DNA from: Cylindrodendrum hubeiense
Taxonomy: Eukaryota; Ascomycota; Sordariomycetes; Hypocreales; Nectriaceae
NCBI GenBank assembly: GCA_014621425.1
Contig: JAANBB010000046.1
Coordinates: forward strand, 1-64,000
Direction of reading: 5' to 3'
DNA length: 64,000 nt
In this document: positions 1 through 64,000 of the stretch, in pieces
Layout of the letters: the number at the start of each line of letters is the position of its first letter
Position numbering within the stretch: position 1 is the stretch's first letter
Notes under the pieces: model-generated
The model's database searches: none
Told to the model about the DNA's origin: nothing
The model's input: the letters and a program-made list of their open reading frames with translations, nothing else
Program-made: the position numbers and the translations under genes

Positions 1-1280
1 CAGAAAGACACCATTTAGGCATGCAGATCTGACTCGCGAAGCCCTGAGACATAGCAAAGTACGAGACACTGAGTTGTCAAACCTGTTGATACGTCGGAGG
101 AAAATGCCCCGAGACTTTTAACCTACTTTAACCACAGAATATCGAGTTACGCAACGGCCTTCCATACCGTAGCCACACAAACTACCAATATCTGGTTAAT
201 CTGCAAGGGTTGATCGAACCTTGGCAATGCCTGAGGAGACCAAACCGTCATCTTCTTCCCAGAGCGATCGAATGTAGGCAAAGCGGAGATTTCAAGAACA
301 GACAGGTGTGTCTAGTGTTTGTGTCAGAAAAAAGTCTAGAAGAACATGGGCTTTCAGAATGCGGGTGAGGATCGACATCAATGAGGGGTCATAGTATTCT
401 TGCCATTCTACAACGCGGTACTTTCCGCACTTGCCGCATCTCGTTGGGCAGAAGGTACCGTGTCTCGGACAGTCGGCGGATCCGCTATATATATATTTAG
501 GAGCCAATCAATTCTATCGCTATTTGTTCATAAGGTAGCACTTTTCACCTCGAATCGGTGTCTTTTACTTGTTAACTCCGGTTTGGCCACTCGCCATTGT
601 GCATGAGTCTGAGTTATCGCCGCTTTGATATAAGAAGTGCCTAAGGTGCAATGGGAAAATCCCTCTTCTCTATTTCTCTAGTTAGGTAGCAGCTGGTCTA
701 TCATTTTACACACCCAAGATTCATGGTTGTCGTAAGGCTCATGACGTTTGTAGCATGAGAATGCGCGAGGTAATACACAAGTCAGTGAACGATCTGAAGA
801 CGCACTGCAAAATACTGCATCAGAATATGGAATCTCTTAAGTTATACAAGAAGAATTGCCTGTTAAAGGTCCTAAACGGTCAATTATGGACATGGTCTTC
901 GCACAGCGTCGTAAAAGAATCCAATCGAACAGCTGAGCCGGAGATCTGATCGACAGTTGGCCAAGGCTAGTGAAACAAGCGTTGCTAGTGCAAAAATACG
1001 GTCTTAATACGATAATTCATGATATAGCCAGAGTGCCGGTGTGAATAATTGTGTTTTAGATTAGTGAGCGTGAAATAATTGCCTTCCATGTAAGGAATTT
1101 TCTAACGGTGCTGCAATAGAATTACTACAACCAATATTTTCAAAACCTCTCCACATGATCTTCCACATACTCTCCACTACACCTCACTCAAAACAGTTTC
1201 TCAATGACGTCAAAGTATCGAAAGTTGAAACCAAATGTCGCGTTGAATCTCAACTAGCACCCTTCGACAAGTTTGTGCAG
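1..1280. other. Left-end stretch without a supported gene
   Basis: Only short open frames occur here and none has a recognisable domain or a convincing splice structure. One 71-codon frame on the minus strand (292-507) holds several CxxC-like cysteine pairs and could be a relic of a small zinc-binding protein, but nothing around it supports a gene. A short TA-repeat lies near 488. The downstream end of the acyltransferase gene begins at 1281. Confidence 0.4.
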
Positions 1281-2933
1281 TCATGTTTCATTATGCAACC
1301 TTGGGAGCAGCAAGGGATCCTGGAGTAGCCGCTGCATGTCGTCTTGACAAATATGAATTGCGACGTCGACACCATTTTCTGTCCAGGATTGCGGTGAGGC
1401 AGAGCTGACGTCCCGAGATGGAGGTGCCTCCTTGATTAGAATAACTCCATCCATGTTCGGAACCACATCATCTGCATAACGAATCCTAGATCCTAATCCG
1501 AAATCTACCTCGTAAATACCGGCCCGTACCCAGCTCGTCACAAGTATATGCCGCCGGCCCAGGAATGCCTGCCATAATCGTTGAGGTGACTTTTCGTAAG
1601 CCAAGCGGTGCAGAAACGCAGCCACCTGCGCTGGCTGGCCGATTTTGCGGATAGTCTCGCGCACACGCTGAGCAATTGGTTGCAGCAACAGAGTCTCGAC
1701 GCTCCCTTTTGACTCTGCCGTGGCTGCAACCTCGACCCCCGACATCTCGACGTTGATCATGATGCTTGGCGAGCCCACGAAATTGTCGCCGAGTTGCAGA
1801 ACGGGCCTAAGGCCGTAGACGAGGTCACAGTGGACTGGACCGGTGTCCCCTCCCAAGTTACGGGCGCGGATAATGCACGACCAGATATGAGCTACCACCG
1901 CATCATGCTGACTACATTTAGAAGATCCACCAGCTGTTGCCTCCTTGTGAAGAAATTCAACTTGGTCGCGGCTCAAATGCACAAGATAATCGGAGACAGG
2001 TGCGTTCACGTCCCATTCTGACCACGGCATAACTTGACCAGCTGGTGTAAGGTCCTCGACTTCGAATACATCGGGGACGCTGGTAGGCCAAGGGGCATTG
2101 GGGGACGGAGCCCACCAGTCGTACCGGTGCAAAGGCAAGCTTTCCGTTTCTTGAAGGATAGTGGCGTCTGGCTTGTCGGCGTTGATGTCACCTGCGGCCG
2201 AAGCATCCAATCGAAGCGGGTCGAACACTGGAACCAGAGAAGGCTCAGGTTCTCCGGCAAGCGTCGAGCCACTGACGAGAGCCCAGTCTTTCACAAAACG
2301 GATCAGAGCCGAAATGTCTGCCAAAGGATGCGTGATCTTGGCGGCTAGGATAAATCCTCCACAAGACAGCTCTGTGATCTGAATAGCCAGTAAGGGATCG
2401 CGAAGGCCACCTTCGCTGGGCTTATTTGGCCTGAGTGCGCTGGCTATAGACGTTGGTGGGACAAAGTCTTTGAGCGGAACCTTCTGGCGGTCCCACAGAG
2501 GCTGATCTGCTGTGCGCGATGAAGAATAGATCTCATCCAGCGTGGCAGAACTCTTTGCGGTGATAAATTCGACTCCTGAATCCTCAGACGTTCCATAATG
2601 CGCATAAATACGGCCGTAGCGACGGGCATGAGGGGGGAGATGCTTCGCTTCGTCGTCAACGGTGCCGTTGGTGGTGGTGACGGCTTTGAGATGGCCACAC
2701 CACTGTGGATAGGCATCGAGCGCAACCCGAAACGATTCGCGGAGGTGGTCCACCAGTTTGAAGTTCTTGTCGTCAACGCGGCTGGGACGTTCAAACAGCC
2801 AAATGGCGTTGGTGAGGGCAAAATTGGCCGTGGTGGCGTCCACCAGCGAGAGTGCTGTGGCCTGCTCCTCGACTTGTTTTGTTCTCGGAAACAGTCTTTC
2901 CGACTGTACGATTGATAGATCGAAAGATGCCAT
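1281..2933 (-). CDS. BAHD-like acyltransferase (transferase family PF02458)
   Basis: This encodes a protein of about 550 residues that probably moves an acyl group from acyl-CoA to an alcohol or amine of a secondary metabolite in the cytosol. The key evidence is an HPLAD motif near residue 202, matching the catalytic HxxxD of the BAHD superfamily, and a DFGLG motif near residue 485, at the place of the family's structural DFGWG. The frame is open up to 3107, but I start at the inner Met at 2933, because the sequence MASFDLSIVQSERLFPRT looks like a normal family N-terminus while the 58 residues before it are low in complexity and hydrophobic. No intron is needed. The neighbour is an arrestin, so context does not name the substrate. 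Trichothecene acetyltransferase-like or fumigaclavine-type enzymes of the same superfamily are alternatives. Confidence 0.8.
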   Translation of the reverse strand: MASFDLSIVQSERLFPRTKQVEEQATALSLVDATTANFALTNAIWLFERPSRVDDKNFKLVDHLRESFRVALDAYPQWCGHLKAVTTTNGTVDDEAKHLPPHARRYGRIYAHYGTSEDSGVEFITAKSSATLDEIYSSSRTADQPLWDRQKVPLKDFVPPTSIASALRPNKPSEGGLRDPLLAIQITELSCGGFILAAKITHPLADISALIRFVKDWALVSGSTLAGEPEPSLVPVFDPLRLDASAAGDINADKPDATILQETESLPLHRYDWWAPSPNAPWPTSVPDVFEVEDLTPAGQVMPWSEWDVNAPVSDYLVHLSRDQVEFLHKEATAGGSSKCSQHDAVVAHIWSCIIRARNLGGDTGPVHCDLVYGLRPVLQLGDNFVGSPSIMINVEMSGVEVAATAESKGSVETLLLQPIAQRVRETIRKIGQPAQVAAFLHRLAYEKSPQRLWQAFLGRRHILVTSWVRAGIYEVDFGLGSRIRYADDVVPNMDGVILIKEAPPSRDVSSASPQSWTENGVDVAIHICQDDMQRLLQDPLLLPRLHNET

Positions 2934-3187
2934 GGTGATAAAGTGCGAGACTGATGTTTGGGACAGTTTTAGGAATGAGCTGGAACCTCCTGATCGATTG
3001 CACAAGAAGTCGCTGAGAAAGAAAAACTGGGCCGCGGCGAGGAGTAAGCCAATAGAGGCGCGAATACCATAGGGACCCATCCGGCGAGCCCATTCGGGAA
3101 ATGTCAACTATGATGTGCTTTATTCAGGTCACCCATAACAGGGAAAAAAATGGGCGGGAAATGCTATGTCGATGGAGCCGTGGAAAT

Positions 3188-4580
3188 TTAGTCGACGTGC
3201 CCGTATGGTGGTGGCATACCACCATCCGGAATTTCATCTGGTATCTGATGACAACAGGGTTAGTGCAACACCCTCATCGCGGACTCAAGTACTCACATAT
3301 TCAGGTAGCCCAGTGATCGACGAGATATTGGTGTCTTGAACGCCAACTTGGATGGGGATTTCTAGGGAAAGGACGGTGCCGGATTTCCCGGTAGCCAGTA
3401 CCAAATTGATAGTGTAGGTCCGAGAAATGATGCAGGAGTGGAAGGTCGGAAGAAACATGGTTTTGGGCGAGGTAGGGAGCTTGAATGGGATCGCGAGTGT
3501 AGTAGTGTATTTGATGGGTTGACTACGGGTTTCGTTCCTACTACGTAGACAACATTGGACCACTGGCGATTCCAAACGGGGGCCACCAGGCTCATTAAAG
3601 CAGGATTTCTCTGGGTCTTCCGATGCATATTGTCGTTCCCAAACGAGCTCGTCTGGTTGACGTATGGGGATCCTGTGGCATGTCGAGTAGGGCGTTAAGG
3701 GGCAATTTCGTATCTGCGCGTCATTCCCGAGATCGGGCGGGTAGTTTAAATGGGTGAGAGAAAAGAAGGTTGTGGAACGAAGTCTGGTGGTGATGGAGTA
3801 GATCTCAGGAGGAACTCCACCAATTAATACCGGGGTAAATTCGAGATCAAGGTTTAGAGAGGACCCCGACGTGCTCAGGTCGTTGACCGAAAGCATGATT
3901 GGATTTGGCTGGGTAGCCGTTAACCTGAGATTGCCGATCTTGGAAGAAAATAGACCTGGGCGAATCATTTTGGTCTGGGTCAAGCGATATCTGTCGTTGT
4001 CGGGGGCGAGGTGAAGAGGAAGAGGAGGATCTTCGGGACACGTTGGGAGTACTCGAAGAGGGCGGGAGCTCTCAATTGGCTTTGAGTTGTTCTGTGGGAT
4101 CCTGACCTTGATGTAATACCCAATCTTGGCCACCTCTGGCGCTTGATCATTAGCGTCCCAGCCACCCATTGTGGGAGGGAGCCGCTGGTGTTGGTGTTGC
4201 TCCGTCGCCCTGTGATGATCATTGCACACCCGGGGATCAAGCTCAGAGGGGACGAGGAAGGCAAATGGCACATTGTAAGTCTGCCCAGCCTCGAAAATGC
4301 GAGACTCGGGGAGGTGGCCGCTCCATACTTGTGCCTTGAGCCGCAAAAACGTGTGGATTGAACTGGGCGGGGCGCCACGCTGAAGGAAGTCGATGCGCGT
4401 GTCGGCTGTCCCCGCAAAGAAGATGTGGAAAGAATCGAACGGGATGTCTTTTTGGGGGGTGACCACGACAGATCCTGAAATGCCCGAGGCGCATGTATAC
4501 ACCTTGGAATCGAAATGATTGTTGATCTTGATGTCGATGGCAGGCTCGCGCTGACCGAGAGACGCCCGTATGGGAGCCAT
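3188..4580 (-). CDS. Alpha-arrestin-like protein with C-terminal PPxY motif
   Basis: A 446-residue arrestin-fold protein. Fungal alpha-arrestins bind plasma-membrane transporters and recruit the HECT ubiquitin ligase Rsp5/HulA so that the cargo is ubiquitylated and endocytosed. The N-terminal half has the beta-rich arrestin pattern (a stretch like KVYTCASGISGSVVV, then GTADTRIDFLQRG), and the second half continues with the arrestin-C-like strands. I add a second exon: exon 1 is 3297-4580 and exon 2 is 3188-3244, joined by a 52-bp intron with GTGAGT donor and TCATCAG acceptor in phase 0. Exon 2 gives 18 residues ending MPPPYGHVD, so it supplies a PPxY ligase-binding motif that the unspliced frame lacks. 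A decayed amino-acid permease lies 1.3 kb away on the other strand. The exact cargo cannot be told. Confidence 0.75.
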
Positions 4581-5900
4581 GGCGTTCAGAAAAGTGGCGA
4601 GTGGGGATCAAGAGCGACGATAAGGCGCACAAGGTTCCATCGAGTGTATTATAGCCTTCGGACGATGGATAAAGCAGAGTGCCAACGGTTCATCGGGAAT
4701 GGGATCCAGTGGCGGTGACAGCATGACTTCGGGAGGAGAACAGCCGGAAATGCACTATCGGCTTTCTGAACCAATGGTGACGAGTTCACTCGGCAAAGCA
4801 ACGAGCCACCGACGGGCATCGGCGGATTAGACGAATGGGGGCGCGTTGCGGCGGTCGTCACTTGACGCGCTTCAACATGGCCAAGAGTCCAACATTACAC
4901 ATATCTTCCATTTCCTGTTGCAACCCAGATCATCAGCCCACATTGCTGGATGTGGCCACGCGTCGCAGCACATTTGGTCTGATTCGGCGAGAACTGATAA
5001 TGCCGAGACACTGTCTCGGTAGAGTCCCACACCGACAGCTGATAACACGCCTTGTCCACGGTGTACAATTTCGCGCCTTTCCGACGATGCTCTGGTGTAA
5101 AAAGCGGTAGAGAATTGTGGAAAACTGCAGAACTGACCTCGTCCAAAGTATTTCTTAATCATGCACCGATAAACCCTGGTTTCATCGGTTTCTGTCAGGT
5201 TTCTTGCTCTCTCCCCTTGTCGCATGCCCACCATCGTCCTCGCATGACCCCCGCATGCACAGGATCGATATCAGCAGCCACCCACCCCGCACCGCGGACC
5301 CAGTTCTCCAAAGGAACTGTTCCGATAAGCATCGGTCATGGGGGGGATTGTTATTCGTATAGCGCACAGGGCGCATGGGGCGCATAGGGCATATGAGTGG
5401 TGCCTGTCGGACAGGGCTCAAAATAAGCTACAAGATAACGCACAAGGCTGGTCGGTAATGATTGATAGAGCCCATACGTTGCCCCAAACAGCCATTTACT
5501 CTTCTCGGGCAACGCGGTGCGACTGCTCTTATTGATCATCGGTCGTCGGGGACGGGAATCGTCGGCTTCCATTCCAAGACTCATTCTACCTCCTTCTTCT
5601 CGTCCTTTTAGCTCTTTATCCGAAACTTTCTTCGCTGTCAATTCCCGGAGTAGATACCAGATTATACCAGATTTACACGATTGGACTTGACAAAAACATG
5701 TCCATCACAGCAGCATCTCCAAAAGTAGCCCCCAGCGAAGAGAAATGGCCGTGAACTTGGCCAAGGGGTCGGTACCGCATTCATAATGGTGACGCTGGCA
5801 TTGGCACCAAGTATGATGAATTAAATTGAAACCAGAAAAGCCGGCATATTCAGTTCCTACCCCTTGCTAAGTTGCGATTCTTGTCCCTCCTAAATACGAA
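4581..5900. other. Intergenic stretch, no gene supported
   Basis: Several overlapping frames of 60-120 codons exist on both strands, but they overlap each other, have no domain and show no splice logic. The stretch around 5360-5390 has a short GCGCA/GGGCGCAT-rich tandem. It probably holds the promoter of the arrestin gene and the eroded 5' end of the permease pseudogene. Confidence 0.4.
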
Positions 5901-5919
5901 CACCCTCGCACTACCACTT

Positions 5920-7400
5920 CATGCGATCAATCTATCTTGCTTTGTCGTTAGTACGGAATAAATGCTGACTGCCTATATGTAAACAGGGGGCGCAATCGGA
6001 GCCGGTCTCTTCATCGGCTCCGGCACAATCCTTGTCAAGACCGGCCACGCACCCCTCTTCATGGCATACCTCTCGATGGTGATAATGGTTTCTACCGGGA
6101 TGAAAATCCTTGTGAATATGGTCATCTATCTCCCAATTTTCGGTATCGCGATCCCATGTTTTGTCGCTCGCTTCGTCGATCCAAGCCTGGCCTTTGCTGC
6201 AGGCTAGAGTTACTGGTACGCCTATACCCTACTCATCAGCGCCAAGCTTAGCGCTGCGGGCATTATTATCGAGTACTGGGGGTCTAATATCAGTGTCTGG
6301 ATTGCTGTAGCTCTTGTCGTGGTACTATTGCTTAATATCGTCGTGGTGGGCATATTTAGCGAAGGTTTGCGAGCATCAAGCTCATCACCATCTGTGGTCT
6401 TATCATCCTGGGCATCATCATCTTTGGCGGTGGCGGCCCTAACTGGGATGAAATCTTCAACTACGGTATCTAAAGGATCCTCGCGCTTTTATTATTACAG
6501 TTCAAGGAGTTCAACTAGTACTTTCTTGTGCTACTGGAACCCCATTATTACCGCAGAGTTTGCCTTTGTCACACCCCGAACTTATTGCTATTGCGGCTGG
6601 TAAGGCCGTGGCACCGCGTCACGATATCCCCCCAAGGTAGCCCGCCAGTTCGTCTGGCGCCCAGTGATTTTATATAGGATCTCATCACTTCTCATTGGTA
6701 GTCTGGTGCCGTCGAATAATAAGGCTCTCCATAGTATTTCCAACGCCAGCGCCTCGCTCTTTGTTATCGGCAAAGACGGTAGCATCCAGGTCCTCGATCA
6801 TATTATCAACACCAGTATTTTCCATCAATCTGATCCGCCGGAATTCATTTCTCTGCTGAGGCAGTCGTATTGTGTACTCAATGGCGCGCGATAAGCAAAT
6901 ACCTTTCTGGTTCGCCATCACCAACGAACAGGGCGCCGTTTTATTTACCTGGTCCAGCGCTCTTGTGACCATTTTTAGTATTCAAATTCTGGAGCTACGG
7001 GTTTTAGCTGATTCGTTAATATGTTTCGATTTCAGGCTTCATCGTGTGTGTGGTTGTGGCGATCACCTCCCTGCGATTTCAAGCGGCCACGCGACACAGC
7101 GGACTCCTAGATGATCTAGCTTTTACGGCGCACTTCTAACTTTATTCCACTTGGTTAATTGCAGTCATAATCTCCCTCCTTATAATCACGAATGAATTTC
7201 AACTACTTTTTGGCGACAATGAGAGCATCAATGACTTTATTGCTACATGTATTACGTTCCCGATCTTCTTCGCCCTCTATACTGGCCACGAGGCCTGGTT
7301 CTGCACCCCTCAGTAAATTAAGACTCATAGTATAGACGCTTTAACTGGCGAGTGGAAATGGATGACCTCAAGGCCATGGACTAGCGCCCGTCATGATGAA
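5920..7400 (+). pseudogene. Decayed amino-acid permease (APC/YAT family)
   Basis: Remains of a 12-TM amino-acid/proton symporter. Recognisable pieces follow in order but in different frames: GAIGAGLFIGSGT near 5989 (TM1 hallmark of the family), then a membrane stretch ending in AAG, an in-frame TAG where the family has Trp (…AAG-stop-SYWYAY, near 6205), a WIAVALVVV helix near 6299, a frame change, RIVYSMARDKQIPFWFA near 6866 (the conserved cytosolic loop before TM9), and FFALYTGHEAWF near 7268. A GTACGG…AACAG intron remnant seems to precede the first piece. Stops and at least three frame changes exclude a working protein. The TGG-to-TAG type change would fit repeat-induced or ordinary decay; I cannot tell which without an intact copy. 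Confidence 0.75.
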
Positions 7401-7450
7401 CGGGCTCGAGAAATTCCGGTTCTGGCTTGCGTAAGGTAGATTAAACAGCC

Positions 7451-8103
7451 TTATAGGTAAGAAATCAGGCCTGCGATTAATGCTACACACGCGGCGGCAA
7501 TATGGCGTGGGTTCTGTTGATGAGAACCATTCGAGTTCGTCTCGGTTGCGGATGCCATGGCCGGCAGCGTGCCAGGCGTCCCCATATCAACCGTTGTAGT
7601 GAAAGGCTCCACGGATATAGGCGTGCCAGTGTACGTGTATATTTCTGCACTTGTTCCAGTATACTCGGGAACCTCAACAGTCTTGTTGCGCGCCTTTTGT
7701 GATGAAATGATGCTTGAAGGCATTGGCGCGATGCTGTAGCTGTAGCTTGAGCAGATTGAGGAGTAGAATGTGTCCAAATCAAAGACGTCATCTCCAAAGT
7801 TGTCTCGGCAGTTCTCACAACTAGAAAAACAAATCATTCATTAATATCGCAGCTCAGATGCAGTCAGAGTCTAATAGGTTCTAGGGCCACTCACGCGTTG
7901 TAGATGGGGACGTATCCTGATTCGCAGGTGCATTTGTAATACTGCTTTCCAGTCTTTTCATTGCAAGTGCGATCGAAGGTTTCCATCACCTCGCATATTG
8001 ACCCATCGCCTTCGCAATATTCTTTGCCCACGTCGTCTATAATTGCCGACGCGAGCGCGAGCAGGCCGAAGCCGGCTGCCAGACATCTCTGTAGTTGAGG
8101 CAT
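7451..8103 (-). CDS. Small secreted Cys-rich protein, predicted GPI-anchored
   Basis: A two-exon gene (exon 1 7895-8103, exon 2 7451-7820; 74-bp intron with GTGAGT donor and TTCTAG acceptor, phase 2). The product of about 190 residues starts with a signal peptide (MPQLQRCLAAGFGLLALASA), has a Cys-rich first half (pattern C-x6-C-x9-C-x9-C-x-C…CENC…C) and a Ser/Thr-rich second half, and ends with a hydrophobic tail (IAAACVALIAGLISYL) after SNGS, the layout of a GPI-anchor signal. I start at Met 8103 rather than 8139 because the signal peptide follows directly. It would sit at the cell surface or wall. It shares a roughly 500-bp promoter region with the divergent membrane glycoprotein gene at 8599. 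I do not recognise a named family. Confidence 0.7.
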
Positions 8104-8598
8104 GGCGGGCTCAGGACGCCACTGCAAAACGGCGGGCACACATGGTTTTGGCCACCCTCCGACCCTGGGATGTAATTAATATAAGAAAGGAAACGTGCTT
8201 CTTGGCAAAGGTCAGCTGGTCTGGGATTTACAAGGCTATACCCTGATTAGAGTTGCTAGGGCTGCCCCTCAGACGATGGACCGTTTCATCCATTGATGCT
8301 AAGCTCACTAGTGATTGGGTCTGTTACGCTTAATTACGCCTAAAGCTGCACGAGCCGGGGGCATGATTTCAGCTCGGTCAGTCCCGACGAATAGAAGACG
8401 AGTTGGTGGCAGCAGTGCCATGGAGGTGCAGGCACAGCGAGATTGTAACATGGCATCGTATAATTCGTATTAAGTGGTCCAGGGTGCCCCTGGGGTGCGA
8501 TCATCGCGTGCTTCGTTCAACTCGCAGACTCCCCCCATACTTCAGCATCGAGCGCCCTCGACGGCTTTGAGGCATATACCTCGACACTGCGAGTCATC

Positions 8599-11116
8599 AT
8601 GATTGAGTGGACTGCAGGTTATGTGGCTGGTCTCATCGCCTTTGGCATTGTCTCTGGTATGTCTGCAATAGCCAAGACGCCGTCGGCGTAGTCCCTAACG
8701 CCACATCTTAGCCCAGCTTTGGTTCCCAACTGCCCTCACTTTCTTTCTTTCTGGGCAGCTCAGCGACCGCGCAACAGCTGCTACATGGTAAGCACAGCGC
8801 TAGCTTTAATTTGATCCATGTTAACAATACTCGCAGGAATGTGGCGGGAAGGCTGCTGCAAAGTTCCTACTGGCCATTTCTCCTCCAAGCGGACTCATCT
8901 AAGAATTTGGGCGTGCGCAAGTCAGTGGCACTAATCGCTATAACTGTGCCCTTGATCACTTTTCTCGTCTCTGTCGCCGGTATCGTTACACCTCTGGGAC
9001 TATATGAACAAGACGAGCCCGACTCCGAATTAACCTCACCGTCATTCGGCTATGTCTCAGACACAAGCGCCTTCTCTCAGGGAACTTCACCTCGAGTCAA
9101 CGCCTCATATACTCGGATATGCCACTATCACACCTGCGCTGCACCATGCCCTTATACCTCTAACGCTCTGAACTTTATCCAAAATAACACCGGTATATTT
9201 TGCGGTACGGAATCTCCGATTAACAGTACCGTCCCTCAAATGCTTCACGACATTTATATGAGCGGGACGAAAAATCGCAATACAACAATATCCAACTTTT
9301 TCGACATTGAGTGGCGACAAGAGGCGCCGTTCTATGATCGGGATCGAGACGATGGGGAAAACGTCCCAGGTGGACGATTTCGATACATCGACTCTTTTGC
9401 GCAAGACAATGACATCCGAGCTGTTGAAGGCTTAATAGTCGATGGGAAGTCGGGCGGGATCGGTTTCAGGAACCACACTTTGCCAGTCGGTCACACCAGA
9501 GGCGCTACATGGTCAGAAGACCTTCTCTTCCTCCAGCCTGACGTCCAGTGTGTTGACTTGAATGTCACTGTCGATTTCACAGTCACCATGAGCTCCGGCG
9601 GATCAAATCAGTTCTCCATCTCCGAGATGGTTCTCACGGATCGGGGCGGCTTCGTTAATATTAACAAGACTGACCCGCGCAATGATTCGCGGAATGGCGT
9701 CAATGTGCCAGAGCTCAGAACGCGAGCATATCAAGCAGCATGGCTCGCCAATGGACTGACAATGGGCTTCATGAATATCACAGACAACACCAACAAGACT
9801 GCGGGGACTAAAGCCTATGATCGGATCGACTCAAAGCTCAATCAAGAGTTCAAAATCCGCATTCCAGACTCCAGCGTTACCATGGGAGACTACCAGACGT
9901 TGCAATTTGGGGAAGAATTCGGCGCCCACATTGGTGTCAGCGTTATGTTTAGTGGAGATACGCTGTATCCTAATCCATCGGGCATTAATGAGACTTGGTT
10001 TGAAGATGCTCGTGAGTTTACCAAAGCTCTACCCCTCTCCCAAGCTCGTATTAGTCTGTGGGTACTAACTCTAACCCAGAGGACCGTTGTGAGGGTTGGC
10101 AATTCAATGCGACACACAAGTGGCCAGATTACACCACCAGGCTGAACAGCACGTACGTCATGTGTCAACTCATTCAAGGAGTTCCTAAACGGGTCGACGG
10201 CGGTCCCGTCAATATCTTCGACGACGGGAGCAAATGGTCGACACCAGTATACTCTTGTGCATCATCTGTCAAGGCTACCATCAAGACAGTCGATTTCTTC
10301 CACAATGGTACTACCAATAACCTAGAAGGGTTAGTTGTCAAGGCCGTGCAAGAGAAAACGTATCAAGACGAAAGCGAAATGCCCTTATGGGGTATGGAAG
10401 ACTCGGTCTTCACCCTTCAACAATTTGAACCCATCTGGGGCCTTTTGGATCCATCCTTTGAGAATTTCCACAATATCAGCACCGTTCGGGCTCCATCATT
10501 GTATCTGCCTGCGTCGATCTCAACAGCTATGACTAGCTACCAGCCGATGACAAATCTGCCTGGAGCCATCTTGCCTGTTACAGCCTATGAAACCATGCGC
10601 CTTTATGCAAGCTCATCCTGGACAGGGATAGACTATACCGCCCAAGGCAGTCTGAGCTTGTGGATGCGGTGGAAGGAGCTTTCGAGTTCTGCAGAGTCGG
10701 CGTCAAAAATAATTCAGCTCCTGTGGACTGACATTGCTGCCTCGGCTCTTGTTGGCTCCAAGGGTGTTCTTGGGTCCTATAACATGGAGCCTGATCATGC
10801 CGCGGACGTCAAAATACGGCCAACTGTCCACAGGATCAAGTATCACTGGGCGTTTGGAATCCCAGCATTCATCGTTTTATTATGCATATGTCTGGTATGT
10901 GTGGTCGTCACTGGATCCGTTGTCTTCGGTCACGCCAGTTTGGACGGGTTAAAGCAAAATCTCAAGCACATATCCATTGGACGGATACTGACCACCATAT
11001 TCCATCCCGAATCGAGCGACCTTGCTATGGAACCATTGGTCTGGAGCAAGGGCAATGCATCAAGGCAGATAGATATGTCTGGAAGCCATCCAAGACCAGA
11101 TACGGAGTCTGAATAG
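8599..11116 (+). CDS. Large integral membrane glycoprotein of unknown function
   Basis: Four exons join in phase: 8599-8656, 8712-8787, 8837-10011 and 10080-11116, giving 781 residues. The first exons encode membrane segments (YVAGLIAFGIVS; WFPTALTFFLSGQLSD), and a further segment lies just after (SVALIAITVPLITFLVSVAGIVTPLGLY). A long extracellular part of about 560 residues follows, with many N-x-S/T sites and scattered cysteines. Near the C-terminus there is one more helix (WAFGIPAFIVLLCICLVCVVVTG) and then a short polar tail. The layout, N-terminal helices plus a large glycosylated loop plus a last helix, is typical of an orphan fungal membrane-protein family for which I know no function. 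All three introns have GT-AG borders (GTATGT, GTAAGC, GTGAGT). Confidence 0.72.
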
Positions 11117-11218
11117 TTATGTTTACTTTACTATCCGGCTTTCTATAGATGCAGAGATTGGGGGTTGCTATGTACATATATATGTATATGCTCGCTTTAA
11201 TAATTAAAATTTCAGAGC

Positions 11219-12247
11219 TCAACCCTCCAACTCTTTAATAAATGCAGTAACCTGGTCTTTAGTCGTCGCCCATGACGTGACGAGTCGAACCACAGCCTTA
11301 TCATCAGGAACCTTTTCCCAAACATAGAAATGAAACTCGTTTTGAAGCTTCTCAATCAGGGCATTAGGTAGTATCGCAAATACCTGATTAGTCTCCGTTT
11401 CAGCCTCCAACTTGAGTCCCGCTTCCGTAATTCCTGTGGAAAGAAGCTGTGCCAGTTCGTTGGCATGCTTCGCCAAGTCAAAGAAGAGGTTTGAGCGGAA
11501 CATCTCTAGGAACTGGATTCCCAGAACCCGACTTTTGGCAAGGAGACCTCCGCGCTGCTTGACATGGAACGCAAAGTCCTCCGCTAGGGATTTGTTGTTG
11601 ATAACAATCGCTTCGCCGAGGAGCATCCCCACCTTAGTTCCACCAATCCAAAAGAGGTCCGTCAAGCGGGCGATGTCGGCGAGCGTGAGGTCGTTCTTTG
11701 CTGCTGAGAGAGCCGCTCCGATTCGCGCTCCATCTAGGAAGAGAAACAGGCCTCGCTTTTTGCACAGGTCGGATATAGCGGTCAGTTCGGCTTTGGTGTA
11801 GATGGTGCCCACCTCCGTGGCGTTGGAAAGATACACGAGTCGGGGTTTCGCCATATGAGGGTAGACTGCGTTCTTGTCCAGGGCATCCTGAATGCCTTCT
11901 GGCGTCAACTTGCCGTTCTCCTGGGTAACGACAATGATTTTATGCCCTATCGCCTCAATAGCGCCAGTCTCTCGGACCAAAATATGCCCAGTGCTCGCCG
12001 AGATGACGGCCTCATGTGGGCGCAAACAGTTTGCGATAGAGATAATGTTGGCGAGGGTGCCGCTGGCGACAAGATATATTGCCGCATCAGGAGACTCTAA
12101 CTTCTCTCTCAGACATGCTTTGGCCTTGATCGAGTACTCATCGTCGCCGTAGGGTTTCTGCTGTGAGAGATTTGTTTCGAGAAGCTTCTCCAAGATTTGT
12201 GGGTGCGCGCCTTCGCTATAGTCGTCTAAGAAGCTACCTGATGGCAT
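11219..12247 (-). CDS. L-threonine aldolase-like PLP enzyme (beta-eliminating lyase fold)
   Basis: A single-exon gene for a fold-type I PLP enzyme of about 340 residues, probably splitting L-threonine or L-allo-threonine (or a related beta-hydroxy amino acid) into glycine and an aldehyde. The evidence is the SGTLAN cofactor-phosphate region near residue 60, the FLDGARIG motif (Asp binds the PLP ring nitrogen) near residue 170, and GGTKVGM near residue 205, whose Lys forms the Schiff base. Length and order match the bacterial and fungal low-specificity threonine aldolases. I start at Met 12247 (MPSGSFLDDYSEGAHP), since the substrate-side motif begins there; the frame extends to 12316. A RidA gene lies just upstream on the same strand, which makes sense because RidA clears enamine by-products of PLP enzymes. 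D-threonine or phenylserine aldolase activity cannot be excluded. Confidence 0.85.
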   Translation of the reverse strand: MPSGSFLDDYSEGAHPQILEKLLETNLSQQKPYGDDEYSIKAKACLREKLESPDAAIYLVASGTLANIISIANCLRPHEAVISASTGHILVRETGAIEAIGHKIIVVTQENGKLTPEGIQDALDKNAVYPHMAKPRLVYLSNATEVGTIYTKAELTAISDLCKKRGLFLFLDGARIGAALSAAKNDLTLADIARLTDLFWIGGTKVGMLLGEAIVINNKSLAEDFAFHVKQRGGLLAKSRVLGIQFLEMFRSNLFFDLAKHANELAQLLSTGITEAGLKLEAETETNQVFAILPNALIEKLQNEFHFYVWEKVPDDKAVVRLVTSWATTKDQVTAFIKELEG

Positions 12248-12953
12248 TTTGTAATCGGTAAAACGAGAGTTAATATTTATTGGGTGAGAAAGAGAGTTTA
12301 TGGGCAATAACGGCACCGAAGAGAGGCTGTAGGTATTGATAAAGTGCTATGCGAACACGGCAGCGATAACCGAGGGGAACATGTTAAGCTTTTATCTAGC
12401 GTTCTAGAGCATTGGTCCCATATAATTCTACATTACTAAGGATTGTTTCAAGCTACGCCATTGGACATATCGATAGTGGGACTAGGTATTTGGATCCGCA
12501 AATATGGCACGCGTAAATCCTCCTCTCAAGGCCGCCAGTTGACAGCTGGGGCTCCAGTTGTAAGCGTCAACGTGCACGTTTAACTAAGCCCAAATTGGGA
12601 AGAGGTTAGATAGGGTGAATTGAGTTCGAGCTTAAGAGCGGTGAGGATCTCGGAACCGCGCGGCGTTAATTGATCACAGTACATTTTCGAACGTCACAGC
12701 ATGGGCCCTGTGGGATGCGGAGTATCTGAAAGGCCTGGATCCACTAGCACTAAAATCCAACGGTGGAGTGATGTAACGCCATCATTAGTTAGTTTTCTTT
12801 CCATTTTGTGTTTCCATATGTCAGGATGATGTATAGCCGTCGGATGTTGAACTGACGAGGGAGCTATGAAGCGGGAGGGTGGAATAACAAGCTTGGTAAC
12901 ATTTATGAGGTTGAGAGCAACCTCATATCCTCTATATCCAACAATACTATGAA

Positions 12954-13447
12954 TTACGATCGGAAAGCGGTGCATTCCATCTCAACATCAGCCCCGATGG
13001 GCAATTCCTTCACAGCGACGCATGTGCGAGCCTGAAATATCTCATTAGCTGCTCTTCTAGTCACTGGAAACGGTAGTGAGACTCACTGGCAGCACCCCAG
13101 GGAAGAAAGGCTTGTACCCCTCGTTCATGGCTCCGAATTTGTCTATAGACAGAATATAGACATTGATCTTGAGAACATTCTCCAAGCTGGAGCCAGAGGC
13201 CTCGAGGATATGAGTCAGGTTGTTCAGAAGTTGAGTCTAAGGAGAGAAAATGTCAGCAAATAACCCATCGTGGGACATGATTTGGACGAACCGTCTGGCT
13301 TGTGACACCGCCATCAACGAGACTGTTGGTCTTAGGGTCTAAGCCCACCATGCCGGAGCAGTAGACCATGTCATTGCGGACAATGGCCTGGGAGAACAAT
13401 GAGATAGGGGCAGGAGCCTTGTCGGTGAAGATTGCTTGCTTAGACAT
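12954..13447 (-). CDS. RidA/YjgF/YER057c-family enamine deaminase
   Basis: Three exons (13292-13447, 13087-13236, 12954-13031) all join in phase 0 and give 127 residues, the normal RidA length. RidA proteins hydrolyse enamines/imines such as 2-aminoacrylate to keto acids. Relatives act in set pathways as aminoacrylate or 2-aminomuconate deaminases. Visible marks are YCSGMVGLDP near residue 29, the conserved Arg in ARTCVAVKELP near residue 104, which binds the carboxylate, and the C-terminal VEMECTA with the conserved Glu. Intron 1 has an unusual GTTCGT donor; intron 2 has GTGAGT. Two exact copies of the 12-mer AAATTTGTCATC lie 118 and 398 bp before the start codon. These are shared with the tautomerase and hydrolase genes to the right, so this gene is probably co-regulated with them. 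Confidence 0.88.
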
Positions 13448-13564
13448 GATGGCTTGAAGGAATTGAAATGAGGATTTGATGTGAATCCTTGGGTAGGCAA
13501 GTGCTTGAGTTATCAACAATGTGGGAAGAAGAGGGTGAACATATACAGGAAGGGTAGAACCCCC

Positions 13565-13576
13565 AAATTTGTCATC
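13565..13576 (+). promoter_or_regulatory. AAATTTGTCATC motif, copy 1
   Basis: Exact 12-mer, 118 bp before the start of the minus-strand RidA gene. It is one of six identical copies confined to 13.5-21.9 kb. Binding by a pathway-specific regulator is inferred from this distribution. Confidence 0.65.
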
Positions 13577-13844
13577 GGGCTGTTATTTTCCCTTCCATGT
13601 ACCAATAAGCTGGCCCAGGGTGAGAGTGGCCGAACAATGATGCCTCGTGGTGCCACGATCTAGTTGAGGGGTCACTTGGTCAACCACAGCAAGCCGGTTC
13701 TATCCGAATCGACTGACTCGAGCCATGGGTCCATCATGTCGTTACGCCCTTCGTACCACCAATGCGTCATTAAATACAATTACCATGGTTATCACCACAC
13801 CCCTTCAATCGATAATCGCCGATGTCGCTACGTCTGTGACCAAC

Positions 13845-13856
13845 AAATTTGTCATC
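13845..13856 (+). promoter_or_regulatory. AAATTTGTCATC motif, copy 2
   Basis: Exact 12-mer, 398 bp before the RidA start. The match with the copy at 16406 extends downstream (CCATGTTG versus CAATGTTG). Confidence 0.6.
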
Positions 13857-14811
13857 CATGTTGCCCTCACACCAGACCTTTAAATTGGTCATCAAGCATT
13901 GGAGAAGCTCTCTACGGCAATTCACACCAACTTTAGACACCGGTCACTGTTTGCGAATGATGGAGTCAATCTCAATCAGGGTAAGTCGACTTGTAAGTTT
14001 AATGCGACCAATTGACTAATTTATGTACCAGTAGCTTGGATCTCGTCCACGCCCCGTCAGGGACACACTACGTTATTAGCAGGAGAAAGCCAAGGCTCGC
14101 CCTAGCAGCCTCATCCGGTCAACGCCTCCGTGTGTTGTATTTTATGTGATCGTTCGCAATTAACAATTGGTGCGGTCATCTCTCCCAACCTCTCACGACG
14201 AAGATAAACCCCTCTAGGGGGGCCAATGTATGTTTATGCAATGATCTACCCTACACAGTTCATCCACAATCCCGTTCGCCAAAACCAACCGCTGATTAGA
14301 CCCATGAATATTTAAGGTGATTTTAATTCATGGAGAAACTTCAAGAAGACCTAAGTCTTCAAGAGAATAACCCGAAATGAATCGGTCAAGATTGCGGAAA
14401 GCTGCGAGGACACTGTTCGGCTGTGGGCACACGAGCTTTACGTCAACAATTTCCCCAACTTTCCTTCAATACAATGTGTGTGCATCACCTATGATTTGAG
14501 GTAGAGTTGTTACTAATATTTCCATCTCTATGTAATTTTCTGGTTCCGAGCGAAGATAAATCGCCGTGGTTGGCACGCACATTCTGGCGGGGGTCAGGTG
14601 ACGCAGTGGTTTGGACACGCGAATGGCCCTGACTAAGCACCTATGGTTCCGAAAAGTCATATTACAAATCAGAGGCGCAACGGGTGTGGAAAATTGCGAC
14701 ATGCCATTCTCCTTTTCGTCCTGAGTGAGAGTGTGTCATCCATCCGTCGTAACTTCGCTCCAAGATATCAACCACACCGCCCCAGCCCGCCTGATATACT
14801 ATTTATCCTCC
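13857..14811. other. Intergenic region between RidA and the PHD-finger gene
   Basis: No supported gene. Short frames on both strands lack domains. The stretch next to 14812 is presumably the promoter of the PHD/coiled-coil gene. I see no copy of the 12-mer in it, unlike its neighbours. Confidence 0.4.
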
Positions 14812-16034
14812 ATGTCGGCTGCTTCGGGGGACCGCAACAGCCGCAGTAGTGGTGAGCCTGCAGTGAAGCGTCCGCGGTTGAAAGCGCCCAGTACCCGGAG
14901 TCGCCGCACTGGCACCGAGGCAGTGGCCGATTCCATTACCGCGGTTGTGCAGGAAGCCACAGCCCGAGATGGAACACAAAATTCTATATTAAATACCGCG
15001 CCCTCGCAGCCGCAGCTAGGTCTTCTCGATATTCCACCATACGTACCGGGGGAGCCCATCACTGTAGCGTTGGCAAGACATAAAGCCTGGAAAAGTGAGA
15101 TAGTCCTGTCCCTACAAAAATCCCATAGTGCTAACACCGGCACCATTTAGAAGTCGGGGCACCGCACGATACGGTCTGCCTCACATGTAAACTGCCCGAT
15201 AATCTTGAATACTGTGTCAGCTGTCGACTATCTTTCCACGAAGCGTGTAAGCCCAAGAATGGGTCATTCTCGCATCAGGTAGCCCAGCACTGGCACTGTG
15301 GCATATGCGTGGACAGAAAATGGCACCTTGAGGCGCCTCCCATCACGCCTCCGGCATCACCTACTCTCACCCCGATTCAAGATGCAAGCCAGAATCGCTG
15401 GCAGGCCGTTAATACACAAACATCACAGCAGGCGGAAGCCGCGGATTCCGAGGGTCGCCCTCATCTTAACCAAAACGCTGCATTAGGGAGAGCAATAACC
15501 AACGAACCCCAGACTGAGATTGCCCCGTCAACATCTCAAGCCCAACCAAGAGTGCCGGCGCTCCCCGCCCCCAGCAACGCTGATCACGCATCCACGTCAT
15601 CAGCAACAGATAAACAAGACACGGTATCGCGGTCTATACGACAGCGGAAATCTAAATTTACTACGTTGGCCACGGATGTGGATTCTGCGCTGCGGACATT
15701 ATACTGCGAGCTGGAAACCACCTCCGTGCTGCGAGGCCGCGTTTCCGACCTCGAGTCTCAGCTATCCCAACAGCGGCAAGAACTGAACATTCGCCAGAAT
15801 GAGCTACTTCTGGCGCGAAAAATGGCCGACATGGCACGAGTATCAACTGGCGAAATCACGAAGCTTAGGGCTGAGGCGGCTGGCAAAAAGGCTGCCGTCG
15901 AGGAGGCAGATGCTTTAAGGGCGGAGAAACAAACGCTCGAGAAGGAGCTCGAGGCCTCCCGGACGCAATTAAGCATCGTGACCCAGTCGTTCCAGGAGTT
16001 GAAGAAGAAGTTATCTGCATTGATTGGCGATTAA
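14812..16034 (+). CDS. PHD-finger-like protein with C-terminal coiled coil
   Basis: Two exons (14812-15094 and 15151-16034; 56-bp intron, GTGAGA donor, GCTAAC branch site, TTTAG acceptor) give 388 residues. The N-terminus is basic and disordered with a likely nuclear signal (VKRPRLKAPSTRSRR). Residues about 107-160, formed only by splicing, contain C-x2-C, C-x2-C, H-x2-C and W-x-C-x2-C in the order of a C4HC3 PHD finger (CLTC, CVSC, FHEAC, HWHCGIC). A Ser/Thr/Pro-rich linker follows, then about 115 residues of heptad-rich helix (LESQLSQQRQEL … LEKELEASRTQL), clearly coiled coil. PHD fingers usually read histone tails, so a chromatin-linked role is plausible but not shown. It lies inside the tautomerase group, yet has no nearby copy of the shared 12-mer. 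Confidence 0.7.
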
Positions 16035-16405
16035 CCGCGTGTAATCTTTTGGCATTAATAGACCTAGTGTTGGCTTTGAAGTTAGCAAGCCAGAGTTAGA
16101 GGCTAAAGTCGCCTGTGTATGTGGTACGTGCGGGTAATTGGCCTTCTTCAGAGCCTGTTTTGATGTTGAAATGGCAATCTGCTTCTCAAATCTTCCGGGT
16201 ATGTGCTGTGAAATGTGTCATGGGGAGTTCTGGTCATTCTATTAACTTGCCAATGGCCGGCAGAATGTCATTGCAGATTAACGCCTGCATTTCCACTATC
16301 GATACAGCCCTCTTACTGTCAAAATTATCACGAGGAGTGCGATTATTGGCGCCCTGGTCAGTGTCTTGATGCCTACGTCCCACTCACATGGACCCGCTTT
16401 ACCTT

Positions 16406-16417
16406 AAATTTGTCATC
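16406..16417 (+). promoter_or_regulatory. AAATTTGTCATC motif, copy 3
   Basis: Exact 12-mer, 487 bp before tautomerase A. It is the first of three copies in this promoter. Confidence 0.62.
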
Positions 16418-16576
16418 AATGTTGTATCCACTTCTTCAACTCGCCGTGGATAAGCGACTTTGTCCATGACGTGTTCAACTACGGCAGTGTGTTTTAGTTA
16501 ACCTAGCTTATGCCCTTGGATATTCGACTGATACCCCTCTTTTAACTAGCCTGTCGCTTGCTGCGCCCTTCAGGTC

Positions 16577-16588
16577 AACTTTGTCATC
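16577..16588 (+). promoter_or_regulatory. AACTTTGTCATC, near copy of the motif
   Basis: Eleven of twelve bases match the shared motif, and the following CAC is the same as after the copy at 16750. It lies 316 bp before tautomerase A. Confidence 0.5.
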
Positions 16589-16749
16589 ACATATGCACAC
16601 TCCCCTTCTCCACAGTTGTGGACGTCCGGCAGTTTGACGACGAGGTGTTACGATATCGGCGTCGAATTCGACCTCGGTTAGATACCAAGACTGAATCAAC
16701 TATGCCTTAGGCCGCTTGTAACCTTGTTCCCAATGGCGGGATGTGCCCT

Positions 16750-16761
16750 AAATTTGTCATC
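16750..16761 (+). promoter_or_regulatory. AAATTTGTCATC motif, copy 4
   Basis: Exact 12-mer, 143 bp before the tautomerase A start codon. A TATAAAG-type box follows at about 16807, so the copy is at a usual upstream-activator distance. Confidence 0.65.
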
Positions 16762-16892
16762 ACATCCAGCCCGTCGCGCCGCTTGTACATCGACCGTACA
16801 TTGGATATAAAGAGCCTTTGATAACGGCAGAGCTAGTCCATTGACACACAGAACTCGGACTAGACGTATTCAAGTACAGTCTAGCAGCCACA

Positions 16893-17449
16893 ATGCCTCT
16901 TTACGAGTTTGAGCATGCCATCCGCCTGACTGTCACTCAGAGGCAGGCGCTTGCCAGTGCAATCACCGACTACCATGCCCTCACCTTCAACGCTCCCCGT
17001 TTCATCGTCAACTGTCGATTTGTCGATGTCTCCCAAGGGCCATTGTCGAACACCTTTGTTGGTGGCCAGCCATCCCAGATCAACCGCCTGTTTGTTAGTC
17101 TGCGGAGCGGCACAGGCCGAACCCCGGCACAACTGCAGGGCCTGTCCGACAAGTTGGAGTCCATATGGGATGAAGTCGTGGGCAAGGGACCCCGTGAGCA
17201 AAGGTTGAGGGGAATCTACATCAAGGGGACGCTGGACGCGGCAAAGGAAGGAGGTTTCCACCTGCCAATGGTAAGCATTATTCTCAACCGAAGTACACCG
17301 ATTGTTCTAACGACACGCTCTAGCCTGGACACTTTGAGCAATGGGTCAAAGATAACACGGAGGAGTTCAAGAAGCTGGCTGCTGCTGGTGACCCTGATTT
17401 CATCCAGCTCGTCAAGGAGATTAGAACTCGCCCTGTATTCCAGAAGTGA
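16893..17449 (+). CDS. Tautomerase-superfamily protein A, cis-CaaD-like
   Basis: Two exons (16893-17270 and 17324-17449; intron GTAAGC…CTCTAG, phase 0) give 167 residues. The family uses an N-terminal Pro, freed by removal of Met, as general base or acid. Members tautomerise keto acids or hydrate activated acrylates, such as cis-3-chloroacrylate, to malonate semialdehyde. Seen here are Pro after Met (MPLYEF), a His near residue 27 (DYHALTF), Arg in FVSLRSGTGRT, Tyr in RGIYIKG, Glu in AAKEGGF and the late LPMPGHFEQW stretch, in the order of the cis-CaaD catalytic set. The true substrate is unknown and need not be halogenated. Three copies of the 12-mer precede it. It is a paralogue of the gene at 20624, with the same intron position and the same 126-nt last exon. 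Confidence 0.85.
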
Positions 17450-17624
17450 TAGTATGGAATCCTTTCACGGAGGGCTCTGTATTGATTAGTTAATTTGATC
17501 GATTCGGTGTATATCTAGAAATCTCACTGCCCTCGGCTCTCCCGGGCTCTCCTGTGATGCGCCTGGAGTAGATAACCATCCCAGAAAATTTAGATAGCGA
17601 ATAGCCGCTACGTAAAAGCACACT

Positions 17625-17636
17625 GATGACAAATTG
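17625..17636 (-). promoter_or_regulatory. Near copy of the motif, minus strand (CAATTTGTCATC)
   Basis: GATGACAAATTG on the plus strand matches 11 of 12 bases in reverse orientation. It lies between tautomerase A and the sphingolipid methyltransferase, 783 bp before the latter's start. Confidence 0.45.
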
Positions 17637-18418
17637 ACCATCGAAGGCGTCGCGACTAGCCTCACCTCTAGGTCTAACGCTATTTCGGATTTAATGGATG
17701 CATTAATTAGCGAGTGCTAGATCCGATCAACTCCATCACTTATCGCAATCACAATGATACGTTGCTGAGCGTATGCTTCATGCTAACTCTTGTGATGGCT
17801 AATCATCTCGACAGTGACTCTATGATGCTAAACTTGGAAGCCCTGGAATATCTTATCAACACCACGGAGCCAAGCCCTTCGGCTGTCCGCGGACTGCCGG
17901 GAAAACGGTGTGTTGCGGGGTGGTTATTCTGAACAAGGCCCATTTTTGACCTGCGGGAAACAGGGGTAACGGGCTCCGGGATCGGATACGCGGATCCCAG
18001 GGGTCTCCTATATTCATTCCAACAGATGGCCAACCGGGAATTTTGCGCATCGGAACAGTGGACCATTTTGGGTCTTGGATGTGCGGCTGTGCTTTGTAGC
18101 CGCGGTAACTAGTCCACTAAGATTGATTAAAATGGTTGCCTATGTCCCGCTCCCGGTAGAGCAGGGACGGTATTTGGGAGCCTGGAGTGGAAATATGTTC
18201 GTATTGATGCAGTAGTTCAAGACAGCCACATTAGGGTTAGTGTTTCAGCTCTTAAACGGGTGCCTGACGGACCATCCCTGTTGCTTACGTAGGTAGCTAC
18301 ACGGCTTGTCTCAACCCACAAAAGCTGTCCTACAAGAACTAGCTGAACAACTTAACAATCACTAGCATCATCATCCTTCCAATTCTCGAGCCATTGGTAT
18401 CGGGTACTTGAAGCAGTT
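17637..18418. other. Intergenic region before the methyltransferase
   Basis: No supported gene. Short frames at 17714-18066 on both strands have no domain. The region probably holds the methyltransferase promoter and 5' leader. Confidence 0.35.
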
Positions 18419-20316
18419 ATGAAAAAACTCGCCCCTGTCCATGACAAGGACTTTGAGTTCATCGAGACTCCCAAGTTCACCCAGCCTAACTTTGATGAGT
18501 TGAAGAACTACAATGTCTCTACTACGAGGGTACGTAACGCTCAAAGTTGTTGTCGGGCTTCTTTGGAGCTTATGGTGGCTTCAATTGGTCCCAATCCCCA
18601 TTGGGTTTATCAGGGCGCAATTTCCACGATGCAATTGATACTCTCCGGATGCAATTGATGCTCGCCCGATGGAATTGGTCTCAAGGTCAATCCCCAGGTC
18701 AAATCAAGTGTTAACCAATATTCCCTCACAGTCTCCCGCCATCAAGAATGCCCCCCTTCCCGCTGACGGAGCCGGCTCCGATACCTTCTACAACCCCGCC
18801 CTCTTCGCGATCCTTATCTTCGTTCCCCTGAGCCTGAGCTGGTCGGCTGGAGGGGGCTTTATCACGGCCGTCTTCATCGCCCTCATCGTCGATCTCCCCT
18901 TGCTCGCCGCCTACTGGCTGGTTGTGTCTACCATCAGCCCTCGCAAGACCGAGAAGGCTCGCTTGCCTGGTCGCCCCATCGAATACTACCTCGACTTCAA
19001 GAAAGATTCCGACCGTTTCAGATACCGTGGCCGCAATAAGATCCCGTTGGAGACGTTTCACGAGATGTACTTCGATGGTGATGTCGATTTCAAGGGAGAT
19101 CCTCTTGAAGTCCTTGAATACCGACACGATTGGGCGAGCTTCCGGTTCACTATCGGTCTTATCAGGTACTTCTTGTTCGGCATGATGCCTGAGGTTATAA
19201 TGCACACTCGCTCACAGGGTATGACAAACTCTTGCTCGGATATTATTGCAATTGGCTGACATGGTGAAGATGAGGAGCAGGTTCGCGACCACTACGACCG
19301 CGGTGACGACTTCTACGCTTGGTTCCTCGGCCCCCGAATGATCTACACTTCAGGCCTTATCTCAGATGTCAACAGGGAGGAAACTCTAGAGGAACTCCAG
19401 GACAACAAGTTGGCCGTTGTGTGCGAGAAAATCGGTCTTACGAAGGGAGATACTATGCTGGATGTTGGCTGCGGTTGGGGCACCCTCGCCCGCTTTGCCA
19501 GCGAGAACTACGGCGCCCATGTCACTGGAGTCACCCTCGGTAGAAACCAGACTGCATGGGGAAACAGTGCCTTGGCCAAGGTCGGCATCTCTGATGAACA
19601 GAGCAAGATTCTCTGCATGGACTATCGCGATATTCCCGTTTCTAAGGATGGTGGTGTTGGCTATAAGAAGATCACCAGCCTTGAGATGTCCGAACATGTC
19701 GGTATCCGCCATTTCTCATCCTTCCTGGGTCAAATGTACAGCCTACTCGATGACGATGGTGTCTTCTTCTTGCAGTACTCTGGTCTACGCAAGTCGTGGC
19801 AATACGAGGACTTGATCTGGGGCCTATTCATGAACAAGCACATCTTCCCTGGCGCTGATGCATCAACTCCACTGGGCTGGGTCATCGATAAAGCCGAGGC
19901 TGCTGGTTTTGAGATCAAACAGGTCGATACCGTGGGTGTCCACTACTCCGCCACCTTGTGGAAATGGTATCGCAACTGGCTCGGAAACCGCGAGAAGGTG
20001 GTGGCCAAGTACGGCGAGCGATGGTACCGCGTAAGCAACCCAATGCACAGACAAGATGCTGCGACATTTAAACAACTTTGCTAACCTCGGAATGCAGATC
20101 TGGACATACTTCCTCTCTATCTCGACCATTACCTCCCGACAGGGCGGCGCCACCTGCTTCCAGATCACGATGGTCAAGAACATCAACTCGACCCACCGCA
20201 TCGATGGCGTTCCCACCCAGTTTGCTCTCTCTGGCGCTCAAGACAACTGCAAGGTTGACATGAAGGCCTGGGCCGCCAAGAACAATGTGTCTACGCCCTC
20301 GGAGTACCTTTCTTGA
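18419..20316 (+). CDS. mts1: Sphingolipid C9-methyltransferase
   Basis: Four exons (18419-18529, 18732-19218, 19270-20030, 20098-20316) join in phase to 525 residues. The enzyme adds the C9 methyl branch to the sphingoid base of fungal glucosylceramide, using SAM at the ER. Evidence: two membrane helices near residues 55-105 (ALFAILIFVPLSLSW; AVFIALIVDLPLLAAYWLVV), the family stretch HYDRGDDFYAWFLGPRMIYTSG before the SAM site, motif I DVGCGWGTLARFA, then SLEMSEHVG and the cyclopropane-synthase-like C-terminal half. The part before SPAIKNAPLPADG is a separate first exon whose sequence differs from what I expect of the conserved copy, so this may be an extra paralogue. It sits between the two tautomerase genes; one reversed near copy of the 12-mer lies upstream. 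Confidence 0.88.
18628..18680 (+). repeat. Imperfect ~20-bp tandem repeats in methyltransferase intron 1
   Basis: Three units of the type (C/G)GATG(C/G)AATTG(A/G) start at about 18627, 18647 and 18667, spaced 20 bp apart, inside the unusually long (202 bp) first intron. Related CAATTGGT/CCAATCCCCATTGGG inverted pieces precede them. The function is unknown. Confidence 0.5.
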
Positions 20317-20623
20317 GGAGGTATACAGGTGTGTCACAAGTGTCCAATCCCCCGGTCGCACCGACAAGGGGATTGCGATTTTTGAGAGTGTGCAAGGCGA
20401 GCCTTAGTCATGTTGAAACGTGATAGTATTGATGGTAATGGAGGATGTATTCAACAACAAGGAGACGCAATTCACCTGCCTCGGCGTTCAACATGCCGAG
20501 GATGCTATGCTATAGCAGTGAGTGTAGTATTATAGTACTTGGGAACATCGCAATAAAGAATTAGACGTGTGCTGTGCGCATGTCTTCTGCAAGATCAACC
20601 CAAATCCGTGTGATACGACAGCT

Positions 20624-21184
20624 TCAACCCATCAACTCGGGCCTAGCTCTGAGTTCCGCAATCAAGTCTTGGAAGTCTTCATCACCACTGTTTGCCCTCT
20701 GCTGGAATGAGGGAAGGTTTTCCCGAAACCAAGCCTGCTCCATTCCCGCCTGAATCACGTTAGAGTCATGTCCATCTTTAATGTCGCATACGCCTACCTG
20801 TGGAATAGCAATCCCCTCTTCCCTTGCTACTATGCCTGGCACAACAAACACTGCCTGCAAGATCTTGGGGTTGCCAGGTCCAATATCGGACTCCTTCCTG
20901 CCTACAACATCATCCCAGATGGCCTCAATCTCCTTGGCTAGCTTTGCGAAGTCATCGGGGCTCCGGCTAGAGCCACCCCGCACATGGGCAAAGATTCGAT
21001 TGGTATTGGTCTTGCGCTTCCCACCGTACCAGTACTCTTCGTCCTTGATGGGGGAAAAGCGAATGTTTACGAAGAGGGAGGGGGTGTTGAACATGGTGCA
21101 GTGGAGCGTGGTGATGCGTTCAGCCAGAGCTTCCCGGCGAACGGGGGTGAAGGCGTACGTGTGGGAAATATCGTAGAACGGCAT
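20624..21184 (-). CDS. Tautomerase-superfamily protein B, cis-CaaD-like
   Basis: Two exons (20798-21184 and 20624-20749; 48-bp intron GTAGGC…TTCAG, phase 0) give 170 residues. The intron is a multiple of three and open, so a naive frame reads through it (186 codons), but the paralogue's intron is at the same place and in the same phase. Pro follows Met (MPFYDI). Arg occurs in IFAHVRGGSSR, and the AREEGIAIPQ…W stretch parallels the cis-CaaD acid/exit region. The Tyr seen in paralogue A (GIYIKG) is replaced here by Phe (AVFVVPG), so the two enzymes may act on different substrates or steps. It is divergent from the hydrolase at 22015; two exact copies of the shared 12-mer lie in the 830-bp region between them. 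Confidence 0.83.
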   Translation of the reverse strand: MPFYDISHTYAFTPVRREALAERITTLHCTMFNTPSLFVNIRFSPIKDEEYWYGGKRKTNTNRIFAHVRGGSSRSPDDFAKLAKEIEAIWDDVVGRKESDIGPGNPKILQAVFVVPGIVAREEGIAIPQVGVCDIKDGHDSNVIQAGMEQAWFRENLPSFQQRANSGDEDFQDLIAELRARPELMG

Positions 21185-21486
21185 TCTGAGTTATATTCAC
21201 GCTGCGGTGCAGATGATGGAGGAATTAGGCCGAAAACACCTTTGCACAAATATTTATACGTCGATTACGCGTTTGCACTGCCCGGCCACTGAAACCTATC
21301 GTACGTATGCATGGAGATACCCCTCATCCTCACTGACATGCATTAAATTGGTCAGCAACACACGCATGGCTTCTCGTTATTCCATCCAATAGAATTGCCC
21401 ACAATGGGATGGCTTGATTGGGCTAAGTGTCATCCTCTCGCCCAAGTTCAACAAACTTGTCGAGCGGGGTTCCGGAAAGCCCGGTT

Positions 21487-21498
21487 AAATTTGTCATC
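21487..21498 (+). promoter_or_regulatory. AAATTTGTCATC motif, copy 5
   Basis: Exact 12-mer in the divergent promoter region, 303 bp before tautomerase B and 517 bp before the isochorismatase-like gene. Confidence 0.63.
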
Positions 21499-21828
21499 CA
21501 TCTTGCATCTGCAGCGTGGTAAACCCCTATCAAGTTGCTGCAAGTACGCACACAGTGGGGAGTATAATGGTGACATCAAGGAGGGACTAGACTAAATTCT
21601 CTTGTTGAGCACACCAGAACATTGCCTACTGCCGCCATGATCCACCAGTGGGCACACACGTGAATCGTAGCCATTGCCGAGCTGGTGCAAAGCCGCCACA
21701 CCACGGCAAAGTCGGCCCAGGACACTGCAGTGTTGGGGAGCTACTGAGCCAACATGAGGGCTCATTCGTGGTCTCACGGATGTGATTGGTAATACAGCAC
21801 TTAGTCCACCCTCTGGCCGTGGAGGCCT

Positions 21829-21840
21829 AAATTTGTCATC
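21829..21840 (+). promoter_or_regulatory. AAATTTGTCATC motif, copy 6
   Basis: Exact 12-mer 175 bp before the isochorismatase-like start codon, close to the spacing seen for copies 1 and 4 relative to their genes. Confidence 0.65.
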
Positions 21841-22014
21841 AACGCCGCCGCATTTATGAGCTCAGGATGACGGTGGCCATGCATCTCTTCAGCACTTGAG
21901 ACTCCTGTACACTGTCTACTTAATTGAGTATTTAATACATTCCAACACCCCTTCTCTTTAGTATCTGAAGCACTTCATCTCAACCCAATCCTTTCAACAC
22001 TCACTATCAACATC

Positions 22015-22898
22015 ATGTCTGCCCCCACCACCTCGGCTCCCAAGACGGCCATCGTCCTCATTGACCCCTACAACGACTTCATCCACCCTGAGGGCAAATT
22101 GTACGGTCGAGTCAGTGAATCGCTTACTGCCTCCGACACTGTTTCCCACCTGAAGGAAATCGTCAAGGCCGCCCGTGAAGCCCATATTCCAATCTACTAT
22201 GGGCTTCATCAGACTTGGAGGGAGGGCAATTACAAGGAGTGGCAGCATATGAACTCGTCGACGACGGCACTGAAGAGCAGCAAGGCCTTCGAGGAGGGAA
22301 GTTGGGGAGCTGAGATCTTGGAAGGGCTCGAGCCGGATGTGCTGGGCAATGGGGACGTGGTTGTCAGCAAGCACTGGAACAGCAGGTGAGTCTTACCTTC
22401 AGGCGGGAGATCAAACGATGCACAGGAAGGGTGTTCGGCATTAGATCTCAATTTTGTCGCCCAGAGTATGCTTGTTGATCGCTAACAATACGCGATGGTC
22501 ACAGCTCATTCGCCAACACCGACTTGGACTATCAGCTCCATCAACGCGAAATCACCCATCTGGTCATGGCCGGCATGGTTGCAAACACCTGCCTCGAGAC
22601 TACAGCCCGATACGGCAGAGAGCTGTAAGTAACTATACTGGTTCTCAATGTGAATTGAATCCACTGCAAGGCAAAAGCTGACAGGTTGCGATCTAATCAG
22701 GGGTTATCATGTTACCCTTCTGTAAGTATTGGTTCTTCCTCACCTTTTTCCTCCTACCAACTAATACATTAATAAAGGACTGATGGCACCGCTGGATTCT
22801 CAACTGCCGCCAAAGATGCCGCAACGAATCTCATTTGGCCGATGATCGTGGACAGAGTGATGACGGTCGGCGAATGGACCTCGACGCTCAAGAATTAG
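22015..22898 (+). CDS. Isochorismatase-like cysteine hydrolase
   Basis: Four exons (22015-22385, 22505-22624, 22701-22721, 22778-22898) join in phase to 210 residues; exon 3 is a 21-nt microexon. The family hydrolyses amides, carbamoyl groups or vinyl ethers (isochorismatase, N-carbamoylsarcosine amidase, the ureidoacrylate amidohydrolase RutB). The catalytic triad is visible: Asp in VLIDPYNDF near residue 19, Lys in VSKHWNS near residue 120, and Cys in MVANTCLETTAR near residue 148. The cis-peptide region GMVANTC fits the amidohydrolase branch, where Cys is the nucleophile, better than a plain isochorismatase. Exact motif copies lie 175 and 517 bp upstream. With a RidA gene in the same motif group, the RutB/RutC-like pairing is notable, but the substrate is unknown. 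Confidence 0.85.
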
Positions 22899-23166
22899 GG
22901 GGTCTCCAAGCACTGTTCATGGATTTCTATCTGCCCCGCAGTCCCAGCGTATCGATCCATCTAACTCTATCATGGTTCTGATCTAACAATGCTGGAAACG
23001 AATTTAGTATAGTTTGAATGTGCTAGTCGGTGCCGCCAATCAAGTAGCAATTCAGAATCATCATATGACTCCTTGGTTGCAGTGTGTGCTCGCTCTACTT
23101 TACATGACCGCAGGCGTGCAGAGGCCTCAAGACTCTGTCAGCGACGTCTTGTCTTCATTGACAACT

Positions 23167-23253
23167 CCCCGAGTAGCTCAGCTGGAAGAGCGTTCGGCTG
23201 TAACTGCCACCTTCGTTACCGAAAGGTCACCTGTTCGAGCCAGGTCTCGGGGA
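23167..23253 (+). tRNA. tRNA-Tyr: tRNA-Tyr (GTA) with 14-nt intron
   Basis: A full cloverleaf can be drawn: acceptor CCCCGAG/CTCGGGG, D arm GCTC…GAGC, anticodon stem TTCGG/CCGAA, T stem ACCTG/CAGGT with TTCGAGC loop, and discriminator A. The loop CTGTAA is cut one base after the GTA anticodon by a 14-nt insert, the standard place of nuclear tRNA introns. Tyr tRNAs of fungi normally carry such an intron. Confidence 0.93.
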
Positions 23254-23818
23254 TTTCATTTTTTGCCTTTTCTGAAATCTTCTTTGTCAGTTTTCTAGCC
23301 AGGCATTGTAACTTGCTTCTGAGAAGTGTGAGGTTGCATCTTTTTAATAAACGTAACGGGCAAATAATTTTTTATCGGCAAGTATTGGGTGAGGCGTTCC
23401 CCGGTCCGGGGATTCTGGTGGAGCCCGAAGCATTCGATGACTGGACCATATGCTCAAGGGGAGCACACCCGCAACTGCCAAATAAGTATTATCACCTACG
23501 GTAGCTTTTCTAATCAATCTAATATATCCTAGAACCCAAATCAACCGCACGCTTAGCTGAGCTGCCTTCGTTCAGGGCGAGTACTGTCGGTTTAAGGGCA
23601 ACTACATGCTGACTGAGCCCAACGGCTGAAGTTTAGTTCCTTGACGCCGTGGTCAAGACCGGAGGTACCTTTTAACTGTACTCTCCCGGCAACAAAGCAA
23701 TCACAGACCCTGTGATCTTGGAAGTTTTCAAGTGTCAAAATTCCCGAGGCTTGTTGTTGTAGAGGATATGAAGATAGTATTAAATGTACAGTATAGCCTT
23801 TTATGCTCTCTATGATAC
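23254..23818. other. Intergenic, no gene seen
   Basis: Follows the tRNA; a T-run (TTTCATTTTTTG) just after it probably serves as the Pol III terminator. Nothing else is supported up to the MFS gene end. Confidence 0.4.
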
Positions 23819-25437
23819 TCAAGCTTTCCATCCGCCAATTTTCTTCGTCTTTGACATCCTAGCCCCAACGAAGCAACCCATTCCTAGCAGCAGCGACACA
23901 CCTGCAAAGCCCTGCGCACCGTAATATTTCCCATCCATGGCCGTAATAATCGCACCCTCGATAGGCGGCCCCGTCAACACGGCAAAGCTTACAATCGTCA
24001 GCACCATGCCAATGCGGACACCTGCCTTGCTCAGGTCCGTTGTCAACGAGCTGAGCGCAGCAGGGAACAGGCTTTGGATGCCGCCGCCGAAGATGCCGTA
24101 GAAAGTCGTCCACACGTATATTCCCGTCGGGGATTCGACAGCAACCCAGCAGAGCGTCAACAGACCGGAGAGGAACGAGATGGGTATGAAAATATTGATC
24201 GGGCCAAAGCGGTCGGCGATGTAATTGGGTACCGTGCGGCCGATGATGCCCATGGCGTTGAGCAAGATCAGCAAGTTGAGAGACTCAAGCGTGTTAAAAG
24301 CCGGCTTGATAATGTCACGAGAAAACGAGGCCACGAAGTAGAAGGCACAATAGACGCCCCACAAAGACTGCAGTTATGACGATTAGTATTGAGGTCAATA
24401 TTAGATGGGGATCAGAAGCTGGTGGGAGATGCTCACCAAAAAGGCGCCCGCAGCGTAGAAGCTATATGCTGGGTCTTTGAACGCCGCCCAATCGATCAAT
24501 GGGCCTGTCTGTCGCGGCGGGATCCTCGGTTTAATGATCAACAAACACACAATGAGGTTTGCAAGAAGGATAAAGCCGATGGCGCGCATTGTCCATGGGA
24601 ATCCCGCCGATGGCAGCAACTGTCGTGCCATGATGGGGAACACGACTCCTCCCGTTACGCTTCCGCAGGCGGCGATGCCGATCGCTATCGAGCGCTTTGT
24701 GCTAAAGTATGTCGATAAAATCGTGAGAGTCGGGGTGAATATGCAGCCATTGCCGATTCCGATGCATATACCGTGTGAGAGGAGGAGCTGCCAGTATGTC
24801 GTAGCGACAGAGGCGGTGTAGATGCCGACAAGCTGGAATACGGCGCCCGTAAGAAAGACATGTCGAAAATAGCCGGCGTCAGTGATACGACCAGCTAATG
24901 TTCCAATGAAGAACAGTAAGAAAGTTTGCAGAGATCCAATCCACGAGATGTCCGAGGGCTCGCGTCCAAGGGATGTTGTGTAGTAGGCTTGAAACACGCC
25001 AAAGGAGTTGACAAAGCCCCAGGAGTTCATGACAACCAAGTGACAACCCAGCACTGATACAATTTCGGTGTTAGCAGATGCTATAAGAGTTTTGATTGGC
25101 AATTCGAATGTCACCCAATCGGATAGCGGAATTTTTAATTACCTTGCAGCCACGCTTGGAGTCCGCCATCTGGAGGTGGCCCGGGTTGAATGGTTGAGCT
25201 GACACGGCTCAAGCTGCGTCGGATAACTCCTCCTAAAGAATGGCCCTGCGCCTGCGACTCATATTCGTCATCGGGCGGCTGTGGTGATTCCTCTCGTACT
25301 GTCCGGCTGTCGTCTTGATCGCTGCCCTCTCCATGGCTCGAGGTTTTCTCATCGCCATCCCATTGCGTCGCCGGGGCTTCCTTTTCAATATCTAGGGCCT
25401 GGTCAAGCCTTGGCGTTTCCATTGAGTCTTTGGACAT
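23819..25437 (-). CDS. MFS monocarboxylate-type transporter (MCT family)
   Basis: Three exons (25143-25437, 24437-25053, 23819-24367) join in phase to 486 residues. A long acidic cytosolic N-terminus of about 90 residues ends with PPPDGGLQAWLQ, the family's signature stretch before TM1; the first helix then reads VLGCHLVVMNSWGFVNSFGVFQAYY. About 12 helices follow, with a soluble loop (KPRIPPRQTGPLIDW) between the two halves. The MCT class moves lactate, pyruvate or other monocarboxylates, and in fungi also riboflavin or unknown acids. Both introns have GT-AG borders (GTAATT, GTGAGC). Keto or semialdehyde acids from the neighbouring tautomerase/RidA group would suit such a carrier, but no exact copy of the shared motif lies upstream. 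Confidence 0.87.
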
Positions 25438-27415
25438 CCTGGAGCAGCCACGTTACGACGGTGGTGTCAATACGCGGGATTGTGACGAGCGGGGGAAAGA
25501 CTGGACAATACACGCCGGCAATATTTATTGCTTGGGACAATTGAGCGGTCGAGTCACTGCTGACCAATGTATTTTGCACTAACCTAGGTTACCGGCTAAC
25601 GAGGCCAGTCATCGCTCCGGACCGGACAGAGATGGATGAGGAACTGGTTGTGGTTTAGCGGCGCCCTTCGCATGGCATGGCATCCTCCCCCTCTACGGCC
25701 CAATCCTACCTGGTCGGCCGAGAGCCGGTTGTATTATGATATACTACTGTTTATCTCTTGCGGTTCCGATCTTGATACCCCACATTTCTTTCATAAAATC
25801 TCAAAGATCCCCGTGATCGGCCCCATTAGCCTGATCCACCATCGTCTCAATTTGTTACGGAAAGAGATACAACCGTGGGAAAAAGCCATGGTCGCAACCG
25901 CTCACCTCAATTTTGAGCAGAGCCCGTCAGCTACGCAGGAATGGCACTCTCAAGCTTCCGTCTGACGGTCTTTTCTACTTTGAGCATCATCAGAGTTCAT
26001 CTAGCTAACGGCTTTAAGCCGGGCCTAGCACATTCACGCCACATGACGATGATAAGAACTGTAGTTGACCAGTGAAAACGAGTCCATCTCTGTCCTTGTG
26101 ACCAGGACTGGCCTCGGCTCGATTTGTCTCTCCCCTCTCTCTCGTTGCTGTCGGACACTTCTCCGCCGGCCAGATTTGTCACCACACACGTCATAATTCC
26201 CGTCGAGCGAATGCCTTTTGTGCAGCCACAATTATTCCCACCGTCGTTCCCGTTAAGCCGTGTTCTCATTATGCCAGTTCTCTCCGTTGTGCCTAGTCTA
26301 GCCGACGGCTGGTTGACCTGCATTTGTGCGACCTCGCGCTTCCTTATCGCGTTGGTGATTATGTAATAGAATGTTAACTCATCCGAAACAAGAAAGTAAT
26401 TCCGACGGCAGAAATTTACTGGTGGATCTTGGTTCGATTCGTAGTAAGGAGTAAGTACCAAAAGAAGTGGGCTGGTCCACAACGGAGAGCTGATAACGAC
26501 TCTGACAATGGAGAGCGGAGTAATCCCGGGGTACGGAGGATGAAGCGACTAGCGAGAACGGAGAGAGCGGAAAGAGACGGAGTAAAGGGATTTTTCAACA
26601 GACGGCCAGCAGATCTAAGCTTTCAATATCTCTCGAACGGGAGTGTCCACTTTTCCGTCCGTCTCGTCCCGTCTCCCTGAGCACATCCCGGGTCGGGATC
26701 CACGAACCTCCGGGCACACGACACGGTACGGGCCCGTCACCTCCGTCGTCAACATCGACCCAACCGGAAAGCCAGCTTCCGGGCAGTGTTGGCAAGTAGG
26801 ATTCGAGAACTTGGACTGATATGAACTGGCAAATTGCCATGAAGCCCACTCATATGATCGAGATACTCTGGATATATGTGTGCTGTCATGGAGCCCTCCT
26901 CATCACCCACTGCTCAAAGAGGCTTGCTAATCTGCATCGCCGCATTCCACTCAATTACTGGACTTAATTGGTAGATCCTTGAGCAGAACTTGCTACGATT
27001 TTATATCATCACCCCTCAACCACGCTGGCGGCTCAATGGGTGCCATGTGATTTTGCATGCCAGTGAGTGCTCCTACCCTATACCTCTTCGAGCACGCTTG
27101 ACGTTGGGACCTTGGGGAAGACTGCTTGGATTACTGGGCGGCAGATGATTGGCAACCTTCCCTGAATGGAAGTCCTGAATGGATATTTATTGAGCTCTAC
27201 ATTTAATTGTCTCAGGAATAAAGTATGGTAGATACTTGGTGTGTGCTGGAGCTCAGAGTCTTTGGAGACTGCTTTGGAAGCTTGGGCAATTGCCGTTGAC
27301 AAGTACCGTAACAGCTCTCAATAAAAACAGCCATGGATTGTATATAGATTCATAGGCAACAACAATATAACTATAGAAATAGAGCTGAGTATAATGTCTG
27401 CTAACTTCACATACA
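25438..27415. other. 2-kb gene-poor stretch
   Basis: Several frames of 60-160 codons overlap on both strands without domain, splice logic or codon regularity. At 26172-26183 the sequence AGATTTGTCACC matches the shared 12-mer at 10 of 12 bases, which I do not count as a copy. I see no transposon ends or repeats. Confidence 0.4.
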
Positions 27416-29548
27416 TTATTCGGTGTTATGGTTATCCAGATCCTCCAGCTCTTCAATGGTTTCTTTTCCCTCCAAGACAGATTTAGGTCCCCAACCAACT
27501 GTGCTGATAATGTGTTGCTCGGAGGACAGTTGAAGCATGTTCTTGCGATGATCTTTGCTCAACACACCACGAGTGATTCCAGGGTAGTCGAAGATGCAGT
27601 CCAGAGCCTCCAGCGAAAGGCCTGAAGTTTCCGGAAAAAAGAAATAGATGATTGGGATAAAGGAAGCGTTTAGAACGGAGAAGATGACATATGTCCTTGC
27701 AAATCAATGTTAGCGTAAAGTCCAAAGGCCATGAGTAGCTCATTGTCAAGGCAACTTACTTCCAGCCGATATTTGTGGTGCAAATTGGGGTGATCATGAC
27801 GACCATAAAGGTGAACAACCAGTTGCTCATAACAGAGAGCGAAACTCCGCGGCTTCGAGTGCGCAAGTTGGTAATTTCGGCGGGATAAAAGAAGGGGATG
27901 GCCAAAAATCCCTGCGCGTAGCAAGTGTTGAACAAGAAAAAGCATGCCACGGCGACGATGCCCATGGCATAGCTGCCAGATTGGTCTTCGAACTTGGTAA
28001 CATACCAAATAGCAGCAGAGAGAATTACCATGGAAATCGTCTGACCGGTGGCACTGAAAAGCAACAGCTTTCTCCTTCCGAACCTCTCAATTGTCCAAAT
28101 TGGGATCAAGGATGCGACGAGGTATTCAATGCCGTTGATACCTCCGACAAGGAGAGATGTTTTCCGATCTAAACCAACTGAATTCTCGAGGACGTAAGAA
28201 ATATAGTATGTCAAAAGATTGATTCTAGTAGAGAAGATTGTTAGCTACCAGAATAGAGTGTATTGGGATCTTTCAGGATACGCTTACCCGCTCAGTTGCT
28301 GGCAGGCCATAACCCCCGCACAGAGGGCCATGCGTCTCCAATTTTGCATCTTTCCGCCGTGGAAAAGTTCGGCAAAGGAGAAGGCGCCTTCTGCTGCTTT
28401 TTCCATCTCTCGAGCGCTGACAATATTGTTGTAAGTCGCGTTGATAGTTCTGGTGTGTTTAATCTCGCTGTTGTCCTTGTCCTTTGGCTTTGGGGTGATC
28501 CATTCCAAGACTTCTCGGGCTTCTTCGTCGAGTCCTGCAGATACAAGCCATCGAGGAGATTCCGGAAGAACTAGATAGTGGTATGGTTAATGATCCAGCT
28601 TTTAAAGCTAGAGCGTGACGTAAAAACGCTGTTCAAGTAGAAACAAAACACTTACAAACAACCATGACCATCATCATGAGACCAAAGAGTATCTGAAGGG
28701 CTGTACAGAACTATCAGTATGTGATATAGGGCTCATGTCGATTATTACCAACCGATTGGAAAGCGGAATTGCATATCGTTCGTGTAGTTTGCACAGGCAT
28801 AATCCACCCTGGATATTTGTCAGTTTCTTGTTCGCCATGAAAGAAGAAAGCCGAGTATAGCTTACCAATACGCGATGACTACGCCCCAGATGATGAGCCA
28901 TCCGTTGAATGCCGCAATCTTTCCTCGTTCATCGTGTCCTGAGATCTCTGATGCCCATGTTGGAATAGTTGAGAAGTTCAAGCCATTGCCCTGCGAAAAT
29001 GATGGTCAGTACCCTGGCGACTTGTGAAGAGTTTGGAAGCAATCTTTACTTACCAATCCGGTGACAATACGACCGGCAATAAGATGGGTCATGTTTTGAG
29101 CAACGGTTTGTATGGATGCACCTACTACCATGACTAGAACTCCAATGACCATGCAGGTGCGTCGACTGAAGCTCTCGCCCCAAACGAAGGAAAAACAAGC
29201 ACCGAAGAAGCATCCGATCTCGTAGATGGCTATCGCAGACTGCGTTTAGCCCAAAGTTTCACATTTCACAGCTGACGGATGACTCACCAACCATGAGCCC
29301 AAGCGTGGTAGCGTCGGGGTCCTTGAAAGTGAGGCTGAAAGGTGTTCCTTCAGAGCCGATAAGGCCAGCCATGACGCCCTGGTCGTAACCAAGTAGCTGG
29401 GGACCGTTAGACGTGAATTGGAGAAGACCGCATCATTAAATTGAGGTATGCTCACCAACATGCCAAGGCCCGCAGCGACGGCTACGGTGTTAATGACAAT
29501 CTGTCCCTGTCCGACAAAGTCGTAGCGACGAGTGCGAAGGAATCTCAT
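27416..29548 (-). CDS. MFS sugar transporter
   Basis: A many-exon gene (about eight exons with short GT-AG introns) for a 12-TM sugar porter of roughly 540 residues at the plasma membrane. The first exon starts MRFLRTRRYDFVGQGQIV and leads into TM1; the next begins LLGYDQGVMAGLIG, the TM1 hallmark of the family. Further marks are HLIAGRIVTGLGNG (TM4), LPESPRWL at the start of the central loop, QQLSGINLLTYYISYVL (TM7, sugar-binding Gln-Gln), ERFGRRKLLL and FFPETSGLSLEALD near the C-terminus. I start at 29548 and not at 29596 because the upstream 16 codons are Pro/His-rich and unlike the family. The substrate could be a hexose, pentose, quinate or disaccharide; the sequence alone does not decide. 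The stop TAA is at 27416-27418. Confidence 0.88.
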
Positions 29549-30350
29549 AGTGATGGTGGTGGATGGATGGGGGAATATAGTATGGAATGGAGCCAATGGA
29601 GCTTTGTAGACTCAATAGGACCGTGATCTAATGGAATGAATGATGTATTGTCACGACCGGATTATTTGGAGATTGAGAGGACTGTTATACATTTCGTCCG
29701 TTGTAGTCGGTCTCAATTCTTCACGGCCATAACATCCATCCCCTGGGGCAGTCGAGGGCTCCTTCGCATACCCCGCTCACCCCAGACGCTAAAGTGTGGA
29801 GGAGGCGACTTTCAGCCCCAGCCCAGATTTGTGAGCCAGGGGAAGCCACCTGGGGCCTGGCTGCGGTTTGTCTGGGGTATTGCGTCTGTAACAGTCGAAT
29901 TGGGCGAGGATGGAGTAGTCGCAGCCGCAGCCTCCAGGCTTGTGAGTTAGCGTTGCATGCGAGAGGCCGACTTAACGGCATTCAAAGCGGAAATACCACA
30001 CACACATGTGGTGAATCAGACGACGCTTCCGACATCCCAAGGAGCCCTGAGATGGGGAGTTGGATGCGCACCTCGTGGCTTGTCAGGGTTTACCGTCTCG
30101 ATCTGCAGGCATCAAGCCCTAGCTCACCACTTTCGCTACAACATGCCCTCCGGACCGGGAGGCATCAAATCAAGCTCAGGGCTTGGAAACGACACGCGAC
30201 ACACATGAGGAGCAAGGTTTGAACCAAGCCTTTCGCTACGAGCTACCACTTGGACTTGGGGGGAATCAACCCCAGAACGAGGAAGCTGTATGCGACGCAC
30301 AAGTGCATCGACTAGTTTAACCCACGTGCCTCGTTTTACGCCACCACACC
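29549..30350. other. Divergent promoter region, no gene seen
   Basis: Lies between the divergent sugar transporter and the epoxide hydrolase. Open frames here are long on both strands because the region is GC-rich and repetitive (CCCCAG/CTGGGG-type words near 29740-29880), but none has a domain. Confidence 0.4.
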
Positions 30351-30497
30351 ATGACACACAGTTTGGGAATCCACTTCAATCGCCTGCGACTCTTCATTAC
30401 AGCGTTCATCCTGTTCTCTTGTGCTTGGCCAATCTCTGGTACAAATCTACTTGCCCACTTTCTCTCGATCCCGCCAACTCGCAAAACGTCCTCAAAC

Positions 30498-31999
30498 ATG
30501 ACTGACATTATCCCGTTTCAGGTGAGCAATCTCAACAATGAAGCAAGTCATTTTCATGCTGCTAACTTCATTCATGATTGAAGGTCCATGTCCCAGACAG
30601 TCTCCTCGAAGAGACAAAGGTGAAGCTGAAATATGCTCGATTGGATCATGGCATGGCCGATGTAGAATGGAACGACCTCGAAATTGGCCACATTGCTTTC
30701 AAAGAGTTGGTCAAATTCTGGCGCGATGAATACGACTGGCGAAAGTTCGAGGTCCATCTCAACACCTTTCATCACTTCAAAACCCCAATCCAGGTGACTG
30801 GATTTGAAGCTCTGGATATCCATTTCCTACACCATCGATCTTCCAGGCCCGATGCTATACCTCTGTTGTTTGTCCATGGCTGGTGAGTGCATTGCATATC
30901 TGGCCCCATCCTCATCTCACACAGTTATCAGGCCTGGGTCATTCCTGGAATCCCTGAAACTCATCCCACTATTGACTGAGCCGACAAACGGCTCCCAAGC
31001 CTTTCATGTCGTTGCGCCCTCAATCCCTGGCTATGGGTTCAGCAGTTATTCCAAAAAGTCGGGCTTCGGACTTGAGCAGCACGCAGAATGCTTCGCAAAA
31101 CTGATGCAAAAGATCGGCTACGAGAAATATGTTTGCCAAGTGAGTGCCTGTATTGTTCTCTGCCATTATTGAATGTAGACTAATTATGTTTCTTGCATAG
31201 GGAGGTGATTGGGGGTCGTCAGTCGTTCGTTACATGGCGTTAAACCACCCCGAGTCCGTGTTAGCCATACACATTAATATGTTTCTGGCGTTGCCTCCCA
31301 GCCCAGAGAAGTCTAAAGAGAAGTTTGAACGTTACAAGAATAATGCCTATAGCGATCAAGAGTTGAAAAACCTGGACAGGACACATTGGTTCGCAACTGA
31401 TGAGGTATGAATTTCCCTTTGCAGAATTCTGGATTGGGCTCATCTCATTGTGAATTCTCAGCGTGGCTACCAACGCATCCAGGAGACCAAATGTGTCACG
31501 CTTGGCTATGCGCTGCATGATTCTCCTGTTGGGATGCTTGCCTGGTTTGTGGGGAAGTTGAAAGCGTGGACGGATGATTATCCGTGGACGAAGGAAGAAC
31601 TGATTCACTGGGCATTCATTCATTACCAAGGAAGTCCAAGCGCTGCCATGCAGATCTACAAGGAGGCAGAATCCGTCCTGAACGAGAATCCGAACAGCAT
31701 GCTTGGACGATATATCTCGCAGCCAGTTGGCGGCTCGTTGTTTCCGAAAGAGGTGCGTATCTGTCTGCAAAGCCAACTGGAGCAGCAAGATTCTGTCAAA
31801 TTTCCGAATATTTTATTGACTGTGATAGCTGTGGTTGTACCCCCGCGACTGGATGGCTGAAACGTGCAACATTCAGTTCTGGAGGCAACATGAGAAAGGC
31901 GGGCACTTCATTGCATGGGAACGGCCAGAAGCTCTTGCAGCAGATGTAGCAGAGTTCTACCGAAAGACGGGTCCTGTTTTTGGAGGTCAGCTTGAATAA
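30498..31999 (+). CDS. Epoxide hydrolase (microsomal type, EHN + alpha/beta hydrolase)
   Basis: About five exons encode a protein of roughly 400 residues that opens epoxides to diols. The N-terminal EHN domain starts FQVHVPDSLLEETKVKLKYARL and includes the DYDWRK-x-E-x-LN-x-FHHFKT stretch typical of this family. The hydrolase core then shows the HGWPGS oxyanion motif (split by an intron), GGDWGSSV with the nucleophilic Asp, and GGHFIAWERPE with the catalytic His near the C-terminus. I start at Met 30498 (MTDIIPFQ), a usual family start. The frame is also open from 30351, which would add a hydrophobic leader (LFITAFILFSCAWPISG) that could act as membrane anchor; I cannot choose with certainty. 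Neighbours are transporters and oxidoreductases, which suggests breakdown or detoxification of a small compound. Confidence 0.88.
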
Positions 32000-32687
32000 T
32001 CATCCCTACGGAAGAATAGCAGCTAGCTCCCAGACGTCTATTTCTGGGTAGTGTGTGATGGGCAGTAGTAATAGCTCATAATACAGCCCTTGCATAGAAA
32101 GTATTTGTCTTCATTGTACTCTCAGCTTCCCCAAAAGAAACATGCAGATAGATGATGATTGAGCGCTTGGAACTTACTAGTCAAGCTATGATTTGCGAAA
32201 AGAGTGATCTAAATTCTGTTTCATGTTATTAGACATTTACATTGGTGTCCCAGGAACTCCGGCGTAACCACAACATGTCGAGGTATTGAGCTTGTGAACA
32301 CATCTGGTGGCCTCTCGGCTGGATAGACAACGTTAGTCAAGCCTAGGGGTCTCTTTGCCTACATCAAGGGGACGTTGCAATGACGTTATCCCGAACCAAG
32401 AGAGGCGTTAGTCAAACATTGCACGAACGATATGAGCCCAAGTGATGTATCTGTACTACGCATATACAGACTGCACAAACATGAAAAGATCGGCATGGTG
32501 TTATCTTAACAATAAATGTCTCCTCATTATTTTTAGGGGATCACATGTGTGTTATCATGCAGTAATTTACTGATCGGATGTTTCATTCAACGGACCGTCA
32601 ACAAGCCCTGTTTTTCTACTTGTCTCTCGTTTGCGGATTTGAAGTGCTACGCCCAAGAACAGAAATTGCAGTACCTCATAGTGATAA

Positions 32688-33904
32688 CTACGTAAATAGT
32701 CGCAATGGTCGACCTGGGAGATAAACACCCGGGTCATTGAAATGCAGTCCCATGTCGAGCTCGGCAATCTTGTCCAACTCCTGTTGCTCCATGTCAAAAC
32801 TAGTAACATCTAGGTTCTCTGCCATCCTCGCCTGTTTGTTACTCTTTGGAATCACGCAAATACCGCGCTGTGTGGCCCAGCGCAGCAAAATCTGTGCTGA
32901 TGTTTTATTGTACTTGGCAGCGAGCTCGATGATCAAAGGAACTTCGAATAGCGAAGGAGTCGCACTGGCCTTCGTGGGGAAATTTGGAGGCAGTTCTAGG
33001 AAGGACTGCGGGCCGAAGGAGCTGTATCCAGTGACCAAAATTCCTTGATCGTTGCAGAAATCTGTCAGATTCTTCTGGACAAGGTACGGATGATGCTCTA
33101 GCACTTAGATTAGCTTTCCATCTTGAACACAGGACCATCGCTGGGGGCATTACCAATCTGCAACATAGAGGGCTTAACCTTCGCGTAAGTGAATATGTCA
33201 AAGATCGCTTGCGAGTTGAAGTTCGAGATGCCGATGTTTTTGACCAAACCCTCATTGTGAAGCTCCTCTAGAGCTTCCCAGGTCTCTCGTATGGGTGTAG
33301 GCTCCAGTCTCACCTGAGACTCTCCATCGTAATACCAACCCTAGACAGTTTAGCATCTCTTGATTTAGCTAAAGCTTGTTGATTGGCGTCAAAACTCACT
33401 CTGGTACATTCTGGGTTATACGCGAGAGCGATTGGAAAGTGAATCAAGTAGAGGTCAATGTATCCAAGGCCCCACTCCTCGACCTGCTTAGTGGCTACTT
33501 CAACCGCTCGCTGTCTATTTTTAATTCTGAGATTAGTTCATGACGATCATTTGTAGATTGATAGTGCATTGTCGAGACGTACCTCTGGTGGCATGTATTC
33601 CACAACTTAGTCGTGATAAAAATATCCTCTCGCTTGACAAGACCATCTTTAATTGCTCTCCGGATGCCCTGGCCCGCTTCTTTCTCGTTTCCATAGTCAT
33701 AGGCCCCATCAAACAATCTGTAGCCAGATTTGATGGCCTGCGTGAAGAATTTATCAGCATCTAACTTCATGTCTCAGTGGTATGTCTCACCTCGTAGACC
33801 AAGTCTGCAGCATTCTCAGGTGCAACCTTCCACAGACCGAACCCTACCTGAGGGATCGGCTGGCCGGAGCCTGGAAGTGTTAGAGAGGGGGTTCGAGACG
33901 ACAT
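32688..33904 (-). CDS. Aldo-keto reductase, xylose-reductase-like
   Basis: About five exons encode a (beta/alpha)8 NAD(P)H-dependent reductase of roughly 320 residues. The start [21 protein letters not shown] leads into GFGLWKV. The catalytic tetrad of the family is visible: Asp and Tyr in [10 protein letters not shown], Lys in ITTKLW and His in [14 protein letters not shown] near the C-terminus is the NADP(H)-binding motif. The stretch [22 protein letters not shown] resembles D-xylose reductases, so the substrate is probably an aldose or similar aldehyde. The C-terminus ([13 protein letters not shown]) is longer and unlike the usual one, so a further small exon is possible. It is divergent from the SDR gene at 34822. 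Confidence 0.85.
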
Positions 33905-34821
33905 GATTTGATGAAATTGAGGATTGGAATAAGAGCGTAGGATGATTTTGGGTCTGCTTGACGAGGGTTGAGCTAACCGGAGCCGTCAGCAGGGTAGTTA
34001 TACGAAGATTCCATTCGGCTCGCTTTTCCTAAACCAGGGTATTTGTGTTTAGGCAGCTTGTATTTGAGCCACGAACATCAATGGCAAGTCTATTTCCACT
34101 GCAATATCAATTCCTTGTGTGTTGTGAGTCCAAATCTGGCTAACATACCACAGGTCGACGCGCCGGCTTCGCTAAACTGGATTGGGCGCCGAGACTGTTT
34201 TCCGCGCAGATTCGACTCCGCGCGGAGAAGTGACACGGCGTGGCGGGAGCTAAATGACTAGTCTTGGATGAATACGGTAAGCGGCATGCTTCTAGTCCTC
34301 ATCTAGCTAGTGGAGCTCGCGATATGATATCATGGGTCCTCGAATGACTTTGCTGAAAGTCGATAAGATGGGGATTTATAAGCAGGCGCTTCGCGTTCCC
34401 TGAGAAACGATATATGATTCATCGGCCAGCGCTTTGCATTTCCTCATAGGCCAACGAGGTGGTGATACTGAGTAATGACATGGTCGGATGACATGTGAAG
34501 ATTGGTCTGAACTGCCAACCAACCATCACTTGCAACCGCGGCTAAAACCAAGTAGGATTCACTGAATCATGCAGCTTCTGCGGTTCGAAAGTAGTGACAG
34601 TTTGCCGAGCGCTTGCACATTCCAAATCAACATCTTCCGTAGTCTGAGCCAGCAGAGTTAGTCTGGCATAGTCTTTCGCTGAAGCGGAGTTAATAATGGA
34701 AGCGGGGTTGCGCGGGAGTGGTGAGGGGAAAATAAGGGGGCCACAATAAATACGAGCCTCTGCACGCAGAATATCTCGACATACCACACATAAACCCAGC
34801 ATCCATTCTTGAGACTTGATC
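33905..34821. other. Divergent promoter region of reductase and SDR
   Basis: About 0.9 kb between the aldo-keto reductase and the SDR. It contains no supported gene. The inverted, GC-rich piece near 34170-34240 (GCGCCGAGACTG…TCCGCGCGGAG) is the only notable structure. Confidence 0.4.
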
Positions 34822-35786
34822 ATGGAATCCCTACAAGGCAAGACCGCTTTCATTGTGAGAACTTCCTCTTCTTCCCAAAATCTCAGGGGTGTTGACACAT
34901 GTTCAGACTGGTGCGTCAATGGGTATTGGCGAGGCCATTGCTCTGAGCCTAGCCCAAAACGGAGTGAACGTTGCATTAGTGTCAAGGAGCAAGGTAAGAC
35001 GAATTTATGCAAGAAGCAAGAGCTGGCTGACGATCTGAAATAGGATAAGCTAGAGGCAGTGCGTGAAAAAATCACAGCTAAAGCTTCAGGGGTAAAGGTT
35101 GGAGTATACCCAGTCGACATTCAAAACTATGCCGATGTCGAAAAAGTTGTCAAACAAGTTGTCACCGAGCTAGGAGAAATTGACATTCTCATCAATAATG
35201 TAAGTTCGATGCATCACGCATTTAACGCATGGAGAACAGTTTCGCTCACGTTAATTAGGCTGGTCTTGCCCTGGGAGCACCGGGGAGGTTCTGGGAAATC
35301 CCCATTGAGTTGATCTCTCAAATGTCGGGTACCAATATGAACGGTGTCATGTTTACAACTCACGCCGTTCTAAACCACAGCATGTGGGCAAGAAAACGAG
35401 GGACGATTCTCAACGTTTCCTCCGTCACTGGGCTGGAGTGCCCCCCATTTAACGGAGAGGCTGTATACCATGCCAGTAAAGCCTTCCTTGAAGGTTTTAC
35501 CAACAGTCTACGCATGGAAACTTCTGGCTCTGACATCAGAGTTTTGACCCTGCGGCCAGGATGTGTGACGACGAATTTCCATCTCCAGCGGGTCAAGTAT
35601 GATCAGGATGCGATGGACGAATTCTTCTACGGCTACGAACCGCTGGTGGCGGAGGATCTGGCAGAGTCGGTGCTGTACATGCTTAGTCTTCCCGCACGGA
35701 TTTCAATCAAGGCGCTGGACTGTGTTCCGACAGCACAGCGCGCACTCACCCGATTTGACCGGGAGTGGAATGCGAGGCATGAGTAA
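34822..35786 (+). CDS. Short-chain dehydrogenase/reductase
   Basis: Four exons encode a Rossmann-fold oxidoreductase of about 250 residues. Splicing restores the cofactor motif: exon 1 ends at KTAFI and exon 2 starts TGASMGIGEAIAL, giving the TGxxxGIG signature. A later exon border joins ILINN to AGLALGAPGRFWE (NNAG motif). The catalytic Ser is in LNVSSVTG, and Tyr and Lys are in YHASKAF. The pattern SRSK at the end of beta-2 suggests NADP(H) preference. The C-terminal half resembles 3-hydroxy acid dehydrogenases (YdfG or yeast YMR226C type), which oxidise L-serine, threonine or 3-hydroxypropionate-like acids. Such a role would fit a pathway that makes malonate semialdehyde, but this is inference only. 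Confidence 0.85.
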
Positions 35787-36061
35787 GGCCACTGTCGAAC
35801 ATAAATTCTGTTCCATAACAGAACATCCATGTTTCTTTATTCTCCGTCGATGAGGATATATGGAAATGAAGATCTGAAGATGTCCTCGTGTTCCGGTGTA
35901 TTGGTGACTCCAAGACGACGTAGTATATGAAAGTGATTGAAATAGATTGACTGACACGATATTCGGAAATCTGAAACTTGTCCCCTCCATTCTCAAAGCC
36001 TGGGCACACTCCAAACAGCAACGGCCTCCGGCATTCACAATAAAATCACTTTAACTATATA

Positions 36062-38321
36062 CTAGACTAGAACCAAGTCTGAGTGCTTTTCTGTGTTTTC
36101 AACCACCTCCTGGTCCCCCTTCATCACTGGAGCATTTATGTGAAACAGCCCAAGCCTCATGAACTGTTCCACTGGAGATGCTTTTCTGCTATCAGACCCG
36201 ATGGGCTGTACGATAAGTGCACGATAGGACCAATCCTTGTCAGAGTTGCCACCGACCAGTCGAGTCTTTGACAGGAATACCGCAAACAATTCTTTTCCTT
36301 CGATCCATGCTCTTACATCTTCTGTTTGCTCCCCAATTCCATCGAAATTTGAATATGCCCCAAACGGGTCTCCATTGGGCGTGCATAGCCTGTAGTCGCG
36401 GCGAAAATTCTCAGGCAACGATTCATCATCCTTATCTGGAAGCTCGCTGATATGCAACTTGATCAAGGGAGCTCGCAAGGAAATCCAACCGCCTATAACC
36501 TCACCGTAGGGATTTTGAACGTTCTTCGGGGTCACGCTCCAGCCAGTGGCTACTGCCACATCTGTCCAACTCTGATATCCTGTCCCATGTACCGATGTCC
36601 CTCTGTAAGACCCCCAACTCCAGGTTGGTGCAATACATCCTGTCTCACCTGGCCGAGGAATCTCGTCTCGTAGGCGGCCCTTTTCATGTACACTTCCCAC
36701 GCTTTGCCAGCCTAGGCCTTCCACTATTGCGTCACTCCAGAGTCCAGCTATATACTCGATTTCGGTTGCTGTACCTAGGCTGTCAACCAAGTTTCTTTTG
36801 GTCTTCAATCTTCGTCCAATCAGTATTGCTAGTCCTGAAATAGCTGGAAACCGGTCCGATTCAACCGTCAATCGCCGCGAGGTGAAATCATCTAGAATGA
36901 AATACCACAAGTGATGAGTTTCTCCATGCCTTGAATTCCGAGCTGTCGCCGTTAATGAAGTCTCCGGTCCTGGATACAGCGAGTTCCATCGTTCTGGGAC
37001 TACTACACCGGCTTCCGATACGAAGTGGCTATTACACTCGAAAAAGAGCTGATCGGTCGCAAAATGCAGGATTCGATACGGAAGAAGACGCTCCTGCAGG
37101 GCCCACGCTCTAGAAGCCAGGGGCTCGGCCTGCAGTCCAAGAGTGTAGCGTTTGTCTATTGTGAAGGTGGATGTAGGATGCGCCCAAGAAGGAATGACCG
37201 TAGATGTTTGGCCGGTTGTTTCGATGCTCTGACACGACGCAGTCAGCGGAACGGGTATGTATCGTTTTTCTGGACGTTTGAAAAAGCCTTCATCACTGCT
37301 CAGCGCGTTGTCGGCGGCAAGTACCACATGGGCTCCGGCATACACGTCTGCCATGGCCGCAGATTCTTTGACCAGTCATCAGCATCATCTTGACAGATGC
37401 AAAGTGAATCAATCCACAGGTATCGAATACCCAGATGTCGAGTGACCTTGATGGCGTCCTGAAACGTCTGTGGGAGGTCTTCAACGAAGATACCATCGAC
37501 ATAATCTGGAAGGGTTTTCTGAGTCGTGGTCATAACATGCCCGAGGCCACCGGTTCCCCAACAGTGACTGAGTGCAATGTATGAGCTTGACTTGGTACCG
37601 TGGGTTTCCAAAAGACGAACTCTATTCACCTCACCAAGGGAATCTAGGTCTAAAACACGTGAGGGCAGTTTGCCTGATGGAGGCAGACAATACTGGTGGT
37701 TTGCCACACAGTGATGCAGCCAGCCGGCAGCCAGGTCTAATGGATCTCTAGACCCAGCATCGGGGTGAATTCTTTGGCCACGAATTAAACCAGAGTCATC
37801 TGCTTCGGCTGATATCTGGTTAAATTTACAGCCCCAAGACAGCACGGAAGCAGAATGAGCATACCACGTTCCACAGACAGTTCGACCACAGCTAAAAGAT
37901 ATAAGACCCCGCTTTTTTTACTGTTTGTGAGGACTGCAAACCCATCACCGCCATCGAAACGCTGTACTAGTCGAAAGCTTGATGTCACAGGCAAGCCATG
38001 GCCGTTGCGCTCAACAGGGGAGAATCTTGGGTAAATTTCCAGCTTCAAGTCTCGAAACTCAGCAGCCAAGCATTTGAACTTCTCGAGAACAAATTCGCAA
38101 AGGGGGCAGTCGATTGCACATTCTTCCAGAGAATGCAGGCTGGGGTGATACGGCATGCTAACTGTATCCCAGGATTTTGCGCCATTTCTATGATTCCAGA
38201 AATAGGGTGTACCAGAACCTGTAATGAGAGACCCCAGCCAACCCCACTGGTCTTGTGGGAGGACAGGAAGCTTTGTCGGGACTACCAAAGCAGCGAGGCA
38301 ACGAGGGCAGACAGACATCAT
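36062..38321 (-). pseudogene. HET-domain protein, frameshifted
   Basis: A heterokaryon-incompatibility (HET) gene of about 730 codons. Exon 1 (37865-38321) starts with a Cys-rich region (SVCPRC … CAIDCPLC). A 56-bp intron (GTATGC…ATATCAG) leads to exon 2 with the HET core: YIALSHCWG near 37570, then YLWIDSLCICQDDADDWSK near 37400. At about 37370 the frame breaks: the continuation expected in the family, ESAAMADVYAGAHVVLAAD, is present directly after but one frame off, consistent with loss of one A from an AAAA run. The rest, to 36062, is an intact open frame. HET proteins trigger cell death after non-self recognition, and disabled alleles are common. A sequencing error in the run is the simplest alternative. 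Confidence 0.8.
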
Positions 38322-38674
38322 GAAGGATACTGAAAAGAATTCAGAGAACTAACGGTAGAACTGACAATGCTACCTGGCTTTACAAAGTGGGGTGTGTTTT
38401 GTATTTAAAGCATACTATCCCCGAGCGTGTGAAGCTGAACGTTGGATAATTACGCTCATCTCAAGTATGAAATAAACAAGCGCACAAATTGCATTATCCC
38501 CACATACCGCCGCAAAAGAATATGCAACATGTGAAGCCAACCACACGCGAAGTGGAGTCACTCAATGCTTGTCTTGAGCGAATTATCAAGTCCCTCCCCT
38601 CCTTACCAACGAAGCCTGCTATTTTAGACCCTACAAATATTTGTGAGCCTCCTGCCTTTCAGTGTTTCTTGCCT

Positions 38675-39995
38675 CTACTGTAGGTGCTGTAGAATCAGCT
38701 CAACCTCTGCGTCAGCCGCTTCGAGAATGTGCTCTGACGGGTGCTTGGATGTCCATCCCAAACTCTGCCCATGCTTTGCGGTGAATGTGCAACTAATTTG
38801 ACCATCAGTGCTGTACTAGATGTAGAATGGGGCAATAATTACTTTCCACCTATCTGAACCCGTACAAATTCTTTTGGGCAGCTCAAGCCCTTTGCCATTT
38901 TCTCTAGGGCGGCATCGTCGGCAAGAGTGACTTGAGAATCCTCAACAATTCCCCGTTTGGCAAGGGACTGGGCGAAGGCATCGTATAGGTCGTCCCAGGC
39001 CACGCTTCCCGATGCAGCGAGGTAGTATCCGTTTGATCCGGAGTCAACATTTTCTTCTGCCAGTATCTTTTTGAGAATGTCGATGTAAAGGGCGGCTGTG
39101 TCGTCAACGTGAGAGACAGGCCAGCTCTTGAAAACAGTTAGTGCCGTGATACTCAGAAACGTCTATCAATATTACCGGATGATCGGTGTCTACTCTGTAG
39201 ACCCTCTTTGCAGCCTTTGCCGCTTTGACAATGGCTACAGTTTGGATAGATATAGGGTTTCCAAAACCTCGGCCTTTGCCATCTAGATTTCAGATAAACG
39301 ACGTCAGTCGTAGCGTTCTAATCCATAAAAATGCCACTGACTTACAGACGATACAAGGGACAAAGATGTAACTTCGGACACCTTGCGCTTCGGCTAGTTC
39401 GATAACTTCGTTGTTTGCATCGACAGCCTAAATCAGATGTCAGCGGCATATACCTTTTGGCTATACTTATCATTGTTACCACCTTTTGAATCACCGGATG
39501 GGCTCCTTGTTGCCCCTTCTGTGTTGCATGCAAATCAAGATCACTGTCTAAGAGAAGTCGGTCTGTAGGGGCGCCAGCAAAGTCCGAGAAGAGCTTTGCT
39601 CCACTTGTCTGAACGGGGCGTTAGCCATTGTACTGAATGCACTTGTACTCTCTGCATCTTACATGCAGGATATGAACGGTTTGGCCTGTTTCTTGCCTGA
39701 GATTGGATAAAGCTTCGATGAAATATGATTGGGCTGTTGACTTTGCAGCCTCGATCAACCAGTACACAACCGAGATCTGATGGAGGAGGATATTTTCCTC
39801 GACCACAGCCTTGTCATACGGATCAAATCTCAAAGGCATTAGCCCGTAGTTTTTGACGGCTTCCTCTTGACTATCATTTCGAACCAAGGCAAAGATCTTT
39901 CCATGAGATGGCAGGTTTGCAGTGCTGAGTTGGGCTACGATGGTCCCGCCCAGATACCCAGACGCACCGGTAATGAGGATGTTTCGCGCCGGCAT
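38675..39995 (-). CDS. NAD-dependent epimerase/dehydratase-like protein
   Basis: A multi-exon gene for an extended SDR of about 340 residues. The start MPARNILITGASGYLGGTIV carries the GxxGxxG cofactor loop, and FALVRND follows the second strand. The middle part reads TSGAKLFSDFAG after an exon border, and SYIFVPCIVYGKGRGFGNP matches the late strand-and-loop of the family. The C-terminal end (SLGWTSKHPSEHILEAADAEVELILQHLQ) comes from a small last exon ending at 38675. Members act on nucleotide sugars, carbonyls or serve as redox sensors; the substrate is not predictable here. I start at Met 39995; three more codons are open upstream. Confidence 0.8.
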
Positions 39996-40643
39996 TATTG
40001 TCAAAGCACCACCGTCATGTGCTTAGATGAGATGACCGAATATATTGGCCTATGGGAGATTTAAATGTTGAGGGCTTGGCGACTGCTGTTTAATAAACGG
40101 CTGAGATGCGTGTGGGTCGCATGCGTTGCTAGATGACCCTCAGGCATGAAGTGGGACTGATCCCACTGCACAATGCTTTAGAAAACATATGATTGGCTGG
40201 CCTCGCCATGTTTCATGAAAGTATCCTTGCAATGAGCTTGATACATGTTAAAATCCTTGAAAGATCAAGCTTACAAATGCGTATCACACTGGGTAGTGGA
40301 TCGATATTGATCAACGTTGCTTATAAATCAGATTGATGATATCATTAATGTCCTATCAATGGGCTCACGGAGCAAAATTAGCCCGACTCTTGAGGTTAAC
40401 TGGGGACGGAGGAACGCTAAGGCGGTTTAAGGAGCCGACGGGATAATGCATCAAACCAATGGAAGGGTATACTGGCTCATTGACAGTCAGGTTCAGACTC
40501 TGTAGTTCATCGGTCTCCATTCACGGTTGTTGAGAGCCACGTGGGGTATCTAAACAGCATCCACATTCCACAGCCCAGTAACTACGAAAGAATGATCACA
40601 AGAATGGAAGATTCACTGTCTGACCCTGGCTTGCAACAATTAT
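39996..40643. other. Intergenic, no gene seen
   Basis: About 650 bp between the epimerase start and the 3' end of the NLR-E2 gene. Frames are short and without domains. Confidence 0.4.
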
Positions 40644-43600
40644 CTAGACAGTATCCGCGCCCATTGCATACAACCTTGTCCACTCACGGGCTGTTTGGTA
40701 ATATTTATGCCGATCGTTGCTCCAAAAATCCGCAGCTAACACATTGACGGGATCTCCTAAAGGCTGTCGTTCCAACATCGCGTAAACTTCATTTAAGCCT
40801 TGTTACATATTAGATATCGCAGGGTTGATCTGTGCATTCGTTGCTCTGGAGCACTTACACTTCAGGATAGTCAAACTGCGAACCCAGTATGGAGTCCTCG
40901 CAGAACCACCGTCTTTCAAGCTAATCCTTTTGTATTTTTGATCTGAAACCCAAATTTCATTACATATATCTCCATTGGTTTCCACGAAAGGGTGGAATAT
41001 TTTCGTGTGGAAATATATGTTTGGCGGACAGTGTGGATAGGCTGTAGGGAGGATGACATCGAGGTAGAAAGCCCCTCCTTCGTAGACGGAGTTTTTCTGA
41101 ATAACAATAGGTTAGATTGACCCTGGCTAGTTTGAATAATGCCAAAAATGCTACAATGTCAAGCGGGGCTCTTACTGGACCGATAACCACGGCACGCCAT
41201 TTTCCGAGCTAGTTTCGAAGTCAGCTATCTTCAACGCCGAATGACGGTTGGTGATTCCTACATATTTGGATGGGAAAATCCGCACATTCTCAGAGCGCTC
41301 TCGCTCCCAAGAGTGTATTTCTCCGATAATCCTCGATATTGCCTCTTTGGAAAGGTTAATGTTGAGTTCAGGTCGAACAACAGGCAGCGTTTCTGGTGAA
41401 CCTTGTGTTTGTAGCACTACAGATGTTTCGTGTTTGTGGGGTTTATGACGCAAAACTGAGGATTGGACCGCGCCATGGGCAATCATTAAGTCGATAACCC
41501 GTTGATCTCCACAATCCTGGGCGTCGTCCAAAGCAGTTCTTCCCCAGGCGTCGGGTTTGTTGAGACCGAACGCGGCATCGATAAAGATGGATACTGTTTG
41601 AAAATGCCCGTGACGAGCCGCATGGTGTAGCGGAGAGGCACCATCAAGATCTGTGATATCAGGATCGGCCTCTCGATTCCACAAAAAGCTCACAGTCGTA
41701 GCGTGCCCTCTGGCGGAAGCCTTGAGCATGGGGGTTTCATCAAAGAAATTTTGAGCGTTTTGCGGACAACCGAGATCTCGCAGTACTTTGCAGCAATCCG
41801 TATATCCTTTCGCGGCTGCAATATGAAGCGGTGTGTTTCCGTCATTGTCAACTGTATCCGTTGCCGATCCAAGCCTACATAGCTCCTTAATAACACCTGG
41901 AAAGTTTCTTTCTGCAGCAATGTGCAAGGCAATCTCCCCAAGAGACGTCCTGCCATGAACAAGGTCAGGATCCTGGGAAACAAGTAGCCGTGTGATGTTG
42001 ATGCTTCCTTGAGCCGCTGCGCTATGGAGAGATGTCCAATTGAGGGTTGTGCCAACACTTGGATTTGCCCCTGATTTCAGAAGAAAGGCAACGATATTAT
42101 CTCTGCCATTGCTGATGGCTTCGAGTAGGGCCGTTCGGCCACCCCGGGACCTCGTATCAAGCTCCACCTTGTGTTTGTGGAGTAATTCCACGGCTTTTAA
42201 TGTTCCCCGTCGACAAGCTTCGTGTAAGGGAATGTAATCAGTGACATAGTTAGGGACTCCGTTCGGAGACGCTCCGTGAGATAAGAGAAGTCGCATAATG
42301 TCAATCGAGCCAGCCTCAACAGCTGCGGTAAGGGCGGTTGCACCTTCTGAGTTTGTCTCATCCACCGGAAATTCGTCATCAAATTCACCGTCAAGCAGGA
42401 AAATACACTCTGGTCGTAGGCCGAGCCGAGAAGCAAACCATAGCGCAGGCGCTTGCTTTGGAGACGTAAAACTATACTTGTCATACCTGCTCTCTGGTAG
42501 CAGATATGCTTGGATACAGCTCTCTCTGTATGGGGCCTCCGTTAGGATCTTAAGGCGAGAATCGCTTGGGTCCACTTCGCTGCTAGCTGACTTCTGGGTG
42601 TGTGTTGCCCATGATTTGGCAGCATAGAGCAAGAAGGGGTGGTTATTGAGCCGCAGGTTCATCTCATCATCGTCAACGCATCGCCCGGTAGAAAATGCGT
42701 CAAAGAGAAGGTACGTCTGACAGGCTTGCGCTAGTTCCCCGTGAATTTGATCCAAAGAACTGATGGATTTCGACTCAAGGTACTGTTGAAAGTACTGTTG
42801 GAATGTTTGGTGAACAAATCTCACAGCGCGACTCCCTTCATCAACAGTAATGATGCCATCACAAGCCAAAATAATAGCGTCGATATTGAGAAGGAATTTT
42901 TTCTCCTGGCTGAGATCCTCGGGCTCAAGTGAAATTGCGCATTGGAGTTCATCGATTTGAAGAGGGCGAGAAGCACAAAGTACCCAGCCCATGAGACTCT
43001 TCGCGTAAGTTGCCATCTTAGATGAAAGGATTCGGGAGATAAATTCCGAGTAGATTGAATCAGGATCCTTGGGAAGCGATTGGAGGGCTCGGATAATATT
43101 GCGCCCTTGACATGAACTGAGAGTATTCATTAAAAGACGAGCCATCAAAAACCTATTGGTGTCAGTAGTCTGTAACAAATTAGTTAGGCATGAAACTCAC
43201 ATTTCCTTCGAGCGTGCTTCTATCGAAGAAATGATTTGGTCGCGAAGCGTCTCGTCCCTCTCAATGTGCCATAAGAGATTACTGTCTGCGTCAATTCGGG
43301 ATGACGTGTACCTGCGGACATCCTCTGGGTCTGGTTTGATTTCGGCAACTTGAAAGGTGTCGGACCACTTTTCATCACGCGCCTGTCTTGACGTGACAAA
43401 AATATTTGCATTTCCACAACTGGTGAGATACTCTAGAAGGTCATTCCCAGAATCGCTGAGCTCGTTCAAAGCATCCACTATGATGTATATCTTGGTGTAG
43501 CTGGATGTTACCTCTTCGAAAACTTGAGTTACGTCTTCTAGTTTGGGCCGTACTCCCTTCGCGGATTTATCATCGTATATACCCTGAACCAGTTCAGTGA

Positions 43601-44683
43601 GGGCAGGTTCCAAAGCCAACTGCTTCCATATAGCACCGATTAGATTGGCAGTGGTCTGGTTTTCTCGGTCTTGGTAGTTGCAGAATATGGCGGCAACGCC
43701 GACGTTTGGGTTAGACGCGAAATCTGCTCTGAGCTTGCGAAATAAAACTGCCCTATGAGGGATTAGTACTTCATACCCTAGCTCTCCTGAACTGTGTCAT
43801 ACGATTGCATGGTTTTACCAGATCCCGCTTCAACCTATTAGTACCCTTGCGTGTCATTGAAACCATGAAAAGCTTACGTATGCCAGCGCACCACAGCCTC
43901 GGATGTGTATCTTCAACCCATGACTTCACCGCAGGCGACTCTGTGAATAATTTACAGGTGTCCTTTTCGTGGTTTACCAAGATGTCATCCATAGTAATAA
44001 AGAAGTTTAGCGGCGAAAACAGCAAATGTACTTTCTCTAAAAGGTTGGCTTGTGCCTAGTCAGCAGGTAACATCAGGCAGGGATTTGGCAGGGGCTCACA
44101 ATCTGAACGCGACACCAGCTTTTTTGTGTGTTGCCTCAACTCGACCATTCTCCCAGGAAGTGACTGAAGAGCATTTGTATCCTTCTTAATTTCAAGAGTA
44201 ATGGTCCTTGATGTGTGGTCAGCTTGCGGATCTCGAGAATAATGACCAACGCGGAGCATACTGCAAGTCCGTTACTAGGAGGAATTGAACCCATGAGAAG
44301 AGTCGGTGGATGTTCAGCATTATTTCGGCACAGTCCTTTTTGTCAAATGGCCATTTTAGAGCCTTGACCATCTCGCGCCACCGCTTCTTTTCCTCATCAA
44401 GTAATAGTGGTTTTTTCAACTCATCGAGCACGCCTTTAACTTGATCAAGAAGTCCACCGGGCTCACGCAAGGACTTTGTGCCAAGTGACAGCCCATCATT
44501 TCGCTGTTCTGCGGCCGTAACCAGAGGCTGGAGAATACCCATGAGTATTTGCAGGCTATTGACCTCAGATTGCAGTCGGCTCTTTTCCTTGCTACTGTGA
44601 GCAACATCCTTGGCATATGACAAGATAAAAGCTCCAGCTTCAACAAGGGCTATCACGCTTGCGGCTGCCCCTATGGCTTCCAT
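40644..44683 (-). CDS. NLR-type STAND protein: Helo-like, NACHT, ankyrin repeats, C-terminal E2 (UBC) domain
   Basis: A protein of about 1,200 residues. The N-terminal helical domain (MEAIGAAASVIALVEAG…) is of the Helo_like_N type. NACHT: Walker A AGIPGSGKT, formed across a 50-bp intron and carried on a 25-nt microexon (43803-43827), Walker B IYIIVDALNEL and sensor FVTSRQ. Nine ankyrin repeats follow in the 41262-43152 exon. That exon ends with a helix like an E2 N-terminus (EAISRIIGEIHSWERE); four GT-AG introns with matching phases then add exons 41176-41208, 40859-41096 and 40644-40798: KWRAVVIGP, YEGGAFYLDV, YPHCPPNIYFHTKIFHP, GDIC with the catalytic Cys in register, SLTILKCLNEVYAMLE and YYQTAREWTRLYA. 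HPN is HPF. The junction near 44230-44280 is off by one frame; I could not resolve it. Confidence 0.8.
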
Positions 44684-45124
44684 GATGACCGCCGGATCTT
44701 CAGGAGGATTTAGGGCCGATTTGGAATAGGTGATTACAAGTCTGCTATTCTAGACTTTTCGAGTCAATGTTAAAGCTATAGAAATCTCTCATGCCACGGA
44801 AAGAAGCGGGGTTATCCCATCGTGCAATCACGTGTGTGTGACGTTGTGTTCTAATCAAAGCGGTCAGTCTCGGCAAGATTACATCAGCTGGACTTTGTAG
44901 GTTAAAGTGAAGCTCAATCGCCCCAGAATTGGAACCACGTCGATGATTTGATACTCAGATGAGACTTGTTTGGATACCGGCCATACGTCGGGCATCTACT
45001 CTTTTTGAACAATAATCACAGAGGCATTTTTTATAACATAATATTATATTCCTTGCCATAAATGGCGTGTCAACTGGTCAACTTTTGTACTGATGTCTAG
45101 ATAATATCTAGAATGACCCGACTA

Positions 45125-47745
45125 TCACAAATCCAAATCAACCCCCTTTCGACAACCGCGATATCTTAGACCTTCTGTAGGATTATGCCGGAAAGTGCTC
45201 GCCACATCAATGCCTGTGCGCTCTGCTCCACGCAGCCTGCGGTACTCTGTGAGTCGACGTGCGGACTCATCAAACACCTCCTCAGGACAAATTCCACATT
45301 CATGCAATGCGTCGTCCCAAATATTCTCGACCCCAAAGAATGATGCATACCAATACACTGAATGACAATGTTGTTCGTCGGAGTCATCGTTTGAAATCCA
45401 GTAGATATCTACCCCAGCTAAAATCATCGCGGTTAAGAGAGAAACATAGCAGTCCGAAGAATGACTATCATCTATCATATCGCGGCCACAGGTACTCGAA
45501 AGACTGGTCTCATCCTCCGGATCAAATACGTCTTGACTTGATAGATCAGAGATCACCTCTTCACAGAGTAAAGAATCATTCTCGCCCACATGGTCCTTAC
45601 TAATACAACTGAAAATTGAAATAAGAAGTGGGTAGCCAAGCCCACACATGAAGTTGGGATTTCCGCCTGTGCGAAGGTAGACTTTTACTAGAAAACAGGC
45701 CTTATCAAAACCTTCATCAAAAAAAAACATAGGGGTTCAAAGGGGATTCCGTAAGACATGAATAGGAGTGCTAGCTGCTGCTCCTCTTCGAGAAAGAGGA
45801 GACACGTGTGACCATGGTTTTGAAATTTTCTTCCAGCCCAGAAGTTTTGCCAGATTGAAAACTGTGCCTCATACTGAGATTCTTCGCAACCGTTACTATT
45901 CTCGTCAATCAGCGATAGCAGTTCTTGGGCAACTGGAAGGCTTGGTAGTAATGCCGATGAGTGGGCTATAGCATTGTTGATATTGCTGTCGGAAATGGAA
46001 AGTAGCATCTCTGCGTAACCAGTGTCAAGAAGCAGATACCTCAGTATGTTCCATGCCCCACGAATCATTGCAAGCTATATATCCTCAGTTATGACACAGT
46101 AAGAATGCGGAGATTCATTCCATACCTCCACCCAAGAAAGTCCCCCGATCACCACCCGGAGGCTCAGTTGGGAGAGCTCAATGGCTTCCTTAAACTGTTG
46201 TAGGCGATCATCCAAGACTAACTGTTTTATTGGATGGTCAAGTGGAATCACGGTAAAAGCCATAATCCTCGGGCACATCTCGGAGTAGCCATTCGGATTC
46301 GACCCAGATGAGTATAAAAGTGATATTCCTCGTTTGACAAGCCATGAACGTGGTATAAATGTGAGTTTGAGTTTGAAGTACGTTGATGAATCTTGAATAT
46401 AGGAGGCTTTCATCCGATGAGTGGTGATCCGCAAATCAAGGTACCCGAAAAACAAGCTCATTTCGCGTCGATAGGTGAAGAGCAACGCGTCTTTGTATCT
46501 AGCACCAATTTTTGGGGTTCGATATGGTTGTATTTTACTAGCCATGGCTTGTGGAGTCTCATCCTTAAAATCATCGTCTGATTTTCGCGCTGCTGTATAC
46601 TCTGTGTCACCTTCTTGCTTAAAAAAATGTTGGCTACTCGCTCGTTTAGCAATGTCTGTAGCCAGATCGTCGATAATATGCTGTGTAGCTTCAAACTGAT
46701 GAGAAAGAGGCTCCAATTGTTTTTTGAACTCTAGTCGAATGATCTTACCCAGAGCCTCTGCGCTGTCTGCCGCAATTGTTGTGCCTCGTAATGAGTCGAA
46801 AACTCCTTGATGTTGAGCCCCTACAACCGCCTGCATTGAAGCGAATGTTCCCTGGGCATCTGACCATTGCGATTCTTCATTTTGCTTCAACTTCAGCAAT
46901 GCAGAGCGGCCATTGTATGGGCCTGAAAGTAATTTCGAAAGGTGGTCATCTATGCCAGATAACATGTCTGCCTGGTCCAATAGTAGCTGTCGGCTGTCCA
47001 AGCCTGCTTGTTTCCCTTGGCGAATGGGATCTTTCAGAGCCCCTAGAGACGAAATTAATTCTTCGCGTACTTCTCTTTCTTTCTCACTCTGTACTTTGAC
47101 TCCGTCTGTATAGGTCTCTAGAGCTTTCAAAATAGTTGTTTGCTGTAGGGAAATGGCCTCCACTTTGTTCTGCAGTTCTGTCACTCTGCATTGTTGCCTG
47201 ATGCCTTCGATTCTGACCTCGAAAGTCAATACATGCATTAAATATACATAACTTCACATACCTTCCCAGTATCTCCAGAGACAGTGTAGCCGCAGACTTC
47301 CGTTGCTCTAATCGAACTATAGTATCCGACACTGACTTTTGTTCGCAGGAAAATTTGAATCGTTCTTTCAACGATAATGCTGGACTTGAGGGTATAATTC
47401 TATCGAGGTGCCTCATATCTTCGGAGTAGTTCATGGCAATTTGAATAATAGAGCTCGAAAGTACATGGTTTTGAAGCCCAAGCGTATCAGGTGGAAATTG
47501 CTGAATGATATTTGCGTATGTTTGCAGATCCTTCATCAGGCCCTCGGTTTCACTCAGGGCTTGGTAGTTGTTAGACAAAGATTCTAATCGGACCTGAATT
47601 TCTTACTTTTTTCTAACAACTGAATGTGATCACCAGCACGGCGGAATGTATTGATGAACGAACGCGTCCTCTTTGACGATGCGATAGAGCCACCCAGGAG
47701 CTGCACAGCGGCGGCGACAGCGCCGAGAAAAGTTAGCGGATCCAT
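45125..47745 (-). pseudogene. Decayed STAND/ankyrin-type fungal protein
   Basis: The remains of a gene of about 850 codons. It starts MDPLTFLGAVAAAVQLLGGS, a usual N-terminus of fungal STAND-associated helical domains, continues with long helices (SNNYQALSETEGLMKDL; coiled-coil stretch around 47000), and then a central region (LFFGYLDLRI … SWLVKRGISLLYSSG) common before ankyrin repeats in fungal proteins. Three lesions are visible: near 47602 only a 13-nt GTAAG…TTCAG piece remains where an intron is expected and the frame is lost; an in-frame TAG at 46075-46077 cuts ITEDI from LAMIRGAWNILRYLLL; and near 45727 a run of nine T shifts the frame between LCFFLM and FFFDEGFDKAC. One normal intron (47225-47265 region, AG|AATCG acceptor) is kept. 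Confidence 0.65.
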
Positions 47746-49220
47746 AGAAACCGACTTCAAATCGCTCAGAGGGAGTCTATGCGGTATTTAAAAACGTGAA
47801 GCCTTGTTTTCTGATCAGGCTGTGGAAGATAATGGGTGGTGCTGTCACGTGGAGTGGCTCAGCCTGAAACTGCGAGTAGGATTGACATCGGGACTCGACC
47901 CCTGTGGCTAAGTCTCCGACAGAGGCCCTGCGTCTCCTCCGATAAAGTGATCCACTGGAAGCGCAATAAAGGGATGTCAATGGATCAGCTTATGAAAAAG
48001 TGTAGATATACTTGTATCACTACCGAAGACATCTCGGAATCATTTTCTAATCACAGCAAGCCCGGACCACGTATTTTCTTCTCTTGTGAATGCTAGAAGA
48101 CGGTTCCTCGCCCCAACCCTAGTACTCGGAGCCCAGAATGTATTTGAAAGCCTTGCAAATCAACTTGCCCACCTGATCCTTCGTTCTAGTACATTTACAC
48201 CCTTTAAGCCCCGTGTACGTCAAAATTCCGAACATCACTGAAATATCCGTCTTTCCCACTTTATATCCGAGATTTGACAATTTTAGCGCTGCAGAGGTCA
48301 TCGGTATGATATTGGATAGTCTCTTGATGCACCGTCCACAACCCGAAATCACGCATCCTCGCTTTATAAGAACGAGGACGCGGTTGCTACGCTGCGGCTT
48401 GCCCAAGTTATCGTAGCCGTCAGTCAAGCGGCCATAGCGTCGCTTTTCGATCGACGGCACCGAGGCTCGCGTGGCCGTTACGCTGTAGCCTGTCGAAATT
48501 CAAGTTCGTGCGCGAGGTGTTCACGCTGTCTGGTTGAGGTTGGCAGCCCTGCAAGTGGCGAGAAGCAAACTAGGAGTGAGGGAAGGGTCTTTGAATTTCC
48601 AAAAATAGACTCGTTCAAACCTAGCTGCTTCAGGGCGAGATTGCGTCGGATCAGTATCACAATGCAATGCCTTAAGCGGAGAAACATTGTAACTCTCGTC
48701 GTGACGAGTTGGAGTGAGATCTAGCTTCTCATGACGTTGTAGACTATTTGTTGGTTCTTGCGGGGTCAATACCCTTCCAATCGATTGAAGTGTTGAGGCG
48801 CCATATAATAAGCCGAAAGAAGTGATAGATAAGGGGATACTAGGGTATTCTCAACTGAACCCAGCATCGACCGCCTTGGGCCTGAATTAAAAGCTTATGG
48901 CTGATCACACGGCTCCCTCATTGGTCCGAGACTGGAATGTGTCGGACAAAGTGAGTTTGATGCGAACCTACATAAGCCACATTGGGTATGGAATGTGTCG
49001 CAAATTATTTGGGCAGCTCAACCCCTCTCCCGGGACTGTCGAGGAATGTTGGTCTCATAATCTTACGTTTATAACCTTTACCATTCCTGAATCTAACATT
49101 GAAGACGCCTGATTACTGCATTATTCAACCTCAAAATTTGATCAACGAGAAAGCTCAGAGTGTTCGCTAATTCAACGCCAAGCATCAACATATCTTGCAG
49201 ACGAAGAAGGTTTTAGCAGT
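47746..49220. other. 1.5-kb stretch without a supported gene
   Basis: Minus-strand frames at 48119-48460 and 48521-48769 are open for 80-110 codons. The first contains NRVLVLIKRGC…GCGRCIKR, which faintly recalls a decayed Zn2Cys6 cluster, but too few cysteines remain for a call. The end near 49220 is the promoter of the rhodopsin-like gene. Confidence 0.35.
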
Positions 49221-50527
49221 ATGGGCTTTCATGGTCCAGGACCGTTGCCAATCCTGGTATGACCATGCCGAGCGGCAATTTGGATTCTGGCTAACCTTGG
49301 TCACGGCTGATTATAGATTGGTGGATGGACTCTGACAGGTATTGCTGCAGGCGTAATCGTTGCCCGTCTATACCTGCGCCTTATGATCCAGAAGCGACGG
49401 ATACTGGCGAGCGATCTCTTAATGGTTGCGGCTTGGTTGGCTGGATGTGCAACCAATGCGACGTCTATCCTTTTGATGAAACTTGGTGCACTTGATGCCA
49501 GCGTGGGAACGGACTTTTCTGGATACCATGGGGATCCTAAAGATATTCCTAAGATTTTAAAGGTAAGTGTTTCTTGCAAATAATCATGACCTTCAGCAGA
49601 CGATAATTCCAGTAGATGGCTGATGAAGTATTCTCAAGGTGTTTTGGTTCAGCATTCTCCCCATTACATTCACCTACTACCTATGTAGGGCAGCTTTGCT
49701 TTCGATGTACTTGCAAATATTCCCACAATTTATGCACAAGAGGAGGATGGCTTTATGGGCTACAATTGTTTTCACTGCCCTTGCTTTTGTGGTAACTATG
49801 CTTGTTACGTACTGTCTTTGCCTTCCACTCGATTCAATATGGTAAGTGTGGAAGTTTGTATTTCAGTCCACATTCGGTGTTCCTCTGCTTTAAGACTGAC
49901 TTGGCTGATAGGGACATCCATGCTAAACAAGCATGCACGCCTTACAAGGGTACCATCATCTTCAGAGTCAGTTGGACCCTCAATATTTTTGGAGATGTTC
50001 TAGGTACGTTCATACTTGTCTACACAAGTAGAAAGAAGCTAACCTCCAGTGCAGTATTCATTTTGCCGTGGCTCGTTATACCTGGGTTGAATATTCGAAG
50101 ATCGCTTAAAATTGGAGTATATTGCTCTTTTTTCCTCGGGTTCGTTACCATCGCCTTCGGTATTTTACGCTTTGCGTTGGTCCAAAGCTCGTCAAGAAAA
50201 GGCTCCGTTGCGTTGAGTACAGGCAGTATGTGTGAAATCATGTATTAGGCTTCTAGCACCGATGCGCTAACAAACAACACAGTTCTATGGAGCACTCTTG
50301 AATGTAACCTTGGTCTTGTTATTGCATGCCTACCATCTCTTGGTCCATACTTTAGCAGTTCAAGCAAGACTTCCAGCGGGAAGTCAGCTACCCCGCCGAA
50401 GCCATCAGGGTTAAATATCGGGCCGCGTTTGTGTACTGATGACAGCGTTTGGGATGAAGGCAGGGCGGACAATGGTAGCAAAGTGGATTTAGTGCACACC
50501 AAGCCTGAAGTGAGAGAGATTGTGTGA
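49221..50527 (+). CDS. Fungal rhodopsin-like integral membrane protein (Pth11-related class)
   Basis: About five exons encode a seven-helix membrane protein of roughly 340 residues. Exon 1 is short (MGFHGPGPLPIL) and joins to IGGWTLTGIAAGVIVARLYLRLM. The family marks are a basic loop and acid before TM2 (RILASDLLMVAAWL), FWFSILPITFTYYLCRAALLSMYLQIFP around TM3, KACTPYKG in an outer loop, NIFGDVL, and ALVQSSSRK. The C-terminal tail is Ser/Pro-rich and ends EVREIV at a TGA. This family (PF20684) contains orphan receptor-like proteins including Pth11-type surface sensors. It has no retinal Lys that I can identify, so light sensing is not implied. Confidence 0.8.
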
Positions 50528-50744
50528 TCTACAGTTTGATAGATGAGCAATTAGTCATTCAAGTCCACCCTCATATGCAGTGTTGAATTATAATTACTCT
50601 AGTCGTCCCTGACATTAGTGATAAACTTCAGCACTCATCTCTTAGCGCAAACGCGGTATTAAGAATGTGTAGACTCGATAACCCAGTGATAACATCCAAA
50701 GATTCTAAGAAATTGTCGTGGCGCGGCGGAGGTGGCTACCGTGT

Positions 50745-52428
50745 TCAATCCTCTCGTCCATTAACCAGAGCCACACAGTAGCTATAGCCAACGAGAAGGG
50801 TTCCATGGATGGTGTCGATGGATGGATTCATATTTTGAAGATCCCCAAAGGTTAACCCGTTTGAAACGGCAATCAGAGCAAAGGAGTCTCCCTCTACCAC
50901 TTCGTAATACTTACCGCAGTCGGCCATGGTGTTAGGGGGGTTAGCTTGCTGAGGTATTCTAGGGAAAGTTAGAGGATAAGTGAAGAAAGGAAACAAGAGA
51001 GAGTAAAAACATGAAACCTACGCTGTTGTGATGAAGCTAGTTGGATTTGCCAAGGCCACAGTGGTGGAGGCAGGAATATAAGTGCCACCGGGTGGTCTAT
51101 TCTAGGAATTAGCTGGCTGTGGTCGATTGTTTCAGTTCCTGTGGTATACTTACCCAACACAAACAACGGAACCGGTTCTTATGTTACGACTGTCAATATG
51201 TGGATTCCAAGCCATAAACTGCGTCATGGTAATGTTGTCGTATGGTTCGATAAATGCCCCAGCGTTTGCCATATCTTGAACGACTGTAACATCGCAGGTC
51301 AGAGGGGCACAGAATATCCCGTCATTGACGTAACCACAGTTGATATCATTGAGTTTGCACAACGATTCCGAGGATACTCCCCACTCTAACGCGAGAGTCT
51401 CAATTTCGACACCAGTTTTTTCGCTTCTGGTAATGTTTTGGTCACATTGAGGCCGGGTATCCCAGACCAGCTCGGTGATGCTAAGGACATGGTTAGCGCT
51501 TGAGCCCAAGACGTCCAAGTCCGGAGGGTAAATAACCTACCCACTTTGACCACCACTGCTGAAATTATGTGCCGGCTTCAGATCCCACTGGATCTCGCAA
51601 TTTCGTTTCATATTCTCCCAGACTTGGGCAGAAACCTCACTGACAGGGTTAGCACCCGCTCGAAGATACGACAAACAGCACTTACTCGAACATCTCGCCC
51701 CATTTAGATTCGATCCCATGTTTATACTGGGCAAGAAAACACTCGGAGCACTGGATCTCCAAGGGATACTCGTCATATTCCAAGACGTCGTTCCAACCGT
51801 GTCCTGTCCAGTCGAGGCTGAGTCCTTCCATATAGTAGTCTGTCGCCGACCACCCTAAATCTAAACCAAAATCTCTGAACCTATGTGAGTCGGCGGAATC
51901 ATCCAGCAACTCGCCGTCTTCATCCAGAGTCGGTGACCCGTCCTCGTTATATGCCCAGTTTGGGTACGCTTTTTTCGTATGGGTTGGCCAGGTTGCCTCA
52001 CCAGTCGCGTGCAGTTGACCTACATCCCACCTCTCCTCGACCATCAAGCAAAATTCACCTTCGGGGTTTCTGAGACAGAATGAGTCGAACTTATAACGGA
52101 ATAGATCAACAATATCCACCACTGAGATGTAGGCACCGTTGAATTCGAAGTCCGAGGCTACACAGGCGTCAGAAGCGACACTCGCCAAGGAAGCCAGGCT
52201 CATGTCGCATGCGCTTGTGCACAGGGCATCGAGTTTAGTCTGGTTCAAATTGAGCTTGTCCAGATCATATGACACCAGCTGGACAAGGCTGTCGCAATTA
52301 AGTTGCATGTCAAACACATCCAGACACTCCTGCGCAGCATTTCTGAAGAGCACCTTCTGGCCACCGTTGAAGAGCATGACGGATGCTGCCGCCTGCAAAA
52401 CGAGTGAAGGAAGCAAAAATAAGAACAT
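50745..52428 (-). CDS. Secreted LysM-domain protein
   Basis: About five exons encode a secreted protein of roughly 470 residues. It begins with a signal peptide (MFLFLLPSLVLQAAAS), followed by a long Cys-containing region without a named domain. The C-terminal third has LysM-like units: one around FIEPYDNITMTQFMAWNPHID, ended by GSVVCVGPPGGTYIP, and a clearer one at KYYEVVEGDSFALIAVSNGLTFGDLQNMNP…YCVALV. LysM modules bind chitin oligomers. It is divergent from the GH18 gene at 53054, an arrangement known for fungal subgroup C chitinases and LysM proteins. The role could be protection of own hyphae, or capture of chitin fragments. Confidence 0.82.
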
Positions 52429-53053
52429 GATGTATACTTTGGCAGGTTCTCAGCGAGTCAAAAGACCCAAACAAGTCGATTGAAGTTGGTGGCTGGGTAA
52501 ATCAATGCCCAAAGCTCCCGCGCATCCCGATTCAACCACGGCGGATGTTGCGTCGTCCGTTAATCACTCAGCCCACTACCTTTTCTTACCGAGAAGGCGA
52601 CAAGAAGAAAAACCCAATTTCGACTCGTCGCAAAGTGGGCTGGTTTGATGGGGCACCCATGTCAATTTCTGAACCACAGCTGCCCAGATGAACAAAAATG
52701 GCTAGAACGAAGCTTCTTCCCCGTAATTGACAACCAATGGCCCAGTAAAAGCACTTGTAGCGGCCCACTACCGATAAGAGTACGCAAGCACTCTTCAAGC
52801 CCCGCTCACTGCAAATTGCTCCAAAGACCACGCAATTCTAGTCAGATCAAATATGTCATTGTGAGCCCTTTCACGCTTCAAGTTGTACTGTGGATCATTG
52901 TGGCATTTGAGATTAGAAAATGTCTAAATAAGCTGCACAGTTGTATCAACGGCATAGAGATCGGGTTCGTCAACGACCAAACACCAACAGTGCAACGATA
53001 AGGGTCGCTCAGAGTCCTTATTTGCGGGTGATCGCCTCTCGGTTATCCTTGAC
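52429..53053. promoter_or_regulatory. Shared intergenic region of the LysM / GH18 pair
   Basis: 625 bp between two divergent starts, with no supported gene. Co-regulation of both genes from this region is likely by layout; I see no defined operator. Confidence 0.4.
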
Positions 53054-55305
53054 ATGGCGAATTTCAAGGTGTCATTTTTCCTGCTAGCCATAGCTCTCGG
53101 CCTAGGAGGTCTCGACGGAGTTCAATGTTCGAATAGAGGCACATGCTCTGAGACACAGAAATGTGCGTCAGGCTGCTGCTCTGATACCGGACTTTGCGGC
53201 TTCGGGCCCGATTACTGTGGAGATGGTTGCATATCCGACTGTGACGCAACGGCGGAATGTGGTCAATATGCTGCCACGCCTGGCATTAAATGTCCACTCA
53301 ATGCTTGCTGTTCAGAATCCGGGTACGTCGAGATGAAACTCGATTCAACGCAGAGACAAATAGCTGACTGTCATTGACAAGATTTTGCGGTTCAACTCAG
53401 GAATTTTGTGCCGATGGCTGCCAAAGTGGTTGCGAAGAACCGGAGATTTTAGGATGCCGTCCCGCCGCTGCCCAAAAACGTATCGGCTATTACGAATCTT
53501 GGACCATGAATCGTGAGTGCAACGTGTGGGAGCCCTTCATGATTGACGCTACCAAGTGGACACATCTCAACTATGCCTTCGCCCTCATCGACGAATCTAC
53601 CTACGAGATTGCCCAGATGAACACGTTTGATACGGCGCTTTATGGTAAACTCACCGACCTGAAATCTAAGAACCCTATCCTCAAGGTGTACATCAGTGTA
53701 GGAGGCTGGGATGCTGGTAGTGCCACCTTCTCAGCTATGGTGTCGACAAAAGCCAACCGAGCTACCTTTATCCGATCGACTATTAAGTTCATGAAGACAT
53801 ATATCTTTGACGGTATCGACATTAACTGGGCCTACCCTACCGCTAAAGACAGAGGAGGCGAAGATGCAGACTTCGAAAATTTTGTCACCTTTTTAGCGGA
53901 ATTAAGAGACGCCTTTGGTGATGGGTATGGTATCACTGTGGCGCTTCCATCTTCGTATTGGTACCTCAAGGGGTTTGATATTGCCAATATGGAACAGCAT
54001 GTCGATTGGTTCAATCTCATGTGTGAGTCTACCCTACATACTGCGAGGAGAACGTGACTGACAGGTATTATTTGATAGCGCACGATATCCACGGCAAGTG
54101 GGATGGGAAAAAAGAGTATGGGAGTCTGTTGCCAATTCATGTTAATGTTTTGATTGAACTAATATTTCGACCTTCTTAGATTCATCCCATCTGTTGTTCA
54201 AGCCCATACCAATCTGACAGAGATCAAGGATTCTCTCAACTTGCTGTGGCGAAACAGTATCAACCCAAACAAGGTTGTTTTGGGTCTTGGCTTTTACGGG
54301 CGTTCTTTTACCTTAGAGGATGTTAGGTGCAAAGAGCCAGGCTGCCCGTTTTCTGGTGCCGGAGAGCTTGGCAAGTGTACAGACACAGCTGGCATCCTAT
54401 CTCTCCATGAGATCAAGGATATCATGGAGGGAAAAAGCTTAGAACCTGTGCAAGATGGAGAGGCGGCCGTCAAGTACATTTCCTGGGACGGCGACCAATG
54501 GGTCTCATATGACGACTCTGAAACATTTGCTATGAAGCTCAGCTACGCCAAGATCTTGTGTCTCGGGGGTACTAGCGTCTGGGCACTTGATCTGGACGCG
54601 CTTGTGGTGGACGAAGGGATCGACTCATTACTGGAGAGTGATTCGCGTCTCCCAGCTAAGCTGCGGAGTGCTGTAAGCTACGAAAACGGGCTCTCGATGG
54701 GCATGTTCTGGACGCCCTGTTTTCCCCCAACAGCGGAGAACCCCTGCCCAGACGGCTTCTCTCCGCTTATTTGGGCCCATGGTAAAGTCTTTGATGCCGA
54801 TTTAAGCCATGTTTCAGGCATGGGCTGCTATGGTATGTGGGCAGTGTTCAATGATTCCTGATTAGCAATGCTAACACTACTCAACATTGCAGGCGGTGGG
54901 AGACATGGATACCACCGCGCGCTGTGTGTCGAGGGTTTAGTCGAAGCGGCATGTCAGTGGGGCCCAGGATCGCAGTCCAAGGCGTGCAATAGCAAATGTC
55001 CCACGGGCTACATCACCCTGACCAAGAACTCACATATGGCGGGACAGGACACGGGGTGTAAGAGTGGCAAATATGCGCCAGTGTGCTGCGAATACATCAC
55101 GGCATATTATAAAACAGATTCCAAAACATTGTACAATGATTACGCCAATCAGTACTTTTCTGGAGGGTTGGGGCAAAAGGTGACGTTTGGCAATTCACGA
55201 TCATACTCGTACGTCTCAGACGACGAAAACTCGGTGGAAGTACGAGCTCATAACGCGCTTCGAGAACGCCAGCTGGAAGCACGGAGTGCCTATAGTGATG
55301 TCTAG
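53054..55305 (+). CDS. CBM18-GH18 chitinase-like protein with altered active site
   Basis: Five exons (53054-53322, 53382-54022, 54079-54115, 54180-54832, 54893-55305) join in phase to 670 residues. A signal peptide (MANFKVSFFLLAIALGLGG) is followed by two Cys-rich chitin-recognition modules (CASGCCSDTGLCGFGPDYCG; CPLNACCSESGFCGSTQEFC, the second restored by splicing) and a GH18 barrel (RIGYYESW, YISVGGW, LGLGFYGRSFTL). In active GH18 enzymes the DxxDxDxE motif provides the acid. Here it reads DGIDINWAYP (53809-53838), so the third Asp is Asn and the catalytic Glu is Ala (codons AAC and GCC). Hydrolysis is therefore not expected, while chitin binding may remain. The frame is otherwise intact, which argues for a kept, non-enzymatic role. 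Confidence 0.88.
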
Positions 55306-55737
55306 AGCTCACTGCGATTCTGGTATATGAATACAGGAACATGACACGGAAAAATCAAATCACAGTGTGCAGTCCTAAACTGGTGTAAAGAGCTAGAATA
55401 AGTTGGTTAAATGCGACCTAACTCATGGTGCCAACTCATTCCATGCAACGAAAAAAACACCATGATTTGACCTAGATATAGTTTTAATAGCAGTTCACAT
55501 AACACCAAATAATTATTCTAGGTATTGCACGTCACTACGCTATTGAACTCTCCAAAGATTAGGTCGTATCCGCACTAGGAAATCCTTCAGCTCAAAGCTG
55601 ACGAGCATTTCTAGTCCACCATGGGTAATACATCATCATATTGCAATTGCCATAGACAGCAGTTGAAGTGGCGAACAGAAACAGACACCCTCCGAAGTCT
55701 ATCTACTTCACCACGACACCCTTCGAGATCTTCTCAA
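55306..55737. other. Convergent intergenic stretch
   Basis: Lies between the ends of the GH18 and HeLo-pseudokinase genes; no gene is supported. It is AT-rich around 55440-55520. Confidence 0.4.
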
Positions 55738-57489
55738 TCACGGCCTCAAATAAATCCATATTGCTCTGCATGCGTTGCATTTCGGTATCCGTCGCTCCAC
55801 CCCAGCCGCTCGTTCTTGTGTAGCCCTAAGCGGCCCCCAGAGACACGCCAATACAGCGTCGGCGTAGTCGTCGCCCATGTAATGAGGCAATCGGAGTTTT
55901 GCATGTTTCCCCAAAGTACGCTTGATAGCGTCGGGATCCATAGTATTCCCATCAACATCGGTGGTGAACTTCACATCTATATGAATGGCGGGCTGCCATA
56001 ACCCGATCTCGAGGAGCACGACGCCAAGCGCGTATGCATCGTGCTGCGCGGAGAAACGACTGTCGGGTGGGCCCTGTCTGTCCGGATGCCGATATACGTT
56101 TCGGCCTGGCTGCGAGTCTTGCTCGAGAGTGGAGACATCGCCTTCTTCTCGCGCAAACTCGAAGCCTACTAATACGGGGCGCGCGTAGTCACACTCTGTC
56201 ATTGGTACCTCTGTCTCAGGTGCTTGCGAAGACTTTCGCCATGGGATCAGCACGTTCTCACTGCGAATTGACTTGTGTAGCCAATTGACAGAGTGCAATT
56301 GGAACACAGTCAAAGCGAGGGCCCTTGCCATGGCGAAGCGCTCACTCAGCGTAGGCCGACACGGCCCGGAGCGGCCTCCGATTCCACTCCTTTGTAGAGC
56401 ATTCAATAGTGTGTATGGTGCGGTAGCATCACCAGCCCCCGTGCCGAAGTCTCCCTCTGGCAGTTCAAAAGTGTAGGCATAAGCTGTGGTCGGCGCCGGA
56501 AGGCGAACGACACCGATGCATCTCAGCGTACGGAAGCCAGCGTCAGGTCCTGACGCGTGCGCAAGTAGATCGGCTAGCCGATTTATACGCTGTATCACGG
56601 CTTGCGACGGCTGGAAGGCACGTCGGCGCAATGCGAACGGTTTCATTTCGATGAAGACGCGGATTCGCTCCGACTCACCACTGCCAGCAGGAGATGACCG
56701 AAAAAGTGTTCCAACCCTGGCATCCGATGAGGACAACTCCAGTCTCAGGCTCAGTTCGTTTATCCAGTTGCGTCGAGGCGAGTTGTCGGCTTGGTCTTGT
56801 GCGGCGATGAGCGCGCGGAGGCTCAGTCCTCCGGACAATCCCAGGCCTTTGCTATTATCAAGTATTAGCCAACTTGCTCCAAGAAATGGACTTGAAGTTA
56901 TTCACACTGCAGTATCTTCGGCAGGTGTAGTTGGAGGACTCTTCTGTCCGAAACACAAGCCACAGAAAAGCAAGCTCATCAGACGGTCATTCCACTCCTT
57001 GATCCCGTCCACAAGTCGAAACACTCGTTTTTTCTCAAACAGGCCCCACGTGAATCGATCAGTGATGGTGGCTCCGATATTAAGGCTCTCAATTTCGATA
57101 CTCCTCTTCTCATCCAGCTTGTCATTGAGTCCGTGTTCGAAAGACCTGGCATATCCGCCCTGCAGCTCCGCTACTTTGTGCTTGGCCACAAAGTTAGAGT
57201 ACGCAGCAAATTGAATATCCAACTCCTGGATCAGTCCCAAGATAGCGCTTTGGACCGAAGTCGGCAGCATCTCGAACTTGGGCGTTGTGCTATCCGACTT
57301 TTCCTTCAAATACTGTGACAAGTATTGCAGTCTTGCCGTCTCGACGGCCAACCGTGTCCGCAGGCTCGCAACATCGCTACCGAATCGTCGTGCATCGGCT
57401 ATCAGTTGATATGTGAACTGCAGCACATGGATCGATGAATTCACGGCCTCGATGGCGAGGCCTGTCGCACCGATGGCTAGCTCAATCAT
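55738..57489 (-). CDS. HeLo-like domain fused to a pseudokinase
   Basis: Two exons (56906-57489 and 55738-56851; intron GTGAAT…TAATAG, phase 2) give 565 residues. The N-terminal 190 residues are helical and start MIELAIGATGLAIEAVNSSIHVLQFTYQLI, as in HeLo (prion-inhibition-and-propagation) domains, which form membrane-permeating helical bundles in HET-S-type proteins. The C-terminal 350 residues follow a kinase fold with damaged motifs: a VFIEMKPF strand, LHKSIRSENVLI in place of the HRDxxxxN loop (catalytic Asp is Ser), VGFEFAR in place of DFG, and HDAYALGVVLLEIGLW for helix F. It should bind but not transfer phosphate. The layout, a four-helix-type death domain plus pseudokinase, is that of animal MLKL. 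It is divergent from an active-looking kinase-ankyrin gene. Confidence 0.75.
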
Positions 57490-57784
57490 GTCTGCTCCGG
57501 TAGTGATGAATGTGAGCGCGCAGCTGAATCCGTAATCCGCGCGTCTTCGACCGCCACACGCACATCTGCCCAAGAACAGCCATTGGCCCGGATAATTCCC
57601 TCCTCTCAGATCCTCTGCCTCATTATCACGTGGGTTTATGTCAGAAAATGGCAGCCGACATGCTTCAACCTGACGAGGCTGGCGGATTGAATCTAGAACA
57701 TGACCAAAAGGTTGTCTGCGCAAATTTCCTACGTACTCCCCCATAACTCTAGAGAGACAGCCCCGAGGTATACTTTCCTCCGAA
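57490..57784. promoter_or_regulatory. Bidirectional promoter of HeLo-pseudokinase and kinase-ankyrin genes
   Basis: Only 295 bp separate the two divergent start codons, so both genes very likely share control elements. The minus-strand frame stays open through this stretch up to 57861, but the HeLo domain begins at 57489. Confidence 0.5.
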
Positions 57785-59261
57785 ATGTCGATACAATCTA
57801 ATCGATCGCGCACCATCCTGAATAACGACCATATCGCGTCGTTGCGACTCCGAACGATCAAGGACTTTTGCGAGGTGCTTCAGAGCCGCCACGTTCAGAG
57901 AGTGACACTCAATAGCTATAATGACTACCGCTCAAGAGTACTGAGCAACCGTGGCAGCCAGTTCGTCGTCTATGCAGGAGATGGGGTCGAGCTATTTGGC
58001 CAGCCGCCCGTCGTCATCAAATGTGCCAAGGTCTTCCTCAGTAATGACAGCCTGCCGCACAAGCAAGGAGCTGCGGTATGTTCGGAGTCCCATGTGGAAA
58101 TATTTCGAATCGGTGATGCGCAAGGCAATGCCTCGTACTAAATATCTTGTAGCAAGTGGCGAGCGCACTGTACCGGGAAATCGCAGTCCTGACGCATCCC
58201 CAGCTTCGGGAGCAGGAGAATATTATCAGATTACTCTGGTACGACTTTGTTGAAGAAAATACAAATGCATTTGTACCAGCCCTTGTCGTGGAGCGGGCTA
58301 AATTCGGCAGTCTGGCATCCTTTCTTGACACCAAAGGTTTTACACTAGATGAGGCCGCCAAGATTCACATATCCGTTGGCGTCACTGCCGGCCTGCTGGC
58401 CTTTCATCACACATCCATCGTACATGGAGATGTCAAAACTGAGAATATCCTTGTGTGTGAATCAAGTTACAAGGACAATCCGTTTGGGTTTACTCCTAAA
58501 GTGGCTGATTTCGGGTCGTCCATTTTCACTACTCAAGATAGCGAGCTGCCTTGCTATAATGGAACTGCCTTAACAAATGCACCGGAGGTCGGTGAACAAT
58601 CCTCGCTTGCTCGTCTTGATGCGTTAGGATTAGTGCGCTGCGATGCATATTCACGAGGGCTTCTGATATTTAATGTCATTGTGGGCGACTTGCCGCCAGA
58701 AATGACAACGAAAAACGCAGCGGTGGTACTCTTCGCACAGAGTGTGCTCCCATCAACCAACGTATCTGTCAATGGTCAGGGAAGTTTCTCATCTGTGTTT
58801 CAGAGTCTTCTGTCATATGACCCTCAGGCCCGCTGGGCAGACCTGGATAGCGTCATATCAACACTCCAAGGAGTCCAGACTGACCCCCGGGTAGGGTAAG
58901 CATAATTATCCAAACATATTATGGACTAGTCACTGACTTACTTTAAAGTAGCTCAAAGGCTGGCTTTCCCGTACCACAAGAACGAAAGCTTGTTCAAGTC
59001 TTTGCGGACGCTTCTTACTTCGATTTCACCCTCGACGTAGAGTTAGAGGCCGAGCGAGGTATTCAGGCCGACGTCTTTTCCAATCTCCAAAGGAATTCCA
59101 GGTCTTCAGACGCGACAATAACCGGCAAGGCTCTTTTTGAGTTAGCACTGGCTAGCTCAATTGGTTTCGGAACCGCCTGCAGCTTGGACAAGACCCTCGA
59201 CTATGCTATCCAGTCTGCCAAGAAAGGTTACCTACCTGCCATGGCAGTAGTCAGTTCGTAG
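57785..59261 (+). CDS. Protein kinase, N-terminal part of a kinase-ankyrin gene, ended by in-frame TAG
   Basis: Three exons (57785-58075, 58153-58895, 58952 onward) run to a TAG at 59259-59261, giving 447 residues as read. The kinase motifs are complete: Lys in VVIKCAKVF, Glu in LYREIAVL, HGDVKTENIL (HRD variant with catalytic Asp and the metal-binding Asn), DFGSS, and NAPEV for APE. A region of Sel1-like or helical character follows (DKTLDYAIQSAKKGYLPAMAVV). Beyond the TAG the same frame goes on without change for 135 codons and then, through one intron, into ankyrin repeats, so the stop appears to cut a longer kinase-ankyrin protein. Whether the short form is functional is open. Confidence 0.75.
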
Positions 59262-61638
59262 CACCATGTCCATGATCGGGAACCCCCAGTAAGTTCCGAG
59301 AGTCAAATCGATTGGCTCTTCGAAGCGACGGCCTGGGGCTCCATAGCGGCTGGTGCTTGTCTAAAGAAACTGAGTCTGGACCAGTACGCGGCAGCCCGGA
59401 TCGCATTCCATGAAAGCGGCGGTTACAACCAATTTTATCACAATTCAGTCCTACCGGCGCGTATTATTTCTCCTGATTTTATTGCATCCATCGCTATTCA
59501 GTCGAACAACGATTTGGATGAGCTTGCACGGCTAGCTGCTATTCACGGTGCCAGCCACTTGATGAAACACCTGCTGCAGGTCTGCAACGTGGATTCTAAT
59601 CTTACTAATAACTGGGGTGAGTCGTTATTATTACTGTGCTGCAAAGCTGGCCACCTGAACGTTCTCAGAGTGAGTTTTCTGTATCTCGTCTAGATGATAA
59701 AAGCCCACTGATACCATCCTGCAGATTCTCGTTGACGGTGGTGCGAAGGTTGCTCACAGGTCGGGCTCTGCAAGTCAGAGAACTGAGTCTCCGCTTCATT
59801 GGTTGATTGCCTTTGAGGATGACCAAATCGAACAGGCAGCCCGTATTCTAGAGCGTGCTGGTGGCGATTTTGACTCCAGCGCCAACATGACTTGGAATCA
59901 CCCTAGCATTGATCTGCCGGGCCGGTTTCCAATTGGAAGTCCATTTCAATACGCTGCATTCTTCAACAACGCCGCATGTGTAAAAGCATACATTGATTTG
60001 CTCAGAATCCCAGCAAATTGGCCCGGCTGCTCTGAACTTACCCCCTTCGAGTTTGGCTTCTCTCGCCGAAAACTACAGTTCTCCCGGGCCATGGTGGCGA
60101 AAGTGTGTCTTAACGACGTGGATGAGAACTCACAGGCACTGCTTGAGTTTGCCGGCCTGTTAAAGTACGAAAGCTGGATAGCTGCTGCTGTGGATTCACT
60201 ATCACTGGCCTCCCATGTAGGCGCGTGCTTGGACTTCCTGCTTGAGGCCCAACCTGGATATCTGGATGGCACAATCGACGGTGGCTTTACGCCTCTGATG
60301 CATGCTGTCACCTACCGCGACCCCATCGTTGTCGAGGCCCTCATAAACCGCGGCTGCGACGTCAACTCGGAGACATCACGAGAGATGGGCCAAAGAACGG
60401 CGCTAACATTTGTAACCGCTACTAAAATGCAGCATGAGCCGGATAACATTGTTGAGCTATTGCTGGAAGCCGATGCCAAACTCGACCATCGTAGTAATGA
60501 CAGCGAGATGCAACCATTACATTTCGCTGTCCAGAATGACTGTCCGCTCACCACACAGAAATTGATCAAAGGAGGCGCAAACGTAAACGATTACAGCCAG
60601 CTGATAGGCACTCCATTGCACAGGGCTGTCTACTACGGGTCCGCCGAAGCAACTAGAGTACTTCTCGAGGCCGGTGCAAATCCGCATGCTGAGTACCCAT
60701 TGGGCAACATGCACTCGCGCAGCTGGGATAAACTGACGCCGTTGGCCATCGCTGCCACGCGACCACACCAACCGCTTGTTGAGCTCCTCCTCAGATACAA
60801 CCCTGGCTATATTGCAAGGCCTCTCTCCGGTCACAGTGTACTGCATCTCGCCATCGCGGAGAGGGACTCAAACATGCTCCAAAAACTTTTGAGCATCTCA
60901 TATTTTAGACAGAAAGAGATTGTGAACCACCAAACAACTATGGGTGTCACAGCTCTTGTTCTCTGTGCCACGAATCCAGGTCGTCATGGTCACTTAAAAA
61001 TGCTTCTTGGAGCCGGCGCAGACCCAAATATTGAGACAAACTCGGGCCACACGGCTCTAGACGTCGCTATTCAATACTCGGAAAGCCTCAAATCATGGTC
61101 AGACACCATTTTGCAGTGCCAGCGCAGCAGGGACGTGCATTTGCTCGAAGATCTCAGAGGCGAGGCGTATCGTATGTTGGGAGCCATCGCCTCCCAGGAC
61201 GTCACTGCCAAAGCCATCATCCTTGCCGAGGCTGGGTCGGCCTTTGAAGACGATGTCATCACCATCTTTAGTAGACTATCGCCAAGTGCATTTGAACATT
61301 TAGAGGAATTCGAGGAAGATTCTGACGACAAAGAAATGGAGGACGTAGGTAATTACTCATATTCAGCGAAGGATGGCTCTGAACCAGAACTATTGGGTTC
61401 AAGTGCGAGCGTGGAACTACAAAACGAGAATAACTCACTTGGCGGGGGGTGCGAGGAAGTATATTTTGATGTTCAGGCTGAGTTGGATTTCTGGGATTCT
61501 ACGATACGACTGCTAAATAGCGCCGGCGGAAGAAGGTCAAGTCGAATCCCATTTGATCGACATTTTGCCGGGTTACTGGATTGGAGACCGGAGGGCATTC
61601 CCGCGTCGTATTATGGAGGTCTTTATAACGACTCCTAA
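59262..61638 (+). pseudogene. Ankyrin-repeat part of the kinase-ankyrin gene, downstream of the TAG
   Basis: The frame continues directly after the stop (REPPVSSESQIDWLFEATAWGS), crosses a GTGAGT…CCTGCAG intron at 59670-59724 (NVLR|ILVDGG) and then stays open for more than 610 codons. Repeats are clear: GFTPLMHAV…VVEALINRGCDVN, MQPLHFAV…TQKLIKGGANVN, GTPLHRAVYYGSAEATRVLLEAGANP, HSVLHLAIAERDSNMLQKLL, and GVTALVLCA…HLKMLLGAGADPN. The C-terminal end is acidic (EEFEEDSDDKEMEDV). Such a long undamaged repeat region argues that the stop at 59259 is recent, bypassed, or a sequence error. As an alternative, this part could be expressed as a separate protein from its own start. Confidence 0.65.
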
Positions 61639-61940
61639 TAGGCCTATTATGAGTACTTGTGTGGAGCAGATACAAGAGGGTATAGCGACTTCCATAAATT
61701 GATCCTGTTCAACTAGAAAAGGTCTTTCAAAAGAATCGCAGGCCTTCCTGCAAATATCTTTATCTAACTCATTCATGGTCTTGACAGTTATGTAGCGATA
61801 TGATGAACAGAGCTTGTATAAGTAAAATCACCTTCATAAATATCATTGACTACGTTAAAGGACCCATTGTATGGTTGTCCATAGCGTTACGCGCAGAGCG
61901 GAGATTAGAAAAACGAACGCCCCGGTAAATATTCCATAAC
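61639..61940. other. Convergent intergenic stretch
   Basis: About 300 bp between the ends of the ankyrin and Rieske genes; no gene is supported. Confidence 0.35.
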
Positions 61941-63226
61941 CTACCATGCCAAAGCACTAGGTCCGGCAGTAGTTGCCGCCGAGTCACACACTCCACGGCA
62001 AAAGGCCTCGTCCTCGTTGGACTGGGCATTTTGCACCGTCCTTCGTGCCGGCCAGATCTCCCGCCCCAGTTTCCTCTCCTCCTCGACATGCTTCTTCAGT
62101 GATGTACGAAGGACTGTCTCGAAATACTCGACTGCCTTCTCCATGTACGGGTGCAGCGGCCCCGCGGTGTACGTGTCGCTGTTCAGGCCCTTTTGGGCAT
62201 TGTTGCCCAGGTACTTGTCCTCGTTCTCGACCTGCTTGAAGAAGTCGACGGCGTCCTTGACGGCTTGGGCGGGCGAGTTCTTGTTCCGGTACACCTCGTA
62301 GCGCATGCGCGATGTGGTGGCCGAGGTGGGGATGATGAACATCATGTAGAAGAAGTGCTTGGAGATCGTGACGGAGGCGTTGGGGAACATGTATGTCGGG
62401 CTGGCAACGATGTCGCCGGCTTCCATGTCTTCACCCAGGTGGCGGATATAGCACAGCACAGGCTCGACGTCGAACTTGGTGTCCTTTTTGATGTAAGGGG
62501 AAATTCCCGGGTGAGCTGTAGAGCAATGATAGCACTATGTAGACCGTCAGCATCCTTTCTGAAGCGCCGAATCGCTTGACTCACCTCATTGTAGTTCTCA
62601 ACTAGCGTTTTCCAGTTAAAGTTGCAACCATCAAGAGACCAAGTGTGGTCAAACTCATAGTCGTCCATGTTGTAGACGTTGGTGATGCGTTCCTGAGTGT
62701 CGATATCCTTGAATTGCTCCTCCCAGCTGATGCTCGGCTTCTCAGATCCGTCGAGATTGACCCAGACAAAGCCTAGCTGGTCAATGTGCATGTGGAGTTT
62801 GTACAGGGAGTATTGATCCTTGTCAAACTGACTAGCCGGCACAGTGTCAAACCGGGGTGCTTTGGCGAGGTTTCCCTTGAGGCCATAGCTCCAGCCTGCA
62901 GCAGTTAGTCTCTGTCATAATTCCGGCTGGACTCAATACAAACCGTGATACTTGCAGGCCAGAATGCTGGCCTTGCCCGTCTCCTCGTGCACAATGGGAA
63001 ACGCCCGGTGCCTGCAGACATTGAGAAAGGCATTGATGTTGCCCTGGCGGTCGCTGACGACGAAGAAGGGATACCCCGCGACCTCGTAGCGGGCGTACTG
63101 GCCAGGGGTGGCGAACTGCGACTTGTGCGACACAACCAACCAGGTTTTGGAGAAGATGGCCCGGCGCTCCAAGTCGTAAAACTCGGGCTCTCGGAACCAG
63201 GATGAGGGCAGGGTAGTGGTAGTCAT
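61941..63226 (-). CDS. Rieske [2Fe-2S] oxygenase, choline-monooxygenase-like
   Basis: Three exons encode about 390 residues. The Rieske cluster motif C-x-H…C-x2-H is complete (NVCRHRAFP … ILACKYHGWSYG, the Gly split by the first intron). The second intron splits ENYNE from CYHCSTAHP, together the Asp/Glu-His-x4-His site of the mononuclear iron. Length and order match plant and fungal choline monooxygenase-type enzymes, which oxidise choline or other quaternary amines to the aldehyde. I start at Met 63226 (MTTTTLPSSWFREPEFYDLERRAIF), where family similarity begins; 14 more codons are open upstream. It is divergent from an APC permease of choline/GABA type, which fits uptake and oxidation of one substrate. 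Carnitine or stachydrine could be used instead of choline. Confidence 0.87.
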
Positions 63227-63596
63227 GTTTAATTGCGGCGGCAAGTCAATGAGAAGTGTTGGATGCAATCTCGCGTCTACCGAGGCGAACTAAGCAGCAC
63301 AGCAGCTGGCAATAAATAGGCACCGTAAATACATACAAGACATCCTCTGCAAGCCTCCCCCATCCAAGGGAAATTACCGTGATTGGTTGGAAGCATCCGG
63401 TGCCCCCTTTGATGCTAGTTGGGAATCGCGGGAACGTTATTGGGCGAGATTATCCAGCGCCGGCAGTCGAGGATGGCCCGGGGGAGGGGTTCGGAAACGA
63501 AGCTAGTTGTTCCTCTGTTATAAGCCACGCGAGGAAGCAACATGTTTGAGCTCAAGCAGCTGTTTTGGACTCTACCGAAATATCACCACTTTCAAT
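63227..63596. promoter_or_regulatory. Shared intergenic region of Rieske oxygenase and permease
   Basis: 370 bp between divergent starts, without a gene. A GATTGG/CCAAT-type box near 63382 and a TTATAA-like element near 63518 are visible; joint regulation is inferred from the layout. Confidence 0.4.
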
Positions 63597-64000
63597 ATGG
63601 CTGACACGTATTCCAACGACGGCGGCCCCGTTGTCAAGCGGCGCACCGCCGACGATGCCACGCTGGACAAGCATCTCATCAACAACGACACCGACGACGC
63701 GGTGCTCGACAACCTGGGCATCGCGCCGTCCAAGCTGGAGCGCAACTTCAACATCTGGTCGCTGATGTTCATGTCCTTCTGCACCACCGTCACCTGGGAG
63801 GCCGTCGCGTCCGCCGCCGCCCAGGCGCTGACGAGCGGCGGCAGCTCCAGCTTGGTCTGGGGCTTCGTGGCGTCGGCGCTGGGCGCCATGCTGATTGCGC
63901 TCCAGTACGCGAGCATGATTCCCACGGCCGGCGGCCAGTATCACTACGTCTCGGAGCTGTCGCCGCTCAAGTACCGGCGCGTCTTTGCCTGGTTCGCGGG
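63597..64000 (+). CDS. APC-family permease (choline/GABA/amino-acid type), cut by window end
   Basis: The first 134 codons of a membrane transporter. A polar N-terminus with LDNLGIAPSKLERNFNIWSLMFMSF leads into TM1; TVTWEAVASAAAQALTSGG and LVWGFVASALGAMLIALQYASMIPTAGGQYHYVSELSP give TM1-TM2 and the conserved loop of the fungal choline/GABA permease group (yeast Hnm1-like). The base composition is clearly richer in GC than most of the window. The neighbour on the other strand is a Rieske choline-monooxygenase-like gene, which supports choline or betaine as cargo. The rest of the gene lies outside the window. Confidence 0.82.
   Translation, partial: MADTYSNDGGPVVKRRTADDATLDKHLINNDTDDAVLDNLGIAPSKLERNFNIWSLMFMSFCTTVTWEAVASAAAQALTSGGSSSLVWGFVASALGAMLIALQYASMIPTAGGQYHYVSELSPLKYRRVFAWFA

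Follow-up and report, generated by a model that had tools for sequence, protein, structure and literature searches.

The gene described here lies on the reverse strand at 40644-44683 of the window, the 64,000-nucleotide stretch of Cylindrodendrum hubeiense DNA that was analysed, and is predicted with good support to encode an NLR and a ubiquitin-conjugating (E2) domain in one protein. Its model, built on an open frame, GT-AG introns and Pfam matches, comprises nine exons and 1197 codons, and all eight introns, 48-79 nt in length, are of the GT-AG type. Exon 1 (44262-44683) holds the start codon and an N-terminal domain that is probably HeLo-like, followed by exon 2 (44100-44206) and exon 3 (43878-44048), the latter carrying the 5' portion of the Walker A motif. 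The motif, GIPGSGKT, is finished across the exon 3/4 junction by a 25-nt microexon (exon 4, 43827-43803), which an earlier note on this DNA had proposed and with which the NPHP3_N profile is matched in full. The remainder of the NACHT-type NTPase domain lies in exon 5 (43201-43752), while exon 6 (41262-43152) encodes the winged-helix region, the ankyrin repeats, a linker and helix 1 of the E2, with residue 1026 at 41354. Without splicing the ankyrin frame stops at 41172, and its final codons form E2 helix 1, as the same note had suspected. In the spliced model, intron 6 (41209-41261, 53 nt) connects this helix with WRAVVIGP in exon 7 (41176-41208, LGKWRAVVIGP), after which intron 7 (41097-41175, 79 nt) leads into exon 8 (40859-41096), the E2 core, which reads HPF where canonical E2s have HPN and holds Cys1112 together with an insertion of 18 residues past it. 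The predicted thioester cysteine is encoded by the TGT codon at 40962-40964. Lastly, intron 8 (40799-40858, 60 nt) joins the core to exon 9 (40644-40798), which supplies the C-terminal helices (AREWTRLYAM) and the stop codon.

Along the protein, an N-terminal domain, a NACHT-type NTPase, a winged helix, ankyrin repeats and a complete E2 follow one another. Profile searches of the spliced protein, which had been suggested as a check, bore out the E2 (see below) and the NTPase, the latter through NPHP3_N (residues 206-364, 92.4 bits, profile positions 1-164 of 164) but not through PF05729 NACHT, which scored 13.2 bits against a cut-off of 26.7. The Walker A motif starts at residue 232, and GPIID_WHD matches residues 474-548 with 33.7 bits. 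Such an NTPase, together with C-terminal repeats (Ank_2, 171.2 bits) for which a sensing role is predicted, places the protein among the fungal NLRs (STAND receptors). The N-terminus had been called Helo-like. Pfam gives no direct match for it at E<=1, but of seven other loci in the same genome whose similarity begins at or before query residue 10 (64 of 135 candidates scored), four overlap PF17111 matches, two of these under the family cut-off (C43, C2, C165 and C548 overlap; C562, C634 and C290 do not). PF14479 (HeLo) is likewise without a match in the window protein at E<=1, which leaves it outside the family of HeLo-E2 fusions discussed below.

The join between receptor and E2 was examined by enumerating splice models over 41600-40400 with up to three introns, 7363 in total, and scoring them with an E2 profile from which the window and Thelonectria sequences had been excluded. 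The top score, 102.7 bits, belongs to the introns of the earlier note, which are GT-AG and in frame, although three rather than four of them fall in the E2 part. The best two-intron model reaches 89.2 bits, the best one-intron model 53.4, and the unspliced sequence approximately 0. Leaving out intron 41261-41209 still permits 98.8 bits, 3.9 bits lower, through a donor variant at 41285, whereas avoiding the acceptor at 41208 permits 89.6; without intron 41175-41097 or intron 40858-40799 the best models score 92.9 and 98.6 bits, respectively. With competitors at 98.8, 92.9 and 98.6 bits, the exact junctions are less certain than the NLR-E2 join itself. Among 30 dinucleotide shuffles of 41261-40400 none gave a match under HMMER default filters, most of them allowing fewer models (96-9631) than the 7363 of the real sequence. 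Furthermore, no methionine occurs from M982, in the last ankyrin repeat, until M1154.

In the spliced protein, UQ_con covers residues 1033-1186 (93.1 bits, profile positions 1-139 of 140), and UBE2D2 aligns with query residues 6 to 167, so that the UBC domain is complete; the nearest solved E2s are of the UBE2D/Ubc4 type. Cys1112 pairs with UBE2D2 C85, a cysteine that is also found in the Thelonectria relative described below, and equivalents of both C85 and D117 are retained in the two NLR-E2 proteins. The Asn of the HPN motif is absent from both, being replaced by HPF in the window and HAC in Thelonectria, and for this reason the window E2 is not canonical. Both proteins also carry an insertion past the catalytic cysteine, of 18 or 20 residues. 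At positions equivalent to UBE2D2 F62, P95 and A96 the window has H, R and S, and at K4 and K8 it has S and G; from the roles that we take these residues to have, the changes may weaken binding of RING proteins or of E1. In a tree of E2 domains the window and Thelonectria sequences pair at 99/98, with UBE2D2 and the fungus's own Ubc4-like E2 on C798 next by path length, in an analysis whose bootstrap had not settled, where several canonical E2 rows are partial, and where the deep placement of NLR-E2s and HeLo-E2s is weak.

Comparative evidence comes from Thelonectria olida, in which an ankyrin repeat-containing protein of 874 amino acids (P0001) is annotated as a single protein with an E2 in the same place. 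It is likely, judging from sequence, to be the orthologue of the window protein: the two share 40% identity over 939 columns, and against window residues 7-512 P0001 scores 48% and 427 bits, compared with 33% and 175 bits for the next receptor of the C. hubeiense genome (52 of 389 candidates scored). Like the window protein it has the order NACHT, winged helix, ankyrin repeats and E2, with the cysteine retained, the HPN Asn gone and an insertion past the cysteine. It differs in that the annotated model begins within the NACHT domain and that UQ_con matches from profile position 35 to 139 only; W33, P40, P76 and P118 are also lost from its E2. The partial match and the lost residues suggest either decay or a faulty gene model. 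Identity to the window is 41.7% for the E2, 43.1% for the NACHT part (267-440) and 46.7% for the ankyrin repeats, but 19.4% for the linker, which points to an E2 that is constrained about as much as the NACHT part, next to a drifting linker. The fusion probably predates the split of Cylindrodendrum and Thelonectria, which we take both to belong to the Nectriaceae, though a later transfer between the two could also account for this distribution. A single-sequence AlphaFold model of P0001 (mean pLDDT 39.9) was uninformative.

The earlier note had proposed looking through fungal proteomes for further fusions of this kind, and P0001 answers to it; since our protein database search requires shared 5-residue words and similar length, the count of relatives with the full architecture is to be read as at least one. 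No NLR-length protein with exactly this E2 was found in the database, and public annotation therefore seems to miss or split it. One of the searches returned, besides P0001, a single other match, P0023, which was set aside: its E2 opens a protein of 490 amino acids that has no NLR domain.

The same genome also encodes three fusions of an E2 with a HeLo domain (L003, L004 and L007). When 8000 candidates were scored, HeLo and UQ_con occurred together in 17 of the 21 proteins found (P0002-P0015, P0017, P0018 and P0022), two of the 17 from C. hubeiense itself, and the family extends to Fusarium and Sarocladium. Here too the E2 is attached to a cell-death-type helical domain, but neither NACHT nor repeats were found in the three C. 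hubeiense proteins, and in the tree HeLo-E2s do not group with the NLR-E2 pair, at deep branches that are weak. Among the best 60 of 320 solved relatives, their E2s resemble UBE2D/Ubc4 and near kin. The HPN Asn is present in 18 of 19 rows and the catalytic cysteine in 17, being lost in the remaining two; of the C. hubeiense proteins, L004 retains the cysteine, whereas L003 has a serine there. In a structure model of a HeLo-E2 (mean pLDDT 60.7) the 50 structure matches listed were all E2s, so that none of them confirmed the HeLo fold. None of the 16 IBR matches in the genome falls on C46, C379 or C212, and no RBR/IBR E3 gene adjoins the HeLo-E2 loci. Fusarium longipes P0019, which combines IBR with HeLo, was set aside, as annotation possibly merged two neighbouring genes.

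So what could an E2 be doing at the end of a receptor? At the level of sequence we show how the fusion recurs in a second genus with the cysteine and the downstream Asp retained, and the protein is probably a fungal NLR with an integrated, non-canonical but thioester-competent E2. That this Ubc4/UBE2D-like domain acts by ubiquitin transfer is a reading to which we give an even chance. The ankyrin repeats would bind a non-self or modified-self ligand, freeing the NACHT domain to oligomerise and thereby bringing several E2 domains together. Once charged on Cys1112, these might hand over their ubiquitin either to an E3 that works by transthiolation or to acceptors other than lysine. Its target would be the bound partner or the receptor itself, and the transfer may add to, or limit, a cell-death output of the N-terminal domain. 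In favour of catalysis we count the HeLo-E2 fusions, which place E2s beside a cell-death-type domain without any sensor, and UBE2J2 and UBE2Q, which can be active without the HPN Asn (PMC10971424, PMC9527308). Against it we count the loss of this Asn in both NLR-E2s, the altered RING and E1 positions, the residues lost in Thelonectria, the two HeLo-E2 rows without a cysteine, and the C-terminal position of the E2, which is the sensor or decoy position of Sordariales NLRs (PMC12258605). That the protein searches turned up a single relative of complete architecture, which is a minimum, also weighs against our best explanation.

The main rival, somewhat less probable but a serious contender, holds that the E2 is an integrated decoy or sensor, a Ubc4/5-like bait: when a parasite or some other non-self factor attacks E2s or binds to them, it would set off the NLR through this domain, with no need for catalysis. 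Its site beside the ankyrin repeats corresponds to that of SPRY, zinc-finger and PKinase domains in Sordariales NLRs, of which the PKinase domains have been proposed as decoys copied from CHK-2 (PMC12258605). The generalist UBE2D/Ubc4 type of the closest solved E2s also suits bait, though the deep tree placement is weak, and so do the missing HPN Asn, the altered RING-contact positions of the window and the residues lost in Thelonectria; wheat NLRs integrate ubiquitin-conjugating domains as well, though PMC7422411 suggests signalling roles for them. Against bait stand the cysteine and the Asp, both kept in the two NLR-E2s at approximately 42% identity, and the sensor-less proteins in which E2s, nearly all with HPN Asn and cysteine, are joined to HeLo. 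It is improbable that the E2 attaches ubiquitin in cis to the receptor that carries it and so keeps an auto-toxic NLR scarce: the tethering of the E2 and its conservation along with the receptor would fit, but the missing HPN Asn appears to speak against ordinary lysine auto-ubiquitination. Hardly credible is a pair of adjacent genes, the NLR stopping at 41172 beside a separate or decayed E2 whose exons join in frame by accident; despite that stop and the full-length protein not being found in the protein database, we rejected it because the ankyrin exon holds helix 1 without a methionine of its own, the three in-frame introns outscore all other models, annotation has receptor and E2 in a single protein in Thelonectria, and the shuffles gave no match.

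Returning to ubiquitin transfer as the preferred reading, the presence of the same fusion in a related fungus suggests that the self-defence of fungi may have ubiquitin built into it. A wider and rather unlikely proposal is that the Nectriaceae and their relatives possess a ubiquitin-writing arm of cell death, in which an NLR signals through a non-canonical E2 of its own that may act on residues other than lysine, while HeLo-E2s, each linking a pore-type death domain with a Ubc4-like E2, carry out the killing downstream of it or in parallel. With NLR-E2s in two genera and HeLo-E2s in the same genome, a role of ubiquitin transfer in non-self recognition is directly testable. Alternatively, parasites of fungi may attack E2s, with receptors bearing one as bait. 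Within the literature searched, each of these two outcomes would be new for fungi.

Known outputs of fungal NLRs include amyloid, HeLo, lipase and nucleosidase. In agreement with the earlier note, which knew of no such fungal system, no description of an NLR-E2 or HeLo-E2 fusion was found in the main texts of open-access papers, often those at the top of the listings. Searched for ubiquitin and UBC terms, the main texts of the surveys and reviews covered turned up no E2 domain: PMC9815663 deals mainly with N-terminal domains, PMC4986451 lacks the words ubiquitin, UBC and UQ_con, and PMC12258605 has only 'ubiquitination' in one reference title, while its table S11 (185 non-canonical domains), outside the search, may list an E2. 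A table in PMC5982333 shows UQ_con and NACHT as separate genes, and the portion seen of PMC3499355, in which NACHT-ankyrin proteins arose repeatedly in fungi, makes no mention of an E2 fusion. The window protein shares the order of N-terminal domain, NACHT-type NTPase and ankyrin repeats with the HeLo-like/T-NACHT/ankyrin NLRs of fungi (PMC12258605, PMC4986451), but differs from them by a complete UBC domain after the repeats. Its E2 resembles Ubc4, Ubc5 and UBE2D in the nearly whole UBC profile, the catalytic cysteine, the downstream Asp and the AREWTxxYAM end, and departs from them in being fused to an NLR, in HPF for HPN, in the 18-residue insertion and in the altered RING-contact positions. 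Plant NLRs are presumably of independent origin, being NB-ARC/LRR receptors unlike the one described here. What they share with it is an additional domain grafted onto an NLR (PMC7422411), and UBE2J2 and UBE2Q (PMC10971424, PMC9527308) share with its E2 a catalytic cysteine without the HPN Asn, although they are not NLRs and the window E2 is by sequence closest to UBE2D.

On the minus strand of the window, 44683 to 40644 reads as one nine-exon gene, which remains open over 1197 codons after splicing of eight introns, all GT-AG and 48-79 nt long. Within the spliced protein, Pfam places an NPHP3_N-type NACHT NTPase at residues 206-364, a GPIID-type winged helix at residues 474-548, ankyrin repeats, and, beyond these, an E2 domain (UQ_con, residues 1033-1186) that scores 93.1 bits over profile positions 1-139 of 140. 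The earlier note had proposed an NLR joined to a whole E2 domain, and this Pfam search bears it out. The predicted NACHT microexon was found as well: 25 nt long, it shares with exon 3 the Walker A motif GIPGSGKT, which starts at residue 232.

Is the join between receptor and E2 real? Left unspliced, the ankyrin frame does stop at 41172, as had been noted, and an E2 profile gives the end of this frame a score of about zero; helix 1 of the E2 sits inside the ankyrin exon, ahead of that stop. We scored 7363 splice models (41600-40400, at most three introns of 45-110 nt) with a profile from which the window and Thelonectria sequences were left out, built from UBE2D2 and 19 E2s of a HeLo-E2 family that combines HeLo (PF14479) with UQ_con (one of the 19, P0016, has no HeLo match of its own). 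The introns proposed earlier rank first at 102.7 bits, against 89.2 for the best two-intron and 53.4 for the best one-intron model, although they number three in the E2 part and not four. Single junctions are less sure, as the best models lacking one of the three introns reach 98.8, 92.9 and 98.6 bits. When the DNA downstream was shuffled 30 times with its dinucleotide counts preserved, no E2 match appeared with HMMER default filters, though only one of these shuffles offered a larger set of splice models than the genuine DNA. The protein has no Met between those at residues 982, which belongs to the final ankyrin repeat, and 1154.

A search with the E2 part among proteins of NLR length yielded one match in 68 candidates, P0001, an 874-aa ankyrin repeat-containing protein from Thelonectria olida that carries the same set of domains. 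Its alignment with the window protein spans 939 columns, takes in the E2 and shows 40% identity. When P0001 is compared with the window's genome, the window gene scores highest (48%, 427 bits) and the next receptor reaches 33% and 175 bits, which makes orthology of the two proteins likely. Identity amounts to 43.1% in the NACHT part (267-440), 48.0% in the winged-helix region, 46.7% in the ankyrin repeats, 19.4% in the linker and 41.7% in the E2. The E2 is conserved about as strongly as the NTPase, and the linker is not; against equal conservation counts that the UQ_con match in P0001 begins only at position 35. Searching from the P0001 E2 returned P0001 itself and P0023, a metagenomic protein of 490 aa without NLR domain, whose N-terminal E2 has HPQ for HPN and is followed by about 320 residues without significant Pfam match.

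Within its own genome, the window gene is the only NLR with an E2 among the candidates scored. UQ_con has 33 matches on 23 contigs, and residues 1-696 of the window protein have 68 matches (64 of 135 candidates scored); within that scope the two lists share only the window's own contig C401 and C46, where the UQ_con and receptor places lie some 258 kb apart. The five best-scoring other receptors (29-31% identity) are on contigs without a UQ_con match. On C171, a 409-codon frame (2985-4211) barely passes the UQ_con cut-off (29.9 bits against 27) and overlaps the end of another frame, which may be PARP-like. The window also holds a 645-codon ankyrin-repeat frame (59701-61635, plus strand) and a marginal HET (heterokaryon incompatibility) match (36068-37375, minus strand; 21.0 bits, cut-off 22.5).

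For the N-terminal domain, termed Helo-like in the earlier note, Pfam gave no direct match, and that description, a probable one, comes from relatives: seven other loci of the genome align to it from residue 10 or before, and four of these (C43, C2, C165, C548) overlap matches to PF17111 (PigL_N), presumably a HeLo-like family, those on C2 and C165 falling under the family cut-off. The other three (C562, C634, C290) show no such overlap. Elsewhere in the window, a HeLo frame (56908-57879, minus strand, 43.8 bits) is directly followed downstream by a DUF7580 frame (55744-56901); perhaps they form one gene.

Three genes of the same genome encode HeLo plus E2: L003 (322-1986 on C379), L004 (364-2007 on C46) and L007 (391-2292 on C212). 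A search with L004, to which P0002 is identical, brought up 21 proteins, of which 17 carry both domains; the sources include C. hubeiense, Fusarium and Sarocladium. The catalytic Cys is kept in 17 of 19 family rows, the exceptions being P0005 (Tyr) and P0017 (Ser), and the HPN Asn in 18 of 19; in L003, Ser replaces the Cys. In the L007 E2, 19 inserted residues follow the catalytic Cys (28 residues to the next Trp, against 9 in UBE2D2), which matches in position the insertion of the two NLR-E2s; despite this, the L007 E2 is not joined to them in the tree. As judged from the tree, the HeLo-E2 and NLR-E2 domains could reflect either one capture or separate captures. P0019 of Fusarium longipes, named 'ibr finger domain', combines IBR with a HeLo close to that of the family, and may represent either a fusion of IBR and HeLo or the merging of two neighbouring genes.

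Of 285 solved sequences that match the window E2, the best 60 are UBE2D/Ubc4-type enzymes and near kin. In a 24-row tree, whose deeper branches are mostly weak and whose bootstrap had not settled, the E2s of the window and of Thelonectria form a pair supported at 99/98, and by path length UBE2D2 and the genome's own Ubc4-like E2 on C798 come next. In UBE2D2 numbering, both NLR-E2s keep C85 and D117 and have E for D87; N77 is F in the window and C in Thelonectria, F62 is H and M, and P95/A96 is R/S in the window and P/A in Thelonectria. W33, P40, P76 and P118 are all missing in Thelonectria and all kept in the window. From Cys to the next conserved Trp there are 27 and 29 residues, compared to 9 in UBE2D2. 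Since the Cys is kept, ubiquitin charging would be allowed; with the HPN Asn missing, ordinary lysine transfer is doubtful.

What, then, would such a domain do? In a catalytic reading, to which we give an even chance, receptor oligomerisation would gather charged E2 domains, which may then pass their ubiquitin either to an E3 that works by transthiolation or to sites other than lysine. The chief rival, a possible though rather less probable one, is an E2-shaped decoy: the C-terminal position often holds binding or decoy-like domains in Sordariales NLRs (PMC12258605). Catalysis is nevertheless favoured, because the Cys is retained in both NLR-E2s and because an E2 also occurs in HeLo-E2 proteins, without any sensor. 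The earlier note knew of no described fungal system of this kind, and we likewise found no NLR-E2 fusion in the listed titles and abstract beginnings on NACHT/NLR, heterokaryon incompatibility, or ankyrin with ubiquitin conjugation; searches pairing HeLo with ubiquitin-conjugating or prion inhibition with ubiquitin gave no paper. Term look-up in the open-access main texts, without supplements, of PMC9815663, PMC12258605, PMC4986451, PMC12881547 and PMC10197012 found no E2 domain in fungal NLRs, and the portions seen of PMC5982333 and PMC3499355 have no bearing on such a fusion.

The missing HPN Asn is a likeness to UBE2J2 and the UBE2Q family, which also lack it and reportedly modify hydroxyl groups (PMC10971424, PMC9527308). 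In the published model of fungal NLRs (PMC12258605), repeats sense, NACHT switches and the N-terminal domain acts; the window protein differs in that its sensor end bears an E2 too.
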